This document shows positions 1 to 64,000 of a stretch of DNA of 64,000 bases, one piece after another. Each line of letters opens with the position of its first letter. Position 1 is the first letter of the stretch. This stretch comes from Centroberyx gerrardi (Eukaryota > Chordata > Actinopteri > Beryciformes > Berycidae). Location of the stretch: assembly GCF_048128805.1 (NCBI RefSeq), contig NC_136006.1, positions 1,629,783-1,693,782 on the forward strand, given 5' to 3'. The translations under genes were made by a program, and so were the position numbers. The notes under the pieces were generated by a model, which was given only the letters and a program-made list of their open reading frames with translations, did not search any database and was not told where the DNA came from.

Positions 1-94
1 AACGCTTTATATCTGCCATATCTAGTGATGAGATATACTACTGATACTACAAATGAATACTATTAATGAATATAATGCTCCTGTTTCACTCCAG

Positions 95-914
95 GCAGCT
101 CCACACCCCCACCAACCTCCTCCTCCTCTCCCTGGCTGTCTCAGACTTCCTCAATGGCCTTCTCCTGATACCGACTGAAATCCTCTTCATAGTTAGCTGC
201 TGGTTTCTGGGTGACTTCATGTGTGTTCTGTATTACTTTGTGGCCTTTATCATCATCTCTGCCTCAGTAGGAAACATGGTGCTCATATCAGTCGACCGCT
301 ATGTGGCTATTTGTGACCCTCTGTGTTACCCCACCAAAATCACTCAGAGAAGAGTTAAAATCTGTGTTTGTCTGTGTTGGGTCTGTCCTGCTTTCTGGTG
401 CGGTCTCCTTCTAAAGGATTTACTGAGGCAACCAGGCAGGTATAATTCCTGCATTGGAGAGTGTGTAGTTGTCCATAACTACATCACAGGAGCTGTTGAC
501 CTTGTTTTGACCTTTATTGGTCCCATTACTGTCATCATAGTTCTGTATATGAGAGTATTTGTGGTGGCTGTGTCTCAGGCTCGTGCCATGCGATCCCACA
601 TTGTGGCTGTCACACTCCAGCGTTCAGTGACTGTAACTGCTAAGAAATCTGAGAGGAAAGCAGCCAGGACTCTTGGTATTGTCATAGCTGTGTTTCTAAT
701 ATGTTTCTGTCCATTTTCCTGTCTCTCTCTTGCAGGTGAGGACATCTTGACCACTATATTATCTGAAGCCTTTGTGATCGCTCTGTACTATTTTAACTCC
801 TGTTTAAACCCTGTGATCTATGCCTTTTTCTATCCCTGGTTTAGAAAAGCTATTAAACACATCGTCACACTTCAGATACTGCAGCCTGACTCCTGTGAGG
901 CCAACATACTGTAG
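95..914 (+). CDS. T1: class III TAAR olfactory receptor, exon 2 (gene cut by window edge)
   Basis: A trace amine-associated receptor exon covering TM2 to the C-terminus. It begins after a clear acceptor (CACTCCAG at 87-94), in phase 2, with residues QLHTPTNLLLLSLAVSDF, and ends at TAG 912-914. Exon 1 must lie upstream of base 1. Seen in sequence: D2.50 (AVSD), DRY at the end of TM3, the TAAR TM7 signature NSxLNPxIYxxxYxWF, and a C-terminus ending CEANIL. The classical amine-binding Asp3.32 is Ala, while Asp is present at 5.42 eight residues before the TM5 Pro. Position 6.48 is Phe instead of Trp. Known of the family: this pattern marks teleost class III TAARs, expressed in olfactory neurons. 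The exon has no interruptions. Its closest relatives in the window are T3-T5, which lie in inverted orientation. Confidence 0.9.
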
Positions 915-949
915 AGAGGCTGTGGAGTGACTGAAACCAGATTTCATGT

Positions 950-2891
950 ATATAATAGTTCAGTTCAGTTCAACTTTATTGTCAGACTCAGAGTCCATTA
1001 AAAAACATACAACATTATAAACACCCAAGCAAAATACAATACATAAATAAAAAGAAAACATTGCCACTTTTTATAAAAGACAGTTATACCAATGTTTCCT
1101 CAGAGGTGACTGGTATCATACAACACTAAGACTAGGATTTGACAGCAGCATGATAATGGCGTTCTGAGAATCATTCAGTCAACAGATAAATATGTACATC
1201 AGATTTCTCAATAGAGCCTGGAAAGTGTTGACTCTTGCATTACAAAACAAGTCACTTGCACTACACCACCTAGGTTTTTTAAGCAATATCCGCACACAAT
1301 CATTATAGGCAACCTGAAGCTTATGTATGCTCGCCTTTTTAAACTTAGCCCACAAGGGGGCAGTATAGAGAGGAGTGCAACATGCTCTAAAGAGACTTAT
1401 CTTAACATGGTCTGAACACATGTAGAATTTTCTTGCCAACATGTTAGCTTGAGCATATAATATACGGCGCTGCCTATACATGTCATCGTCATCAGACATT
1501 TGATCTGTAATGAAGTGCCCCAGATATATTGTTTTATTACAAACACATAGCACTTGCCCTGACAGATAAAAATCTGGAAAGTTGAGGTCCTTATCCCCTT
1601 TTGTTCTACATATCATGACAACACTCTTTTTAGCATTGTATTGCACATCATGTTTGACCCCATAATCAGAACATAATTCAGCAGCTGTTGAAACCCAGCA
1701 CTGCTAGGAGACAGAATAGCCAGATCGTCGCCATACATAAGATGGTTTATTAGGGTGTTACCAATCATATAGCCAGTTTTGCAGCCTCTTAGTTGGTCAG
1801 ATAAATCATTCATGTACACGTTAAAGAGGGCTGGTGAAAGTATCCCCCCTGTCGTACTCCATTACCAACACCAAAGGGAGCGGAGACTCTATTGCCCCAT
1901 TTGACCTGCATACTCTGGTTGGCATACCAGTATGCCAGGATTCTTATCATGCTGTCAGGCATGCCCCTTTGACTCAATTTCAGAAACAACTTTTGGTGAT
2001 TAACTCGGTCAAAAGCCTTAGAGGCATCAATAAAGCCGATTAGAACAGAGGAGTTCTGCCTTCTGTACATTTCAACTACTTCTTTCACGGCATAGATACA
2101 TAAATCAGTACCATGCTTAGCCTTGAAGCCAAACTGGTTGTCTGTGGTACCAATATATTCACATAAACGATCTAATAGAATCCTTTCCAGAACTTTAGAT
2201 AACATACTGGCTAGTGCAATTGGCCTGTAATTATCCAGGCTCCCAACCTTGCCAGCTTTGTCCTTGATGACAGGGACAAGAGTAACGGACAACATAGAGT
2301 CTGGCAACAGTCCATGAGTCATAAGGCCAGTAAAACAAATGGCAAGAAGCACTGCAACCTTTGGGCTTGCAAACTTAAGGCGCTCTGCAGTGATTTGATC
2401 TAAGCCACATGCTTTATTATCAGATAGCTGTGTTATTGCTTGATAGACCTCAATGGTTGTGATTCCCAATGTATCACTGTTGGCAATATTGCCCATTTTG
2501 TAGGGGTCACTTTTAACACAGTTAAATAAAGCAGAGTAATGTTGCCTCCACAACTCAGCTATATTATCGGCTCCAGAAACTCCCTCTATAGTGCATGATA
2601 ACAATGTGTTGTCCCTGTTCAGAGCTCTCACCTCCTTCCAAAAGTCAATGACATTGTTACAAAGTAGCTTTTCAGCCATAGAGTCCACTCTCATAACTTG
2701 TTCGTGTTTGCAAACATAACAAACCGCATATTTATACCTAGCATTGGTGAGTTTTTTGTAATCCAGGACAGGCCCCTGTCTGGGCCTACCAGCCAGAACC
2801 CAAGCCTTGAATGCCTCTTTAGCTTCTGCACGATGTGCAGCCACATACTTATTCCAACCTGGCTTGATGTTGTGTGCCTTATCATCACAAT
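950..2891 (-). mobile_element. LINE (CR1/jockey-superfamily), 5'-truncated, decayed
   Basis: A minus-strand non-LTR retrotransposon. The reverse transcriptase is read from about 2844 to 1810 (NYRPIALASMLSKVLE, SKAFDRVNH, NGVRQGG) and goes on in another frame at about 1819-1613, where the catalytic box reads YGDD rather than YADD. The frame break falls right after the RQGG motif near 1846 and looks like a one-base loss. The C-terminal part runs down to about 1180. The 3' end is CAATAAAGTTG followed by a short (TGAAC)n tail, read as repeats at 957-972 on the plus strand. The equivalent flank of T3 (around 25683) lacks the element, which fixes the insertion point; a 4-bp AATA target duplication fits. 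Family assignment within CR1/jockey is uncertain. Confidence 0.8.
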
Positions 2892-3786
2892 AATCAGCTT
2901 CATATCAGAAGAGATAATTTCATTGACACACACACACACACTGGGAAGTAAATCTGTAGTAGTGATTTAATGCGATTTAAAGGAGAATGTGTCCTGTTCA
3001 TTTTCTCTCAGTAGACAATTCTGGTGACTAGTTCACTTTTTACTGGTGTTTTTTTCCAAACCTAACCCTAACCCTGAACATAATAAATGTTACTATCCTT
3101 GGTAACAATGTGTTTCTTTCCAAATGTTATGGAAACCATAAATAAGTACTTTTTTTTTCCATTTTAGGTAAAACAATGAGACTTTATGGTGATTGCGTAT
3201 TTTTCGATAGTGGCATAATATGAATACTTGATGTAAAAGGGCGAGGGTGGGGGGATTCATGTTTTATTTCCAGGGCTATTAAGATGGTCAGTAGAGGGAC
3301 ACAAAACAACTGAAACCTAAATTTGGGTAACAATTAAATTACAATCATTTTTTGTAGGTTTAAATTGCTGGGGTCAATTTGACCCCAAACATAAAAGATG
3401 TTGGTTAAGATTACAGTTCCAAGGTCTTTAGGTTACAGGGTTTACATTGGCATGATACTTGACCCTGCTTAGTGCAAACAAGCACCAACATTGAACTCTT
3501 AGCAGACACTCAAAAATGTCTAAAAAAAGAAAAGTTGTGATTGCCACTAATTGTAACTATATCAAATTAATTTACCAGGCACTTTGTTTAATTGTTGTTT
3601 TCTTAAGCCATAGTTGCATCATGTGTTGAAGTGAGGAGGCTACATCATGTGTTTGTTTGAACTTGTGTGTTTTTCTTAACACCTCTGATTGGAGTGATAC
3701 CTCTGAGGTTGGATCTGTCATCATCTCACACTATTAGCAGGATGTTTGGATGTTTGTTTTGTTCAGTGCTTGGAAGCAAATCCTCA

Positions 3787-3837
<51 letters not shown>

Positions 3838-4504
3838 CATCAGATGAAAATTTAAATAATATAGAAAAGATAGAAATGAACAATAAACTAAATGTATATT
3901 TGATATATATCAGAAATAATGTATTGTGGTACATTATGTAACACATATGCTGCTGCATTGTCTAATGATTAAATAATGGGCTTGTGTATCAGAAAGATGA
4001 GGTTTGACCACAGAGCAGTAAATACTGGGAGCTTAATAATCACACAGCACAGGGTGTTTAAAGAAATATTTGCCAGCTGTACTGAATATTTGAAACATAA
4101 AACAAAAACACTTAAAACAAAAGTCTTACAATACTGATCTCAGACAATGTCAGTTGTGCACAAAAGGGTACTTCAGAATGAATACCATACTCAGTCATAT
4201 AATGATTCAGTTAGGCCTAAACCTGCAATTCTAACTGTGGGTGCACCCTTAATCTGACCTGTGGTTAGGTATAGCTTGTTCACAGGTATCAATAGGAAAT
4301 ATCCAAGATCAAGTATCAGAGCCACATAACTAGTCAAATACTTATATTGATACAGCATAAACATCAAATGGCATTAACACCAAATTGAACTGTATGTGTA
4401 TAGGAGGAAAGTCCAGTGATATACGTAATCCACCGATGATTTGTATGTATGTTTTGTATGTTTAGGGGGAGAGTCCAGTTGGCACAGTTAATGCACCAGT
4501 AATT
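2892..4504. repeat. Arm 1 of a large inverted duplication (T1 downstream flank)
   Basis: This non-coding stretch is the reverse complement of sequence downstream of T3. 2892-3420 matches about 25140-25680, 3415-4440 matches about 22510-23626, and 4440-4500 matches about 20768-20867. It contains short (CA)n, the palindromic GGGGTCAATTTGACCCC at 3372-3388, and a (TG)n run. No gene is visible. It stops at the (TTCAGA)n tail of the next LINE. Confidence 0.85.
3790..3836. repeat. (TG)n microsatellite
   Basis: About 23 uninterrupted TG dinucleotides. The inverted partner at 23133-23180 is (CA)n, so the microsatellite predates the inverted duplication. Confidence 0.95.
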
Positions 4505-5385
4505 TAGATTCAGATTCAGATTCAGATTCAGATTCAGATTCAGATTCAGACAACTTTATTGATCCCAAGAAGGGCAATTCATTTGCAGCTTACCCAGTCC
4601 ATACACACAGTTTCCAAATTCACAGACAAGGTAGTTATATGTCAGAGGCAACAGATCAACATACATGGATCAATACAAAAAAAAAAAAAAACAACGAACA
4701 GCAATAAATACATGTTGTTATAATTTATATAAATAACCAAGTTTTAAAAAAAGTGTAACAGTCATTTAAAATGACTACTGTCAGCGTTTAGTAGCCTGAT
4801 AGCAGAAGGAATGAAGGACTTAGAGTAACGGGTTGTTCTGTGAGGAGGAACGTTATAACCCCGGCCCGAGGGCATCAAAGTTAATTCACTGGACAGAACG
4901 TGGTCAGGTTGGCTGATAATTCCTTTTGCTTTCTGGGCCACCGTTTCTCCCAGAGGGAGCTCAAGTCTCTCTGCTGGACTCCAATTATCTTGGAGCAGAC
5001 TTTCACGATACCATTTAGGCTATTCGTGTCCTTCACAGACAACCCATTAAACCAGCAAATGAATGAGAAGGTTAGAAGACTTTCAATGAATGATTGATAA
5101 AAAATACATAAAATGGTATCACAGACACAAAAAGAGTCAAGCTTCCGCATTAAGTAAATTCTTTGTTGTCCACGCTTAACAACAGACTCTGTGTTTACGT
5201 CTAACTTAACTTGAGAGTCAAACACTGTTCCTAGATACTTATATATGTCGACAATTTGAACATCCTCGCCATGTATAATGCTAGCTTTTGGTTCGTCACT
5301 ATTTTGCCTGAAATCAATGATTAATTCCTTAGTTTTTGATACGTTAAGGTCAAGGAAGTTATCATCACACCAATTAACAAAGGCA
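4505..5385 (-). mobile_element. LINE 3' fragment (Rex1/CR1-like)
   Basis: The 3' end of a non-LTR retrotransposon on the minus strand. The C-terminal region of ORF2 reads in one frame at 5225-4881 (RKLDSF, FYQSFIESLLTFSFICWF, CSKIIGVQQRDLSSLW), the usual post-RT segment of Rex1/CR1-type elements. The tail is CAATAAAGTTG followed by seven (TCTGAA) units (4505-4550 on the plus strand). The 5' part is missing; at about 5385 it meets an L2 fragment in the opposite orientation. Confidence 0.8.
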
Positions 5386-5585
5386 CATCACAGTACTGAA
5401 CCTGCCCTTCTTAAGGTGATAAATGATCTTCTTTTAACGTCCGACCGCACCCCTCCATACTCTTAGATCTCAGTGCAGCTTTTGACACAGTGGGCCACTC
5501 TATCCTCCTTACCCGTCTAGAGCAATGGGTAGGTGTCAGTGGCGTGGCTCTCAAGTGCTTTAAGTCACCAGTGACCCTCTGCAGC
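5386..5585 (+). mobile_element. L2-type LINE, small RT fragment
   Basis: About 200 bp of L2-type reverse transcriptase on the plus strand. The motifs (H)STEPALLKVINDLLL, then a leucine/Asp-Leu-Ser-Ala-Ala-Phe-Asp-like stretch and GVSGVALK, appear across two frames. Because RT sequence here precedes ORF1-type sequence of the next element, this is a separate, broken copy rather than part of the L2 that follows. Confidence 0.6.
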
Positions 5586-7041
5586 AATCTCACGGCCAGG
5601 GCCAAAACAATCACGGGAGGACTCGTGACGTCATCGTTCGGACGCCACCCTCAGGCCGCTACCATTGGGAAACCTGCCCGGCCTGTGGCACGTCCATCCC
5701 AGTCCTCTCCTCCTGGACGCCCCTCTCACTTCCCCCACCGCCCACTGACTCCATTACCACCCTGATTGTCAGTGACTCTGTGGTTAGGGATGTTTCCCTG
5801 CCCGGGTTGTCAGCCACTTCAAAAATCCTATGTTTTCCGGGTGGCCAAATTCATGACCTGCAGCGAAGACTCCCCTCCATCCTGGTCAAGTACCCGAACC
5901 TGGAAACTGTCATCTGGCATGTGGGCACAAATGACAATCTGAACTGTTAAAATCAGACTTCTCATATTTCATCTAATTTCTCCTTGATACCAGTCATCTC
6001 GGGCCCCCTCCCCACCCACCACAGAGGAATAGAGCGGTGGTCAAGACTTTTTTCCCTTCACAAATGGCTCCAGCATCACTGCTCTGCCTTGTGTGTCCTG
6101 TTCATAAATAACTTTGATCTGTTTGGGGCCAGGCCGTCCTTCCTCAAACAGGATGGCCTTCATCCCAACAGATTCGGGACCCGGATGCTGGGTGAAAACA
6201 TTAGCTCCCACTTGAGTCTTTGATGTTTTGGTAAGGTAGGAATTGTCCCCCCGCTACTATCCCCTCTGTCCGTTTGTCTCACGGATATTCGGATTTCCTA
6301 CCACATCCCAGTACTGCCAGACCTCATTTACAAAATTAATTTGCAAATAATGTTAACTTAATCCCTATCCCCCTTAAGCCTCTGAAGTGGCCTTTACAAC
6401 CCGTCAAACTGGCTCTGTTCAACACCTGATCCCTTACTAACAAGACTCATATGTTAAATGATTTTATTGCTTCTTATAATGTGGATTTATTATTTATTAC
6501 TGAAACCTGGTTAAAACCAGGTTAGCACAGCCTAAATGAACTGTGTCCCCCTGATGATTTTAATTGTCCTTGGCATAGCGGTCATTGGGGCGGGCTTGCA
6601 GTGGTTTTTAATAATCATTTTGTGCTCCCACATTAAATTGGATTAATTTAAAAACTTTGATGTACTTGCCTTCAATGTTGCCTGCACTAAACCTGTTTGC
6701 TGCATTGTTTTATATCGCCCTCCTAAACCAGATGGTAACTTTTTCTCTGAGTTCTCTGATTTTACGTCTTCTCAACATCCATGTGGACGATCCTGCTAAT
6801 AGCTTTGCGTCTGATTTTTATTTATTTTTATTTAATATTACTGAATCATTTAAATTAGTTCAACATGTTTTTGGTCCCACGCATAACTTTTGCCATTGTT
6901 TACTCAATGAGCAATCAGCAGGTTTCTCTTTTCCACCATTAACCGTTTGCTCAACGGTACACCCCTTGCTATTTCTGCCTCCTCTTCCGCCCTCTGTGAG
7001 AAATTCGTATCCTTCTTTGTTAATAAGATTGATAATCTTAA
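5586..7041 (+). mobile_element. L2-type LINE, 5' portion (ORF1 esterase and start of ORF2)
   Basis: The first half of an L2-like non-LTR retrotransposon. At 5765-6220 it encodes an SGNH/GDSL-type esterase domain as known in fish L2/CR1 ORF1. Visible blocks are SDSVVRDVSLPG (nucleophile block), HVGTND (block III) and DGLHPNRFG (block V). The frame breaks shortly after GTND. From about 6440 an endonuclease-like stretch follows (LLFITETWLKPG), full of stops. It is cut at 7041 by a Harbinger-like element, and the remainder resumes at 11634. Heavy decay shows it is not active. Confidence 0.75.
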
Positions 7042-7319
7042 GGGGGTCGCACACAGGACGAGAAGCGCCGCGTAGCAGATAGGACAAGGCGCAGGTAAAC
7101 CACATAGGAAGCGTCACACAGAGAGCGCCAGTAGATGTTAATTAACTTATTAATTAACTTTATAACGTTACAACTTACCGGTACATCCCGTTACTCCCGC
7201 AATCTTCCTCCAAACTGCAGACTTTCATTGGTTATCCTGATTCCAAAACACAGGAAAGGGTGTTGTTATCCTTTGTGCAAGCACGTACAAAGTTCATTGG
7301 TGGTTGGTTGACCTGTATA

Positions 7320-10300
7320 AGAAGACTGGGGGGGTAGTTTGAATTTTGGGACGCATCATCAGTAGTGCTCCTCCGGATCCTAGGGAGTTTCGGCCTTTCA
7401 CACTATACACCCTCACCAGAGGCGGCCGGCTGCAGGGTGATCAGTCCTGAGCCTGCGTCCCATGCCCAATTATTCATGAGAGTCACCTTGTTGTTAAGTG
7501 GCAGACATCTCATGGGACTATGCATGGCAGGGTCGTCCTGTTCCCTGAGTCAAGCCTAAGCTGACCGCATACCTCCTGGTTTACTACTTGTGGGCCCAGC
7601 AGGGGTCCTTCCTCTTCATCCAGAGCCACTGGCTGCTTCTCTCTGCTGCCTCTGATGCAGTTTTGATGGCTGTGCGCAGGCTCTGGCCCCTGATTCCCAG
7701 GTCTCTCAGCAGTTTGGTGGTAGATGTTGCCACAAACCCTCTGCATCCAACCTCCACTGGGCGGACTTCCGTGTTCCAGCCGTGATGTTGTGCTTCAGCA
7801 GCTAGCTCAGCATAGCGCAGGTGTTTTCGCTCATAGGCCTCGTCCACGGAATCCTCCCAGGGTACGGTGAGCTCGATTATATAGACCTTCTTTAGGGAAG
7901 GGGACCAGAGCACCAGATCAGGTCTTAAGGTGGTGGTGGTGATCTCTGGAGGAAACACCAGTTGTTTGCCAATATCCGCGAGCAGTTTCCAGTCACGTGC
8001 TAAGCACAGCTGACCACTCTCCGATGGTGTGGAGCTGCTCCTGGTTGCTTTAGCCCCTTCACAGACAAAGGCAGTTCTCCATGGGGGGTTGGATACTGGA
8101 GGTGGTAGGGAGTTGATGGAAGTTCGCTTGTCCTCCAGGGTGGCCGCAAGGCTCTTTAGAACTTGGTTGTGGCGCCAAGTGTACCGCCCTTGGGTGAGAC
8201 TGGTCTTACACCCTGTTAGTATGTGCCGGAGAGAGGCTGGTCTGGAGCAAAGGGTACAGCCTGGATCATCGCCAAACCACTGATGGCAATTGGTTGGTGT
8301 TGGAAGGACGTCGTAAGTAGCTCTGATGGTAAAGCTCAAACTTCGTGCTTCCATGGCCCACACATCCCTCCAACTGAACCTCCTCCTCTCCACACTGTCC
8401 CACCGTGTCCACTGTGCCTGTTTGCCAAGGGAGACCGCCTTGGCCCACCTTGCAGCCTCCTCCTGACGGCGTACTTCCTCCACCACCATCTTCCTCCGTG
8501 CTGGTGCAGTGGCCTTCCTCCAAGCTGGGCGGTTAGTTGTTAGACCAAGGCCTCCTCTTCCGTGCTGAACATTCCCCACAATGTCAGCATGTCTGAGCGC
8601 TGATGTTGCCTCCTCCACTGCTGTTGCTGGTGTCCATTTGCGTCCAGTAGCCAAGGTTGGTGCGTTGTTCCTCACCACTATGTCTTGGGATTCGTTCAGT
8701 GTCATCTGGAGTCGCGTTTTTGCGCACTTGAACTCCTCCGTGAGACTGGTGAGGGGCAATTTGAGGACACCATCTCCGTAGAGGCCTATGGTGGTGAGGC
8801 ATCGTGGAAGTCCGAGCCACTTTTTGATGAATGCTGTGACTCCTCTTTCCAGCTTCTCTACTGTCGAGATGGGGACCTCATAGACTGCAAGGGGCCACAA
8901 CACCCGGGGTAGGAGTCCAAATTGGAGGCACCAGGTCTTTAGCTTCCCAGGTAGTTGGGTGTTGTCAATGGATTGTAGGCCAGCGCTGATGTCCTTGCGC
9001 AGTTGTTTCACCTGGTCTCTGTCCTTCAGGCTTGCATCGTAGCACCTTCCGAGGCTTTTGACAGGCTGTTCAGATACTGTGGGGATTGGGTCGTCTCCGA
9101 TGAAGAATTTCAGGTCAGCAAGCACTCCCTTCACCACTGAGATGCTGCGTGACTTAGATGGTTTGATCTTCATACGGGCCCAGCTGATGTTCTCCTCCAG
9201 TTTTCTGAGCAACCTCCTGGTGCATGGGATGGTGGTGGTCAGGATAGTGATGTCGTCCATGTAGGCTCTGAGTGGAGGGAGGCGCACACAAGAGCCGACT
9301 CGCTGTCCACCTACAACCCATTTTGAGGCTCGAATGATGATCTCCATCGCCATGGTGAACGCCAAGGGAGAGACGGTGCATCCGGCCATGATGCCTACTT
9401 CCAGGCACTGCCATGAGGTGGTGAACTGAGGGGTTGAGAAGCAAAACTGCAAGTCCTGAAAGTAGGCTTTAACCAGGGCTGTGATGGTGTTTGGGATGTG
9501 AAAGAAGCTGAAGGCAGTCCAAAGGAGCTCATGGGGCACAGAGCCAAAGGCGTTAGCAAGATCCAGGAAGATGACGTGGAGGTCCTTTTTCTCCAGCTTT
9601 GCCATTTGGATCTGGTGCCAGATCATGCTAGCATGTTCCAGGCACCCAGAGAAGCCTGATACCCCCGCTTTCTGTACAGATGTATCGATGTACTCATTCC
9701 TGCGCAGGTACTCGGCCATCCTCTGTGCAATGATGCTGAAGAACACTTTACCCTCCACGTTAAGTAGGGAGATTGGGCGGAACTGGCTGATGTTCATTGC
9801 ATCCTTCTCCTTTGGGATCAAGACCCCGCCTGCCCTACGCCACACTTTGGGTACAGTCTTCTTCTGCCATACTGTCCTCATGAGCCTCCAGAGAAACCTC
9901 AAAACATCTGGTGCATTTTTATACACCTTGTATGGGACCCCATTTGGCCCAGGGGCTGATGCTGTTCTCGCCCGATGAACTATGCCTTCTACCTCTTTCC
10001 AGGTTGGAAGGCCAATCTTAAATTGATGTTCTGGGGGGGCGATTGGTGGGATGTCTGATGGGATGGCCAGCTGTTCGTAGCGCCTTGGGTCAGAGTGCGT
10101 TGTTTTCAAGTGCTCCTCCAGGTCGTTCTTTGTTGTCTTTAGAGCTCCACTTTTTTCTTTGGTGAAGAGAGTTTTTAGGAATTTGAAGGGATCTTTGTAG
10201 AACTGGGTTCTTGTGTGTTCTTTCTTCCTCCTTCGTTTCCTTAAATTCTCTGCTCTGCGGAGGGATGCCAGACGGATTTTAATGTCGGCTTGGAGAGCGC

Positions 10301-11200
10301 TTATGCCCTCCTTTTCCACTCCAGAGGCCTTCTTCCACTGTTTCCTGAGCTGTCTTCTTTCTTGAACGAGGCACCTGATCTCTTGTTGCCTCCTGGAAAC
10401 TGGTGGGGTAGGAACCTCTTTAACGCCTTTCTTCTCTTGTAGTCCAAAGCGTTCTGCCCCATACTGGTAGATGATGTCTCCCATTTTCTCCAACTTCTTC
10501 TCCACTGTGCCTCGAAGTTGCTCAAGGGTCAGGGTCAGGTCAGTATTCACCGTTTCCCACAGCTTCTTGTCAGCAGCACCGGGCCACTTCACATGCAGTC
10601 TGTACCCTGGGAGGGTCTTTTCGATTGCAGGTCTGGGAGGTTGGGCAGGTTCCACAACTGATGATTGTTCCATCATTAATTCTGTGCTTGAGTTTCCAGC
10701 CTCCATGACAGTGGTGCTGATGCACTGCAAGCTATGGTTTGTGTCCGGTTGCTGTGCTTCACTCGACTGATTTGACCCCTTTCGTAGAAAGTAGTCAATG
10801 CGAGGCCCCTGTCTCTCTTCGCTCAAACACCTTTTCTTTCCTTGGTGAATCCTCAGCCCATGGTGAGATGTAATCTTCCTCCATCCACAGAGACATATCT
10901 GCAGTTTGCGGCCTGCTGTTGCATCGGTAGCTGTGACGATTACTGCGGTGTTCTCTTGTACTGTGCTTTCGTTACTCATAGTCGTTTCCGGTCCAGTCGT
11001 TACCATGTTGTCAGCCGATGAGTCTTCTTCCGCCCCCGCTCTCGCAGACTCTGGGGGTGTTTTCTTTCTTAGACTTTTCGTAGCTACAGCGGGTGTCTCC
11101 AACATGCTGCAAGGCATGAGAGACTACAGACATGGGCAGCTAACCCATGCCTGTCCCAATCTAATAATCTGTGATTGATGGTGTAATTCCGGATATTTAC
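7320..11200 (-). mobile_element. Restriction-like-endonuclease LINE, approximate whole element
   Basis: The extent is estimated from the 1177-aa frame plus a 3' untranslated stretch (about 7320-7583) and a short 5' leader (to about 11200). There is no poly(A) at the 3' side, which is common for this LINE group. A poly(T) run at 11232-11247 lies on the 5' side and probably belongs to the Harbinger host element. Precise ends and target duplication are not resolved. Confidence 0.55.
7584..11117 (-). CDS. Non-LTR retrotransposon ORF with restriction-like endonuclease (R2/R4/HERO-like), uninterrupted
   Basis: A single open frame of 1177 aa. Near residues 70-95 there is a Cys/His zinc-finger-like motif (CLCGWRK...HHGLRIHQ...C). 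The central reverse transcriptase has FRPISLLNVEGKVF, FLDLANAFGSVPH and the catalytic YMDD near residue 615 (bases about 9250-9270). Then comes the CX2CX7HX4C knuckle (CTLCSRPASLRHILTGC), and a C-terminal PD-(D/E)XK-like endonuclease (RPDLVLW...YIIELTVPWE, about residues 1055-1085). Known of the family: single-ORF LINEs of the R2/R4/NeSL/HERO group have this order, while L2 elements use an APE endonuclease. The frame is unbroken although the surrounding L2 is decayed, so the insertion is young. The exact clade cannot be settled by eye. Confidence 0.85.
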   Translation of the reverse strand: MPCSMLETPAVATKSLRKKTPPESARAGAEEDSSADNMVTTGPETTMSNESTVQENTAVIVTATDATAGRKLQICLCGWRKITSHHGLRIHQGKKRCLSEERQGPRIDYFLRKGSNQSSEAQQPDTNHSLQCISTTVMEAGNSSTELMMEQSSVVEPAQPPRPAIEKTLPGYRLHVKWPGAADKKLWETVNTDLTLTLEQLRGTVEKKLEKMGDIIYQYGAERFGLQEKKGVKEVPTPPVSRRQQEIRCLVQERRQLRKQWKKASGVEKEGISALQADIKIRLASLRRAENLRKRRRKKEHTRTQFYKDPFKFLKTLFTKEKSGALKTTKNDLEEHLKTTHSDPRRYEQLAIPSDIPPIAPPEHQFKIGLPTWKEVEGIVHRARTASAPGPNGVPYKVYKNAPDVLRFLWRLMRTVWQKKTVPKVWRRAGGVLIPKEKDAMNISQFRPISLLNVEGKVFFSIIAQRMAEYLRRNEYIDTSVQKAGVSGFSGCLEHASMIWHQIQMAKLEKKDLHVIFLDLANAFGSVPHELLWTAFSFFHIPNTITALVKAYFQDLQFCFSTPQFTTSWQCLEVGIMAGCTVSPLAFTMAMEIIIRASKWVVGGQRVGSCVRLPPLRAYMDDITILTTTIPCTRRLLRKLEENISWARMKIKPSKSRSISVVKGVLADLKFFIGDDPIPTVSEQPVKSLGRCYDASLKDRDQVKQLRKDISAGLQSIDNTQLPGKLKTWCLQFGLLPRVLWPLAVYEVPISTVEKLERGVTAFIKKWLGLPRCLTTIGLYGDGVLKLPLTSLTEEFKCAKTRLQMTLNESQDIVVRNNAPTLATGRKWTPATAVEEATSALRHADIVGNVQHGRGGLGLTTNRPAWRKATAPARRKMVVEEVRRQEEAARWAKAVSLGKQAQWTRWDSVERRRFSWRDVWAMEARSLSFTIRATYDVLPTPTNCHQWFGDDPGCTLCSRPASLRHILTGCKTSLTQGRYTWRHNQVLKSLAATLEDKRTSINSLPPPVSNPPWRTAFVCEGAKATRSSSTPSESGQLCLARDWKLLADIGKQLVFPPEITTTTLRPDLVLWSPSLKKVYIIELTVPWEDSVDEAYERKHLRYAELAAEAQHHGWNTEVRPVEVGCRGFVATSTTKLLRDLGIRGQSLRTAIKTASEAAERSSQWLWMKRKDPCWAHK

Positions 11201-11633
11201 CTACTTCATTTATTAACCGTTCATCATCCATCTTTTTTTTTTTTTTTAGGGCCATTCATAAAGTGAATGAATGGATATACTGGATAGCCTACATTTATTT
11301 GATTTACTAGGCGATGTTTTTTAGATGGGAAAACAAATGTCAGCTGACAAAATAAAAACAAGTTATTGCTTTTAAAATATTAGATGGCTTGCTACTTCTG
11401 TTCACGATGATACATTTCAAGCCGCATATCTTATATTGATTGTTGGGCTTGTTCTGGGTTTAGTAGCAGTAGTGGTGGCGCTGAGTGGCGCTCCAAGACT
11501 CTGAGCAGCGCTGGAAGTCGTTGCTGGGCGCCGGCGTCTGGCGTCGCCTGGTTAGTGTGCACCTTCGTTGTAAACACTGGTTTCGAATTTTAGGGCGCTG
11601 TATGTCATCCGCCAGACCGGTGTGCGACCCCCT

Positions 11634-13400
11634 TTAGAGATAATATTTCAGCCCCTACCTCTCCACTTGCAGTACCTTATGTCTCTCCTGTTCTACTTAC
11701 TCAGTTCACTCCTATCTCATTGCAAGATCTCAATAACATTTTGTCATTTATGAGCCCATCTTCCAGTCCCCTAAACATCATCCCCTCTAAATTCCTCAAA
11801 GACATCTTTGTAACTGTTTCTCGTAGTCTACTCATCATTGTGAATTCCTCTCTCACCTCTGGCTGTGTTCCAGAATACTTGGCTACTGTCCAGCCCCTGT
11901 TAAAAAAAAACCTGGGCTCGATCCGTCTTTACCACAGAACTTCCAGCCAATTTCTAAATTACCATTCCTGTCCAAAGTCTTGGAGAGAGTTGTAGCTAAG
12001 AAGCTTTTGGAGCTAGTTGAAGGCAATGACATATTTGATATATTCCAATCCGGTTTCCGCCGGCAGCACAGCACTTAAACGGCTCTTCTTAAAGTTTTAA
12101 ATGATATTTTAATGCATGTAGATGATGGTGAATGCTAAATATTAGTGTTGCTGGATTTAAGTGCAGCATTTGATATTGACCATGCCATTAGGCTCAAGCA
12201 TTGGGTGGGTATCTCTGGCTCAGCTCTTGACTGGTTTATGTCATACCCTGTTGAACAGAAAATTGACTGGAGTGCCCCAGGGGTCACTTTTGGGGCCTAT
12301 TTTATTCTCTTTATATATGCTTCCCCTGGGCCACATTATTCGCGGCTTTGGCCATATTTCCTACCATTGTTACGCCGACGACACAGTGGTACATATCAGT
12401 TAAGCCAAATGACCACAACAATCTACTTTCACTGCAAGATTGCCTAACGGCTATAAAGGTCTGGATGGCTCACAACTTCCTCCAGCTGAACTGATACAAC
12501 TGATAAAACAGAGGTACTTATCGCCCCTGACCACAAATCCAGCTCAACCAGTCAGCAGCTTGGTCCTTTAGCCAGCAATGTCAGGTCATCTTCTAGAAAC
12601 ATGGGAGTAATTTTGGATTCTCATTTGAAATTTGACAAACATCTCAACTCCTTGGTTCAGGCGTGTTACTCTCAACTGAGGAACATTAACAAAATTCACC
12701 CAGTTCTTTCCTCCCAAAAAATGTATGTATTTATTTTTTATTTATTTATTTACCAGGGACAGTGCACATTAATCAACATTTCAGTTTCCACATCAATGTA
12801 AATTAATGTAAATGGAAAGACTTCTCCATGTATTTATCTCCACTCGCCTTGACTATTGCAATTCCCTGTTCACATGCCTTAGCCAAACTTCCTTGGCTCG
12901 CAGACAGACAGTTCAAAATGCAGTTGCGAGGGATTTCACCAAGACACCACGTCGCTCTCACATCACTCCTCTATTGGTCTCTCTGCATTCGCTACCCGTT
13001 AAATATCAAATTGATTTTAATATTCTTTTAATTACCTACAAGTCTCTGCATGGTCTGGCTCCTAGTTATATCAGTGAACTGCTGATCTCACTAACACCAA
13101 CAAGACCTCTTAGATCTTCCAACCAAGGTCTCCTTGCCGTCCCACGGACCAAATTGAAATCCAGAGGTGACTGTGCATTTTCTGTCGTGGCCCCTAAACT
13201 CTGGAACAAGCTCTCCATTTCAGTAAGAAATGCTACCTCAGTTGAAAGTTTCAAACAATGTCTTAAAACTCATTTTTTTGCTGAGGCCTTTATGTGGACT
13301 GTTGTATGATTTTACTGATGATTTTAATTTATTGTGGCGTCCCTGTGTTAAGTGACTCAGCATTTGCAAGTTTGTGTTGGCCATTGACAATCCAGTCATT
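11634..13400 (+). mobile_element. L2-type LINE, 3' portion (RT and C-terminal domain)
   Basis: Continuation of the L2 interrupted at 7041. The reverse transcriptase is spread over several frames: LSAAFDIDH at about 12150-12180, [21 protein letters not shown] and CYADDTVVH at about 12275-12400. The best-kept part is the C-terminal frame 12812-13309 (RLDYCNSLF, SHITPLLVSLHSLPV, APKLWNKL), typical of fish L2. A short insertion with (TTTA)n (about 12722-12811) splits it. The several frame changes show it is long dead. Confidence 0.8.
12722..12811. repeat. Short insertion with (TTTA)n inside the L2
   Basis: Ninety bases that interrupt the conserved L2 C-terminal region. They start with (TTTA)n and go on with CCAGGGACAGTGCACATTAA, a short sequence I associate with a fish interspersed repeat, though I cannot name it. 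The L2 similarity resumes immediately after. Confidence 0.5.
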
Positions 13401-13581
13401 CAGACTTCTTTGTAAGTCAGTGTTCTCAGGTAGTTAAGCTGTCACCCCTTCACAGCCTACCTGACTGCTGATGCATGTCTTCCATTGCTGAACTCCTGTA
13501 ATTGTGACTTAATACTGGTCTACTCATAATTCTTGTGAGCCCATATATATCTCAAATTCAAGCAAGCTTGGGATTCTGTCC

Positions 13582-14028
13582 TAGCCTGATATTCAGACTG
13601 AATGGACATTTCGTTCCCACCCCATTATTCAGCCTGAGATTGCCTCCATGTTAGCTGTTTTCTGTGTGTGTGGGGGGGTCGATTTTCCCCTGACCAATCA
13701 CTAGTGACTGACGTATCCGGCCGCTCTGACGTTATTTTCAGTTACACTGATGCTGGGCGTATTTACCAACTTTACAAAGAAAGTTGGTCGTTTTTGACAT
13801 AAATAGCGTCTTTGCAAAGACAATATGTTGGTGATAAGGGGTGATTTCAACAAACATTATTCTGCCGAAACGCCAATGAAAAACCGTTGCCCACAATGGC
13901 GCTGATTGGCCTGATCATTTTTCCAAGCTAGAACACGCCATTGAATAGAGCAACACCAGATTCTCTGAATCGCTCGACCAAATCTGAAGAGTGGGCGGGT
14001 CGCGACTCAGGAGTCTGGAACCAAGCTA
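13582..14028. mobile_element. hAT-like non-autonomous element
   Basis: A 447-bp segment flanked by a direct 9-bp repeat ATTCTGTCC (13573-13581 and 14029-14037). The ends start with TAGCCTGAT and, reversed, TAGCTTGGT, an imperfect inverted repeat. An 8-9-bp duplication points to hAT. There is no coding capacity. Confidence 0.6.
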
Positions 14029-14037
14029 ATTCTGTCC

Positions 14038-14395
14038 ATCAGATGAGGCCTCTTGATACTCTCTGACATCTGGAGCACCATTCTTTAATTCTCATTGACA
14101 TCAATCCTAAATTTGATTGATATCATACACCATCTGTAACTACTCACACTACAGTGTTCTCCTCCTTCCACACAAACCTTAACTGGCCCTGGCATATCAA
14201 TGTTGAAGGTACTGTAACAGAAACACCTAAGCTACATTACCACCATGAATGCTGAAATTGCAGAAGGGAAAGCAGAGAGGTGATGAAGTGATGTGAAAAA
14301 GAGAGAGAGAGAAGAGAGTGATGAAGATGGAGATGAGAGGATGATGTAGAAAGTGAGAGCAAGAGGAAGGAAGGGAGGGGAGGGAGAAAAGACAT
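14038..14395. other. T2 upstream region
   Basis: No gene is visible. The second half (14280-14395) is purine-rich (AGAG/GAGG), the complement of the pyrimidine-rich tracts found upstream of T3-T5 and T7. It probably belongs to the ancestral TAAR duplication unit. Confidence 0.5.
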
Positions 14396-14473
14396 AAATC
14401 AGCTGTAAGATAGAGAGCTTTGGTCAGAAAGCTGCCAGACCTCAGCAGCTTCTCCTCTCCTCCTCTCTCTCTG
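14396..14473 (+). promoter_or_regulatory. Conserved TAAR 5' flank / probable 5' UTR (T2)
   Basis: About 80 bp directly before the T2 start are nearly identical to those before T7 (54604-54681) and, inverted, before T3-T5. The core reads GAGAGCTTTGGTCAGAAAGC, then CTGCCAGACCTCAGCAGC and a CT-rich run into the ATG. An in-frame upstream ATG at 14420 would add 18 residues. I prefer the ATG at 14474 because the TAAR N-terminus normally starts close to the first Cys and the N-glycosylation site. Whether the block is promoter or leader cannot be told from sequence. Confidence 0.5.
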
Positions 14474-15759
14474 ATGATGGAGACCCTGGAAGGAGGTGAA
14501 CTCTGCTTTCCACAGCTCCTCAACACTTCCTGCAGGAAGCAGATGCGTCCTCACTCTGAGGCCATGCTCCTCTACATTCTGCTGTCCTCCATCTCTCTGC
14601 TCACTGTGGCTCTCAACCTGCTGGCGATCATCTCCATTTCCCACTTCAGGTAGCGATATACTTCTCATTATAGACTAAAATATTTTTATATTACTAAATA
14701 TTAACACTTATACTTTTAAGAAGAGATGGTTTTGGGCTAATTCGTAGATGTGATGTCACACTTAGGCCTTTAATGAATACATTCTGGAATTTTAATAATG
14801 CTTATGATCATTAATAACGCTTTACATCTGTTACATCCTGCATTAAACATACTACTACTTCTACTATTATTACTAATACAACTAATGGTAACACTATTTT
14901 TGAGACTGCCATTACTACTTTCAATGAAACTCATTCCAGGCAGCTCCACACCCCCACCAACCTCCTCCTCCTCTCCCTGGCTGTCTCAGACTTCCTTGTG
15001 GGCCTCCTGCTGATGCCGGTTGAAATCCTCCTCATAGGGGCCTGCTGGTTTCTGGGGGACTTCATGTGTGCTCTCTTTCACTATGCTTCCTTTATTGTTA
15101 CCTCTGCCTCTGTAGGAAACATGGTGCTCATATCAGTCGACCGCTATGTGGCTATTTGTGACCCTCTGCGTTACCCCACCAAAATCACTCAGGGAAGAGT
15201 TAAAATCTGTGTTTGTCTGTGTTGGATCTTTTCTGCTCTCTACAACTGTTTGATACTCAGGGATTTCCTGAGACAACCAAACAGGTATAATTTCTGCTAT
15301 GGAGAGTGTGTGGTTGTCATTAACTACATCACAGGAGCTGTTGACCTTGTTGTGACCTTTATTGGTCCCATTACTGTCATCATAGTTCTGTATATGAGAG
15401 TATTTGTGGTGGCTGTGTCTCAGGCTCGTGCCATGCGATCCCACACTGTGGCTGTCACACTCCAGCGTTCAGTGACTGTAACTGCTAAGAAATCTGAGAT
15501 GAAAGCAGCCAGGACTCTTGGTATTGTCATAGTTGTTTTTCTAATATGTTTCTGTCCGTATTACTATCCCTCTCTTGCAGGCCAGGATACCTCAAGTGGT
15601 GCTTCATATTCAGCCTTTGGGGCCTGGCTGCTTTATTGTAATTCCTGTCTAAATCCTGTGATCTATGCCTTTTTCTATCCCTGGTTTAGAAAAGCTATTA
15701 AACTGATTGTTACACTTCAGATACTGCAGCCTGACTCCTGTGAGGCCAACATACTGTAG
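14474..15759 (+). CDS. T2: class III TAAR olfactory receptor, complete two-exon gene
   Basis: Exons 14474-14649 and 14940-15759 join in phase 2 (AG|G = Arg59); intron 290 bp, GT-AG. Product 331 aa. The N-terminus has Cys11, the glycosylation site Asn17-Thr-Ser and Cys20, as in TAARs. TM1 has Asn48 (1.50), TM2 Asp76 (2.50), TM3 Cys102 (3.25) and DRY126-128, TM4 Trp154, TM5 Pro202 and TM7 NSCLNPVIYAFFYPWF (293-308). Ser109 stands at 3.32, where classical TAARs have the amine-binding Asp; Asp194 is at 5.42. Phe263 replaces Trp6.48. Known of the family: loss of Asp3.32, gain of Asp5.42 and a gained intron characterise teleost class III TAARs in the olfactory epithelium. Its ligand is unknown. T2 sits alone in the spacer of the inverted repeat and resembles T7 most. 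Confidence 0.93.
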
Positions 15760-15794
15760 AGAGAGGCTGTAGAGTGATTTAAATTTGTTGACTC

Positions 15795-15800
15795 AATAAA
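15795..15800 (+). other. Candidate polyadenylation signal of T2
   Basis: AATAAA about 35 bp after the T2 stop codon. Position is plausible, but a hexamer alone is weak evidence. Confidence 0.4.
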
Positions 15801-16492
15801 GGCAACAAAATAAATTTGGACACCTGTGCATTTGGTGTCAATACAACAATCCCTCTACAACCACCATCAGTCCAAAGTTCAAAAGTTAAACAAATCATTC
15901 ATTCTTTCATCCTAGGCTGGTTAAGACACCACCATCATTTTACCAAGAACGGGAATTTTTCTATTACCAGATTTCTTGATTTTAGTCTGACAAAAAGTGA
16001 AGGTATTTATTTGGTAAAATAATCACTGAAAGTCAATTTGATGTGACAAAAGTCCTCAATGTACCTGGGTGCAATGTACTCTGCTTGATGCACTACGTGC
16101 TTGCCCTCTGGACATGTTTAATTGATTTTTTTCTCTCCCTCTTTCTCTCTGCAATATTGTTCAGACAGGAATGAGTGCTCCAGTGTCTTACTTCACATGA
16201 CCAGAGGTTACCCTTAAATTGTATCTTAGGTAAGACAGACCCAGGGCTAACATATACACAGACACTGAGAATAAAGGCAATGATTTTAATATGCAATGTA
16301 AATTTAAAAACAGGTTAAAAGAGACTAAAATCTACAACACAGCATAGTTAATATGGACAAACAACCAAAGAGATCTTTCTCTTACGAGTTCCTCAAATAG
16401 AAAAAGTTCCCCTGGCGCTGCTGTTCAATAGCCACCATCTCATCAGTGTCCCGGTGGCCTATTATATTAAAGTCCGTCCTCAGGCCAGTGGC
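15801..16492. other. Intergenic, nothing recognised
   Basis: AT-rich sequence with a short pyrimidine tract near 16130-16150. No coding motif, repeat end or RNA gene is visible. Confidence 0.5.
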
Positions 16493-16500
16493 GTGGTGAC

Positions 16501-17203
16501 TAGAGGTGTACAGAGACGTCATTATCTGTATCTGTATCTGTTCAACCAACAAAATTATCTGTCTCTGTATCTGTATTCGGATAGAAGACCGGAAGTGGGC
16601 ATGGTTTATACCGGAAGTCACGTTAAATCGGGCAAATGTTGTATTTTCTAACCTAATATTCATTGGCAATGCAATTTTTGTGCCTTCAAAGCATCAAATT
16701 GATTTAATATTGGCATATAATTAATTATGAAATATATTTCCACATCCTCATACTTTTTTTTAACTAAATTCCATGAAACCTATGGCTGATACATACAGCA
16801 TGTTACATCCTAAACAGATGAATATTGACTGAAATACAAGGTAAAACATCGTTTTTTTCAGTATTTCGACTGGGTTTTTTAAATGGAGGAAATTAACACA
16901 TACAGCTAAAAACTACAAGTCCTAAGCTTCATTTTGATGTATAGGTTGCGGAGGTTTGAAAGAAATCCAGCTGCCACGCCAGGCTTTTGTCTCGCTAGTA
17001 GAGGTCTGCAACCCGACGGGACCCGAGACTGTATGTCGGGTATTGGCCGGGTCGGGCTTGGTTTTTAAATGAATAATTCGGCTCGGGTCGGGCTCGGTTT
17101 TTTTCAGAATAATAACGAGCAACTTCAAGTAGAAGAAATATCTGTTTCCATCACATTATTTGTGCTTTCCCGAATAACGTATTCGGATTCGGGTACATCC
17201 CTA
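16501..17203. mobile_element. hAT-like non-autonomous element
   Basis: A 703-bp element flanked by a perfect 8-bp duplication GTGGTGAC (16493-16500 and 17204-17211). Its ends are TAGAGGTGTAC and GTACATCCCTA, inverted repeats with two mismatches. Subterminal ATCTGTATCTGTATC and ATTCGGATTCGG motifs are mirrored at the two ends. From about 16998 it includes a stretch rich in GGGTCGGG that looks like part of another hAT-type repeat. No transposase frame. Confidence 0.75.
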
Positions 17204-17211
17204 GTGGTGAC

Positions 17212-18008
17212 TGTAGCTTTCTGGTCTCGTTCAGGTGGGACTGCAGCTCATCTCCATCAGCAGCTCGGTGCTAGAGCAACAGTAGCAATTACTGACTTGA
17301 AAACAGTACTCAACGTGCACACACACATACACGGAACTGAGGAAGAATTACTTCCCTTTATGGAAGCGCTTGTGTTGAGAATTCTCCAAGTTCTACAGCC
17401 AGTATGGCAATTATATAGTTAATGGTTATGTTAGTTCTGTACATCATTAGCGTAGGTTAAGTACCTGCTGCCTCACGCAGCAGTCAGATGCACCGCATCT
17501 GATCACTCATCATTCCAGCGGTTGGTTGTACAGGAGTCAGAGATGATAAAAAAATACGATTGTTACTGTACATCAACTGATTTTTCACCAGTATCTTGTC
17601 TATCTGATGACTGTGCTCTTTAATTGGAGATCTATAGTGATCAATACTATCTAGTCAGTATTTCATCATTCACAGGTCATTCCAGAACAGGTTGAGAGCG
17701 TTATATCAAAGCAAGTGGGTGCCGGATCAGCATCTTGTGTGGAGGCTGTCGTCACGTTGACTTCAGTTGCTAGTTGAGAGCGTTATGTCATTCCTCCGGT
17801 CTCTGCGGTCGGTTGTAGCCTAGTTGAGTGGTGCCCCTGTTCGGTGTGGTCAGGTTCAGTCATTCGGATCAGGCTAGAAGTAATCCCTGTTGTGTCCTGT
17901 GGCTTGCCTGATTCTGCCAGAGTGCGCCCGTACTCTGCAGGTGAGTCCGCTTTTCTTGATTAGCTGGTCTCTGTCCGTGGATTGGGCACGGAGCAGCCTT
18001 GTGTGAGA
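17212..18008. other. Intergenic, nothing recognised
   Basis: Mixed-composition DNA. GTTGAGAGCGTTAT occurs twice (about 17690 and 17775), a weak internal duplication. No gene motif. Confidence 0.4.
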
Positions 18009-18644
18009 CCTTGTCCACACTAAGCCGGGTAAATTTGAAAACGCATCTTTATTTAGTTTATTTCAGATTTGGCCTTCCATCCACAGTAAAACAGCATTTT
18101 CGACCACCGAAAACCGAGCTTTCTGAAAACGATCTCCGAAGTGGAAAAATTTGAAAATGCCCATTTCGTGTTGTAGTGTGGATGGGGAAGACGGAGCTTT
18201 TCCAAAACGCTGACGTGGGATTGTCATGTGATCTCACTCAGGCAGTAGTCAAACAGTCTATATTCTCCGTGGCTTTGGTGTTGTAGTCATTTGTTACTTT
18301 CAAAAGCAGCTCAACTTCGTCGTCTGTCCAGACAAAGAAGTCTGGCTTGCTTTTGTCCGTCTTTTGTCGTGATTTGGACATCTTGTTGGTGCTTAAGGCC
18401 CTGCTACTGCAGCCATGACAACACTTCCGTAAACAGTGGTAGCCATGATGGTAATGACATATAGGTCATGGGTCGGAGGCTTGCGCATGCCCAATAAGGT
18501 AGATTTCACCGTCTTCCTATATTTTTTGCATATTAATGTGGACGGGAAACTTTTAGAAAATGGCATGGAAACGCTAGTGTAGACGGAAACGCAAATGACA
18601 CGAAAACGCTGTTTTCAAATTTACCCGGCTTAGTGTGGACAAGG
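18009..18644. mobile_element. MITE with 34-bp perfect terminal inverted repeats
   Basis: The left end CCTTGTCCACACTAAGCCGG and its continuation (18009-18042) are matched perfectly over 34 bp by the reverse complement at 18611-18644. The interior also has paired AAAACG/CGTTTT motifs. The ends resemble those of the element at 23835-24972 (CCTGTCCACAC), suggesting the same hAT-like group. I could not find a convincing target duplication. A short minus-strand-like interior (SGQTKKSGL-type) is too weak to call. Confidence 0.7.
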
Positions 18645-19282
18645 CATGAGGTGCAGCTATCCTTAATTGCCAATCAGCAATTTCAGTCTGTGAGTAGTCT
18701 CAAAAACAAAAAGCACAACATGCAAAAAACAAAAACAATAACCCAAGAAAACAGGAATAGCCAAAACAAGCAATAGAGTAGGGCTAAAGAGTAACCCAAA
18801 AATACTTGAATGTGGCACAGCAATCAAAATTTACACAGCAATCAAAACATGCACAGCACTAATATATCGCTACAAATTATAATAGCATACCCACAGAATC
18901 AGCTCTCAAGCCTCATAGTGTCATTCTTTTTTTATTTTTTTTTAAACTTGCCTGGAGCGTGTCAGACATTTGGGACTCTCTCGTCTGTTAATTGGTTTGT
19001 TTTTTCCGCTGGTTACGTTACTTATATTGTATGTAAGGGTTATGCTTTTTTTCTTTGTGTGTGTCAATTGTACTGATTGTAATTATTTAGAATTTATCTG
19101 CAGGATTGAGGGAAAAAGTAAAAAAAAAACAGAATTAAAAAGACAGACAGAAGAATACAGAAGAAAACACAATGACACTGGTTATTGTTTGTCACACACG
19201 GATACAATCAGATACAAGGTGTGCAATTTAATGAATAAACATTAAATTAATCTGTGGAAACCATGGTCTCAGACATCTAGAA
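18645..19282. other. Intergenic, nothing recognised
   Basis: A-rich sequence with a few repeats of CACAGCAATCAAAA near 18817-18850. No gene motif. Confidence 0.45.
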
Positions 19283-20330
19283 TATAAGTAAGTAAGTAAA
19301 AGTTTATTTAGTATAGCACCTTTCACAGAGCAAGGTCACAAAGTGCTTCACAAGAGTAAAATTGTTAAAAATAAAAATAAGACCATAAATACAGTAAAAA
19401 GAAACGAACAATAAAACATAACACACAAAATACAAACACTAGACAGCACGAGGCGAGACAAAGGCCAGTTTGAATAAATGAGTCTTCAGCTGCTTTTTAA
19501 AGGCATCAACAGAGACCTCAGATCGTACGTCTGTAGGAAGAGCGCTCCACTTCAAAACCACGATCACCTTTTGTTTTCAGTCAGGCGTGAGGGACAGCTG
19601 GTAAGCCCTGGTCAGAGGACCTAAGTGACCTACTGGTGGTATAAGGATGGAGCAGGTCAGAAATGTACACCGGTGCCTGACCATGCAGGGCTCTATATGT
19701 GAAAACAAGAACCTTAAAATGAATCCTGAACTTGATGGGAAGCCAATGTAAGGAAGCTAAGATGGGTGTGATGTGAGACGTCCTGCTGGACCTGGTCAGC
19801 AGCCTTGCAGCAGCGTTCTGGACCATCTGGAGACGGTCCAGAGACGACTTGCTGAGGCAGGTGAAAAGGGAATTGCAGTAGTCTAGACGGGATCATATAA
19901 AAGTGTGAATGATCATCTCTAGCTCGGGTTGTGATACAACTGACCTGAGTTTGGCAATGTTCCTTAAATGGAAGAGGCATGTACGGGTCAATGATTTGAT
20001 ATGCTGATCAAAGTACATCGACTGATCAAATATAACACAGAGATTTCTAAGATTAGACTGTACAGCTGAAGAAAGGGACCCAATACACTGAGCAACCTTG
20101 GAAGCTATGCTATCTGAAGCAATGATAAGGACCTCAGTCTTATCTGCGTTCAGCTGTAAAAAGTTGTTCACCATCCAGTCCTTAATGGCAGTCAGACAAT
20201 CGTGCAAAACAATCAGTTTGTCAGTCTCATCAGGCTTAAAAGAGACATACAGCTGGATATCATCAGCATAACAGTGATATGAGATACCTTTAAATTTGCT
20301 GATAATATGACCTAAGGGAAGCTAATGTCA
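19283..20330 (-). mobile_element. L2-type LINE 3' fragment
   Basis: Minus-strand L2. The segment before the thumb (AIKDWMVNNFLQLNADKTEVL) reads from 20207, and the C-terminal domain from 19826 (VQNAAARLLTRSSRTSHITP, SLHWLPIKFRI). It ends in the usual L2 3' sequence, seen on the plus strand as GTTTATTTAGTATAGCACCTTTCACAG after (TAAG)n at 19286-19298. The region upstream, including most of the RT, is missing. Two frames are needed, so it is dead. Confidence 0.8.
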
Positions 20331-20767
20331 GTCAAATTGATTCAGCCAATGACCAAATAACACTATGATCAGTCCCGCCCTCTCGCATGCTTCCCACTTG
20401 CCATCTTTTCTCCTGTGGATACAGACTGAACGAGACCACTGACAAACAGATATTCATATGAAGTCCATAAACCAACTTAATTCCTGACATATCAAGACAA
20501 ATCAAGCCTACAAAACTTATGCAACAAAACTCAGCTCCCTCATGCTGCTGCTGAGAGGCACACATACGTATCAATTTGCACAACTTGGTCATGTGTTTTT
20601 TGATTCATAGATGGTGAGCTCAAACTGACGACCCTTTGAGTGAGTTGATTTTATTTCATGTCAGTTCACTCCGAAGTGGTAGGACACTCTCTTCTACACA
20701 CACACACACCAACATTTGGTGCACTACCTGTGTCACTGGACTCTTCTACACACACACACGCATACGC
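20331..20767. other. Intergenic, nothing recognised
   Basis: Contains two short (CA)n runs near 20697 and 20747 that sit in imperfect copies of CTCTTCTACACACACAC. No gene motif. Confidence 0.4.
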
Positions 20768-20867
20768 TAAATTATAATGGACTCTCCCCCTAAACATACT
20801 CACCTCAAATCATCGGTGCATTACGTATGCCACTGGACTCTACCCCTAAACATACAAAACATACATA

Positions 20868-22506
20868 CACGCAACACTTTTGTTTTTGCTCCCATTTTTC
20901 ATGAGTTGAAATAAAAGATCTAAGACTTTTTCTATGCACACAAAAGGCTTATTTCTCTCAAATTTTGTTCACAAATTTGTTTAAATCCGTGTTAGTGAGC
21001 ACTTCTCCTTTGCCAAGATAATCCATCCACCTGACAGGTGTGGCATATCAAGATGCTGATTAAACAGCATGATTATTGCACAGGTGTGCCTTGGGCTGGT
21101 CACAATAAAAGGCCGCTCTAAAATGTGCAGTTTTTATCACACAACACAATGCCACAGATGTCGCAAGTTTTGAGGGAGCGTGCAGTTGGCATGCTGACTG
21201 CAGGAATGTCCACCAGAGCTGTTGCCCGTGAATTGAATGTTCATTTCACTACCATAAGCCGTCTCCAATGTCGTTTCCGAGAATTTGGCAGTACATCCAA
21301 CCGGCCTCACAACCGCAGACCACGTGTAACCACGCCAGCCCAGGACCTCCACATCCGGCTTCTTCACCTGCGAGATCGTCTGAGACCGGCCACCCGGACA
21401 GCTGATGCAACAGTTGGTTTGCAAAACCAAAGAATTTCTGCACAAACTGTCAGAAACCGTCTCAGGGAAGCTCATCTGCGTGCTCGTCGTCCTCACCGGG
21501 GTCTTGACCTGACTGCAGTTCGTCGTCGTAACCGACTTGAGTGGGCAAATGCTCACCTTCGATGGCGTCTGGCACTTTGGAGAAGTGTTCTCTTCACAGA
21601 TGAATCCCGGTTTTCACTGTACCGGGCAGATGGCAGACAGCATGTATGGCGTTGTGTGGGCGAGCGGTTTGCTGATGTCAACGTTGTGAACAGAGTGCCC
21701 CATGGTGGCGGTGGGGTTATGGTATGGGCAGGCATAAGCTACGGACAACGAACACAGGTGCATTTTATTGATGGCAATTTGAATGCACAGAGATACCGTG
21801 ACGAGATCCTGAGGCCCGTTGTCGTTCCATTCATCCACCGCCATCACCTCATGTTGCAGCATGATGATGCACGGCCCCGTGTTGCAAGGATCTGTACACA
21901 GTTCCTGGAAGCTGAAAACATCCCAGTTCTTGCACGGCCTGCAGACTCACCAGACATGTCACCCACTGAGCATGTTTGGGACGCTCTGGATCGGCGTGTA
22001 CGACAGCGTGTTCCACTTCCTGCCGATATCCAGCAACTTCTCACAGCCATTGAAGAGGAGTGGACCGACACTCCACAGGCCACAATCAACAACCTGATCA
22101 ACTCTATGTGAAGGAGATGTGTCGCACTGCATGAGGCAAATGGTGGTCACACCAGATACTGACTGGTTTTCAAAAAATGCATATCTGTAGCCCTAGTCAT
22201 GTGAGATCCATAGTTCAGTGCCTAATAATGTCTTTTTTCAAGATAAAACTGCACATTTTAGAGTGGCCTTTTATTGTGACCAGCCCAAGGCACACCTGTG
22301 CAATAATCATGCTGTTTAATCAGCATCTTGATATGCCACACCTGTCAGGTGGATGGATTATCTTGGCAAAGGAGAAGTGCTCACTAACAAAATTTGAGAG
22401 AAATAAGCCTTTTATGTGCATAGAAAAAGTCTTAGATCTTTTATTTCAACTCATGAAAAATGGGAGCAAAACCAAAAGTTGCGTTTATATTTTTGTTCAG
22501 TATATA
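20868..22506 (+). mobile_element. Tc1-like DNA transposon, nearly whole
   Basis: A 1639-bp Tc1/mariner element flanked by TA (20866-20867 and 22507-22508). It has long inverted repeats of over 200 bp, including CATTTTTCATGAGTTGAAAT at both ends. The right end carries the canonical CTGAACAAAAATATAAACGC terminus (reversed); the left terminus is shortened, starting CACGCAACAC. The empty site survives in the inverted paralogous arm (around 4440-4450), which fixes the boundaries. Confidence 0.92.
21149..22111 (+). CDS. Tc1 transposase (DD34E), slightly damaged
   Basis: A DNA-cutting and joining enzyme of the Tc1 family, 320 aa from ATG 21149. The N-terminal paired-like helix-turn-helix ([19 protein letters not shown]) is followed by an [13 protein letters not shown]-like linker. 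Catalytic residues are visible: D in LFTDESRF, D in MLQHDDARP and E in SPTEHVWD. The usual family reading is QHDNARPHV and PWPAYSPDMSP; here it is QHDDARPRV and [14 protein letters not shown] at 22109-22111 stands where the family normally has Arg. In-frame sequence RRCVALHEANGGHTRY follows, so the last 16 residues are lost. It is therefore probably inactive, but only lightly decayed. Confidence 0.92.
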
Positions 22507-23130
22507 TACAAATCATCGGTGCATTACGTATATCACTGGACTTTCCTCCTATACACATACAGTTCAATTTGGTGTTAATGCCATTTGATGTTTATGCTGT
22601 ATCAATATAAGTATTTGACTAGTTATGTGGCTCTGATACTTGATCTTGGATATTTCCTATTGATACCTGTGAACAAACTATACCTAACCACAGGTCAGAT
22701 TAAGGGTGCACCCACAGTTAGAATTGCAGGTTTAGGCCTAACTGAACCATTATATGACTGAGTATGGTATTCATTCTGAAGTACCTTTTGTGCACAACTG
22801 ACATTGTCTGAGATCAGTATTGTAAGACTTTTGTTTTTAAGTGTTTTTGTTTTATGTTTCAAATATTCAGTACAGCTGGCAAATATTTCTTTAAACACCC
22901 TGTGCTGTGTGATTATTAAGCTCCCAGTATTTACTGCTCTGTGGTCAAACCTCATCTTTCTGATACACAAGCCCATTATTTAATCATTAGACAATGCAGC
23001 AGCATATGTGTTACATAATGTACCACAATACATTATTTCTGATATATATCAAATATACATTTAGTTTATTGTTCATTTCTATATTATTTACATTTTTTAC
23101 ATTATTTTACATTACATTTTCATCTTATAT

Positions 23131-23132
<2 letters not shown>

Positions 23133-23180
<48 letters not shown>
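23133..23180. repeat. (CA)n microsatellite
   Basis: About 23 uninterrupted CA units; the inverted counterpart is at 3790-3836. Confidence 0.95.
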
Positions 23181-23185
<5 letters not shown>

Positions 23186-23834
23186 CCTGACTTACCAATA
23201 CCTATGAGACTGGATTTGCTTCCACACTGAACAAAACAAACATCCAGTTAAGCTTAATGGCTGTGTAGTGCGTCTCTCTACCTAAAGGAGTCTGTTCACA
23301 CCTCTGCTAATAGTGTGAGATGATGACAGATCCAACCTCAGAGGTATCACTCCAATCAGAGGTGTTAAAAAAAACACACAAGTTCAAACAAACACATGAT
23401 GTAGCCTCCTCACTTCAACACATGATGCAACTATGGCTTAAGAAACCAATAATTAAACAAAGTGCCTGGTAAATTAATTTGATATAGTTACAACTAGTGA
23501 CAATCACAACTTTGGACATTTTTGAGTGTTTGCTAAGAGTTCGATGTTGGTGCTTGTTTGCACTAAGCAGGGTCAAGTATCATGCCAATGTAAACCCTGT
23601 AACCTAAAGACCTTGGAACTGTGACCTCATGCTTTGATGGCTGGATTTTACAGAAGAGGCATCATCTCTTTGTTGAACTGCATATATAATAATGTGATAT
23701 CCTTAAGAAAATAAGACTAACATTGAGCACATACATCTGTGATGTAGTAAGCGTTCAATAACCAAAACAAAAAAAACAACGATCCACAATTTGAGGATCT
23801 ACAGTCCTTCAAAAGGGGCCTGGTGATCTAAGTG

Positions 23835-24972
23835 CCCTGTCCATACATATATGGATATTTTTGAAAACGTAGTATTTTCTCTGCGTTTTGGCCTCCCGTC
23901 CACACGAAAACAGCCAAATGAACCAAATGAATCAAGGGCGAGTGGCTGTTCAGCCCTCCGACGTTCCCTCGAAAATGAGGCATTTAAAGTGCTGGCTTAA
24001 AAGCGAGGGTTACCCAGCAGGCACTGCGGTACCAATATGAACTACCGCGGAGAGCATGGTGGAGACAACTTATATAGCTCTAAATTAAATGGCTACAATT
24101 CAAATTACTGTAGGCTAATATTTAATTATAAGAAAGACTTTAAATAAAATAGATGTGCATTTTGTTTGAAAACAATTATGTTTGACAACTATGAAATTAT
24201 AAAAAGGAAAACATGGTTAAACCAATTGGAAAATATAAAAACAACATAAAAACAAAACTATACAAAAGAGCAACTTCTCAGGTAGAAACAGACATTTTAC
24301 AATTTCACCATTCATTTATGTCGATGGCTGATTATTAATTTTTTTTTTCAATGATTTTATTTATTTATCCAGTCATGCCCATCGTGCTCTGAAACAAACA
24401 CTAACAATATTGAGAAAATGCGTGTTGCTCAATCTGTGTAATGCACCAACGATGCAACACATGCACAAGTCTTCTTTTTGTGGTCTATGGGCAGCGTTGC
24501 ATATCTCCAATAAAATTGAAAACATACGCTGCAACTATGGCAACAGCTGGCTAGTGACGTGTCATGTCAACAGGAAGCGATGATAGATCGAAGTGCGTCC
24601 CAGAGCTGCTGCTGCAACTCCTTCACCCTCTGGCCTCGGCTCCTCCTGTGAGCGGCCCTTCTGATACAACACTAACACTTCTGAGTGTCACTCAAAACGA
24701 AGGTGGAGTGTTTAGGGGGCGTAACGGGATGGGGGGTCAGTGTCTTGCACGCGTGCTCCTAATGTTCTTCTGTGGTGTTTGACATAAAGTTTTATGACAC
24801 ATTATCGTCACCTACTGGCCTGGCATGCTTATGTGAGCGTTTTAAATCCGTTTTGCCTTCTCATGTGGAGAGATTTTCTAAAACACCATTGGTGTGGATG
24901 TGAATTTTTTTTTTAAAACGGAGGGGGGAAAAAAATGTGTTTCCAGAAATATCCATATACGTGTGGACAGGG
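23835..24972. mobile_element. hAT-like element, 1.1 kb
   Basis: Flanked by a perfect 8-bp duplication TCTAAGTG (23827-23834 and 24973-24980). Ends are CCCTGTCC...GGACAGGG, with the inverted similarity extending into TATGGATATTT. There is no intact transposase. The tandem duplicon that carries T3 starts inside it, at 24563, so only its right part is repeated at 30314-30723 and 36059-36467. Confidence 0.75.
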
Positions 24973-25139
24973 TCTAAGTGCCCTGCAAATCTATTCTTTT
25001 ATCTGCTTTACTCTACATGATGTTGTTTCCAAAGGATGCTATCTCCCTTACATGTTCCTTACTTTTATCAGAAGAATCTAGACTCATAAAACTTTATCCA
25101 TCACTCCTCCCAGTGTTTAACCCTCCTATTATGTTCAAA

Positions 25140-25695
25140 TGAACGTCTTTTATGTTTGGGGTCAAATTGACCCCAGCAATTTAAGTTACCCAAGTTTAGG
25201 TCTCAGTTGTTTTGTGTCTCTCTACTGACCATCTTAATAGCCCTGGAAATAAAACATGAATCCCCTCACCCTATCCTTTTGCATCAAATACTCATATTAT
25301 GCAACTATCGAAAAATGCGCAAATCACCATAAAGTCTCATTGTTTTACCTAAAATGGAAAAAAAATATATGTTTTGGGGTTTGAAGGGCTTTATATTGCT
25401 TTTAAGTACTTATTTATGATTTCCATAACATTTGGAAATAAACACATTGTTTATTACCAAGGATGGTAACATTTATTATGTTCAGGGTTAGGGTTAGGTT
25501 TGGGAAAAAAACACCAGTAAAAAGTGAACTAGTCACCAGAATTGTCTACTAAGAGAAAATGAACTGGACAGTCTTTTCTGACACATTCTCCTTTAGATCG
25601 CATTAAATCACTACTACAGATTTACTTCCCAGTGTGTGTGTGTGTGTGTGTCAAAATTATCCCTTCTGATATGAAGCTGATTATTATATACATGA
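25140..25695. repeat. Arm 2 of the inverted duplication, outer part
   Basis: Reverse complement of about 2892-3420 in the T1 flank. It includes the palindrome GGGGTCAAATTGACCCC (25157-25173) and the motif CAGGGTTAGGGTTAGG. In this arm about 1.5 kb (23627-25139, with the hAT-like element) separates it from the inner part; arm 1 lacks that block. Confidence 0.8.
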
Positions 25696-25838
25696 AGGGT
25701 TAGAGAGCTCGTCTTGTCATCAACAAGTCAAAGGTTCGATCCTGGAAACAGCCATTGTGTGTCCATCAACAGCCACGTGTCCAAATGTCCTTGAGCAACA
25801 CACTGATGAGAGCATCAGCTAAATGCCACATCATCCCG
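25696..25838 (+). mobile_element. tRNA-derived SINE, V-SINE-like
   Basis: A tRNA-like head with GGTTAGAGAGCTCG (A-box-like) and GGTTCGATCC (B box), then GTGTCCAAATGTCCTTGAGC, the core found in fish SINEs of the V-SINE kind. Repeated in duplicons B and C (31442 and 37197 onwards). A related, more diverged copy lies next to T6 at 47440-47600. Confidence 0.6.
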
Positions 25839-26039
25839 TTTTACCCTGTTCTATCTTTTATTTCTCCTGTTTTTCATGTTTTATCTCTTATCTATTTTAT
25901 CTCTTTTATTCCTCCTGTCATATTTGTCCAGTTTCTAACTCCTGTTTTATTTTGTTTCATCTCTCCTCTCAGCCTCCTTTCAACTCTTTTATGATGTTGT
26001 ATTTCTTTTTCCCTGTTTCTCTGCTTGAGTTGATGTTGA

Positions 26040-26101
26040 TTTTACCTTGTTTCTTTAAAGCACTTTGTAACTTTGTTTTGAAAAGTGCTATACAAATTAA
26101 G

Positions 26102-26163
<62 letters not shown>

Positions 26164-26175
26164 CATCATCATCAT
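26040..26175 (+). mobile_element. LINE/SINE 3' tail with (ATT)n
   Basis: The stretch AAAGCACTTTGTAAC...AAGTGCTATACAAATTAAG followed by (TTA)n is the kind of 3' end seen in fish L2-type elements and SINEs that borrow it. The (ATT)n run is 26105-26163 here and shorter in copies B (31855-31903) and C (37605-37628). Confidence 0.55.
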
Positions 26176-26421
26176 CATGATCAGTGGAAGGATGACAGGT
26201 TATATTCTAGTTACTGATAACAGAGGGAAACATAGTTGTCTATAGACATGATTTCTAAAGTTTTCAATCACAAACACGAGATACAATAATAGAACAGAAC
26301 CATGTTTTTAATATGTCCATGCTTTTGGCCTTTTGAATAAAACAAACAAACAACAAAAACACAAAAAACTACATTAATCTCTTCATAGAAAAAGTCTGGT
26401 TTCAGTGACTCCACAGCCTCT

Positions 26422-27615
26422 CTACAGTATGTTGGCCTCACAGGAGTCAGGCTGCAGTATCTGAAGTGTAACAATCAGTTTAACAGCTTTTCTAAACCAG
26501 GGATAGAAAAAGGCATAGATCACAGGGTTTAAACAGGAGTTACAATAGAACAGAGAGATCACAAAGGCTTCAGACGTAATACTGGTCGAGGTGTCCTCAA
26601 CTGCAAGAGAGAGACAGTAATATGGACAGAAACACATTAGAAACACAGCTATGACAATACCAAGAGTCCTGGCTGCTTTCATCTCAGATTTCTTAGCAGT
26701 TACAGTCACTGAACGCTGGAGTGTGACAGCCACAATGTGGGATCGCATGGCACGAGCCTGAGACACAGCCACCACAAATACTCTCATATACAGAACTATG
26801 ATGACAGTAATGGGAGCAGTAAAGTTAAAAACAAGGTCAACAACTCCTGCAATGTAGTTAATAACAACCACACACTCTCCAACACAGGAATTATACCTGC
26901 CTGGATGCCTCAGTAAATCCTTTAGAAGGAGACCACTGCAGAAAGCAGGACAGACCCAACACAGACAAACACAGATTTTAACTCTTCTCTGAGTGATTTT
27001 GGTGGGGTAACACAGAGGGTCACAAATAGCCACATAGCGGTCGACTGATATGAGCACCATGTTTCCTACTGAGGCAGAGGTAATGATAAAGGCCACAAAG
27101 TAATACAGAACACACATGAAGTCACCCAGAAACCAGCAGCTAACTATGAAGAGGATTTCAGCCGGTATCAGGAGAAGGCCAGTGAGGAAGTCTGAGACAG
27201 CCAGGGAGAGGAGGAGGAGGTTGGTGGGGGTGTGGAGCTGCCTGAAGTGAAACAGGAGCATTATATTCATTAATAGTATTCATTTGTAGTATCAGTAGTA
27301 TATCTCATCACTAGATATGGCAGATATCAAGCATTATGAAAATAGAAAAGCATTATTTAGCAACTTTTTTCATCAAATTGTGGTCCATAAGTCATTTGTT
27401 TTTGTAAGTCTGAATTGCATTGATAAAATCTTTGGCCACCTGTAGTGGGAGATGGAGATGATGACCAGCAGGTTGAGAGACACGGTGAGCAGAGAGATGG
27501 AGGACAGCAGAATGTAGAGGAGCATGACCTCAGAGTGAGGACGCATCTGCTTCCTGCAGGAAGTGTTGAGGAGCTGTGGAAAGCAGAGTTCACCTCCTTC
27601 CAGGGTCTCCATCAT
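26422..27615 (-). CDS. T3: class III TAAR olfactory receptor, complete two-exon gene (duplicon A)
   Basis: Minus strand; exon 1 27615-27440, exon 2 27241-26422, 198-bp GT-AG intron, phase 2. Product 331 aa. Exon 1 would read through the donor (CAC TAC AG|GTGGCC), so the intron is inferred from the paralogs and the downstream acceptor TTCACTTCAG. TAAR features are present: N17-T-S glycosylation site between two Cys, D2.50, DRY, the TM7 signature, and Cys in ECL2. 3.32 is Ala109 and Asp194 is at 5.42; 6.48 is Phe. It differs from T4 at 11 positions, all between residues 228 and 292, and at residue 30 (Val), though the surrounding duplicons are nearly identical. The segment around Met246 resembles T2. 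Confidence 0.92.
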
Positions 27616-27715
27616 CAGAGAGAGAGGAGGAGAGGAGAAGCTGCTGAGGTCTGGCAGCTTTCTGACCAAAGCTCTCTATCATACAGATGATTTATCTCTC
27701 TATTCCCTTAATTTC

Positions 27716-27760
<45 letters not shown>
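27616..27760 (-). promoter_or_regulatory. Conserved TAAR 5' flank of T3 with (CT)n tract
   Basis: Same block as before T2 and T7 (GAGAGCTTTGGTCAGAAAGC core, here inverted), then a poly(C)/(CT)n tract at 27717-27757 as read on the plus strand. The tract varies in length between the three duplicons. No TATA box can be assigned with confidence. Confidence 0.45.
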
Positions 27761-28459
27761 TCAGAGACTGATGTCCCTCCACCCCCCTTCCTCTGCATCA
27801 TCCTTTCATCACTCTCTCTGCTGTCCTTTCTCTTCTCTTCCTCATGTGTCTTCTCCCCCATTGTCTCCTTTCCTCTCTCCTCCTTCCGTCCCAATCCCTC
27901 CTCCCCCCTTACCCATCCCTTTGCTCTCTTCTGTCACCCACCCCTCCCATCTGACTTCTCTTGCTGCTCCATTTTTTCTGTCTTCCACCTCGTCACCTCT
28001 CTTTCCTCCTACTGACCTCTCCCGCCTCCTCCCCCTCCAACTCTGATGTAAGAGGTTGTTTTCAGTTTATTGTGGATGACAGAAAGCCTCTCGTCTCTGA
28101 AAATAGGGTTAGGGTTAGGGAGAGATATGATCAATGTTAGAATGAAAAAAAAAGTCTGTAGGTGTAGAATGTAGTTGATTGAGGTGCTGTGACTTTCTCT
28201 TTCCACACTCAGTGAAAGCGGCATAATGTTGTGACCCCTTGTGATTTGGGATGCAATTGAACATCATATGACTCCATGCAAGGGTTGCACAATTAATTGT
28301 GTGTAATCATACATTCTGAAGGAATTCAAGTTGCACAACTCTTCTCCATTTTATGCTCTATGCTTTAATAATCACCAAACGTTTTCAGCTTCATGGCCTT
28401 CATCAGGGAGGGTTTCATTGTAATCATACAGTACATTGCAATTTTACTCACCACAATCT

Positions 28460-28632
28460 GACCAATGCTCTCTATCATACAGGTGATTTATTTCTCTCTT
28501 CCTTCCTTCATCTCACTCTCTCTCTCTCTCTCTCTTCATCTCTTTTTTTCTCTCTTCCCTTTTTGGCCCTCCCTTCCTCCTTCCCTCGCTATCATCCTCT
28601 TCATCTCCATCGTCATTGTTGCACACGTTAAA
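28460..28632 (-). promoter_or_regulatory. Second TAAR-type 5' flank remnant without its gene (duplicon A)
   Basis: CTGACCAATGCTCTCTATCATACAGGTGATTTAT followed by a CT-rich run closely matches the block just upstream of the TAAR genes (CTGACCAAAGCTCTCTATC...TACAG-TGATTTAT), same orientation as T3 and about 845 bp upstream of it. The exon 1 expected beside it is absent. Copies: 34205-34377 and 39919-40089. Probably a remnant of a lost TAAR gene. Confidence 0.55.
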
Positions 28633-28936
28633 TATTCTTTTAGATGACCGTAGCCACAAGCTGGTGCTTTCTGTGCTTTCATTCACACTGCCACAGCTTG
28701 CTTTTATGCAAATATACACTGATATTCAGTAATACATTATTATAAATCAAGTGATTTCTACAGTATTATATTAATCCGTTCCACTATTCCAACAATATTA
28801 TCCCTGTACTCACATCATGACATAAAAGGGAAAAAAATAAATAAAAGTGTCTTTAAAGCAATAATAATCAAAATATGAGCAAGCACCATCTTTTATAACT
28901 GCTAATAAACTGAAACCATTACCAGAACCGTAGAAG

Positions 28937-30313
28937 CTCAAAGCAACAAAAGCTTAACCATAAGGCTAGCATGTTAGACTAAGCTAGCAGAGCTTCCCTG
29001 TGTTAAGCATGCTATGCTAGCAAACAAGCTTACCTTGTCTTCCAACTTTTAATTCCTACTACATACAAAACACTGAACTTTCTGGTTGGAGAAATTCAGC
29101 TGCGAGTCGCGCATGTGCCAAATCATAGGCAGGAGTGCAGTCCAAAAGCTATGTCTATAGGAAGCCAGGGTGTCTTCCAAACATGAATTCATATAGAGAT
29201 AAACCTGTGACGTAATTTTTTGTCCAGTTATAGGCATGTGTGAGAGGTCGTACATAATCATGCCAATGTGTCTTCTCCTTATCCTTCAAGGTACCCAACA
29301 TACTAAGGAGGGTCCGGTTGTAGCGCTCTACCGGATTCCCTCTAGGGTGGTAAGGGCTTGTTCTGACTTTGCGTATGCCTGCCAGGGAGCACAGTTCTCG
29401 GATGGTGTGAGATTCAAAATCTCTTCCCTGGTCGCTGTGGAGTCTTTCAAGAATCCCGTAATGGACTAAGAAGTGTTCCTATAGACATCTCACTACAGTA
29501 TTGACCTTTTGATCTCTAGTTGGAATGGCCACGGTGTATTTTGTGAAATGGTCAGTGATGAAAAGAATATCTTTGAGGTTTCGGCTGTCTGGCTCTACTG
29601 AGAGAAAGTCCATGCAGACTTACTCCAATGGCCTGGTGGTCTAGATGTTAACTAAAGGAGCGTCTTCCGGTGTACACATCTCTCACAGACCTTCATTTTT
29701 CCTCTCAATGTCTGTAGCCATTCTTGGCCAGTAGAACCGAGACCTCGAAAGGTCAATAGTGCACTCGATCCCTAGGTGGCCCATATTGTTGTGAAGATTC
29801 TGAAATGCAGTAGGCCTGAGGATCTAAGGGAGCACAAACTGTAACAGGGTCTCTTTTTCACAAAGTTGTTTTCGGTAGAGTAGATCATTTTGAATCTCCA
29901 GATGCCTCCATTCCTTTAACACCAAGTTAAGGTCAGGGGAGTCTGCTTTGAAATTTGCAGGTAAGCTGTCTCCTGCTTCCATCAAGTGAATGACCTTGCC
30001 AATGACGGGATCATCCCTTTGCATCTGCTTGCAGCTTGCAGCGTCGAGCTTAGCTGTTGTAAGCACATAGGTTAATGGATTGTTGTCTGTAACAACGGTA
30101 AAGGTGTTACTGTACAGATAGTCATGACATTTTTCTGTTATGTCCCACTTGAGAGCCAGGAACTCAAGCTTATGAGCCGGGTATCTAGATTCACTGCGTG
30201 ACAAGCCACAGCTCGGATAGGCAACCACTTGTTTCTTCCCATCATGCTCCTAGTATAGGGCAGCTCCTAAACCCGTTGTGCTAGCTTCCGTATGAAGGAC
30301 GTATCAGCGTAGC
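28937..30313 (-). mobile_element. Ty3/gypsy fossil, RNaseH-integrase part (duplicon A)
   Basis: Minus-strand remains of an LTR retrotransposon of the Ty3/gypsy group. RNaseH-like sequence lies at about 30230-29824 (VVTDNNPLTYVL, HKLEFLALKW) and integrase-like sequence at about 29700-29050. It is broken in several places and has no recognisable LTR. It was present before the tandem duplication, because copies A and B both carry it. Confidence 0.8.
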
Positions 30314-31852
30314 CATGTCAACAGGAAGCGATGATAGATCGAAGTGCGTCCCAGAGCTGCTGCTGCAACTCCTTCACCCTCTGGCCTCGGCTCCTCCTGT
30401 GAGCGGCCCTTCTGATACAACACTAACACTTCTGAGTGTCACTCAAAACGAAGGTGGAGTGTTTAGGGGGCGTAACGGGATGGGGGGTCAGTGTCTTGCA
30501 CGCGTGCTCCTAATGTTCTTCTGTGGTGTTTGACATAAAGTTTTATGACACATTATCGTCACCTACTGGCCTGGCATGCTTATGTGAGCGTTTTAAATCC
30601 GTTTTGCCTTCTCATGTGGAGAGATTTTCTAAAACACCATTGGTGTGGATGTGAATTTTTTTTTTAAAACGGAGGGGGGAAAAAAATGCGTTTCCAGAAA
30701 TATCCATATACGTGTGGACAGGGTCTAAGTGCCCTGCAAATCTATTCTTTTATCTGCTTTACTCTACATGATGTTGTTTCCAAAGGATGCTATCTCCCTT
30801 ACATGTTCCTTACTTTTATCAGAAGAATCTAGACTCATAAAACTTTATCCATCACTCCTCCCAGTGTTTAACCCTCCTATTATGTTCAAATGAACGTCTT
30901 TTATGTTTGGGGTCAAATTGACCCCAGCAATTTAAGTTACCCAAGTTTAGGTCTCAGTTGTTTTGTGTCTCTCTACTGACCATCTTAATAGCCCTGGAAA
31001 TAAAACATGAATCCCCTCACCCTATCCTTTTGCATCAAATACTCATATTATGCAACTATCGAAAAATGCGCAAATCACCATAAAGTCTCATTGTTTTACC
31101 TAAAATGGAAAAAAAATATATGTTTTGGGGTTTGAAGGGCTTTATATTGCTTTTAAGTACTTATTTATGATTTCCATAACATTTGGAAATAAACACATTG
31201 TTTATTACCAAGGATGGTAACATTTATTATGTTCAGGGTTAGGGTTAGGTTTGGGAAAAAAACACCAGTAAAAAGTGAACTAGTCACCAGAATTGTCTAC
31301 TAAGAGAAAATGAACTGGACAGTCTTTTCTGACACATTCTCCTTTAGATCGCATTAAATCACTACTACAGATTTACTTCCCAGTGTGTGTGTGTGTGTGT
31401 GTCAAAATTATCCCTTCTGATATGAAGCTGATTATTATATACATGAAGGGTTAGAGAGCTCGTCTTGTCATCAACAAGTCAAAGGTTCGATCCTGGAAAC
31501 AGCCATTGTGTGTCCATCAACAGCCACGTGTCCAAATGTCCTTGAGCAACACACTGATGAGAGCATCAGCTAAATGCCACATCATCCCGTTTTACCCTGT
31601 TCTATCTTTTATTTCTCCTGTTTTTCATGTTTTATCTCTTATCTATTTTATCTCTTTTATTCCTCCTGTCATATTTGTCCAGTTTCTAACTCCTGTTTTA
31701 TTTTGTTTCATCTCTCCTCTCAGCCTCCTTTCAACTCTTTTATGATGTTGTATTTCTTTTTCCCTGTTTCTCTGCTTGAGTTGATGTTGATTTTACCTTG
31801 TTTCTTTAAAGCACTTTGTAACTTTGTTTTGAAAAGTGCTATACAAATTAAG

Positions 31853-31905
<53 letters not shown>

Positions 31906-32163
31906 CATCATCATCATCATGATCAGTGGAAGGATGACAGGTTATATTCTAGTTACTGATAACAGAGGGAAACATAGTTGTCTATAGACATGATTTCTAA
32001 AGTTTTCAATCACAAACACGAGATACAATAATAGAACAGAACCATGTTTTTAATATGTCCATGCTTTTGGCCTTTTGAATAAAACAAACAAACAACAAAA
32101 ACACAAAAAACTACATTAATCTCTTCATAGAAAAAGTCTGGTTTCAGTGACTCCACAGCCTCT

Positions 32164-33357
32164 CTACAGTATGTTGGCCTCACAGGAGTCAGGCTGCAGT
32201 ATCTGAAGTGTAACAATCAGTTTAACAGCTTTTCTAAACCAGGGATAGAAAAAGGCATAGATCACAGGGTTTAAACAGGAGTTAAAATAGTACAGAGCGA
32301 TCACAAAGGCTTCAGACGTAATACTGGTCGAGGTGTCCTCAACTGCAAGAGAGACACAGTAAAATGGACAGAAACATATTAGAAACACAACTACAGCAAT
32401 ACCAAGAGTTCTGGCTGCTTTCCTCTCAGATTTCTTAGCAGTTACAGTCACTGAACGCTGGAGTGTGACAGCCACAGTGTGGGATCGCATGGCACGAGCC
32501 TGAGACACAGCCACCACAAATACTCTCATATACAGAACTATGATGACAGTAATGGGAGCAGTAAAGTTAAAAACAAGGTCAACAACTCCTGCAATGTAGT
32601 TAATAACAACCACACACTCTCCAACGCAGGAATTATACCTGCCTGGATGCCTCAGTAAATCCTTTAGAAGGAGACCACTGCAGAAAGCAGGACAGACCCA
32701 ACACAGACAAACACAGATTTTAACTCTTCTCTGAGTGATTTTGGTGGGGTAACACAGAGGGTCACAAATAGCCACATAGCGGTCGACTGATATGAGCACC
32801 ATGTTTCCTACTGAGGCAGAGGTAATGATAAAGGCCACAAAGTAATACAGAACACACATGAAGTCACCCAGAAACCAGCAGCTAACTATGAAGAGGATTT
32901 CAGCCGGTATCAGGAGAAGGCCAGTGAGGAAGTCTGAGACAGCCAGGGAGAGGAGGAGGAGGTTGGTGGGGGTGTGGAGCTGCCTGAAGTGAAACAGGAG
33001 CATTATATTCATTAATAGTATTCATTTGTAGTATCAGTAGTATATCTCATCACTAGATATGGCAGATATCAAGCATTATGAAAATAGAAAAGCATTATTT
33101 AGCAACTTTTTTCATCAAATTGTGGTCCATAAGTCATTTGTTTTTGTAAGTCTGAATTGCATTGATAAAATCTTTGGCCACCTGTAGTGGGAGATGGAGA
33201 TGATGACCAGCAGGTTGAGAGACACGGTGAGCAGAGAGATGGAGGACAGCAGAATGTAGAGGAGCATGGCCTCAGAGTGAGGACGCATCTGCTTCCTGCA
33301 GGAAGTGTTGAGGAGCTGTGGAAAGCAGAGTTCACCTCCTTCCAGGGTCTCCATCAT
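32164..33357 (-). CDS. T4: class III TAAR olfactory receptor, complete two-exon gene (duplicon B)
   Basis: Exon 1 33357-33182, exon 2 32983-32164, intron 198 bp, phase 2. Product 331 aa with all family motifs of T3 (DRY, Cys pairs, NSCLNPVIYAFFYPWF). Ala109 is at 3.32 and Asp194 at 5.42. Relative to T3 it has Thr228, Arg246, Ala-Val-Val 255-257, Ile261, Phe266, Val269, Ala288, Tyr290 and Phe292, i.e. a changed TM6-ECL3-TM7 region. The ALYYF before the TM7 signature is shared with T1 and T5. No frame damage; likely functional. Confidence 0.92.
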
Positions 33358-33462
33358 CAGAGAGAGAGGAGGAGAGGAGAAGCTGCTGAGGTCTGGCAGC
33401 TTTCTGACCAAAGCTCTCTATCATACAGATGATTTATCTCTCTATTCCCTTAATTTCCCCCC

Positions 33463-33505
<43 letters not shown>

Positions 33506-34681
33506 TCAGAGACTGATGTCCCTCCACCCCCCTTCCTCTGCATCATCCTTTCATCACTCTCTCTGCTGTCCTTTCTCTTCTCTTCCTCATGTGTCTTCTC
33601 CCCCATTGTCTCCTTTCCTCTCTCCTCCTTCCGTCCCAATCCCTCCTCCCCCCTTACCCATCCCTTTGCTCTCTTCTGTCACCCACCCCTCCCATCTGAC
33701 TTCTCTTGCTGCTCCATTTTTTCTGTCTTCCACCTCGTCACCTCTCTTTCCTCCTACTGACCTCTCCCGCCTCCTCCCCCTCCAACTCTGATGTAAGAGG
33801 TTGTTTTCAGTTTATTGTGGATGACAGAAAGCCTCTCGTCTCTGAAAATAGGGTTAGGGTTAGGGAGAGATATGATCAATGTTAGAATGAAAAAAAAAGT
33901 CTGTAGGTGTAGAATGTAGTTGATTGAGGTGCTGTGACTTTCTCTTTCCACACTCAGTGAAAGCGGCATAATGTTGTGACCCCTTGTGATTTGGGATGCA
34001 ATTGAACATCATATGACTCCATGCAAGGGTTGCACAATTAATTGTGTGTAATCATACATTCTGAAGGAATTCAAGTTGCACAACTCTTCTCCATTTTATG
34101 CTCTATGCTTTAATAATCACCAAACGTTTTCAGCTTCATGGCCTTCATCAGGGAGGGTTTCATTGTAATCATACAGTACATTGCAATTTTACTCACCACA
34201 ATCTGACCAATGCTCTCTATCATACAGGTGATTTATTTCTCTCTTCCTTCCTTCATCTCACTCTCTCTCTCTCTCTCTCTTCATCTCTTTTTTTCTCTCT
34301 TCCCTTTTTGGCCCTCCCTTCCTCCTTCCCTCGCTATCATCCTCTTCATCTCCATCGTCATTGTTGCACACGTTAAATATTCTTTTAGATGACCGTAGCC
34401 ACAAGCTGGTGCTTTCTGTGCTTTCATTCACACTGCCACAGCTTGCTTTTATGCAAATATACACTGATATTCAGTAATACATTATTATAAATCAAGTGAT
34501 TTCTACAGTATTATATTAATCCGTTCCACTATTCCAACAATATTATCCCTGTACTCACATCATGACATAAAAGGGAAAAAAATAAATAAAAGTGTCTTTA
34601 AAGCAATAATAATCAAAATATGAGCAAGCACCATCTTTTATAACTGCTAATAAACTGAAACCATTACCAGAACCGTAGAAG

Positions 34682-36058
34682 CTCAAAGCAACAAAAGCTT
34701 AACCATAAGGCTAGCATGTTAGACTAAGCTAGCAGAGCTTCCCTGTGTTAAGCATGCTATGCTAGCAAACAAGCTTACCTTGTCTTCCAACTTTTAATTC
34801 CTACTACATACAAAACACTGAACTTTCTGGTTGGAGAAATTCAGCTGCGAGTCGCGCATGTGCCAAATCATAGGCAGGAGTGCAGTCCAAAAGCTATGTC
34901 TATAGGAAGCCAGGGTGTCTTCCAAACATGAATTCATATAGAGATAAACCTGTGACGTAATTTTTTGTCCAGTTATAGGCATGTGTGAGAGGTCGTACAT
35001 AATCATGCCAATGTGTCTTCTCCTTATCCTTCAAGGTACCCAACATACTAAGGAGGGTCCGGTTGTAGCGCTCTACCGGATTCCCTCTAGGGTGGTAAGG
35101 GCTTGTTCTGACTTTGCGTATGCCTGCCAGGGAGCACAGTTCTCGGATGGTGTGAGATTCAAAATCTCTTCCCTGGTCGCTGTGGAGTCTTTCAAGAATC
35201 CCGTAATGGACTAAGAAGTGTTCCTATAGACATCTCACTACAGTATTGACCTTTTGATCTCTAGTTGGAATGGCCACGGTGTATTTTGTGAAATGGTCAG
35301 TGATGAAAAGAATATCTTTGAGGTTTCGGCTGTCTGGCTCTACTGAGAGAAAGTCCATGCAGACTTACTCCAATGGCCTGGTGGTCTAGATGTTAACTAA
35401 AGGAGCGTCTTCCGGTGTACACATCTCTCACAGACCTTCATTTTTCCTCTCAATGTCTGTAGCCATTCTTGGCCAGTAGAACCGAGACCTCGAAAGGTCA
35501 ATAGTGCACTCGATCCCTAGGTGGCCCATATTGTTGTGAAGATTCTGAAATGCAGTAGGCCTGAGGATCTAAGGGAGCACAAACTGTAACAGGGTCTCTT
35601 TTTCACAAAGTTGTTTTCGGTAGAGTAGATCATTTTGAATCTCCAGATGCCTCCATTCCTTTAACACCAAGTTAAGGTCAGGGGAGTCTGCTTTGAAATT
35701 TGCAGGTAAGCTGTCTCCTGCTTCCATCAAGTGAATGACCTTGCCAATGACGGGATCATCCCTTTGCATCTGCTTGCAGCTTGCAGCGTCGAGCTTAGCT
35801 GTTGTAAGCACATAGGTTAATGGATTGTTGTCTGTAACAACGGTAAAGGTGTTACTGTACAGATAGTCATGACATTTTTCTGTTATGTCCCACTTGAGAG
35901 CCAGGAACTCAAGCTTATGAGCCGGGTATCTAGATTCACTGCGTGACAAGCCACAGCTCGGATAGGCAACCACTTGTTTCTTCCCATCATGCTCCTAGTA
36001 TAGGGCAGCTCCTAAACCCGTTGTGCTAGCTTCCGTATGAAGGACGTATCAGCGTAGC
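34682..36058 (-). mobile_element. Ty3/gypsy fossil, RNaseH-integrase part (duplicon B)
   Basis: Near-identical counterpart of 28937-30313 created by the tandem duplication. Broken in several places. Confidence 0.8.
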
Positions 36059-39000
36059 CATGTCAACAGGAAGCGATGATAGATCGAAGTGCGTCCCAGA
36101 GCTGCTGCTGCAACTCCTTCACCCTCTGGCCTCGGCTCCTCCTGTGAGCGGCCCTTCTGATACAACACTAACACTTCTGAGTGTCACTCAAAACGAAGGT
36201 GGAGTGTTTAGGGGGCGTAACGGGATGGGGGGTCAGTGTCTTGCACGCGTGCTCCTAATGTTCTTCTGTGGTGTTTGACATAAAGTTTTATGACACATTA
36301 TCGTCACCTACTGGCCTGGCATGCTTATGTGAGCGTTTTAAATCCGTTTTGCCTTCTCATGTGGAGAGATTTTCTAAAACACCATTGGTGTGGACGTGAA
36401 TTTTTTTTTTAAAACGGAGGGGAGAAAAAATGCGTTTCCAGAAATATCCATGTACGCGTGGACAGGGTCTAAGTGCCCTGCAAATCTATTCTTTTATCTG
36501 CTTTACTCTACATGATGTTGTTTCCAAAGGATGCTATCTCCCTTACATGTTCCTTACTTTTATCAGAAGAATCTAGACTCATAAAACTTTATCCATCACT
36601 CCTCCCAGTGTTTAACCCTCCTATTATGTTCAAATTAAGTCTTTTATGTTTGGGGTCAAATTGACCCCAGCAATTTAAGTTACCCAAGTTTAGGTCTCAG
36701 TTGTTTTGTGTCTCTCTACTGACCATCTTAATAGCCCTGGAAATAAAACATGAATCCCCTCACCCTATCCTTTTGCATCAAATATTCATATTATGCAACT
36801 ATCGAAAAATACGCAAATCACCATAAAGTCTCATTGTTTTACCTAAAATGGAAAAAAAAAAAAATGTTTTGGGGTTTGAAGGGCTTTATATTGCTTTTAA
36901 GTACTTATTTATGGTTTCCATAACATTTGGAAATAAACACATTGTTTATTACCAAGGATGGTAACATTTATTATGTTCAGGGTTAGGGTTAGGTTTGGGA
37001 AAAAAACACCAGTAAAAAGTGAACTAGTCACCAGAATTGTCTACTAAGAGAAAATGAACTGGACAGTCTTTTCTGACACATTCTCCTTTAGATCGCATTA
37101 AATCACTACTACAGATTTACTTCCCAGTGTGTGTGTGTGTGTGTGTGTGTGTCAAAATGATCCCTTCTGATATGAAGCTGATTATTATATACATGAAGGG
37201 TTAGAGAGCTCGTTTTGTCATCAACAAGTCAAAGGTTCGATCCTGGAAACAGCCATTGTGTGTCCATCAACAGCCACGTGTCCAAATGTCCTTGAGCAAC
37301 ACACTGATGAGAGCATCAGCTAAATGCCACATCATCCCGTTTTACCCTGTTCTATCTTTTATTTCTCCTGTTTTTCATGTTTTATCTCTTATCTATTTTA
37401 TCTCTTTTATTCCTCCTGTCATATTTGTCCAGTTTCTAACTCCTGTTTTATTTTGTTTCATCTCTCCTCTCGGCCTCCTTTCAACTCTTTTATGATGTTG
37501 TATTTCTTTTTCCCTGTTTCTCTGCTTGAGTTGATGTTGATTTTACCTTGTTTCTTTAAAGCACTTTGTAACTTTGTTTTGAAAAGTGCTATACAAATTA
37601 AGTTTATTATTATTATTATTATTATTATCATCATCATCATGATCAGTGGAAGGATGACAGGTTATATTCTAGTTACTGATAACAGAGGGAAACATAGTTG
37701 TCTATAGACATGATTTCTAAAGTTTTCAATCACAAACACGAGATACAATAATAGAACAGAACCATGTTTTTAATATGTCCATGCTTTTGGCCTTTTGAAT
37801 AAAACAAACAAACAACAAAAACACAAAAAACTACATTAATCTCTTCATAGAAAAAGTCTGGTTTCAGTGACTCCACAGCCTCTCTACAGTATGTTGGCCT
37901 CACAGGAGTCAGGCTGCAGTATCTGAAGTGTAACAATCAGTTTAACAGCTTTTCTAAACCAGGGATAGAAAAAGGCATAGATCACAGGGTTTAAACAGGA
38001 GTTAAAATAGTACAGAGCGATCACAAAGGCTTCAGACGTAATACTGGTCAAGGTGTCCTCAACTGCAAGAGAGAGACAGTAAAATGGACAGAAACACATT
38101 AGAAACACAACTACAGCAATACCAAGAGTTCTGGCTGCTTTCCTCTCAGATTTCTTAGCAGTTACAGTCACTGAACGCTGGAGTGTGACAGCCACAATGT
38201 GGGATCGCATGGCACGAGCCTGAGACACAGCCACCACAAATACTCTCATATACAGAACTATGATGACAGTAATGGGAGCAGTAAAGTTAAAAACAAGGTC
38301 AACAACTCCTGCAATGTAGTTAATAACAACCACACACTCTCCAACGCAGGAATTATACCTGCCTGGATGCCTCAGTAAATCCTTTAGAAGGAGACCACTG
38401 CAGAAAGCAGGACAGACCCAACACAGACAAACACAGATTTTAACTCTTCTCTGAGTGATTTTGGTGGGGTAACACAGAGGGTCACAAATAGCCACATAGC
38501 GGTCGACTGATATGAGCACCATGTTTCCTACTGAGGCAGAGATGATGATAAAGGCCACAAAGTAATACAGAACACACATGAAGTCACCCAGAAACCAGCA
38601 GCTAACTATGAAGAGGATTTCAGCCGGTATCAGGAGAAGGCCAGTGAGGAAGTCTGAGACAGCCAGGGAGAGGAGGAGGAGGTTGGTGGGGGTGTGGAGC
38701 TGCCTGAAGTGAAACAGGAGCATTATATTCATTAATAGTATTCATTTGTAGTATCAGTAGTATATCTCATCACTAGATATGGCAGATATCAAGCATTATG
38801 AAAATAGAAAAGCATTATTTAGCAACTTTTTTCATCAAATTGTGGTCCATAAGTCATTTGTTTTTGTAAGTCTGAATTGCATTGATAAAATCTTTGGCCA
38901 CCTGTAGTGGGAGATGGAGATGATGACCAGCAGGTTGAGAGACACGGTGAGCAGAGAGATGGAGGACAGCAGAATGTAGAGGAGCATGGCCTCAGAGTGA

Positions 39001-39179
39001 GGACGCATCTGCTTCCTGCAGGAAGTGTTGAGGAGCTGTGGAAAGCAGAGTTCACCTCCTTCCAGGGTCTCCATCATCAGAGAGAGAGGAGGAGAGGAGA
39101 AGCTGCTGAGGTCTGGCAGCTTTCTGACCAAAGCTCTCTATCATACAGCTGATTTATCTCTCTATTCCCTTAATTTCCT

Positions 39180-39219
<40 letters not shown>

Positions 39220-40393
39220 TCAGAGACTGATGTCCCTCCACCCCCCTTCCTCTGCATCATCCTTTCATCACTCTCTCTGCTGTCCTTTCTCTTCTCTTCC
39301 TCATGTGTCTTCTCCCCCATTGTCTCCTTTCCTCTCTCCTCCTTCCATCCCAATCCCTCCTCCCCCCTTACCCATCCCTTTGCTCTCTTCTGTCACCCAC
39401 CCCTCCCATCTGACTTCTCTTGCTGCTCCATTTTTTCTGTCTTCCACCTCGTCACCTCTCTTTCCTCCTACTGACCTCTCCCGCCTCCTCCCCCTCCAAC
39501 TCTGATGTAAGAGGTTGTTTTCAGTTTATTGTGGATGACAGAAAGCCTCTCGTCTCTGAAAATAGGGTTAGGGTTAGGGAGAGATATGATCAATGTTAGA
39601 ATGAAAAAAAAAGTCTGTAGGTGTAGAATGTAGTTGATTGAGGTGCTGTGACTTTCTCTTTCCACACTCAGTGAAAGCGGCATAATGTTGTGACCCCTTG
39701 TGATTTGGGATGCAATTGAACATCATATGACTCCATGCAAGGGTTGCACAATTAATTGTGTGTAATCATACATTCTGAAGGAATTCAAGTTGCACAACTC
39801 TTCTCCATTTTATGCTCTATGCTTTAATAATCACCAAACGTTTTCAGCTTCATGGCCTTCATCAGGGAGGGTTTCATTGTAATCATACAGTACATTGCAA
39901 TTTTACTCACCACAATCTGACCAATGCTCTCTATCATACAGGTGATTTATTTCTCTCTTCCTTCCTTCATCTCACTCTCTCTCTTTCTCTCTTCATCTCT
40001 TTTTTTCTCTCTTCCCTTTTTGGCCCTCCCTTCCTCCTTCCCTCGCTATCATCCTCTTCATCTCCATCGTCATTGTTGCACACGTTAAATATTCTTTTAG
40101 ATGACCGTAGCCACAAGCTGGTGCTTTCTGTGCTTTCATTCACACTGCCACAGCTTGCTTTTATGCAAATATACACTGATATTCAGTAATACATTATTAT
40201 AAATCAAGTGATTTCTACAGTATTATATTAATCCGTTCCACTATTCCAACAATATTATCCCTGTACTCACATCATGACATAAAAGGGAAAAAAATAAATA
40301 AAAGTGTCTTTAAAGCAATAATAATCAAAATATGAGCAAGCACCATCTTTTATAACTGCAAATAAACTGAAACCATTACCAGAACCGTAGAAG
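36059..40393. repeat. Tandem duplicon copy C (contains T5), shorter
   Basis: Matches copies A and B from their start to ACCAGAACCGTAGAAG (to about 40393), then changes to other sequence of a Ty3/gypsy fossil. It has a shorter (ATT)n and a few more single-base differences, e.g. near 36394 and 36450, so it is the most diverged of the three. Confidence 0.93.
37884..39077 (-). CDS. T5: class III TAAR olfactory receptor, complete two-exon gene (duplicon C)
   Basis: Exon 1 39077-38902, exon 2 38703-37884, intron 198 bp, phase 2. Product 331 aa, same architecture as T3 and T4. Ala109 (3.32), Asp194 (5.42), Phe263 (6.48), TM7 signature intact. It has Ile113 in TM3 where T3/T4 have Thr, and Leu277 in ECL3 where they have Ser. 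In TM6 it follows T4 (Ala-Val-Val) but keeps Met261 and Leu269 of T3, giving a mosaic pattern. No damage; likely functional. Confidence 0.92.
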
Positions 40394-43054
40394 GACTGGA
40401 GAGGATGTTAATTTTTCAATTATGCCCTCAAAGGCTTGCTGACAAGCAGGACTCCAGCGTTCACCAAAGGGTTCTTTTGGATTCAGGTATTTGCCATCAC
40501 TCAAGTTGGTCTTACACCCCTTATGCTGGGGTGGGTAGCCGGCAGTAAGACAGGTAATTGGTTTCACTATTTTTGAGTAGTCCTTAACAAATCTCCGGTA
40601 GTAACCGGTGAATCCCTGGAAGGACTGAAGTTCTTTCAAGGTCTGGGGTCTTGGCCACATTTTTAAGGCTTGGGTTTTCTCAGGGTCAGTTTTTATGCCA
40701 TCTCTGGAAACGATATGCCCGAGGTAGAGGACAGAGGTCTGGAAGAATTTGCTTATCAAGTGAGAGCTTAAGACCATATTCTCTTAGGCTGTTTAGGACA
40801 TGACTAAACCGGATTTCATGCTCTTCCAATGTACTTGAGAATATGATCAAATCATCAAGAAAGACAAGAACTTCTTTCAAATTGATGTCTTTCATGCACT
40901 TCTTTATGAGCCTCGGGGGCATTAGTCACCCCCTGGGACATACGATTGAACTTGCAGAATCCAAAGGGGCACACAAATGCTGTCTTTGGCTTGTCTGTCT
41001 CATTCATCACAATTTGGTAATATCTGGATTTTAAGTCAATTACTGAAAACCATTGAGATCCAGCAAGGGCTGAAAATGACTCCTCCATGTTTGGCAATGC
41101 GTAGGCATCTTTAATGATTTGCAAATTAAGCTTCTGATAATCCACACAAAGGCGTACATCTCCATTTTTCTTTCTTACTACGACAACTGGTGATGAAAAC
41201 AGGGACTCGGACTCTCTGATGATGCCTGCATCTAGAAGAGTGCAGGTGTTTCTTGACTGCCTCAAAGTCATGCGGGTGAATGGGGCGAGACCTCTGTTTG
41301 AATGGGGTCTCATCTTGAATTTTAATATGATGCTGGGTCCTAGTAGCATGGCCAAGGTCAAGGTCAAGGTCATGGTGTGAGAAGACGTCTGAGAAGGAGT
41401 TTAGCTTTTGAGTAATTCTTTGTTTCCATTCCTCAGAGAGAGGTGAACTACCAAAGTCAAAACTCAGGTCAGGCTTCTTTTCTGCATTCTGTTGTTGACT
41501 GAAACAGTTGGCAGTAGTTTCACAAGCAGCAACACCCTTCAATGTAGAGCTCTATGACACAATCGGGGGCAACCAGCTCAGCAATTACGCAGTTGGTGGG
41601 TAGCGTGATGTCGTGGTTGGTCTCTTTTGTAAGCAGCACAGTCACCTTGCCTGAGCCATGCTGGGGCAACGATATAAGGCAGCAATCCACAAGCACGCCA
41701 CCTGGTAAAGATGAGCTGGTTGGTTGTTCCAGTAATGCCCACTGTTCTGTGTTGACACGGCTGGCACATATAAAACCCACAAGGAGCACTTTCTGATTGG
41801 CTGGCAGAACCTCTGGTGTCTGACCTCGAAGTTTCACTAGGCCAATTCTCCCACTGATAGCCTGTTTTTTCCTGATCTCCAGTGTTCTGAGGACCTGTTG
41901 GTAGCCATAACAAGGTGAGTTTCGGGCAGGTAAGGGTTTCTCACAGCACTGCTCATACAAGGGGTCAAGAGTGTTCGTACCAATCAACAGTGGGTTATCA
42001 CTGTTTGAACGAAGGTCAGGAACAATCAAAGCCAAGGTGGAAATTTCAGGCTCTAATTCAAAGAGGTTTTTTGGGAACTTTATGCTGGTCTCAACATATC
42101 CCAAGTATGCAAAGTTCTGACCATTTGCTCCCTCCACTTCAAGTAGATCACTGATGGGCTTGACAGAGCTTTCAGATAAGTGATTCTTGTAAAAGGACAT
42201 GGCTACAACTACGCTGGCTGTACACTTGCTGCCTATCAATCGTCTTGGCAATGTAGCATTGCCAGTAACTTCATGGTTTAAGCTTACAGTTTTTTCTTTG
42301 TTCTTCTCTGTAAACGTGGGACATGTTCTATCCCGAGCTCCCATTTGTCCATCAGCAGAAGCCTGGACTAGTTTAAATCAGGTGAGTCAAGTGTGCCATG
42401 CTGGAGCTCCCAGACACATTGCTTTTCTCCGAGTGATTTTCTCTTAGCCTCTACCGAAGCTGGATGTGACCATCTTCACCACACCTGAAACAGTACCACA
42501 GTTTAGGTTTTGGGACCCTTGCAGTGATTTGCTGAACTTTTTTATTTTCTGGCTTATCTTTAGCCTTTTAGGCACTGCTTCTTGAACCCTTTTGATTCTA
42601 TTTTTGCAGGGTTCTCTGTGCTGCAAGCTTTGAGTTGTGTTAATTGGGACTGAAGATCAGCGATTTGCCATTGAGGTCATCGGCGGTAGCAGAGGAAATA
42701 TTCTCAGATTCTGCAAGTAAGTCAGAACCATCCATGTATGGCATACATGCTTTTGTCTTAGTTATACCAAAGTGCTGCTTCATTCTTGTGGCTTTGTTGG
42801 CCCTTTTATCTTCTTCAGTACGAAGAAGAAGAAGCTCGGCCAAGGATGGGGACTCCTTTTTACGCTGTTCAAGCTGGAGGCTGTTTATCAAGGGACCATC
42901 CCAGCACCCACGGCAGTATTGCTTGTGGAGTTGATTATCAGCATCACAAGCAATACCTCCTCTACTGATGACAGAGTTCAAAGCAGTGTGTAGCCATTAC
43001 AGGTAGTCAGAAGCCTTCTCACCAACATCCTGGTTGGTGTTCAAGAATAGAGCA
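40394..43054 (-). mobile_element. Ty3/gypsy fossil, RT, protease-like and Gag parts
   Basis: Minus strand. Reverse transcriptase is at about 41400-40394 (RKKNGDVRLCVDYQKLN, FSVIDLKSRYYQI, FLDDLIIFS, GFTGYYRRFVKDYS). A protease-like region at 42344-41520 and Gag with a zinc-knuckle-like CxxC...GH motif near 42470 follow. It is broken in several places and LTRs were not recognised. A LINE is inserted in its Gag part, and more Gag-like sequence lies beyond it at 44969-45262. Confidence 0.82.
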
Positions 43055-43060
43055 AATTCA

Positions 43061-44962
43061 AGGTTCAAGGTTAACTTTATGGTCATTCAGGACTATACAT
43101 GGAAGAAGTGCACAGCAGAACAACATTTTTTTTACATCTGGCTCAAAGTGTAATAAATATGTTATAAAACTATGAAAAATATACTATAAAATATATTACA
43201 AAACAGAATATACTATAAACAGACATGAGTATATTGCACACAGTGAGTATATTGCACATGTGTTGATGAGAGTGAGAATCAAAGGCTATGAGCAAAACAC
43301 ACAGGGTATGAGTAAAACAACGGTAGCACAGCTTTCCTAGACCAGCACAGTTTTTCAGTCCAATAAGTCCACATGTGGTTGTGTGATTGTGTAAGTGCGT
43401 GTGTGTGTGTGTGTGTATGTGTGTGTGTGCGTGTGCGTGTGTGTATGTCTGTAGGTGCATGTGTGTAGTTAAGGAGTCTAATAGCTTGGGGGAAGAAGCT
43501 TTTGCAGAATTTTGCAGTTCTGCACCGCATGCTGCGGTACTGCCTGCCAGAGGGCAGAAGGGCAAACAGTCCATGGTGGGGATGGGCGGAGTCCCTAGCA
43601 ATCGTGGTGGCTTTGATCAAGCAGCGTTTGTAAAATATGTTCTGAATGGATGGGAGAGAAGTCCCAATGATCTTCTCCGCTGTCCTCACCATTCTCTGCA
43701 GGGACTTCTGATCTGAGGCATTACAGTCTCCATACCAGATAGAGATGCAGCTGGTCAGTACAGTCTCTATGGTGCCTCTGTAGAACATAGTGAGGATGGG
43801 AGGGGGGAGGTTTGCTCTCCTCAACCGTCTCAGGAAGTGCAAACGCTGCCGGGCTCTCTTGGTAAGGGAGGAGGTATTTAGGGTCCAGGTCAAGTCGTTT
43901 GTGATGTGCACCCCCAGGAACTTTGTTCTCCTGACTGACTCTACAGTGGTGCCTTTGATGTATAGTGGAGTGTGATTGGCACGGTTCTACCTGAAGTCGA
44001 CAGTGATCTCTATTGTTTTGTCGACGTTTAGGGACAGATTGTTGATGTTACACCAGTCCACTAGTTGGTTCACCTCCTCTCTGTAAGCTGATTCATTGTC
44101 GTCGCTGATGAGACCAACTACCGTTGTGTCGTCCGCGAACTTTACGATGTGGTTCATGCTGTACTTGGCACAACACTCGTGGATCATCAGGGTGTACAGC
44201 AAAGAGCTCAGGACGCAGCCCTGAGGGGCGCTGGTGCTCAGTGAGATGGTGTTGGAAGTGTCATTACCAACCCGTACTGACTGGGGTCTATCTGTAAGGA
44301 AATCCAATAACCAATTGTTCAGGCCCAGTGGACCCAGCTTGCCTACCAGGTGCTGGGGGATGATTGTATTAAAAGCTGGACTGAAGTCTATGATTCTAAG
44401 ATAACAGCATTCGCACATAAGTGTTCTTTTTCTCCAAATGTGCCAGGCTCAGATGGAGTGCAGAGGATATGGCGTCCTCAGTGGAGCGGTTTGGATGGTA
44501 TGTGAACTGGAACAGGTCTAGTGTAGAGGAGAGACTGGAAGTTATGTGGTCCTTGACCAGCCTCTCGAAGCACTTCATCATGATGGGAGTGAGTGCTACG
44601 GGGCGGTAGTCGTTGAGACATGAAACTGATGACTTCTTTGGCACTGGTATGATGGTAGTGGTCTTAAAGCATGAGGGGACGACAGCCTGGCTCAATGAGA
44701 TGTTAAAAAATATCTGTGAGGACGAGTGCTAGTTGGTCAGCACATTCCCTGAATACACGCCCTGGTATGTTGTCAGGACCTGCAGCCTTTTACGGGTTGA
44801 CACTGTTCAGGGTCCTCCGGACATCAGCTGGGTCGAGACAGAGTAGCTGGTCATCATGATGAGGGGTGACCTTCCTCGCAGGGGTGCCTCAAACCGTCCA
44901 AAATAACTGTTGAGCTCATTGAGGAAGTCAGTGTTGTCATTGCAGGGTGGTGGAGCAGTAAT
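43061..44962 (-). mobile_element. Rex1/CR1-like LINE inserted in the gypsy fossil
   Basis: A 1.9-kb 5'-truncated LINE on the minus strand, flanked by a 6-bp AATTCA duplication (43055-43060 and 44963-44968). RT motifs appear in order: [19 protein letters not shown] (44695-44396 frame), [18 protein letters not shown] and FADD (44418-43987 frame), then a C-terminal domain (RARQRLHFLRRL, LLPSGRQYRSMRCRT) at 43911-43470. The catalytic box is FADD. The 3' end is a CATAAAGTTAACC followed by (TTGAACC)n. It has a (TG)n tract at 43401-43447. Frame changes show decay. The Ty3/gypsy fossil must be older. Confidence 0.82.
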
Positions 44963-44968
44963 AATTCA

Positions 44969-45262
44969 TCACTGTCTTTTACAGTGGGGTAGGCGGAATC
45001 AAGCAGATTCAAGTAAGCTTTGGGGGAGGCCCTTGGACCTAAGGACTTCACAATGTTTGCAGCCGGGGGTGAGAGGCTCTCGGCTGTTTTTGTCATGACT
45101 TTCTGAAATCAATGGATCATTCAGACAGAATTTGACACTGCCATACCATGCATCATAATCTACTTCAAAAGTGGGCTGGAGAGCTCTCCCAGAGAAAGGC
45201 TTCAGCTTATAGGAACAGCTGGCTTGAGAAGCGATCTCGGCACTTTTTACAATGTGTTCCAC
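44969..45262 (-). mobile_element. Ty3/gypsy fossil, further Gag part
   Basis: Minus-strand Gag-like sequence (LKPFSGRALQPTFEVDYDAW, LGPRASPKAYLNLLDSAY) on the far side of the inserted LINE. Belongs to the same fossil as 40394-43054. Confidence 0.65.
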
Positions 45263-45374
45263 AATGACACGTATGCCCCTAGGTTTCTATTGCAGTAGAG
45301 TAGGAGGGGGCATCCCGGTGTTACCAGAAGGACGGAGCAGGCGCTAGCGAAGTTATGGTTTCTACTAATCCTCG

Positions 45375-45905
45375 GCTCCAGCCGTGCCGCATCCCAGCAG
45401 GGAGCCACATCTACCTTCTCCCGAACGTTACCAGGGAGATCCCGGGTCCTGTCACCCCTTCCTCTCCCAGTGCTCCCTGGTGTTCGAGCTGCAGCCTTCC
45501 TGCTTCCCTTCGGATCGGTCAAAGATAGCCTTTGTCATCACCCTCATGTCCGGGAGAGCCTTGGCTTGGGCCAGCGCCCTCTGGGAGTCCCAGGCCAAGG
45601 CATGCTCCAACTACTCCCGGTTCACGAAGGAGATGAGGAAAGTTTACGACCATCCGTTGGTGGGCAGGGCGGCCGGCCACCGTCTCCTCAGCCTGCGCCA
45701 GGAGTCCCGGTCTGTCTCGGACTATGCTATCAAGTTCCAGACCTTGGCTACAGAGAGTGGCTGGTGTGAGGAGTCCCTCCTCCTCCTCGCCTTAAGGACC
45801 CCGGGAACTCCCATGGGAACCATGCGACAGCCTTGACGCCGCGATCGCCATGGCCATCCGGTTGGACGCTCGACTCCGGGAACAACGCAGATTCATAGAA
45901 TTATA
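45375..45905 (+). mobile_element. Second Ty3/gypsy fossil, Gag fragment
   Basis: Plus-strand Gag-domain sequence of the sushi-ichi type (ALAWASALWESQAKACSNY, FTKEMRKVYDHP, LLSLRQESRSVSDYAIKFQT). It is GC-rich unlike its surroundings. Broken, without LTRs. Confidence 0.7.
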
Positions 45906-47435
45906 AGCATTCTGGTTAAATCTAGGCTATACTTCTCTCAGACAAAGTGACGAAACCTCATGCCTTCTGACATTTATAGATACTCTGTTTAAGGCAAGGT
46001 TTACTAGCCCACTGTTGTGGGAAAATTGCAATATTCTGGAGAAATTGTTCTAATTTTGCTCAAACCATTTGTGGTGTTAGGTTGCCATACTCTTCCCAAG
46101 TGCCTGCACTGTAAGGCAGGAGGTACTAGGAGCCTGAGTTTGAAAATTACAACAGAATGTTACGGATTACTCTTTAAACTAGTGATCAGTAATCTCTAGT
46201 GGATTACATCGTGAATGTAAACTTTCCAAACGTGGATATGTGCTACATTGGCCTGGAAGTGCAAAGCATAACCACATTTCACAAAACAGTTTAACAAATT
46301 AGAAAACAATTAGCATTTCACAAAATAATTTTCATGTAAAAAACAAAAAACAAAACAAAACAGAAAACAAATAAAATGAAATAACAAATAACAAACTGCC
46401 TTCCATGTAGTATTAGGTCTGCTGATTCAGTCCCTGTGTTAATTCTCACCTTAAAACACATTTTTATAAAATTGCTGTCCCTTATGATTGATGGCGGTGC
46501 TTTTTACATGTTAGTGCTCTATCCAGTTTTTATCATTGTGTTTTTGACGGACCACAAAACGGGGCCAGCCAATACTAGTAGGTCTACTTGTCAATAACTG
46601 ACTGACTGACTGATTGACTGACTGCCGTGCAGGTTATATTTTAGATGTAATACTAACAATAAACAGGAGAGGGACACACAGGACACAGACTGTCTCATAG
46701 AGACCATGATTTCTGAAGCTTTACTTCATTTTGTGCACCTTGTGTCTGATTTTATGAGTGTATCCGTATGGGACAAAAATATGAACAATGATGCTGTAAT
46801 CTTCTGCCTTGTGTGTTTACCTAAAAACATTTGATGGGGCTTAAGACTGTGACTGGATTGAGAAAAATGATTAAATAAATAATATACAGCAAACATTGAA
46901 ATAAGAATAGAATACTTCTTTCTTAACCAATACTTCTTCCAGACAAAAAGTGCTATCAGAGGCATACAATCTAACACCACATATTTCATAAAACTCAACA
47001 GTTGCTATCCTTCTCCATGCTCAGGCAGAGTGGGGTTTGCCAAGGCAGTTCCAACTCTGGGCCCTTCAGCTGGGAGATGAACTCACTAACCACAAGGCTA
47101 TCCTGCCCCCAATGACAAGGTCAAAAGCACATGGTCTTTATCTAAAACTGTAAGCCCTGTTTGAGAGAAAAGAAAGGACTAACTCTTAATATTTGTAACT
47201 TTTAAAATGTAAAGATGCCATACTTGCTGTGATATACATATGCAATGTCGAATTCACAGCTTACATGAAACTGGGTTCTTGCCTAAAACATTTCATGGTG
47301 CTTGCAACTGTGATTTGGAAAATGGAAACAACAAAACAGAAGAAAATGAATACAGCAATCAAAGAACGACTCCAATTAGAACACAATTATCTAACCAAAA
47401 GCTGCATAGGAGTTATATGAATTCAAACGCAGAGC
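45906..47435. other. Intergenic, nothing recognised
   Basis: AT-rich DNA of 1.5 kb with a short (GACT)n run near 46599-46624. No gene motif or element ends were seen. Confidence 0.45.
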
Positions 47436-47439
47436 CAGT

Positions 47440-47600
47440 CCTGTAATTGAAAAGACACAGGTTTGATATCTGCAGCCAATGTGTGTCCATATACAGCCAT
47501 ATACCTTGTCCAAGTGTCCTTGAGCAAGATACTGAACCTATAACAGTTCACTTATTGTAGCAGCTATGGATAAGAGTGTCACCTAAATGCCCACAATGTT
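47440..47600 (+). mobile_element. Diverged SINE next to T6
   Basis: CACAGGTTTGATATCTGCAG (B-box-like) and CCAAGTGTCCTTGAGCAAGA match the SINE downstream of T3-T5. It sits at the same side of the receptor gene, which suggests that it was part of the ancestral duplication unit. Confidence 0.5.
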
Positions 47601-47640
47601 AAAGGATAATTCCAGTTATGGAAATCTACAGTATATCTCT

Positions 47641-48378
47641 CTACAGTATGCTGGCCTCACAGGAGTCAGGCTGCAGTATCTGAAGTGTAACAATGAGTTT
47701 AATAGATTTTCTAAACCAGGGGTAGAAAAAGGCATAGATCACAGGGTTTAAACAGGAGTTAAAATAGAACAAAAAGACCAAAAATGAAGCACTGGCCACG
47801 TTCTCCTGGCCTGCAAGAGAGACACAGAAATGTGGACAAAAACATATTAGAAACACAGCTATGACAATACCAAGAGTCCTGGCTGCTTTCCTCTCAGATT
47901 TCTTAGCAGTTACAGTCACTGAATGCTGGAGTGTGACAGCCACAATGTGGGATCGCATGGCACGAGCCTGAGACACAGCCACCACAAATACTCTCATATA
48001 CAGAACTATGATGACAGTAATGGGAGCAGTAAAGGTCAAAACAAGGTCAACAACTTCTGTGGTGTATTTGGTGACCAATACACAATCTCCATAACATGAA
48101 TTAGACCTACCTGGTTTTCTCAGGTGATCATTTAACCCTAACCCATACAAATAGATTTTAACTCTTTTCGGAGTGATTTTGGTTGGGTAATGCAGATGGT
48201 CACAAATAGCCACATAGCGGTACCCTGATATGATATGAGCACCATGTTTCCTACTGAGGCAGAAGGAAGGATGAAGGCTACATAGAGATACAGAGCACAC
48301 ATGAAGTCACCCAGAAACCAGCAGGCCTCTATGAGGAGGATTTCAGCTGGCATAAACAGGAGGCCTGCGAGGAAGTCT
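47641..48378 (-). pseudogene. T6: TAAR pseudogene
   Basis: Minus-strand class III TAAR exon 2 remnant. It ends normally (TM7 signature, CEASIL, stop at 47641) and keeps Asp5.42. Damage is plain. A 5-bp TATCA duplication near 48225 shifts the frame in TM3, and the DRY motif reads YRY. About 20 residues of TM4 after KRVKI are deleted, giving LYGLGLNDHLR. The 5' end stops at TSDFLAGLL (48378), where an L2 fragment begins, so exon 1 and the intron are gone. It cannot make a receptor. Confidence 0.92.
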
Positions 48379-48720
48379 CTACCCTATAACCCTGTCAGAT
48401 GCAGAGAAGATTGTCCATGCCTTTATCTCCTCAAGACTGGGCTACTGCAATGCACTCTTCACTGGGATCCCTAGCAGGAGCATCCAGAAGCTCCAGTGTA
48501 TTCAGAACAGCGTTGCCAGGATCCTGATGAGACTGCGAAAACACAAACACATAACACCGACTCTGTTTTCACTGGCACTGGTTCCCTGTCTCCTTCAGGG
48601 TTGACTACAAAGTCCTGCTACTTACTTACAAATGCATTAATGGACATGCGCCTCCCTACCTACAAGAACTGATTACCCCACAAACCTCCATCCGCACTCT
48701 CAGATCTGGCAACAGCTTCT
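48379..48720 (+). mobile_element. L2-type LINE fragment abutting T6
   Basis: Plus-strand L2 C-terminal domain: DAEKIVHAFISSRLGYCNAL, IQKLQCIQNSVARIL and KHITPTLFSL, then LTYKCINGHAPPYLQEL in another frame. It replaces the start of T6 exon 2 and everything up to the upstream remnant. Confidence 0.75.
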
Positions 48721-48744
48721 CCTCATCCGGGCCCCCAGTACCAA

Positions 48745-48905
48745 GTTTGTTTTTCTCTCTATAGAAGAGAATTATGTACTTTGTCCCTCCTTCCCTCTCT
48801 CGCTTTCTGCAATCATCCTCTTCATTTCTATCTTCACTCTCATCCTCCCTCTCTCTCTTCTTCCTCACCTCTCCCTCCCTTGTGTCCTTTCCCTTCCCAA
48901 TCTCA
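48745..48905 (-). promoter_or_regulatory. Remnant of the T6 upstream region
   Basis: Pyrimidine-rich plus-strand sequence (CTCCTTCCCTCTCTCGC, ATCATCCTCTTCATTTCTAT) that resembles the tracts upstream of T3-T5 and T7 (TATCATCCTCTTCATCTCCATC). Its position beyond the L2 fragment fits the lost T6 promoter side. Confidence 0.45.
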
Positions 48906-49479
48906 TGTACAATAACAGTAATTTCATCATTGTTGACTGTGTTGATAGCTTTATTCATGGTGGTAAAATAGTTACGTGGCTTACCTTTGACGCTGATGTG
49001 CCAGGGACTGTTTGTGTGAAAGGAGGAGGAGAACAATACCAAGGAATGGTCGGCTGCATGCAGCACTGGCCTGTCTAATGCAGGGCGGGAAAATCACTCT
49101 TTAGTTAACAGATCACAGTGGTTGGCAAATTCACAACCCACTCTTTTAGTCTGAATATTATTTTTTTTTTAGAATAGAGTAGGACCTACAAATGACTTTG
49201 ATTATGCTGCACAAGCTGTATGGAGTAATTTTATGGTAATTTGCACTTTTTGGAACTTTAAAGAACCGGCCCCCATTGACTTCAGTTGTTTTGGAGAAGG
49301 CTGCTAAGGAGTTGTGCTGGTAACCGCCCTGTGTGTTATATGGACAAACAAACTTACCTGTGTTTTTCATTTTTGGGTGAACCGTTCTTTTAAAGTTGTG
49401 AAAGACTGTTTTCAGGTTTGGGATGTGTGAGGCTGGTAGAGTGATGATTTGCATGTATGGGGCCTGTCTGCAGTCCTCA
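48906..49479. other. Intergenic, nothing recognised
   Basis: No gene or clear element. AACAAACTTACCTGTGTTTTTCATTTTTGG near 49347-49380 may belong to a common fish repeat. Confidence 0.4.
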
Positions 49480-49740
49480 GCATCTCAATGATGTTTTCAG
49501 TCTGCAGGTTGTTGTGGTGAGGGGGGGAAACCACCCTTCAACCAGAGGATCTGGTTCAAACCCCTGTGTCGGGTAAGCATCTGCCCTGCTGAAGTGTCCT
49601 TGAGCAAGAAACTGAATCCCTACCTGCTCCTGGGGTGTTGCTCTGTAGCTGACTCTGACCTCTGACATCCCTGTGGATGGAGGCAGAAGAAAAGAGAATT
49701 TCCCTTCAGGGATCAATAAAGTACATTATCATTATTGATT
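49480..49740 (+). mobile_element. tRNA-derived SINE
   Basis: A tRNA-like head with B box GGTTCAAACCC (about 49552-49562), the core TGAAGTGTCCTTGAGCAAGA, and a 3' end AGGGATCAATAAAGTACATT followed by short ATT repeats, as in fish SINEs that share a LINE tail. Confidence 0.65.
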
Positions 49741-50059
49741 AGGGGTGCAAGCACATCAGGTGCTGGAACTGGATTGTTTTTGTTAGGATTCTTCTTTTTC
49801 ATCTTTTTCTGCCTTAAAACAATCTGTACCTCAGAGACTGTAAGTCCTAGAGCAATCAAATTTGGTGGATATGTTTCAAATCTCCCCCACTACTTAAGCA
49901 AGAAAATTTACACAGATTGGCCAGATGTTGGCGCTATAACAAGCAACTTTACGTTTGCCCATTTATCCTAAGACCTAGGATCATTTTTTTTCCTCAGATT
50001 TCTTGGGTCAAGATGTATCCATTGCACATACTGGTTCTATTTGCACTAGTTCATTTCCA
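49741..50059. repeat. Probable interspersed repeat, unnamed
   Basis: Begins with AGGGGTGCAAGCACATCAGG directly after the SINE and includes GAGCAATCAAATTTGGTGGA. I have seen the type in fish genomes but cannot name it. No coding capacity. Confidence 0.35.
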
Positions 50060-50885
50060 CCATCACTCTCCACTGCTCCTGGGGGGATCTGGATGTCGGG
50101 GTGGATGATGTTCGTGCCAGGCAGTCAGGAACTTGCAGGTATCATCAAGCAGGGGCACTAGGACCCAGTCTACTGGATCTAGGGCATCACCCAGCTGATC
50201 CTCTCCCTCATGTCCTTCACATGCTTGATCACCATATGGTGATGGTTGCTGCTCTCAGGCTTCCTTGGCTATGTTGAGCAGCTCTCGTGGCCGCCAGCTG
50301 TACAGCATCTTGAAGGGGGTGAAGCCGGTGGAAGCTTGGTTCACTTTCCAGACGGTGAAGGGAATGTAGGGGAGCATGAGGTCCATGGGAGCATGGGAGA
50401 TGAGGGTGAACAGCTCTCGGGTGACAGCTTTGGAGGTTGCCTTGTGGAGAGGGATGGCTTCTGGATATCGAGTTGCGTAGTCCGCCATTAATAACATGTA
50501 CTCGTGTCCCCTGGCTGACTTCGGCAGAGGTCCCACGAGGTCCATACTGGTCCTATCGAAGGGCACCTCGATGATGGTAAGTGGCACAAGGGGGGCTTGG
50601 GGTGGCTTTCTGAGGTCCACTGGCAGACCGGGCAGCGCTGGCAGATGTTCTTGACCTCAGCCTCCATGGAGAGTCAGTGGAACCGGGCCCAGATCCCAGT
50701 CCCTCTGTTGTGCCACGCAGTACAGGAGGCCGTTCTTCATTTTAAAATATTGGGAAAGGAGTCGACCCATTGTCTGTAGGTTCCCCTCCATATCCAGGAC
50801 CTGGTTCCAACAATGCTTCAGTCACAATGTTAAGCCTCTTGTTCTGAGAATTAAATTTTTGCCAGGCCTCTGGGACTGGCCTAGA
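50060..50885 (-). mobile_element. Ty3/gypsy fossil, integrase part
   Basis: Minus-strand integrase-like sequence (RTSMDLVGPLPKSARGHEYM, DYATRYPEAIPL, GFTPFKMLYSWRPRELL). It is broken in several places and no LTR is seen. It is a different gypsy lineage from the 40-45 kb fossil. Confidence 0.75.
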
Positions 50886-50888
50886 AGA

Positions 50889-52090
50889 GTGAAAGGCAAG
50901 GCAAGGCAACGCAGCTTTATTTGTATAGCACATTTCATACACTGAGGCAATGCAAAGTGCTTTACAGAGTAATAAAAAATTTAAAAGTGCAAAAGTACAG
51001 ACAAGAGATCCACAAGATAAAAGACTTAAAAAGTAAACTAGTGCAGTTCAAATCAAGTGAAATAGAAAGATAAAAGAAAAGACAGTGCAAGAGGATTAGA
51101 AAAGTGAAAAGTGCATTAAAATCACATTTAGAAGAAAATAAAAAAGATATATATTACAGTGCAGATGAGTGTTGCCCTAGATTTCTTAAAAAGCCCTGAC
51201 GAACAGAAACGTTTTAAGCCCTGATTTAAAAGACTGTAAAGTGGAGGCAGACCTCAGATTTTCTGGAAGTTTGTTCCAGGCCTGAGGAGCATAAAAACGA
51301 AAAGCTGCTTCTCCATGATTTGCTCTGACCCTGGGAACAGTAAGCAGACCAGGCGGGTTCTGGCGGGTTCATAACATTGAAGGAGATCAGAAATGTATTT
51401 TGGTCCTAAACCATTAAGTGCTTTATAAACATGCAACAGAATTTTAAACTCAATTCTTTGGCACACAGGAAGCCAATGCAGTGATCTCAGCACTGGAGTG
51501 ATGTGGTCCATTTTCTTAGTCCTGGTCTGAACCCTGGCAGCAGCATTCTGGATGAGCTGCAGTTGTCTAATAGCTTTTTTAGAGAGACCTGTAAAGACGC
51601 TGTTACAGTAGTCAAGCCTACTAAAAACAAATTTTTCAAGTTTTTCAAGGTCCTGCTTCTTTCATTCTTGCGATATTTTTAAGGTGATAGTAGGCAGATT
51701 TTGTAATTGTCTTGATGTGGCTGTTGAAGTTTAGGTCAGAGTCCATGACTACACCAAGATTTCTGACTTGGTTTTTAGTCTCCAGTGAGAGGGATTCAAG
51801 GTGAGCAGTAAGTCTCTCCTCTTTGGCACCAAAAACAATTATTTCAGTTTTATCTTTATTTAGTTGCAGAAAATTGTGGCACATCCAGTCATTGATTTGT
51901 TCAATGCACTTATTTAGTGAGTCTATTGGACCATAGTCATCTGTTGGTAAAGCTATGTAGATCTGTGTGTCGTCTGCGTAATTATGATAGGAAATACTGT
52001 TTTGCATAATTTGAGCTAGTGGCAGCATGTAGAGATTGAACAGAAGAGGCCCGACGATCGACCCCTGGGGAACTCCACATGCCATGAAAG
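50889..52090 (-). mobile_element. L2-type LINE 3' portion
   Basis: Minus-strand L2. The frame at 52085-51645 has GVPQGSIVGPLLFNLYMLPL, YADD and NDWMCHNFLQLNKDKTEI. The C-terminal domain follows at 51511-51254 (DHITPVLRSLHWLPVCQRIE, YKALNGLGPKYI). The 3' end has the L2 signature, on the plus strand GCAGCTTTATTTGTATAGCAC, after (AGGCA)n. The frame is lost between the two parts and the 5' half is missing. Confidence 0.85.
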
Positions 52091-52789
52091 TAGCTAACTG
52101 ACTGACTACCCATTGCTGAAAGTCGCACGAGAAGTGGCGTCAAGACCTACACAGTTATGGTGGTATACGTGATATTGTGTTGTTTGCACTGTCATGGTGT
52201 GTTTCTGCACCCGGATTCCAAACTGGAAAAACATGGTGGCTCGTTTGGAAACTTTCTCTTATATTACGAAAATGGTTCACCGAAATGTGTTTCTGAAAAC
52301 ATTTGAGGCGAGAAATCAGCCATGCAGTTGCTGAATCTGTCTTCAGTTTACATCGACAACGGCTAGTTTAAAAATTTGTACACAAGTTTCGGGAGTTTCC
52401 AGAGGCGGCGAGTCACGCTACTACAAGCGTCCCTTCAAATCCCGAATTAACATCTGCATAGCAACAGGTACGTCATCGTTCATTTTATTGTCCAGTCAAA
52501 GATAATGTTTCTTCCGTGGAAAACGTAGTTGTCAGGCATCGCAACCTGAGAGAGCGAGAGAGAGAGAAACCGAATCGAGAGAAGTTGAATTGAAATCAGT
52601 GATAGACTATTACAGACTGAAATTATTAGTATTAAACAACATAGAAATTAATTCCCGGCAGAAATATCTCAAATATTAAACTCCATCTCGCCGCGACTGA
52701 GGCTCAGTGGACTGACTTAATTTCAGGCTATAGTCTACTTTCTAACTCCGGTGCTGGTGAATGTGCAACCTGTTGAGAGTGACACCGGT
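52091..52789. other. Intergenic, nothing recognised
   Basis: Mixed DNA with a short (GA)n at 52551-52568. No gene motif. Confidence 0.4.
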
Positions 52790-53220
52790 GAAAAAAACTA
52801 TGGAACTGTCTGCCCATTGAGCTGAAAATGCAACACAATCTTAATGCTTTTAACAGAGGTATTAAATCATGGCTAAAAGAGAAACAACATTGTTCTCACA
52901 CCTAATACTCCTGTAGACACACCTGTATTTTGTATTTTGTGTATTTGTGGATGTATTTTTGTGGATGTATTTGTGGGTGTATTTTATGTCCTTTTTTTTT
53001 TTTCTTCCGTTTCTTATCTTTTTTTCTCTCTTTTCTTTCTTTTCTTTTCTTTTTTCTATTTTAACTTTTTTTTTTTTTTAAAAAGCCTCCTTTGGACAGG
53101 TGTTGTAAATTAGCGTTTCGCTACAAACACTAAACAGTGCATCTGGTCCTTGTGCATAAATGTATGTTACAATTCTAATGCTACTGTGATGTCCATGCCA
53201 AATAAAATAAACTTAACTTA
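52790..53220 (+). mobile_element. Possible LINE 3' remnant
   Basis: Reads WNCLPIELKMQHNLNAFNRG, like the last conserved tryptophan box of fish LINEs, then a T-rich stretch and AAATAAAATAAACTTAACTTAA as a possible 3' tail. The evidence is short. Confidence 0.45.
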
Positions 53221-53356
53221 ATCTTCCTCGCATCCGTGTGCACGTGGAGTGTGCACGTGCACGTGGAGTGTGCATGCATACATAACGTGTGCACATAAGT
53301 TTGCTCAAGTGCATCTCCATACACAAGTGAGGCTTAACTGTGGTTGAAGTTCAAAA

Positions 53357-53357
53357 T

Positions 53358-53416
<59 letters not shown>

Positions 53417-53420
53417 TGCG
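53357..53420. repeat. (TG)n microsatellite
   Basis: About 25 TG units followed by degenerate TGTGCG/GCGCGC alternation (to about 53480), a pattern able to form Z-DNA. Confidence 0.95.
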
Positions 53421-53539
53421 TGCGCGCGCATGCACACGTGCATGTCAGCTTGAGCGTGTGTGTGTGCGTACATGTCTGTGTGTGTATATGGGCACTCAAG
53501 ACTGGAAATTTAATGTTAGTATGTTAAGTTATGTTTGAA

Positions 53540-53794
53540 TGATATCTCTAATATATTTGAATAAATGTCTCAAAATAGACTGCAAACTTTGAGGCCCTTT
53601 TTCTCAAAAACATAGTTTGGTAACAGTCAAGACATAAAGGGGCATAAATGCCCCTCTTTCCAACATTGTATTAAACTCAAAATGTCTCCAGGGGTCAATG
53701 TGACTGAAAATGATAGAGCAGGTCACGGGCAGAACAGAACACGTATTATACTAGGATGTGAAAGCCAAGAGGAGGCCTGGTTTGCACTAGGTCT
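53540..53794. other. Intergenic, nothing recognised
   Basis: No gene motif; a short self-complementary GGGGCATAAATGCCCC lies at 53639-53654. Confidence 0.4.
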
Positions 53795-53803
53795 ACTAGG
53801 GAT

Positions 53804-54295
53804 GTGCAGAGAGCCCAGTATTTGTATTTGTAGCTGTATTTGTTGAGGAAGCAAAATTATTTGTATTTGTATTCGAATAAAAGTGGAAATAGGCGTAACA
53901 ATCCTGTTTTTGTTTTTATTACACTTCTAATTTTAGGATATTAAAGTGTTAAAATAAGTGTTCTTCAATAAACTATTTCACAAAGGAGGGTTCCCACAGC
54001 AAGTCTTGAACCCCAGTCTCCCAGACCACGGACGACTGCGCTGACCACTCAGCCAAAGATCAACTCTGCCAAAGATCTACTCTGCAGCACAGACCTGCAG
54101 CTATTTATACATTCATGACACATAGACAGACAGCAAAGCGGAGCAGAGGAGAGAGACGGAGACAGCGATGTAACCTCGCTACGCTACGAGTCCCGACCTG
54201 CGCGCTGTTATTTGACATGTTTTTTATTTTCTTCCCGAAAACAAATAATTTTTTAAATATTTGTATGAAATAAATATTCGTAAAAACCCACTATT
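53804..54295. mobile_element. hAT-like element, right end missing
   Basis: Starts TAGGGATGTGCAGAGAGCCC and has TATTTGTATTTGTAGCTG subterminal motifs like the element at 16501. It ends in repeats of ATTTGTATG/AATATTCG without the expected inverted terminus, then meets the T7 upstream tract. It contains a tRNA-like stretch (54003-54066). Confidence 0.5.
54003..54066 (-). mobile_element. tRNA-like sequence (SINE head or tRNA pseudogene)
   Basis: On the minus strand: TTTGGCTGAGTGGTCAGCGC (A-box-like) and GACTGGGGTTCAAGAC (B box), the order of a tRNA promoter. A complete cloverleaf with paired acceptor ends is not evident, so it is not called as a tRNA gene. Confidence 0.5.
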
Positions 54296-54309
54296 TGTGC
54301 TTTTTTATT

Positions 54310-54681
54310 TGAAGTGAGGAGAGCAAAAAGAGGAGTAGAGAGGGTGGAAGGATTGGGAAGGGAAGAGGAGAGAGGAAAGGAGACGAGGGGCAAGAAGAGA
54401 TGTGAGGAAGAAAATAGACAGAGGGCAGCAGAGACAGTGATGACGATGGAGATGAAGAGGATGATGCAGATAGAGAGGGAGGGAGGAAGAGAGGGACAAA
54501 AAGGGAAGACAGAGAAAAAGAGATGAAGGGAGGGCGAGAGAGCAAAAAGAAGGAAGGGATGAGGGGAAGAGAGAGAGATAAAGGAAGAGGGGAAGAGAGA
54601 GATAAATCAGCTGTAAGATAGAGAGCTTTGGTCAGAAAGCTGCCAGACCTCAGCAGCTTCTCCTCTCCTCCTCTCTCTCTG
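54310..54681 (+). promoter_or_regulatory. T7 upstream purine tract and conserved TAAR 5' flank
   Basis: 54310-54603 is purine-rich (GAGGAGAGC, GATGACGATGGAGATGAAGAGG), the complement of the tracts upstream of T3-T5. 54604-54681 is the conserved block with GAGAGCTTTGGTCAGAAAGC just before the ATG. This supports one ancestral promoter unit for all cluster members. Confidence 0.5.
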
Positions 54682-55913
54682 ATGATGGAGACCCTGGAAG
54701 GAGGTGAACTCTGCTTTCCACAGCTCCTCAACACTTCCTGCAGGAAGCCGACGCGTCCTCACTCTGAGACCATGCTCCTCTACATTCTGCTGTCCTCCAT
54801 CTCTCTGCTCACCGTGTCTCTCAACCTGCTGGTCATCATCTCCATCTCCCACTACAGGTAGAGATATACTTCTCAGCATAGCATAAAATGTTTTAAAGAC
54901 TAACAAGAATACATTTTGGGCTTTTGGGCTACAACACAGATGTTGTCACATTTAGGCCTTTGATGAGTATAATCAGAGTTTTTGATGATACTTTTGTGTA
55001 TTAATAATGCTTTGCATCTGCTATATCTCAACAAATTATGACACTAATTTTGAGACTGCCACAACTACTCTACTTAATGATATTCTCTCATTCCAGGCAG
55101 CTCCACACCCCCACCAACCTCCTCCTCCTCTCCCTGGCTGTCTCAGACTTCATTGTTGGTCTCCTGATGCCAGGTCAAATCCTCCACATAGGGGCCTGCT
55201 GGTTACTTGGGGACTTCATGTGTGCTCTCTTTTACTATGCTTCCTTTATTGTGACCTCTTCTTCAGTAGGAAACATGGTGCTCATATCAGTCGACCGCTA
55301 TGTGGCTATTTGTGACCCTCTGTGTTACCCCACCAAAATCACTCAGAGAAGAGTTAAAATCTGTGTTTGTCTGTGTTGGGTCTGTTCTGTTTTCTATACC
55401 ATTCTGATACTACAGGATTTCCAGAGAGAACCAGGCGGGTATAATTCCTGCTTCGGAGAGTGTATGGTTGTCATTACTTACATTGCAGGAGCTGTTGACC
55501 TTGTTTTCACCTTTACTGCTCCCATTACTGTCATCATAGTTCTGTATATGAGAGTATTTGTGGTGGCTGTGTCTCAGGCTCGTGCCATGCGATCCCACAT
55601 TGTGGCTGTCACACTCCAGCGTTCAGTGACTGTAACTGCTAAGAAATCTGAGAGGAAAGCAGCCAGGACTCTTGGTATTGTCATAGTTGTTTTTCTAATA
55701 TGTTTCTGTCCATATTACTATCCCTCTCTTGCAGGCCAGGATACCTCAAGCAATACTTCATATTCAACCTCTACGATCTGGCTGCTGTTTTCTAACTCCT
55801 GTCTAAACCCTGTGATCTATGCCTTTTTCTATCCCTGGTTTAGAAAAGCTATTAAACACATCGTCACACTTCAGATACTGCAGCCTGACTCCTGTGAGGC
55901 CAGCATACTGTAG
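54682..55913 (+). CDS. T7: class III TAAR olfactory receptor, complete two-exon gene
   Basis: Exons 54682-54857 and 55097-55913, intron 239 bp, GT-AG, phase 2. Product 330 aa, one residue shorter than its paralogs in TM2 (LLMPGQI against LLLMPVEI). It has the N17-T-S site, D2.50, DRY, NSCLNPVIYAFFYPWF and a C-terminus CEASIL. Ser108 is at 3.32 in place of Asp; Asp193 is at 5.42; 6.48 is Phe. ECL2 and TM4 differ clearly from T3-T5, and ECL3 (DTSSNTSYSTSTIW) is closest to T2. An N-T-S sequon in ECL3 is a further possible glycosylation site. The frame is undamaged, so it is likely functional. Confidence 0.93.
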
Positions 55914-56610
55914 AGAGGCTGTGCAGTGACTGAAATGAGACCTTTTCTATGAAGAGTGAACTGTATGTGTTCATGTTGTTTTTATGTCAATGAATTCACA
56001 AGACCAAACACAGATTTGAACAGGCTAAAGGTATAACTTTATTCTACATTTGCTGCTTATTTTCAACTCACAAGCACTACAAAATATATTTTGGTAAAAC
56101 ACACTGTGAAGGTGTCAGTAACCACAACTTTGTGATTTAGCATTGTATGCATATCAGTTTAATTATAATATGTTTTACATGATATATATATACAGTATAT
56201 GTAATTTTGTCAAAGTAAAATATAACTAAAGCGGAAAAAATGGAGGAAAGAACGGATAATTCTTCAACATTTCAGGGGAGGGAAAGTTGGTTCAAAGGTT
56301 TCAGCCTAACCCTTACAAAACTGACAGGCTTGCAGCATTTGTCACAAAATGTTGCCACAAGTTTACCATAATTCACCAGTAGTGGTGAAGCTGCTGGCAA
56401 ACTTCCGGCAACAATGGCATTGTTTGCTGTTAGTGGTCAACAGTTGGCCAATAGTTTTCCACAAAAGTTTGTCACTGATCAAATTCTGGCAGCAATGGCT
56501 TGTATTTTTCTATATGAAATATAAGAATTCTGAGAATTTTCAAATAATTGTTTCAGGCGTCATTTTTCCTGCCAAAAACAAACACTGCAACTTTAATTTA
56601 ATCCACCAAT

Positions 56611-56615
<5 letters not shown>
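55914..56615. other. T7 downstream region, nothing recognised
   Basis: AT-rich non-coding DNA with no clear element ends. The first bases after the stop (GAGAGGCTGTGCAGTGACTG) are shared with T1. Confidence 0.45.

Positions 56616-56670
<55 letters not shown>
56616..56670. repeat. (CT)n microsatellite
   Basis: About 27 uninterrupted CT/TC units. Confidence 0.95.
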
Positions 56671-56673
<3 letters not shown>

Positions 56674-56674
56674 A

Positions 56675-57730
56675 TTATGACAATGTATATCTACTGTATG
56701 TTAATCAATTGGTTTAATAAAACAACAACAATAAATACAAAAAAAAAACAGAAACATATGTGGACACACATGGAGAATAGTCTTCTTCATAGTTTTTGCA
56801 CTTCTGTCTTTGATAGCTGTACAGGTGTTTCTCCACTAGATGGCACCAATTTTAAAGTGGAAGCAGCGGTGAAGGGGCTCACGCTGCACTTTCCAGTTGG
56901 AAATTCTTTACTTGTTAGGCTGGGAACACACTAGTAGACTTTTGAAATCCTAACCAATTTTGAAAACATATGGCATCATACACATAATGATGGATTTCAC
57001 AGATTGTTTTTTCTCTCAACTGTAACTATGCTAAATAAATGAGATTATCCTGCTGACTCCTGAAACGTCTGATGTCAGGCCCTCTAATCTCGTGGGAACT
57101 TGCACGATCCAATGTGAATCAATATGTATTAATATGCACTGCAAAAAAAACACAAACTGTACACTTCTCAGAGAGAGTTGGAGATGAGTAGGCTTCATCA
57201 GAAACAAGCACGTAATTCATAATAAACTGCAACCAGCTTGCTGCTTTGAGAAGGCGTGGCGGTCATGTCATATTTTTTCATTTCAGTCTGTGGCTTCAAT
57301 CAGAAAACGCAACACCTGGCACAATAAAAAAAAAGTTACTTTATGCTATATATTCATTCATAGGCACAGAGCTGACAAGACAGGTAACAAATGAGGCTAC
57401 AGAACTATCAAACCCAGAGAAAAAAAAAGGTGTGCTGGGCTAAAATACAGTCTAAAAACACCAAGCAAAAAAATCACTGTAATATTCCTGTTACTATAGG
57501 GACTTAGCGTGTCTATGATACTTAATACTGAGTTTATAATGAGTAGGTATCATCATTCATTCATTGTTTTCGATCGGGAAATTTCAGCACAATAAATAAA
57601 GACATCACATATGAAGCGAAGCCTGCGAAGCTAGTTCAGGCAGACAACTCGAATCGCGCTGCAGTCATGTGATACACACACTACTCATGCAACTCTAATC
57701 AAGCACCCCCCTCTCAATATGGCAGTCTAT
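56675..57730. other. Intergenic, nothing recognised
   Basis: No gene motif; scattered A-rich runs only. Confidence 0.4.
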
Positions 57731-58454
57731 TTAAAGGTCCCATATTCTACACTTCCCAGTGTTTTATTTTATGTCTTGAGGTCCATTCAAAGCTGTGTGT
57801 GTGGTGTCATGAACCAAAAACACTCTCAATCCATTTTTACACGTTCATTTTCCAGCATCTCTCTGAGCCTTACCAAGAACAGGCTGTTTCTGTTGCTGTG
57901 TCTTTAAGGCTCATTAATATTAACAACCCCTCTGTTTTGATTGGCTAACCGTTTCAGGAGTGAAACGTGAGACACCGCGGCGCGGCAGCTATAGGTAGGG
58001 AAAACTCTCTGGTAAATACACAATGACAACCGCTCAACCGCTTTGAAAAAAACACTTTGTTAGTCTATTATTTCTTACAGAAATGATAATGAGCGAACCT
58101 TTGTGACGCCACAAAGTTACGGAAGTCCAAACGGCTCGTTTAGAGGCTCGCTTTTCTAATATGGATTGTGTGGATTTAGTTGGCGACTTGCGTTTTGATA
58201 CTTTCACCATGTTTAGATAGACCATCCAACACCGGGGTTAACATATGTTTCTGCCAGAAAGTTCTGTCAAAGTGAGACTGGTAACCGCTGAGACTTCTCC
58301 GCAGGTACGTTTAGCTTAGCAATTAGCACTTATCCTTCCATTTGTCCTTTGTAGGCCTCCGTAATGCAATGGCTTTACTGTGTGTTATTTGCAAATGTGT
58401 TGCGGTTTCTGTCACCCTCTAGTGGTAAGAACATTTCACTTATTGCAGCTTTAA
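57731..58454. mobile_element. TTAA-flanked non-autonomous DNA element (Kolobok- or piggyBac-like)
   Basis: Both ends show TTAA (57731-57734 and 58451-58454) followed inward by AAGGTCCCATATT and, reversed, AAGCTGCAATAAG, a partial inverted repeat. TTAA duplications are known for Kolobok and piggyBac. There is no transposase. Confidence 0.5.
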
Positions 58455-59008
58455 TGTTGGTTTGATGCCATTACTTCACTCAGATGTTACTGTGTTGTTT
58501 CTTATGTGTTTTTGACAGCTGTGGCCCAATATTTGATTGTTTTAACTTGTGCTGTGTGTCATTCTGGCTAGCTAATTATTTGCTAACCAGTTAGCTAACC
58601 AACTAACCAACCATTGTCATAATAACAGTCAGAGACATCTCATGAAAACCTGATGGAAATTAGGGAAATTGTTGAGGAGTACACATAGCCTATAAAGGTG
58701 AGTTTGTATTGGAACTGGGCAATAAATATAAGACATTGTATACTTTGTTGATTGTAGGCTAAAGAATATAAGCTAGCTAAACATTTATTCTGAATCTTCA
58801 TTTTTTGTGAATTTATTTATTTCCACATTGATTTGTTATGAATTTGAGCTGTAAAATCCACCAATTTAGGCAGGATGATAATAACAAAAGTGATAAGTTG
58901 TCTTTTTGGTTGTCCTGTATGTCCTTTAATTTTGAATACCAGTGAGCTCTATAAGCATTTTGACAAAAGTAGTGTTGGAAAGCTCTTGCTGCCAGGACAT
59001 ACATACAC

Positions 59009-59015
<7 letters not shown>
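58455..59015. other. Intergenic, nothing recognised
   Basis: Includes alternating GCTAGCTAATTATTTGCTAACCAGTTAGCTAACCAACTAACC near 58567-58610, a simple degenerate repeat. No gene motif. Confidence 0.4.

Positions 59016-59052
<37 letters not shown>
59016..59052. repeat. (TA)n microsatellite
   Basis: About 18 TA units between two TG-rich flanks. Confidence 0.95.
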
Positions 59053-59060
<8 letters not shown>

Positions 59061-60009
59061 ATCTCAGATCATAAGATCTCAAGCACTGAGTCTACAGTAT
59101 ACACACAGCCACTAAGATTTAATGGTAAGTGGTAAGTATTTATAGTACTCAATGAGCTAAGTCATCTGCTCCATGGTGTCACATACTTTATGTCATTCAT
59201 TCACCAAATAAACAACAATAACATAAAACAGTTTTACATATAGTTTATTGACTCCTCTGTTACATTTCTAAATTAAGGATATATAATTAAGGATAAGGAT
59301 AAATAAGGATTAATGGGCAATTTAATGTTCAAAAATGTGCAAAATGTGCCCCCACCCCATGGAATTCTGGGTTATGGTGATTATGGACACAAGCATACTA
59401 CTGTGTTAGAAGAGTTAAGACAGCAAGTAAGTGTCACCGATTATGTTTTCATCTGAGTCAAGGTGCGCTGTCACCGATTATGTTTTCATCTGTTATGGTG
59501 CTCCGACACCAGATTTTGTCCAGTATAGCACGGCGGTCTGTTTTCCTAGTAATCATTTCATTTAGGTGTCAACTGTGCAGTGCATTTCGCTGTTGCTGGT
59601 CGTTTTAAAGCTGCGTGCTTTCACTTCTTTCATTCGCTACTGACATTACATTATGTTACCGTAACATAACGTAATCTTATATATAACAAATCTTATAAGA
59701 GAACCTAATCACAATAAATTCTGGTGAGGTCATAACGGAACAATCCGTACCACAGGGAGAGGGGAGGAGGAGAGGCAGGAGGAAGGCAGGCCGCAGACTG
59801 AATAGCAAGCGGAACATTATGATGCATTGTGATGGGCAGGGCCCGCTTTGACCATCTTGCATTGGGGCCCGGCGCTGACTCGTTACGCTACTGGGCGCGT
59901 CTACCAGGACATACCGGCAGCGTCTTCTCTCTTCGATCGGATACCCCGGTGTCTGCTTCGGAAATATCACACCAAACGCTTTCAAAAGGAAGAGGGGATC
60001 CCGGGGGGA
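59053..60009. other. Intergenic, no gene; part may be LINE leader
   Basis: A 45-bp stretch CACCGATTATGTTTTCATCTG occurs twice (59438 and 59473). From about 59820 the GC content rises towards the following LINE. No gene motif. Confidence 0.4.
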
Positions 60010-61448
60010 AATCAGGAACAGATTGAGTTTTATGGATTAAGGACTTCCTGCAGGACAGGCCCCAGCACGTGGTGGTCAATGGTTTTAAATCCAGCAACTT
60101 GATTTTAAATACTGGGGTGCCCCAGGGCTGTGTTTTGTCTCCCATCCTCTTCTCCATCTTCAAACGAAATAACCTGCACCAGCAATGGCATAACACTTTT
60201 CAAATACGCAGATGACATGGCCCTGGTGGCCCTCCTGAGAGACGAGGACTCTCTGTCCACATACAGGCAGTGTGTGGACACCCTGACTTCACGGATCGAG
60301 CAGAGCTCCTTGGAGCTCAACATCTCCAAGACCCAGGAGCTGTGCTGTGGGGTTGAGGCAAACATCTGGTCCCCCTCACCCCCTTTCAGAACCCCTGAGG
60401 CTGAAAGGGCAGCTGGTGGAGAAGGTCAGGGCTTTCAAATACCTGGGCAGGGAGCCTCCTGTCTTTCTCCCAACATGCTGACTAAGTTTACAAGAAGGCC
60501 CAGCAGCGCCTGTTCCTGCTGAGGAAGCTCCAGAGTTTTAACGTCAGGAAAGACATTTTAACAAATCACTCATTTAATCTGTTCTCAGCTTCATCACCTC
60601 CTGGTATAACTCCCTCTCTGTAAAAAACTAATCAAAACTTCCCAGGATCATCAAGCAAGCAAGTAAAATAGCCAGCACCCTCCAGCTCCAACTATCAGAA
60701 CTCTACACCCAGTCAGTAGAACTCATCCCCTCCACAAAGCATTTCAAATACTCCCATCAGGCCGCCGTTACAAAGTCCCCCTGGCCAAAAAGAACATTTA
60801 CAAGAACTTTCATCCCAACAGCCATCAGTATTTTAAACGAACAATGAATGACATAAACAGTCATATTTGCACATTGACACATGCACTTTTACCTCCAATC
60901 TTATGTTTTTAACCCTTATGTCTGTTTATTTGTTTTTAAATGGGGTATGTCTTTTTTCCCCTTTTGAGCCATGTCAAATACAATTTTCTGTCATGCTTTG
61001 TGACTAGTGCTGGGTATCGGTACTCAATACCTTTAAGGTATCAACCGAAATAACCCAGTACCAAGTAGTATCGAAACTTCTCCAGTCAAACGATACCTGC
61101 ATTCGATACTTTTTGTACACAGATCTAGAAAAAAAAAAAATAAAAAAAAAAAAATATTTGTATGGTTTTGTTCACAGCCAATCACTGCAAGCGTTCTTCG
61201 ATTTAAGACGTGTGATTTGCCCGCTACCGCAGCAGCTACAACCCATACAGTCTGTGGTGAAGTCGAGCGCTGTGTATGTGACGGAGTTGGCAGTTCAGCG
61301 TGCTGAGATGCCACCAAAATGTAAAAAAAGTGTACCGAATGAAGTACTCTATTGGTATCGGTATCACTTTAAGGGTACTGGTATTGTAATTTTTTAAACG
61401 ATACCCAGCCCTATTTGTGATAGACAATAAAGTTTCTGAACCTGAATC
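60010..61448 (+). mobile_element. Rex1/CR1-like LINE fragment interrupted by a hAT-like element
   Basis: Plus-strand LINE 3' half: GVPQGCVLSPILFSI then FKYADDMALVALLRDED (60130-60260) and SSLELNISKTQELCCG. The post-RT domain follows (KAQQRLFLLRKLQSFNV) and a 3' end GACAATAAAGTTTCTGAACC at 61424-61443. It is divided over several frames. A 409-bp hAT-like element lies in its 3' untranslated part. Confidence 0.75.
61005..61413. mobile_element. hAT-like non-autonomous element in the LINE 3' end
   Basis: Ends are TAGTGCTGGGTATCG and CGATACCCAGCCCTA, inverted repeats with one mismatch. The flanking direct repeat TTTGTGAC/TTTGTGAT (60997-61004, 61414-61421) agrees at seven of eight positions. GGTATCGGTA subterminal motifs recur. 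No intact transposase. Confidence 0.75.
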
Positions 61449-62400
61449 AACTCCCTTCAGAGCCATTTATTAAACAAAACTGATGTACTTTAATGCAACT
61501 TCATGTAACTACAACATAGGCTCCAGAGCCATCATTAACATTCAGTGGATACACCTGTGCACTAAGCTGGGACAGCTAATTGGTTAGGCTAGGACAGCCC
61601 ATCAGCTGCAGTAGAAACAAATACCATGATGTAACTCACAATATACAATCAGCAGGGTAAAAAGAAATGGGATAAAAAAAATCCAAGTTAAAATCATCTG
61701 TCATGATTCTTCTAGGGACATGAATCATGATTACCAAATCCCAAGTTCCCGAACAAAAGATATTCTTCCTATTAAACTTTTCTTAGGTTCTGGAAACTTA
61801 GCTGAAAGCCTGAGATTCTCAAATTAAAGAGACGTTGACAACAATTGCAGAATTTGAAGTTTATTGTCCATCCAACACCATGCTTTCTGCAGTGCAAACA
61901 ATACATAATCCAAAATTAATACAAACTAAATACTAGTCAACTAATCAAACAATTACCTGGATTGAGTTGCAATTAATAATTAACTCAATATTACAACAGA
62001 CTAAAAGGAAATGCAAATAAATACAGATAAACATAACGTGCTTACATTCTCAGGAACGCATGGCAGGGAAGTTGGATGGAGATCAGAGAGATCTGCAGTT
62101 CTAAGGGAGGGCCTTATATAGTGGCTTAAAGCACACCTGTCTGCAATTGGCTATCAAGCAGGGGAATGATTGGGTTCAATTGTAGTGAGTATTCTGTCCA
62201 CCAGGGGGCCGCCATTTAGACGGCATGAGAGAATTCACAACACTTCCATAACACGATCATTAAGTCACCACAACACTTCATTAATTACATGATTCTAAAA
62301 CACTTCTTACACCAGACCCGTTTGACTTTTGAAATTGAAATTTTAATTAATATATAGATTTACAGACTGTTTACATGGCAACCCTGTTACTTTGCATAAG
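61449..62400. other. Intergenic, nothing recognised
   Basis: AT-rich, non-coding. CACCAGGGGGCCGCCATTTA near 62200 may be part of a CTCF-like motif, but I cannot support it. Confidence 0.4.
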
Positions 62401-62468
62401 GTAACAAGGTTGACATAAGGTAACAAGGTTGACATAAGGTAACAAGGTTGACAGTAACAGGGTTGACA
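62401..62468. repeat. 19-bp tandem repeat, about 3.5 copies
   Basis: Unit GTAACAAGGTTGACATAAG, two exact copies, then a third that loses its last bases and a partial fourth (GTAACAGGGTTGACA). Confidence 0.85.
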
Positions 62469-62549
62469 TTTTAAGCTTATATCAGCCATTACTCCCCATG
62501 TGATGAAGAACATGGGAACACATGACATGCATGTAGTGAGGGGTTACAT

Positions 62550-62748
62550 CAGGGGTCTCAAATCATGTGCCACGGAGGGCCGAGAGTATGCAAGTTTTTG
62601 TTCCAATCAAACACTAGACCAGGTGAATTCACTGATTAGTTCCTCATGTCTGGTTGAAGGTGTGTTAATCAGTGAAATCAGCTGGTGTAGTCTTTGGTTG
62701 GAATGAAAACCTACTTGGCCCTCCATGGCACACGATTTGAGACCCCTT
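62550..62748. mobile_element. Palindromic MITE
   Basis: About 200 bp with long imperfect inverted ends: AGGGGTCTCAAATCATGTGC and, reversed, AGGGGTCTCAAATCGTGTGC, continuing into GGAGGGCC. The interior is also partly paired (GTGAATTCACTGATTAGTTC and GTTAATCAGTGAAATCAGCTGG). hAT-like MITEs in fish have such ends; a target duplication was not found. Confidence 0.65.
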
Positions 62749-63270
62749 TTTGGATAATCCAGTGTTGATACCAAGCAGCCAAAACCACAGCCAATAAGGA
62801 AGTCCAATTAATTAATTTATTTATTAATTGCTATCTATTAATTGCTGCAGGTAAATAATTCACTCACGACTAAATTGATAGTGTTCATAAAGATAATTAT
62901 TTGTGTGCGCTAAAGGATCAATCTGTAAAAACACATTTCCTTCTCAGTGCTCCTTATAATGATCGCTCCTTCATCAACAAGAACCTCTCTTATAAACGCT
63001 GCATTCACTTCTGCTGTTGGGTGTGTGTGATTTATGGCTTATAATGTGTTCATATTATCCAGCTAACTTCATCTTAAACCTGGGTTTTTGCAGGTTTGGG
63101 CTTAAGGCTCTGTTGCCCTGGTAACAAGTCTGGCTGGAAAATCCTGGGCATATGCCAAATTGTCAACAAACTTATCCGGTTAACTCAGGTAACCACGTAC
63201 GTGAAACAGGACCCAGGTCTCTCTTGAAAAAGAGGTTGCATCTCAATGAGACAACCTGGTAAAATAAAGG
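62749..63270. other. Intergenic, nothing recognised
   Basis: AT-rich with no recognisable gene or element ends. Confidence 0.4.
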
Positions 63271-63745
63271 TTAAATACAATAAAATAAAGTGGCGGCAGG
63301 CGACAATTCCTCTAACGTCCTCTAGGGGATGGCTCCAAAACCGGCCCATCTCCATGCAAGTCAATGGGACCACAACCCAACTTCTCACTCAAAATATAAA
63401 GTCAATAAAATGTTTTCGACAAGAGGTTTTGGTCTCAGTAGTTAATTTCATTTATTCTAATGTGTGTCCTTATGGCGATTTTCAAAATAGTTGTGTCATT
63501 AACGGGATATAATGGTTATAAAACGGGGTTGTTTTCCTAGTAATTGACAGGTCGCCTGTCCAGTGATCGACAGGTCGCTGATTACGGGCCAATAGCAGGC
63601 GGCGCTGCGACACCCCTCGGCTTCGCTCTGGCTACACTGGCTCCAAAAAACGTCAATATGGTGGTGATCGTAAACCCCAATTTTTTTACTTCAAAACGGC
63701 CCTTCAGAAACCTGTGGGTGATCTTTTTTCTTACAGTCTATGGTT
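63271..63745. repeat. Possible interspersed repeat, unnamed
   Basis: CAAAACCGGCCCATCTCCATGCAAGTCAATGGG and CTTACAGTCTATGGTTG are motifs common in fish short DNA elements. Boundaries are not resolved. The following 250 bases hold scattered CCCTAACC motifs but no gene. Confidence 0.35.
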
Positions 63746-64000
63746 GATACTCAACTATCAGGTGATGTTTAACAAAGTGTCACTTGCCTATTCGGTGCAT
63801 CCCCACAGACTATGTAACCCTAACACTGACCTTGCCATAACCCTAACCTAACCCTAACCCCATTTTTAAACCTAAACCAAATGGTAACCTGACCCTATTT
63901 CTAACATTAAACCAAACCCAAAGATTAATCCTAGCCCAGACACTGATTATCTACAGAGACTTTCACAAAATTATGAGTATCACTTGAAACTCAGTAGACT

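Follow-up and report, generated by a model that had tools for sequence, protein, structure and literature searches.

The window analysed here, a stretch of 64,000 nucleotides (C10:1629783-1693782 of a 779-Mb assembly), lies, by sequence similarity, inside a cluster of TAAR-like genes, whose two-exon members point to a fish as the probable source. Of the 40 matches listed for a 501-bp query, C10 1.37-1.85 Mb accounts for 36, C159 for three and C10 2.18 Mb for one. Within the window a 5.75-kb unit is repeated in tandem, with starts at 24563, 30314 and 36059 by self-BLAST, and its copies carry the genes T3, T4 and T5, whose frames are open over two exons and give 331 amino acids each. The corresponding open reading frames on the minus strand (T3 26422-27270, T4 32164-33012, T5 37884-38732) consist of exon 2 and a read-through of the intron end. 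The genes and units are as follows.

24563..30313, no strand: tandem unit 1 (the T3 unit), 5.75 kb, 99.5% identical to unit 2 over 5741 bp by self-BLAST, also supported by alignment
30314..36058, no strand: tandem unit 2 (the T4 unit), from self-BLAST and alignment
36059..40393, no strand: tandem unit 3 (the T5 unit), whose homology to units 1 and 2 stops at 40393
27440..27615, minus strand: T3 exon 1, from a GT-AG reading of the sequence and a spliced translation of 331 aa
26422..27241, minus strand: T3 exon 2, in the putative recipient gene, from the spliced translation, with Pfam 7tm_1 and with TAAR13 chains as best solved relatives
32164..32983, minus strand: T4 exon 2, from the ORF list and spliced translation
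37884..38703, minus strand: T5 exon 2, from the ORF list and spliced translation
66..914, plus strand: T1, exon 2 plus intron-end read-through, the closest relative of T3-T5 by identity

Several sequences like mobile elements can be picked out by eye. A Gypsy-like piece (RNase H/integrase side) closes units 1 and 2 and is absent from unit 3, which runs on into reverse-transcriptase-like ORFs (40393-42344, against 28937-30313), as if part of the Gypsy-like element had been lost beside T5. A transposase ORF of 328 aa (21125-22111), presumably of the Tc1-like family, has what seem to be long inverted repeats on both sides of it within 20890-22510, and an open frame of 1177 aa at 7584-11117 has the look of a non-LTR retrotransposon reverse transcriptase. 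We also note T6 (47641-48378), which looks like a damaged TAAR copy: it aligns to exon 2 in two pieces only (positions 68-307 and 357-839), and about 20 bp stand where exon-2 308-356 would be.

T3-T5 are, by sequence, class III-like TAAR genes and candidate smell receptors. T3 matches Pfam 7tm_1 (E=1.2e-44); its nearest solved protein is TAAR13d (E=2.4e-64), and the 15 best of 60 solved sequences listed are all named TAAR, one of them a TAAR1 chimera. The TAAR motif NSX2NPX2[Y/H]X3YXWF, as set out in a part of PMC4786312, is present in all 27 of the genes, T1-T5 and T7 included, that a simple splice scan could translate among 52 units (25 stayed untranslated). At the site of Asp 3.32, 25 of the same 27 genes carry A, S, F or V by alignment and two are unscored; T3 has Ala there. 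Loss of Asp 3.32 is reportedly a feature of class III TAARs, a finding attributed to Hussain et al. in 2009, and the residue in T3 fits that class. A single intron interrupts the genes at codon 58/59, in intracellular loop 1, and is of phase 2 by our GT-AG reading. Its site agrees with that of the two-exon TAARs of family A described in a section of PMC4415300, where most genes have two exons and the split falls in the first intracellular loop, close to codon 55; the phase stated there is 0, which makes the 2 read here tentative.

The full-unit alignment of T3 and T4 spans 5738 positions and contains 17 substitutions, which are far from evenly spread: 13 lie among the 201 bases of 26540-26740 (6.5%), and four among the remaining 5537 (0.07%), so that beyond this tract the units are 99.93% identical in the one assembly from which the difference is known. 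In 100,000 random placements no 193-bp window held more than 8 differences, and 13 was never reached. The tract changes comprise 11 replacement codons (ORF codons 179-243, residues 228-292) and two synonymous changes; beyond it there are V30A in exon 1, one synonymous change at codon 129 of exon 2 and two non-coding changes. The initial annotation, which had counted 11 residue differences at 228-292 and one elsewhere (residue 30) between copies with near-identical introns and flanks, was thus correct, as was its statement that T5 combines T3-like and T4-like residues: at the 14 tract sites variable among the three genes, T5 sides with T4 at 10 and with T3 at three, and is private at one. It had also placed the cluster in TM6-ECL3-TM7, and here only the two helices hold up. 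The changes sit in TM6 and TM7, on both sides of ECL3, most of whose code is identical, and residue 228 falls in ICL3 by alignment.

26557..26612 (exon-2 649-704), minus strand: spared ECL3 side, where T3 and T4 are identical over 56 bp and T5 departs at 673 only

Aligned to TAAR13d, the changed residues are 228 (ICL3), 6.31, 6.40, 6.41, 6.42, 6.46, 6.51, 6.54, 7.40, 7.42 and 7.44 in Ballesteros-Weinstein numbering. On that numbering 6.51 and, less clearly, 6.54, 7.40 and 7.42 would be the sole changed positions at or near the usual pocket, and most of the others (ICL3, 6.31, 6.40-6.42, 6.46) would lie outside canonical ligand positions.

T3-T5 were set against as many as 53 further gene units, in which the C10 2.18-2.22-Mb sub-cluster is represented by five genes, and a genome-wide pattern search was added. 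The segments that emerged are these.

26621..26681 (exon-2 580-640), minus strand: T3 patch A (TM6 side), the visible part of a putative conversion tract, where T4 departs from T3 at nine sites
26616..26815, minus strand: outer limit of patch A, with exact identity to the candidate donor across 200 bp
26543..26556, minus strand: T3 patch B (TM7 side), where codons 239, 241 and 243 each carry a replacement
32343..32409 (exon-2 594-660), minus strand: T4 TM6 block, with one mismatch (640) to the gene at C10:2213656
38098..38129 (exon-2 594-625), minus strand: T5 TM6 block, an exact match to the gene at C10:2213656

Over exon-2 446-645 (200 bp) T3 is identical to the gene at C10:1620396-1621234 (minus strand), about 35 kb away in a unit that is 17.7% diverged. 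Of 988 unit pairs more than 12% diverged, which average 7.9 differences over this interval, four are identical there, the pair with T3 being one of them. Since the family shows little variation over much of 446-592, the informative part of the match is exon-2 580-645, and because the states of T3 in the tract are mostly those of the family majority, other donors of the same type are possible. A gene like C10:1620396-1621234 is a candidate donor of the TM6 part of T3, a role in which many genes could serve. The likeness of T3 to T2 around Met246 that had been pointed out is real to the extent that both have Met246; T2 is nevertheless not the best donor.

The TM6 block common to T4 and T5 is not a private mutation, as it is present at C10 2.19-2.22 Mb: in the genome-wide pattern search a 26-mer from it has an exact counterpart at C10:2214255 and three further ones, each a single mismatch away, at 2.19-2.22 Mb. 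Two changes of T4's own, at 626 and 648, are both found in the distal gene at C10:2213656. Between these donor-like stretches T4 has T at 640, so that several events, or patchy repair within 200 bp, would be needed. The distal TAAR sub-cluster (C10:2192900-2225000), about 0.55 Mb away, shares TM6 blocks with T4 and T5, and four genes sampled from it are identical to T3 over exon-2 495-574.

On the TM7 side, the assembly holds no donor of the T3 triplet (705, 712, 718): its 19-mer is found only in T3, and over exon-2 700-725 the closest units are still 3 bases off. A single tract running from 580 to 718 and copied from C10:1620396-1621234 is rejected, since T3 retains the unit's own ECL3 side. 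T1 shares 580G, 640T, 705G, 712A and 718T with T4 and T5, which makes T3 probably the changed copy at those sites. T1 is also identical to T4 and T5 over exon-2 687-776 (90 bp) and about 4% off in exon-2 1-539, and this identity is possibly the product of another conversion; T1 as direct donor of 687-776 to T4 and T5 is possible, yet unnecessary.

At all 14 of the T3-T4 differences in exon 2, both alleles are found among the 53 other genes (T1 included), against 6.8 of 14 expected under random-base mutation at the same sites (P=1e-5); with a gene set lacking the distal genes it is 12 of 14. We discarded a permutation test of shared runs because exon 2 is, over long stretches, almost invariant across the family, and the test scores such conserved stretches as significant.

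The rates and genealogies bear on whether conversion or selection produced the cluster. In the tract dS is 2/49.3 = 0.0405 and dN is 11/145.7 = 0.0755, and the excess of dN over dS is not significant (Fisher p=0.32). The two synonymous changes do exceed the flank rate, which is 0.00072 over all sites (Poisson p=6e-4, or p=0.004 at the upper 95% limit of the flank rate). Of the two outcomes foreseen in the initial annotation, raised synonymous change with a donor match or raised dN with flat dS, the data point to the former, and so to conversion: synonymous change is raised in the tract, candidate TM6 donors exist and dN is not significantly above dS. The genes' relationships change at the tract as well. 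The odd one out is T3 at 10 tract sites, T4 at three and T5 at one; beyond the tract, within 24563-28936, the counts are four, none and 22 (T3-odd versus T5-odd, tract against outside, Fisher 2.7e-5). Trees were built from 10 of the 52 units. In these the grouping (T3,T4) is incompatible with the tract, an alignment of 97 columns (AU 6.7e-6, SH 2e-4). The flank (1342 columns) favours it; (T4,T5) is rejected there by AU (0.022) and kept by SH (0.38) and KH (0.10), and a (T1,T4,T5) grouping is not rejected (AU 0.066). Tract and flank genealogies thus conflict, the flank side being significant by AU only. The (T1,T4,T5) tree, third of those compared, ties with the second in the tract, which leaves its AU value there numerically degenerate, and AU-type values in general are optimistic here because the tract borders were set post hoc. 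In a tree of exon-2 646-699, T3 groups with T4 once more (support 53, which is weak).

The pattern recurs. From 21 listed self-matches of at least 1.8 kb we picked by eye 10 duplicon pairs with all or part of exon 2; other rows may hold exon pieces as well. They are T3/T4 and nine pairs in C10 1.36-1.56 Mb, of which one was made by joining two adjacent matches. In all 10 pairs the 200-bp zone holds no fewer differences than its length would predict, and in four of 10 it overlaps the richest 200-bp window of the unit. For rates we used nine disjoint pairs, one of the 10 having been left out for sharing a gene with another. Over codons 197-243 they give dN 64.3/919 = 0.070 and dS 20.7/290 = 0.071, both about eight times the non-coding divergence of 0.0085, with dN/dS near 1. 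The dS excess survives removal of T3/T4 (p=2.5e-11) and of the strongest other pair too (p=2.7e-4). Taken singly, seven of the nine pairs show the excess at p<0.05 uncorrected, an eighth falls short of significance (p=0.21), and in the ninth the two copies are identical across the zone. Exon 2 beyond the zone is also raised in the nine pairs (dN 0.019, dS 0.034), so the zone is the strongest target, yet not the sole one. In these pairs both alleles are found elsewhere at 189 of 222 exon-2 differences, against 127 expected. One pair, C10 1481891/1463448, has 71 exon-2 differences against a non-coding difference of 0.4%, and one of its copies matches a third gene exactly over 244 bp. Codon 218 is an in-frame stop in one of the genes of these pairs (C10 1487466); the rate counts skip stop codons.

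The best explanation of these data, and in our view a probable one, is the copying of short ectopic gene-conversion tracts into recently duplicated TAAR genes. Much that speaks for this is observed directly: the cluster of changes, the raised dS, the conflicting genealogies, the sharing of alleles and the near-exact donors of the TM6 blocks. Two features weigh against it: the TM7 patch has no donor in the assembly, and the mosaic is very patchy. The main alternative is that T3-T5 are older than they appear and that conversion or unequal crossing-over across the whole unit has homogenised them everywhere except at a selected ligand-binding stretch. A rise of dS alongside dN is also expected near a selected site, and a divergence peak of this kind is described, for exon 5 of the red/green opsins, in a portion of PMC3924837; strong positive selection in teleost TAARs is likewise stated, with reference to Hussain et al. 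2009, in a part of PMC4256280. We regard this explanation as unlikely, given how the tract is built. The centre of an old island should differ most, and the ECL3 side, the most variable part, where over exon-2 646-704 the nearest genes besides T4 and T5 are 7-8 bases off T3, is instead the same in T3 and T4 over its 56 bp, so that a spared stretch between two foreign patches argues against such an island. The 99.93% likeness of the T3 and T4 units beyond the tract, and the match of tract haplotypes to particular distant paralogs, weigh against it too.

New point mutations favoured by strong positive selection where the receptor faces its ligand, with no part for conversion, would account for 11 replacements against two synonymous changes, for the inferred pocket positions 6.51, 7.40 and 7.42, and for the three TM7 changes, all of them replacements with no donor. 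It seems highly improbable to us as an account of the whole: the synonymous excess, the lack of significance of dN over dS, and a dN/dS of about 1 over nine pairs all run counter to it, the differences are in every case alleles already present in the family, and the TM6 donors make the TM6 case unlikely. The reading offered initially, conversion or strong selection on a ligand-facing region, is accordingly upheld for conversion, and selection alone is disfavoured because ECL3 is spared and most changed positions, being in ICL3 or the inner half of TM6 on the numbering above, would not be canonical for ligand. We give just as little credence to an assembly or polishing artefact that blended reads of other paralogs into T3 or T4. 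Tandem units as alike as these three are difficult to assemble, and the evidence consists of the assembled sequence; against this, the three frames are open at full length, other duplicon pairs show the same pattern, and the TM7 haplotype of T3, being unique in the assembly, could not have been borrowed from an assembled paralog.

If short conversion tracts are indeed the cause, the 5.75-kb unit would have been duplicated in tandem, the T5 side being the older and T3/T4 very recent. The ancestor of T3-T5, or T4 and T5, would have received the TM6 block from the C10 2.18-2.22-Mb sub-cluster; exchange between T4 and T5 could explain their common block in place of ancestral receipt followed by loss from T3 through patch A. 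Afterwards exon-2 580-645 of T3 would have been replaced with the sequence of a gene like C10:1620396-1621234, and T3 would have gained a second patch, at 705-718, from a donor absent from this assembly, and T4 may have received small patches at 626, 648 and perhaps 526 from the distal sub-cluster. Conversion would be visible only where paralogs differ. Selection may have favoured keeping tracts that alter TM6 and TM7; it may thus decide which tracts survive, and the clustering does not need it. The donorless TM7 triplet could itself be a selected point mutation. A donor missing from one assembly is plausible given that, according to a part of PMC4256280, 49 of 64 TAARs vary in copy number. 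More tentatively, each new tandem TAAR copy in this fish might soon be re-diversified by sub-exon cassettes of its ligand-binding half drawn from a pool of paralogs up to 0.5 Mb away, a combinatorial process much as in V-gene conversion, a generalisation that we hold to be possible but somewhat doubtful. Were it true, some of what has been published as 'positive selection' in class III TAARs could be conversion.

The mechanism is an ordinary one, already known from olfactory receptor clusters, and the present case is unusually clear and recurrent. Mammalian olfactory receptor clusters are alike in that tandem receptors are made into mosaic sequences by conversion (the review PMC1995454, citing Sharon et al. 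1999); what differs is that the genes here are teleost TAARs, with tracts confined to the exon in near-identical duplicons and one candidate donor lying as far as 0.55 Mb off. Human red and green opsins, for which Teshima and Innan's divergence peak is covered in a section of PMC3924837, likewise have a coding peak in otherwise homogenised duplicates. There an old difference is shielded from conversion, whereas here the difference was apparently imported by conversion and the centre, on the ECL3 side, is spared. No report of gene conversion in teleost TAARs stood among the titles listed in searches of open-access papers, which is not proof of absence; the term 'gene conversion' has no occurrence in the portions covered of PMC4415300, PMC4786312, PMC6895882 and PMC8032801, and PMC4256280 applies GENECONV to stickleback duplicates with no TAAR-specific result in the parts covered. 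Family A has a mean dN/dS of 0.425 according to a part of PMC4415300. As dS rises with dN in clusters such as this one, codon-based tests of positive selection can mislead unless conversion is modelled. Near-identical receptor copies can quickly diverge by importing existing sequence and need not await point mutations. Because the pattern recurs in independent duplicons, long-read data from populations or sister species could test the question directly.

Lastly, the organisation of the cluster suggests why exons are affected. Between cluster genes introns differ by 27-30%, flanks by 18-47% and exon 1 by 6%, and the exon-2 identity to T3 of genes other than T4 and T5 is roughly 86-95%. Since paralogs beyond the units are alike mainly in their exons, exchange would be expected to rewrite coding sequence only. 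Synonymous diversity along exon 2, profiled in 39 genes (47 cluster genes after collapsing near-identical copies), alternates between low blocks (0.00-0.04, codons 81-100 and 161-200) and high islands (0.19-0.36, codons 41-70, 111-140 and 221-250), so that a tract should be visible mainly in the variable islands. The quiet codons 161-200 correspond to 26671-26790 in T3. The quiet blocks may reflect concerted evolution or constraint at the nucleotide level; they are about equally quiet when compared with a gene on C1 and with the 2.18-Mb gene, with the exception of codons 171-180 against C1 (pS 0.26), and this evenness argues against concerted evolution within the cluster alone.
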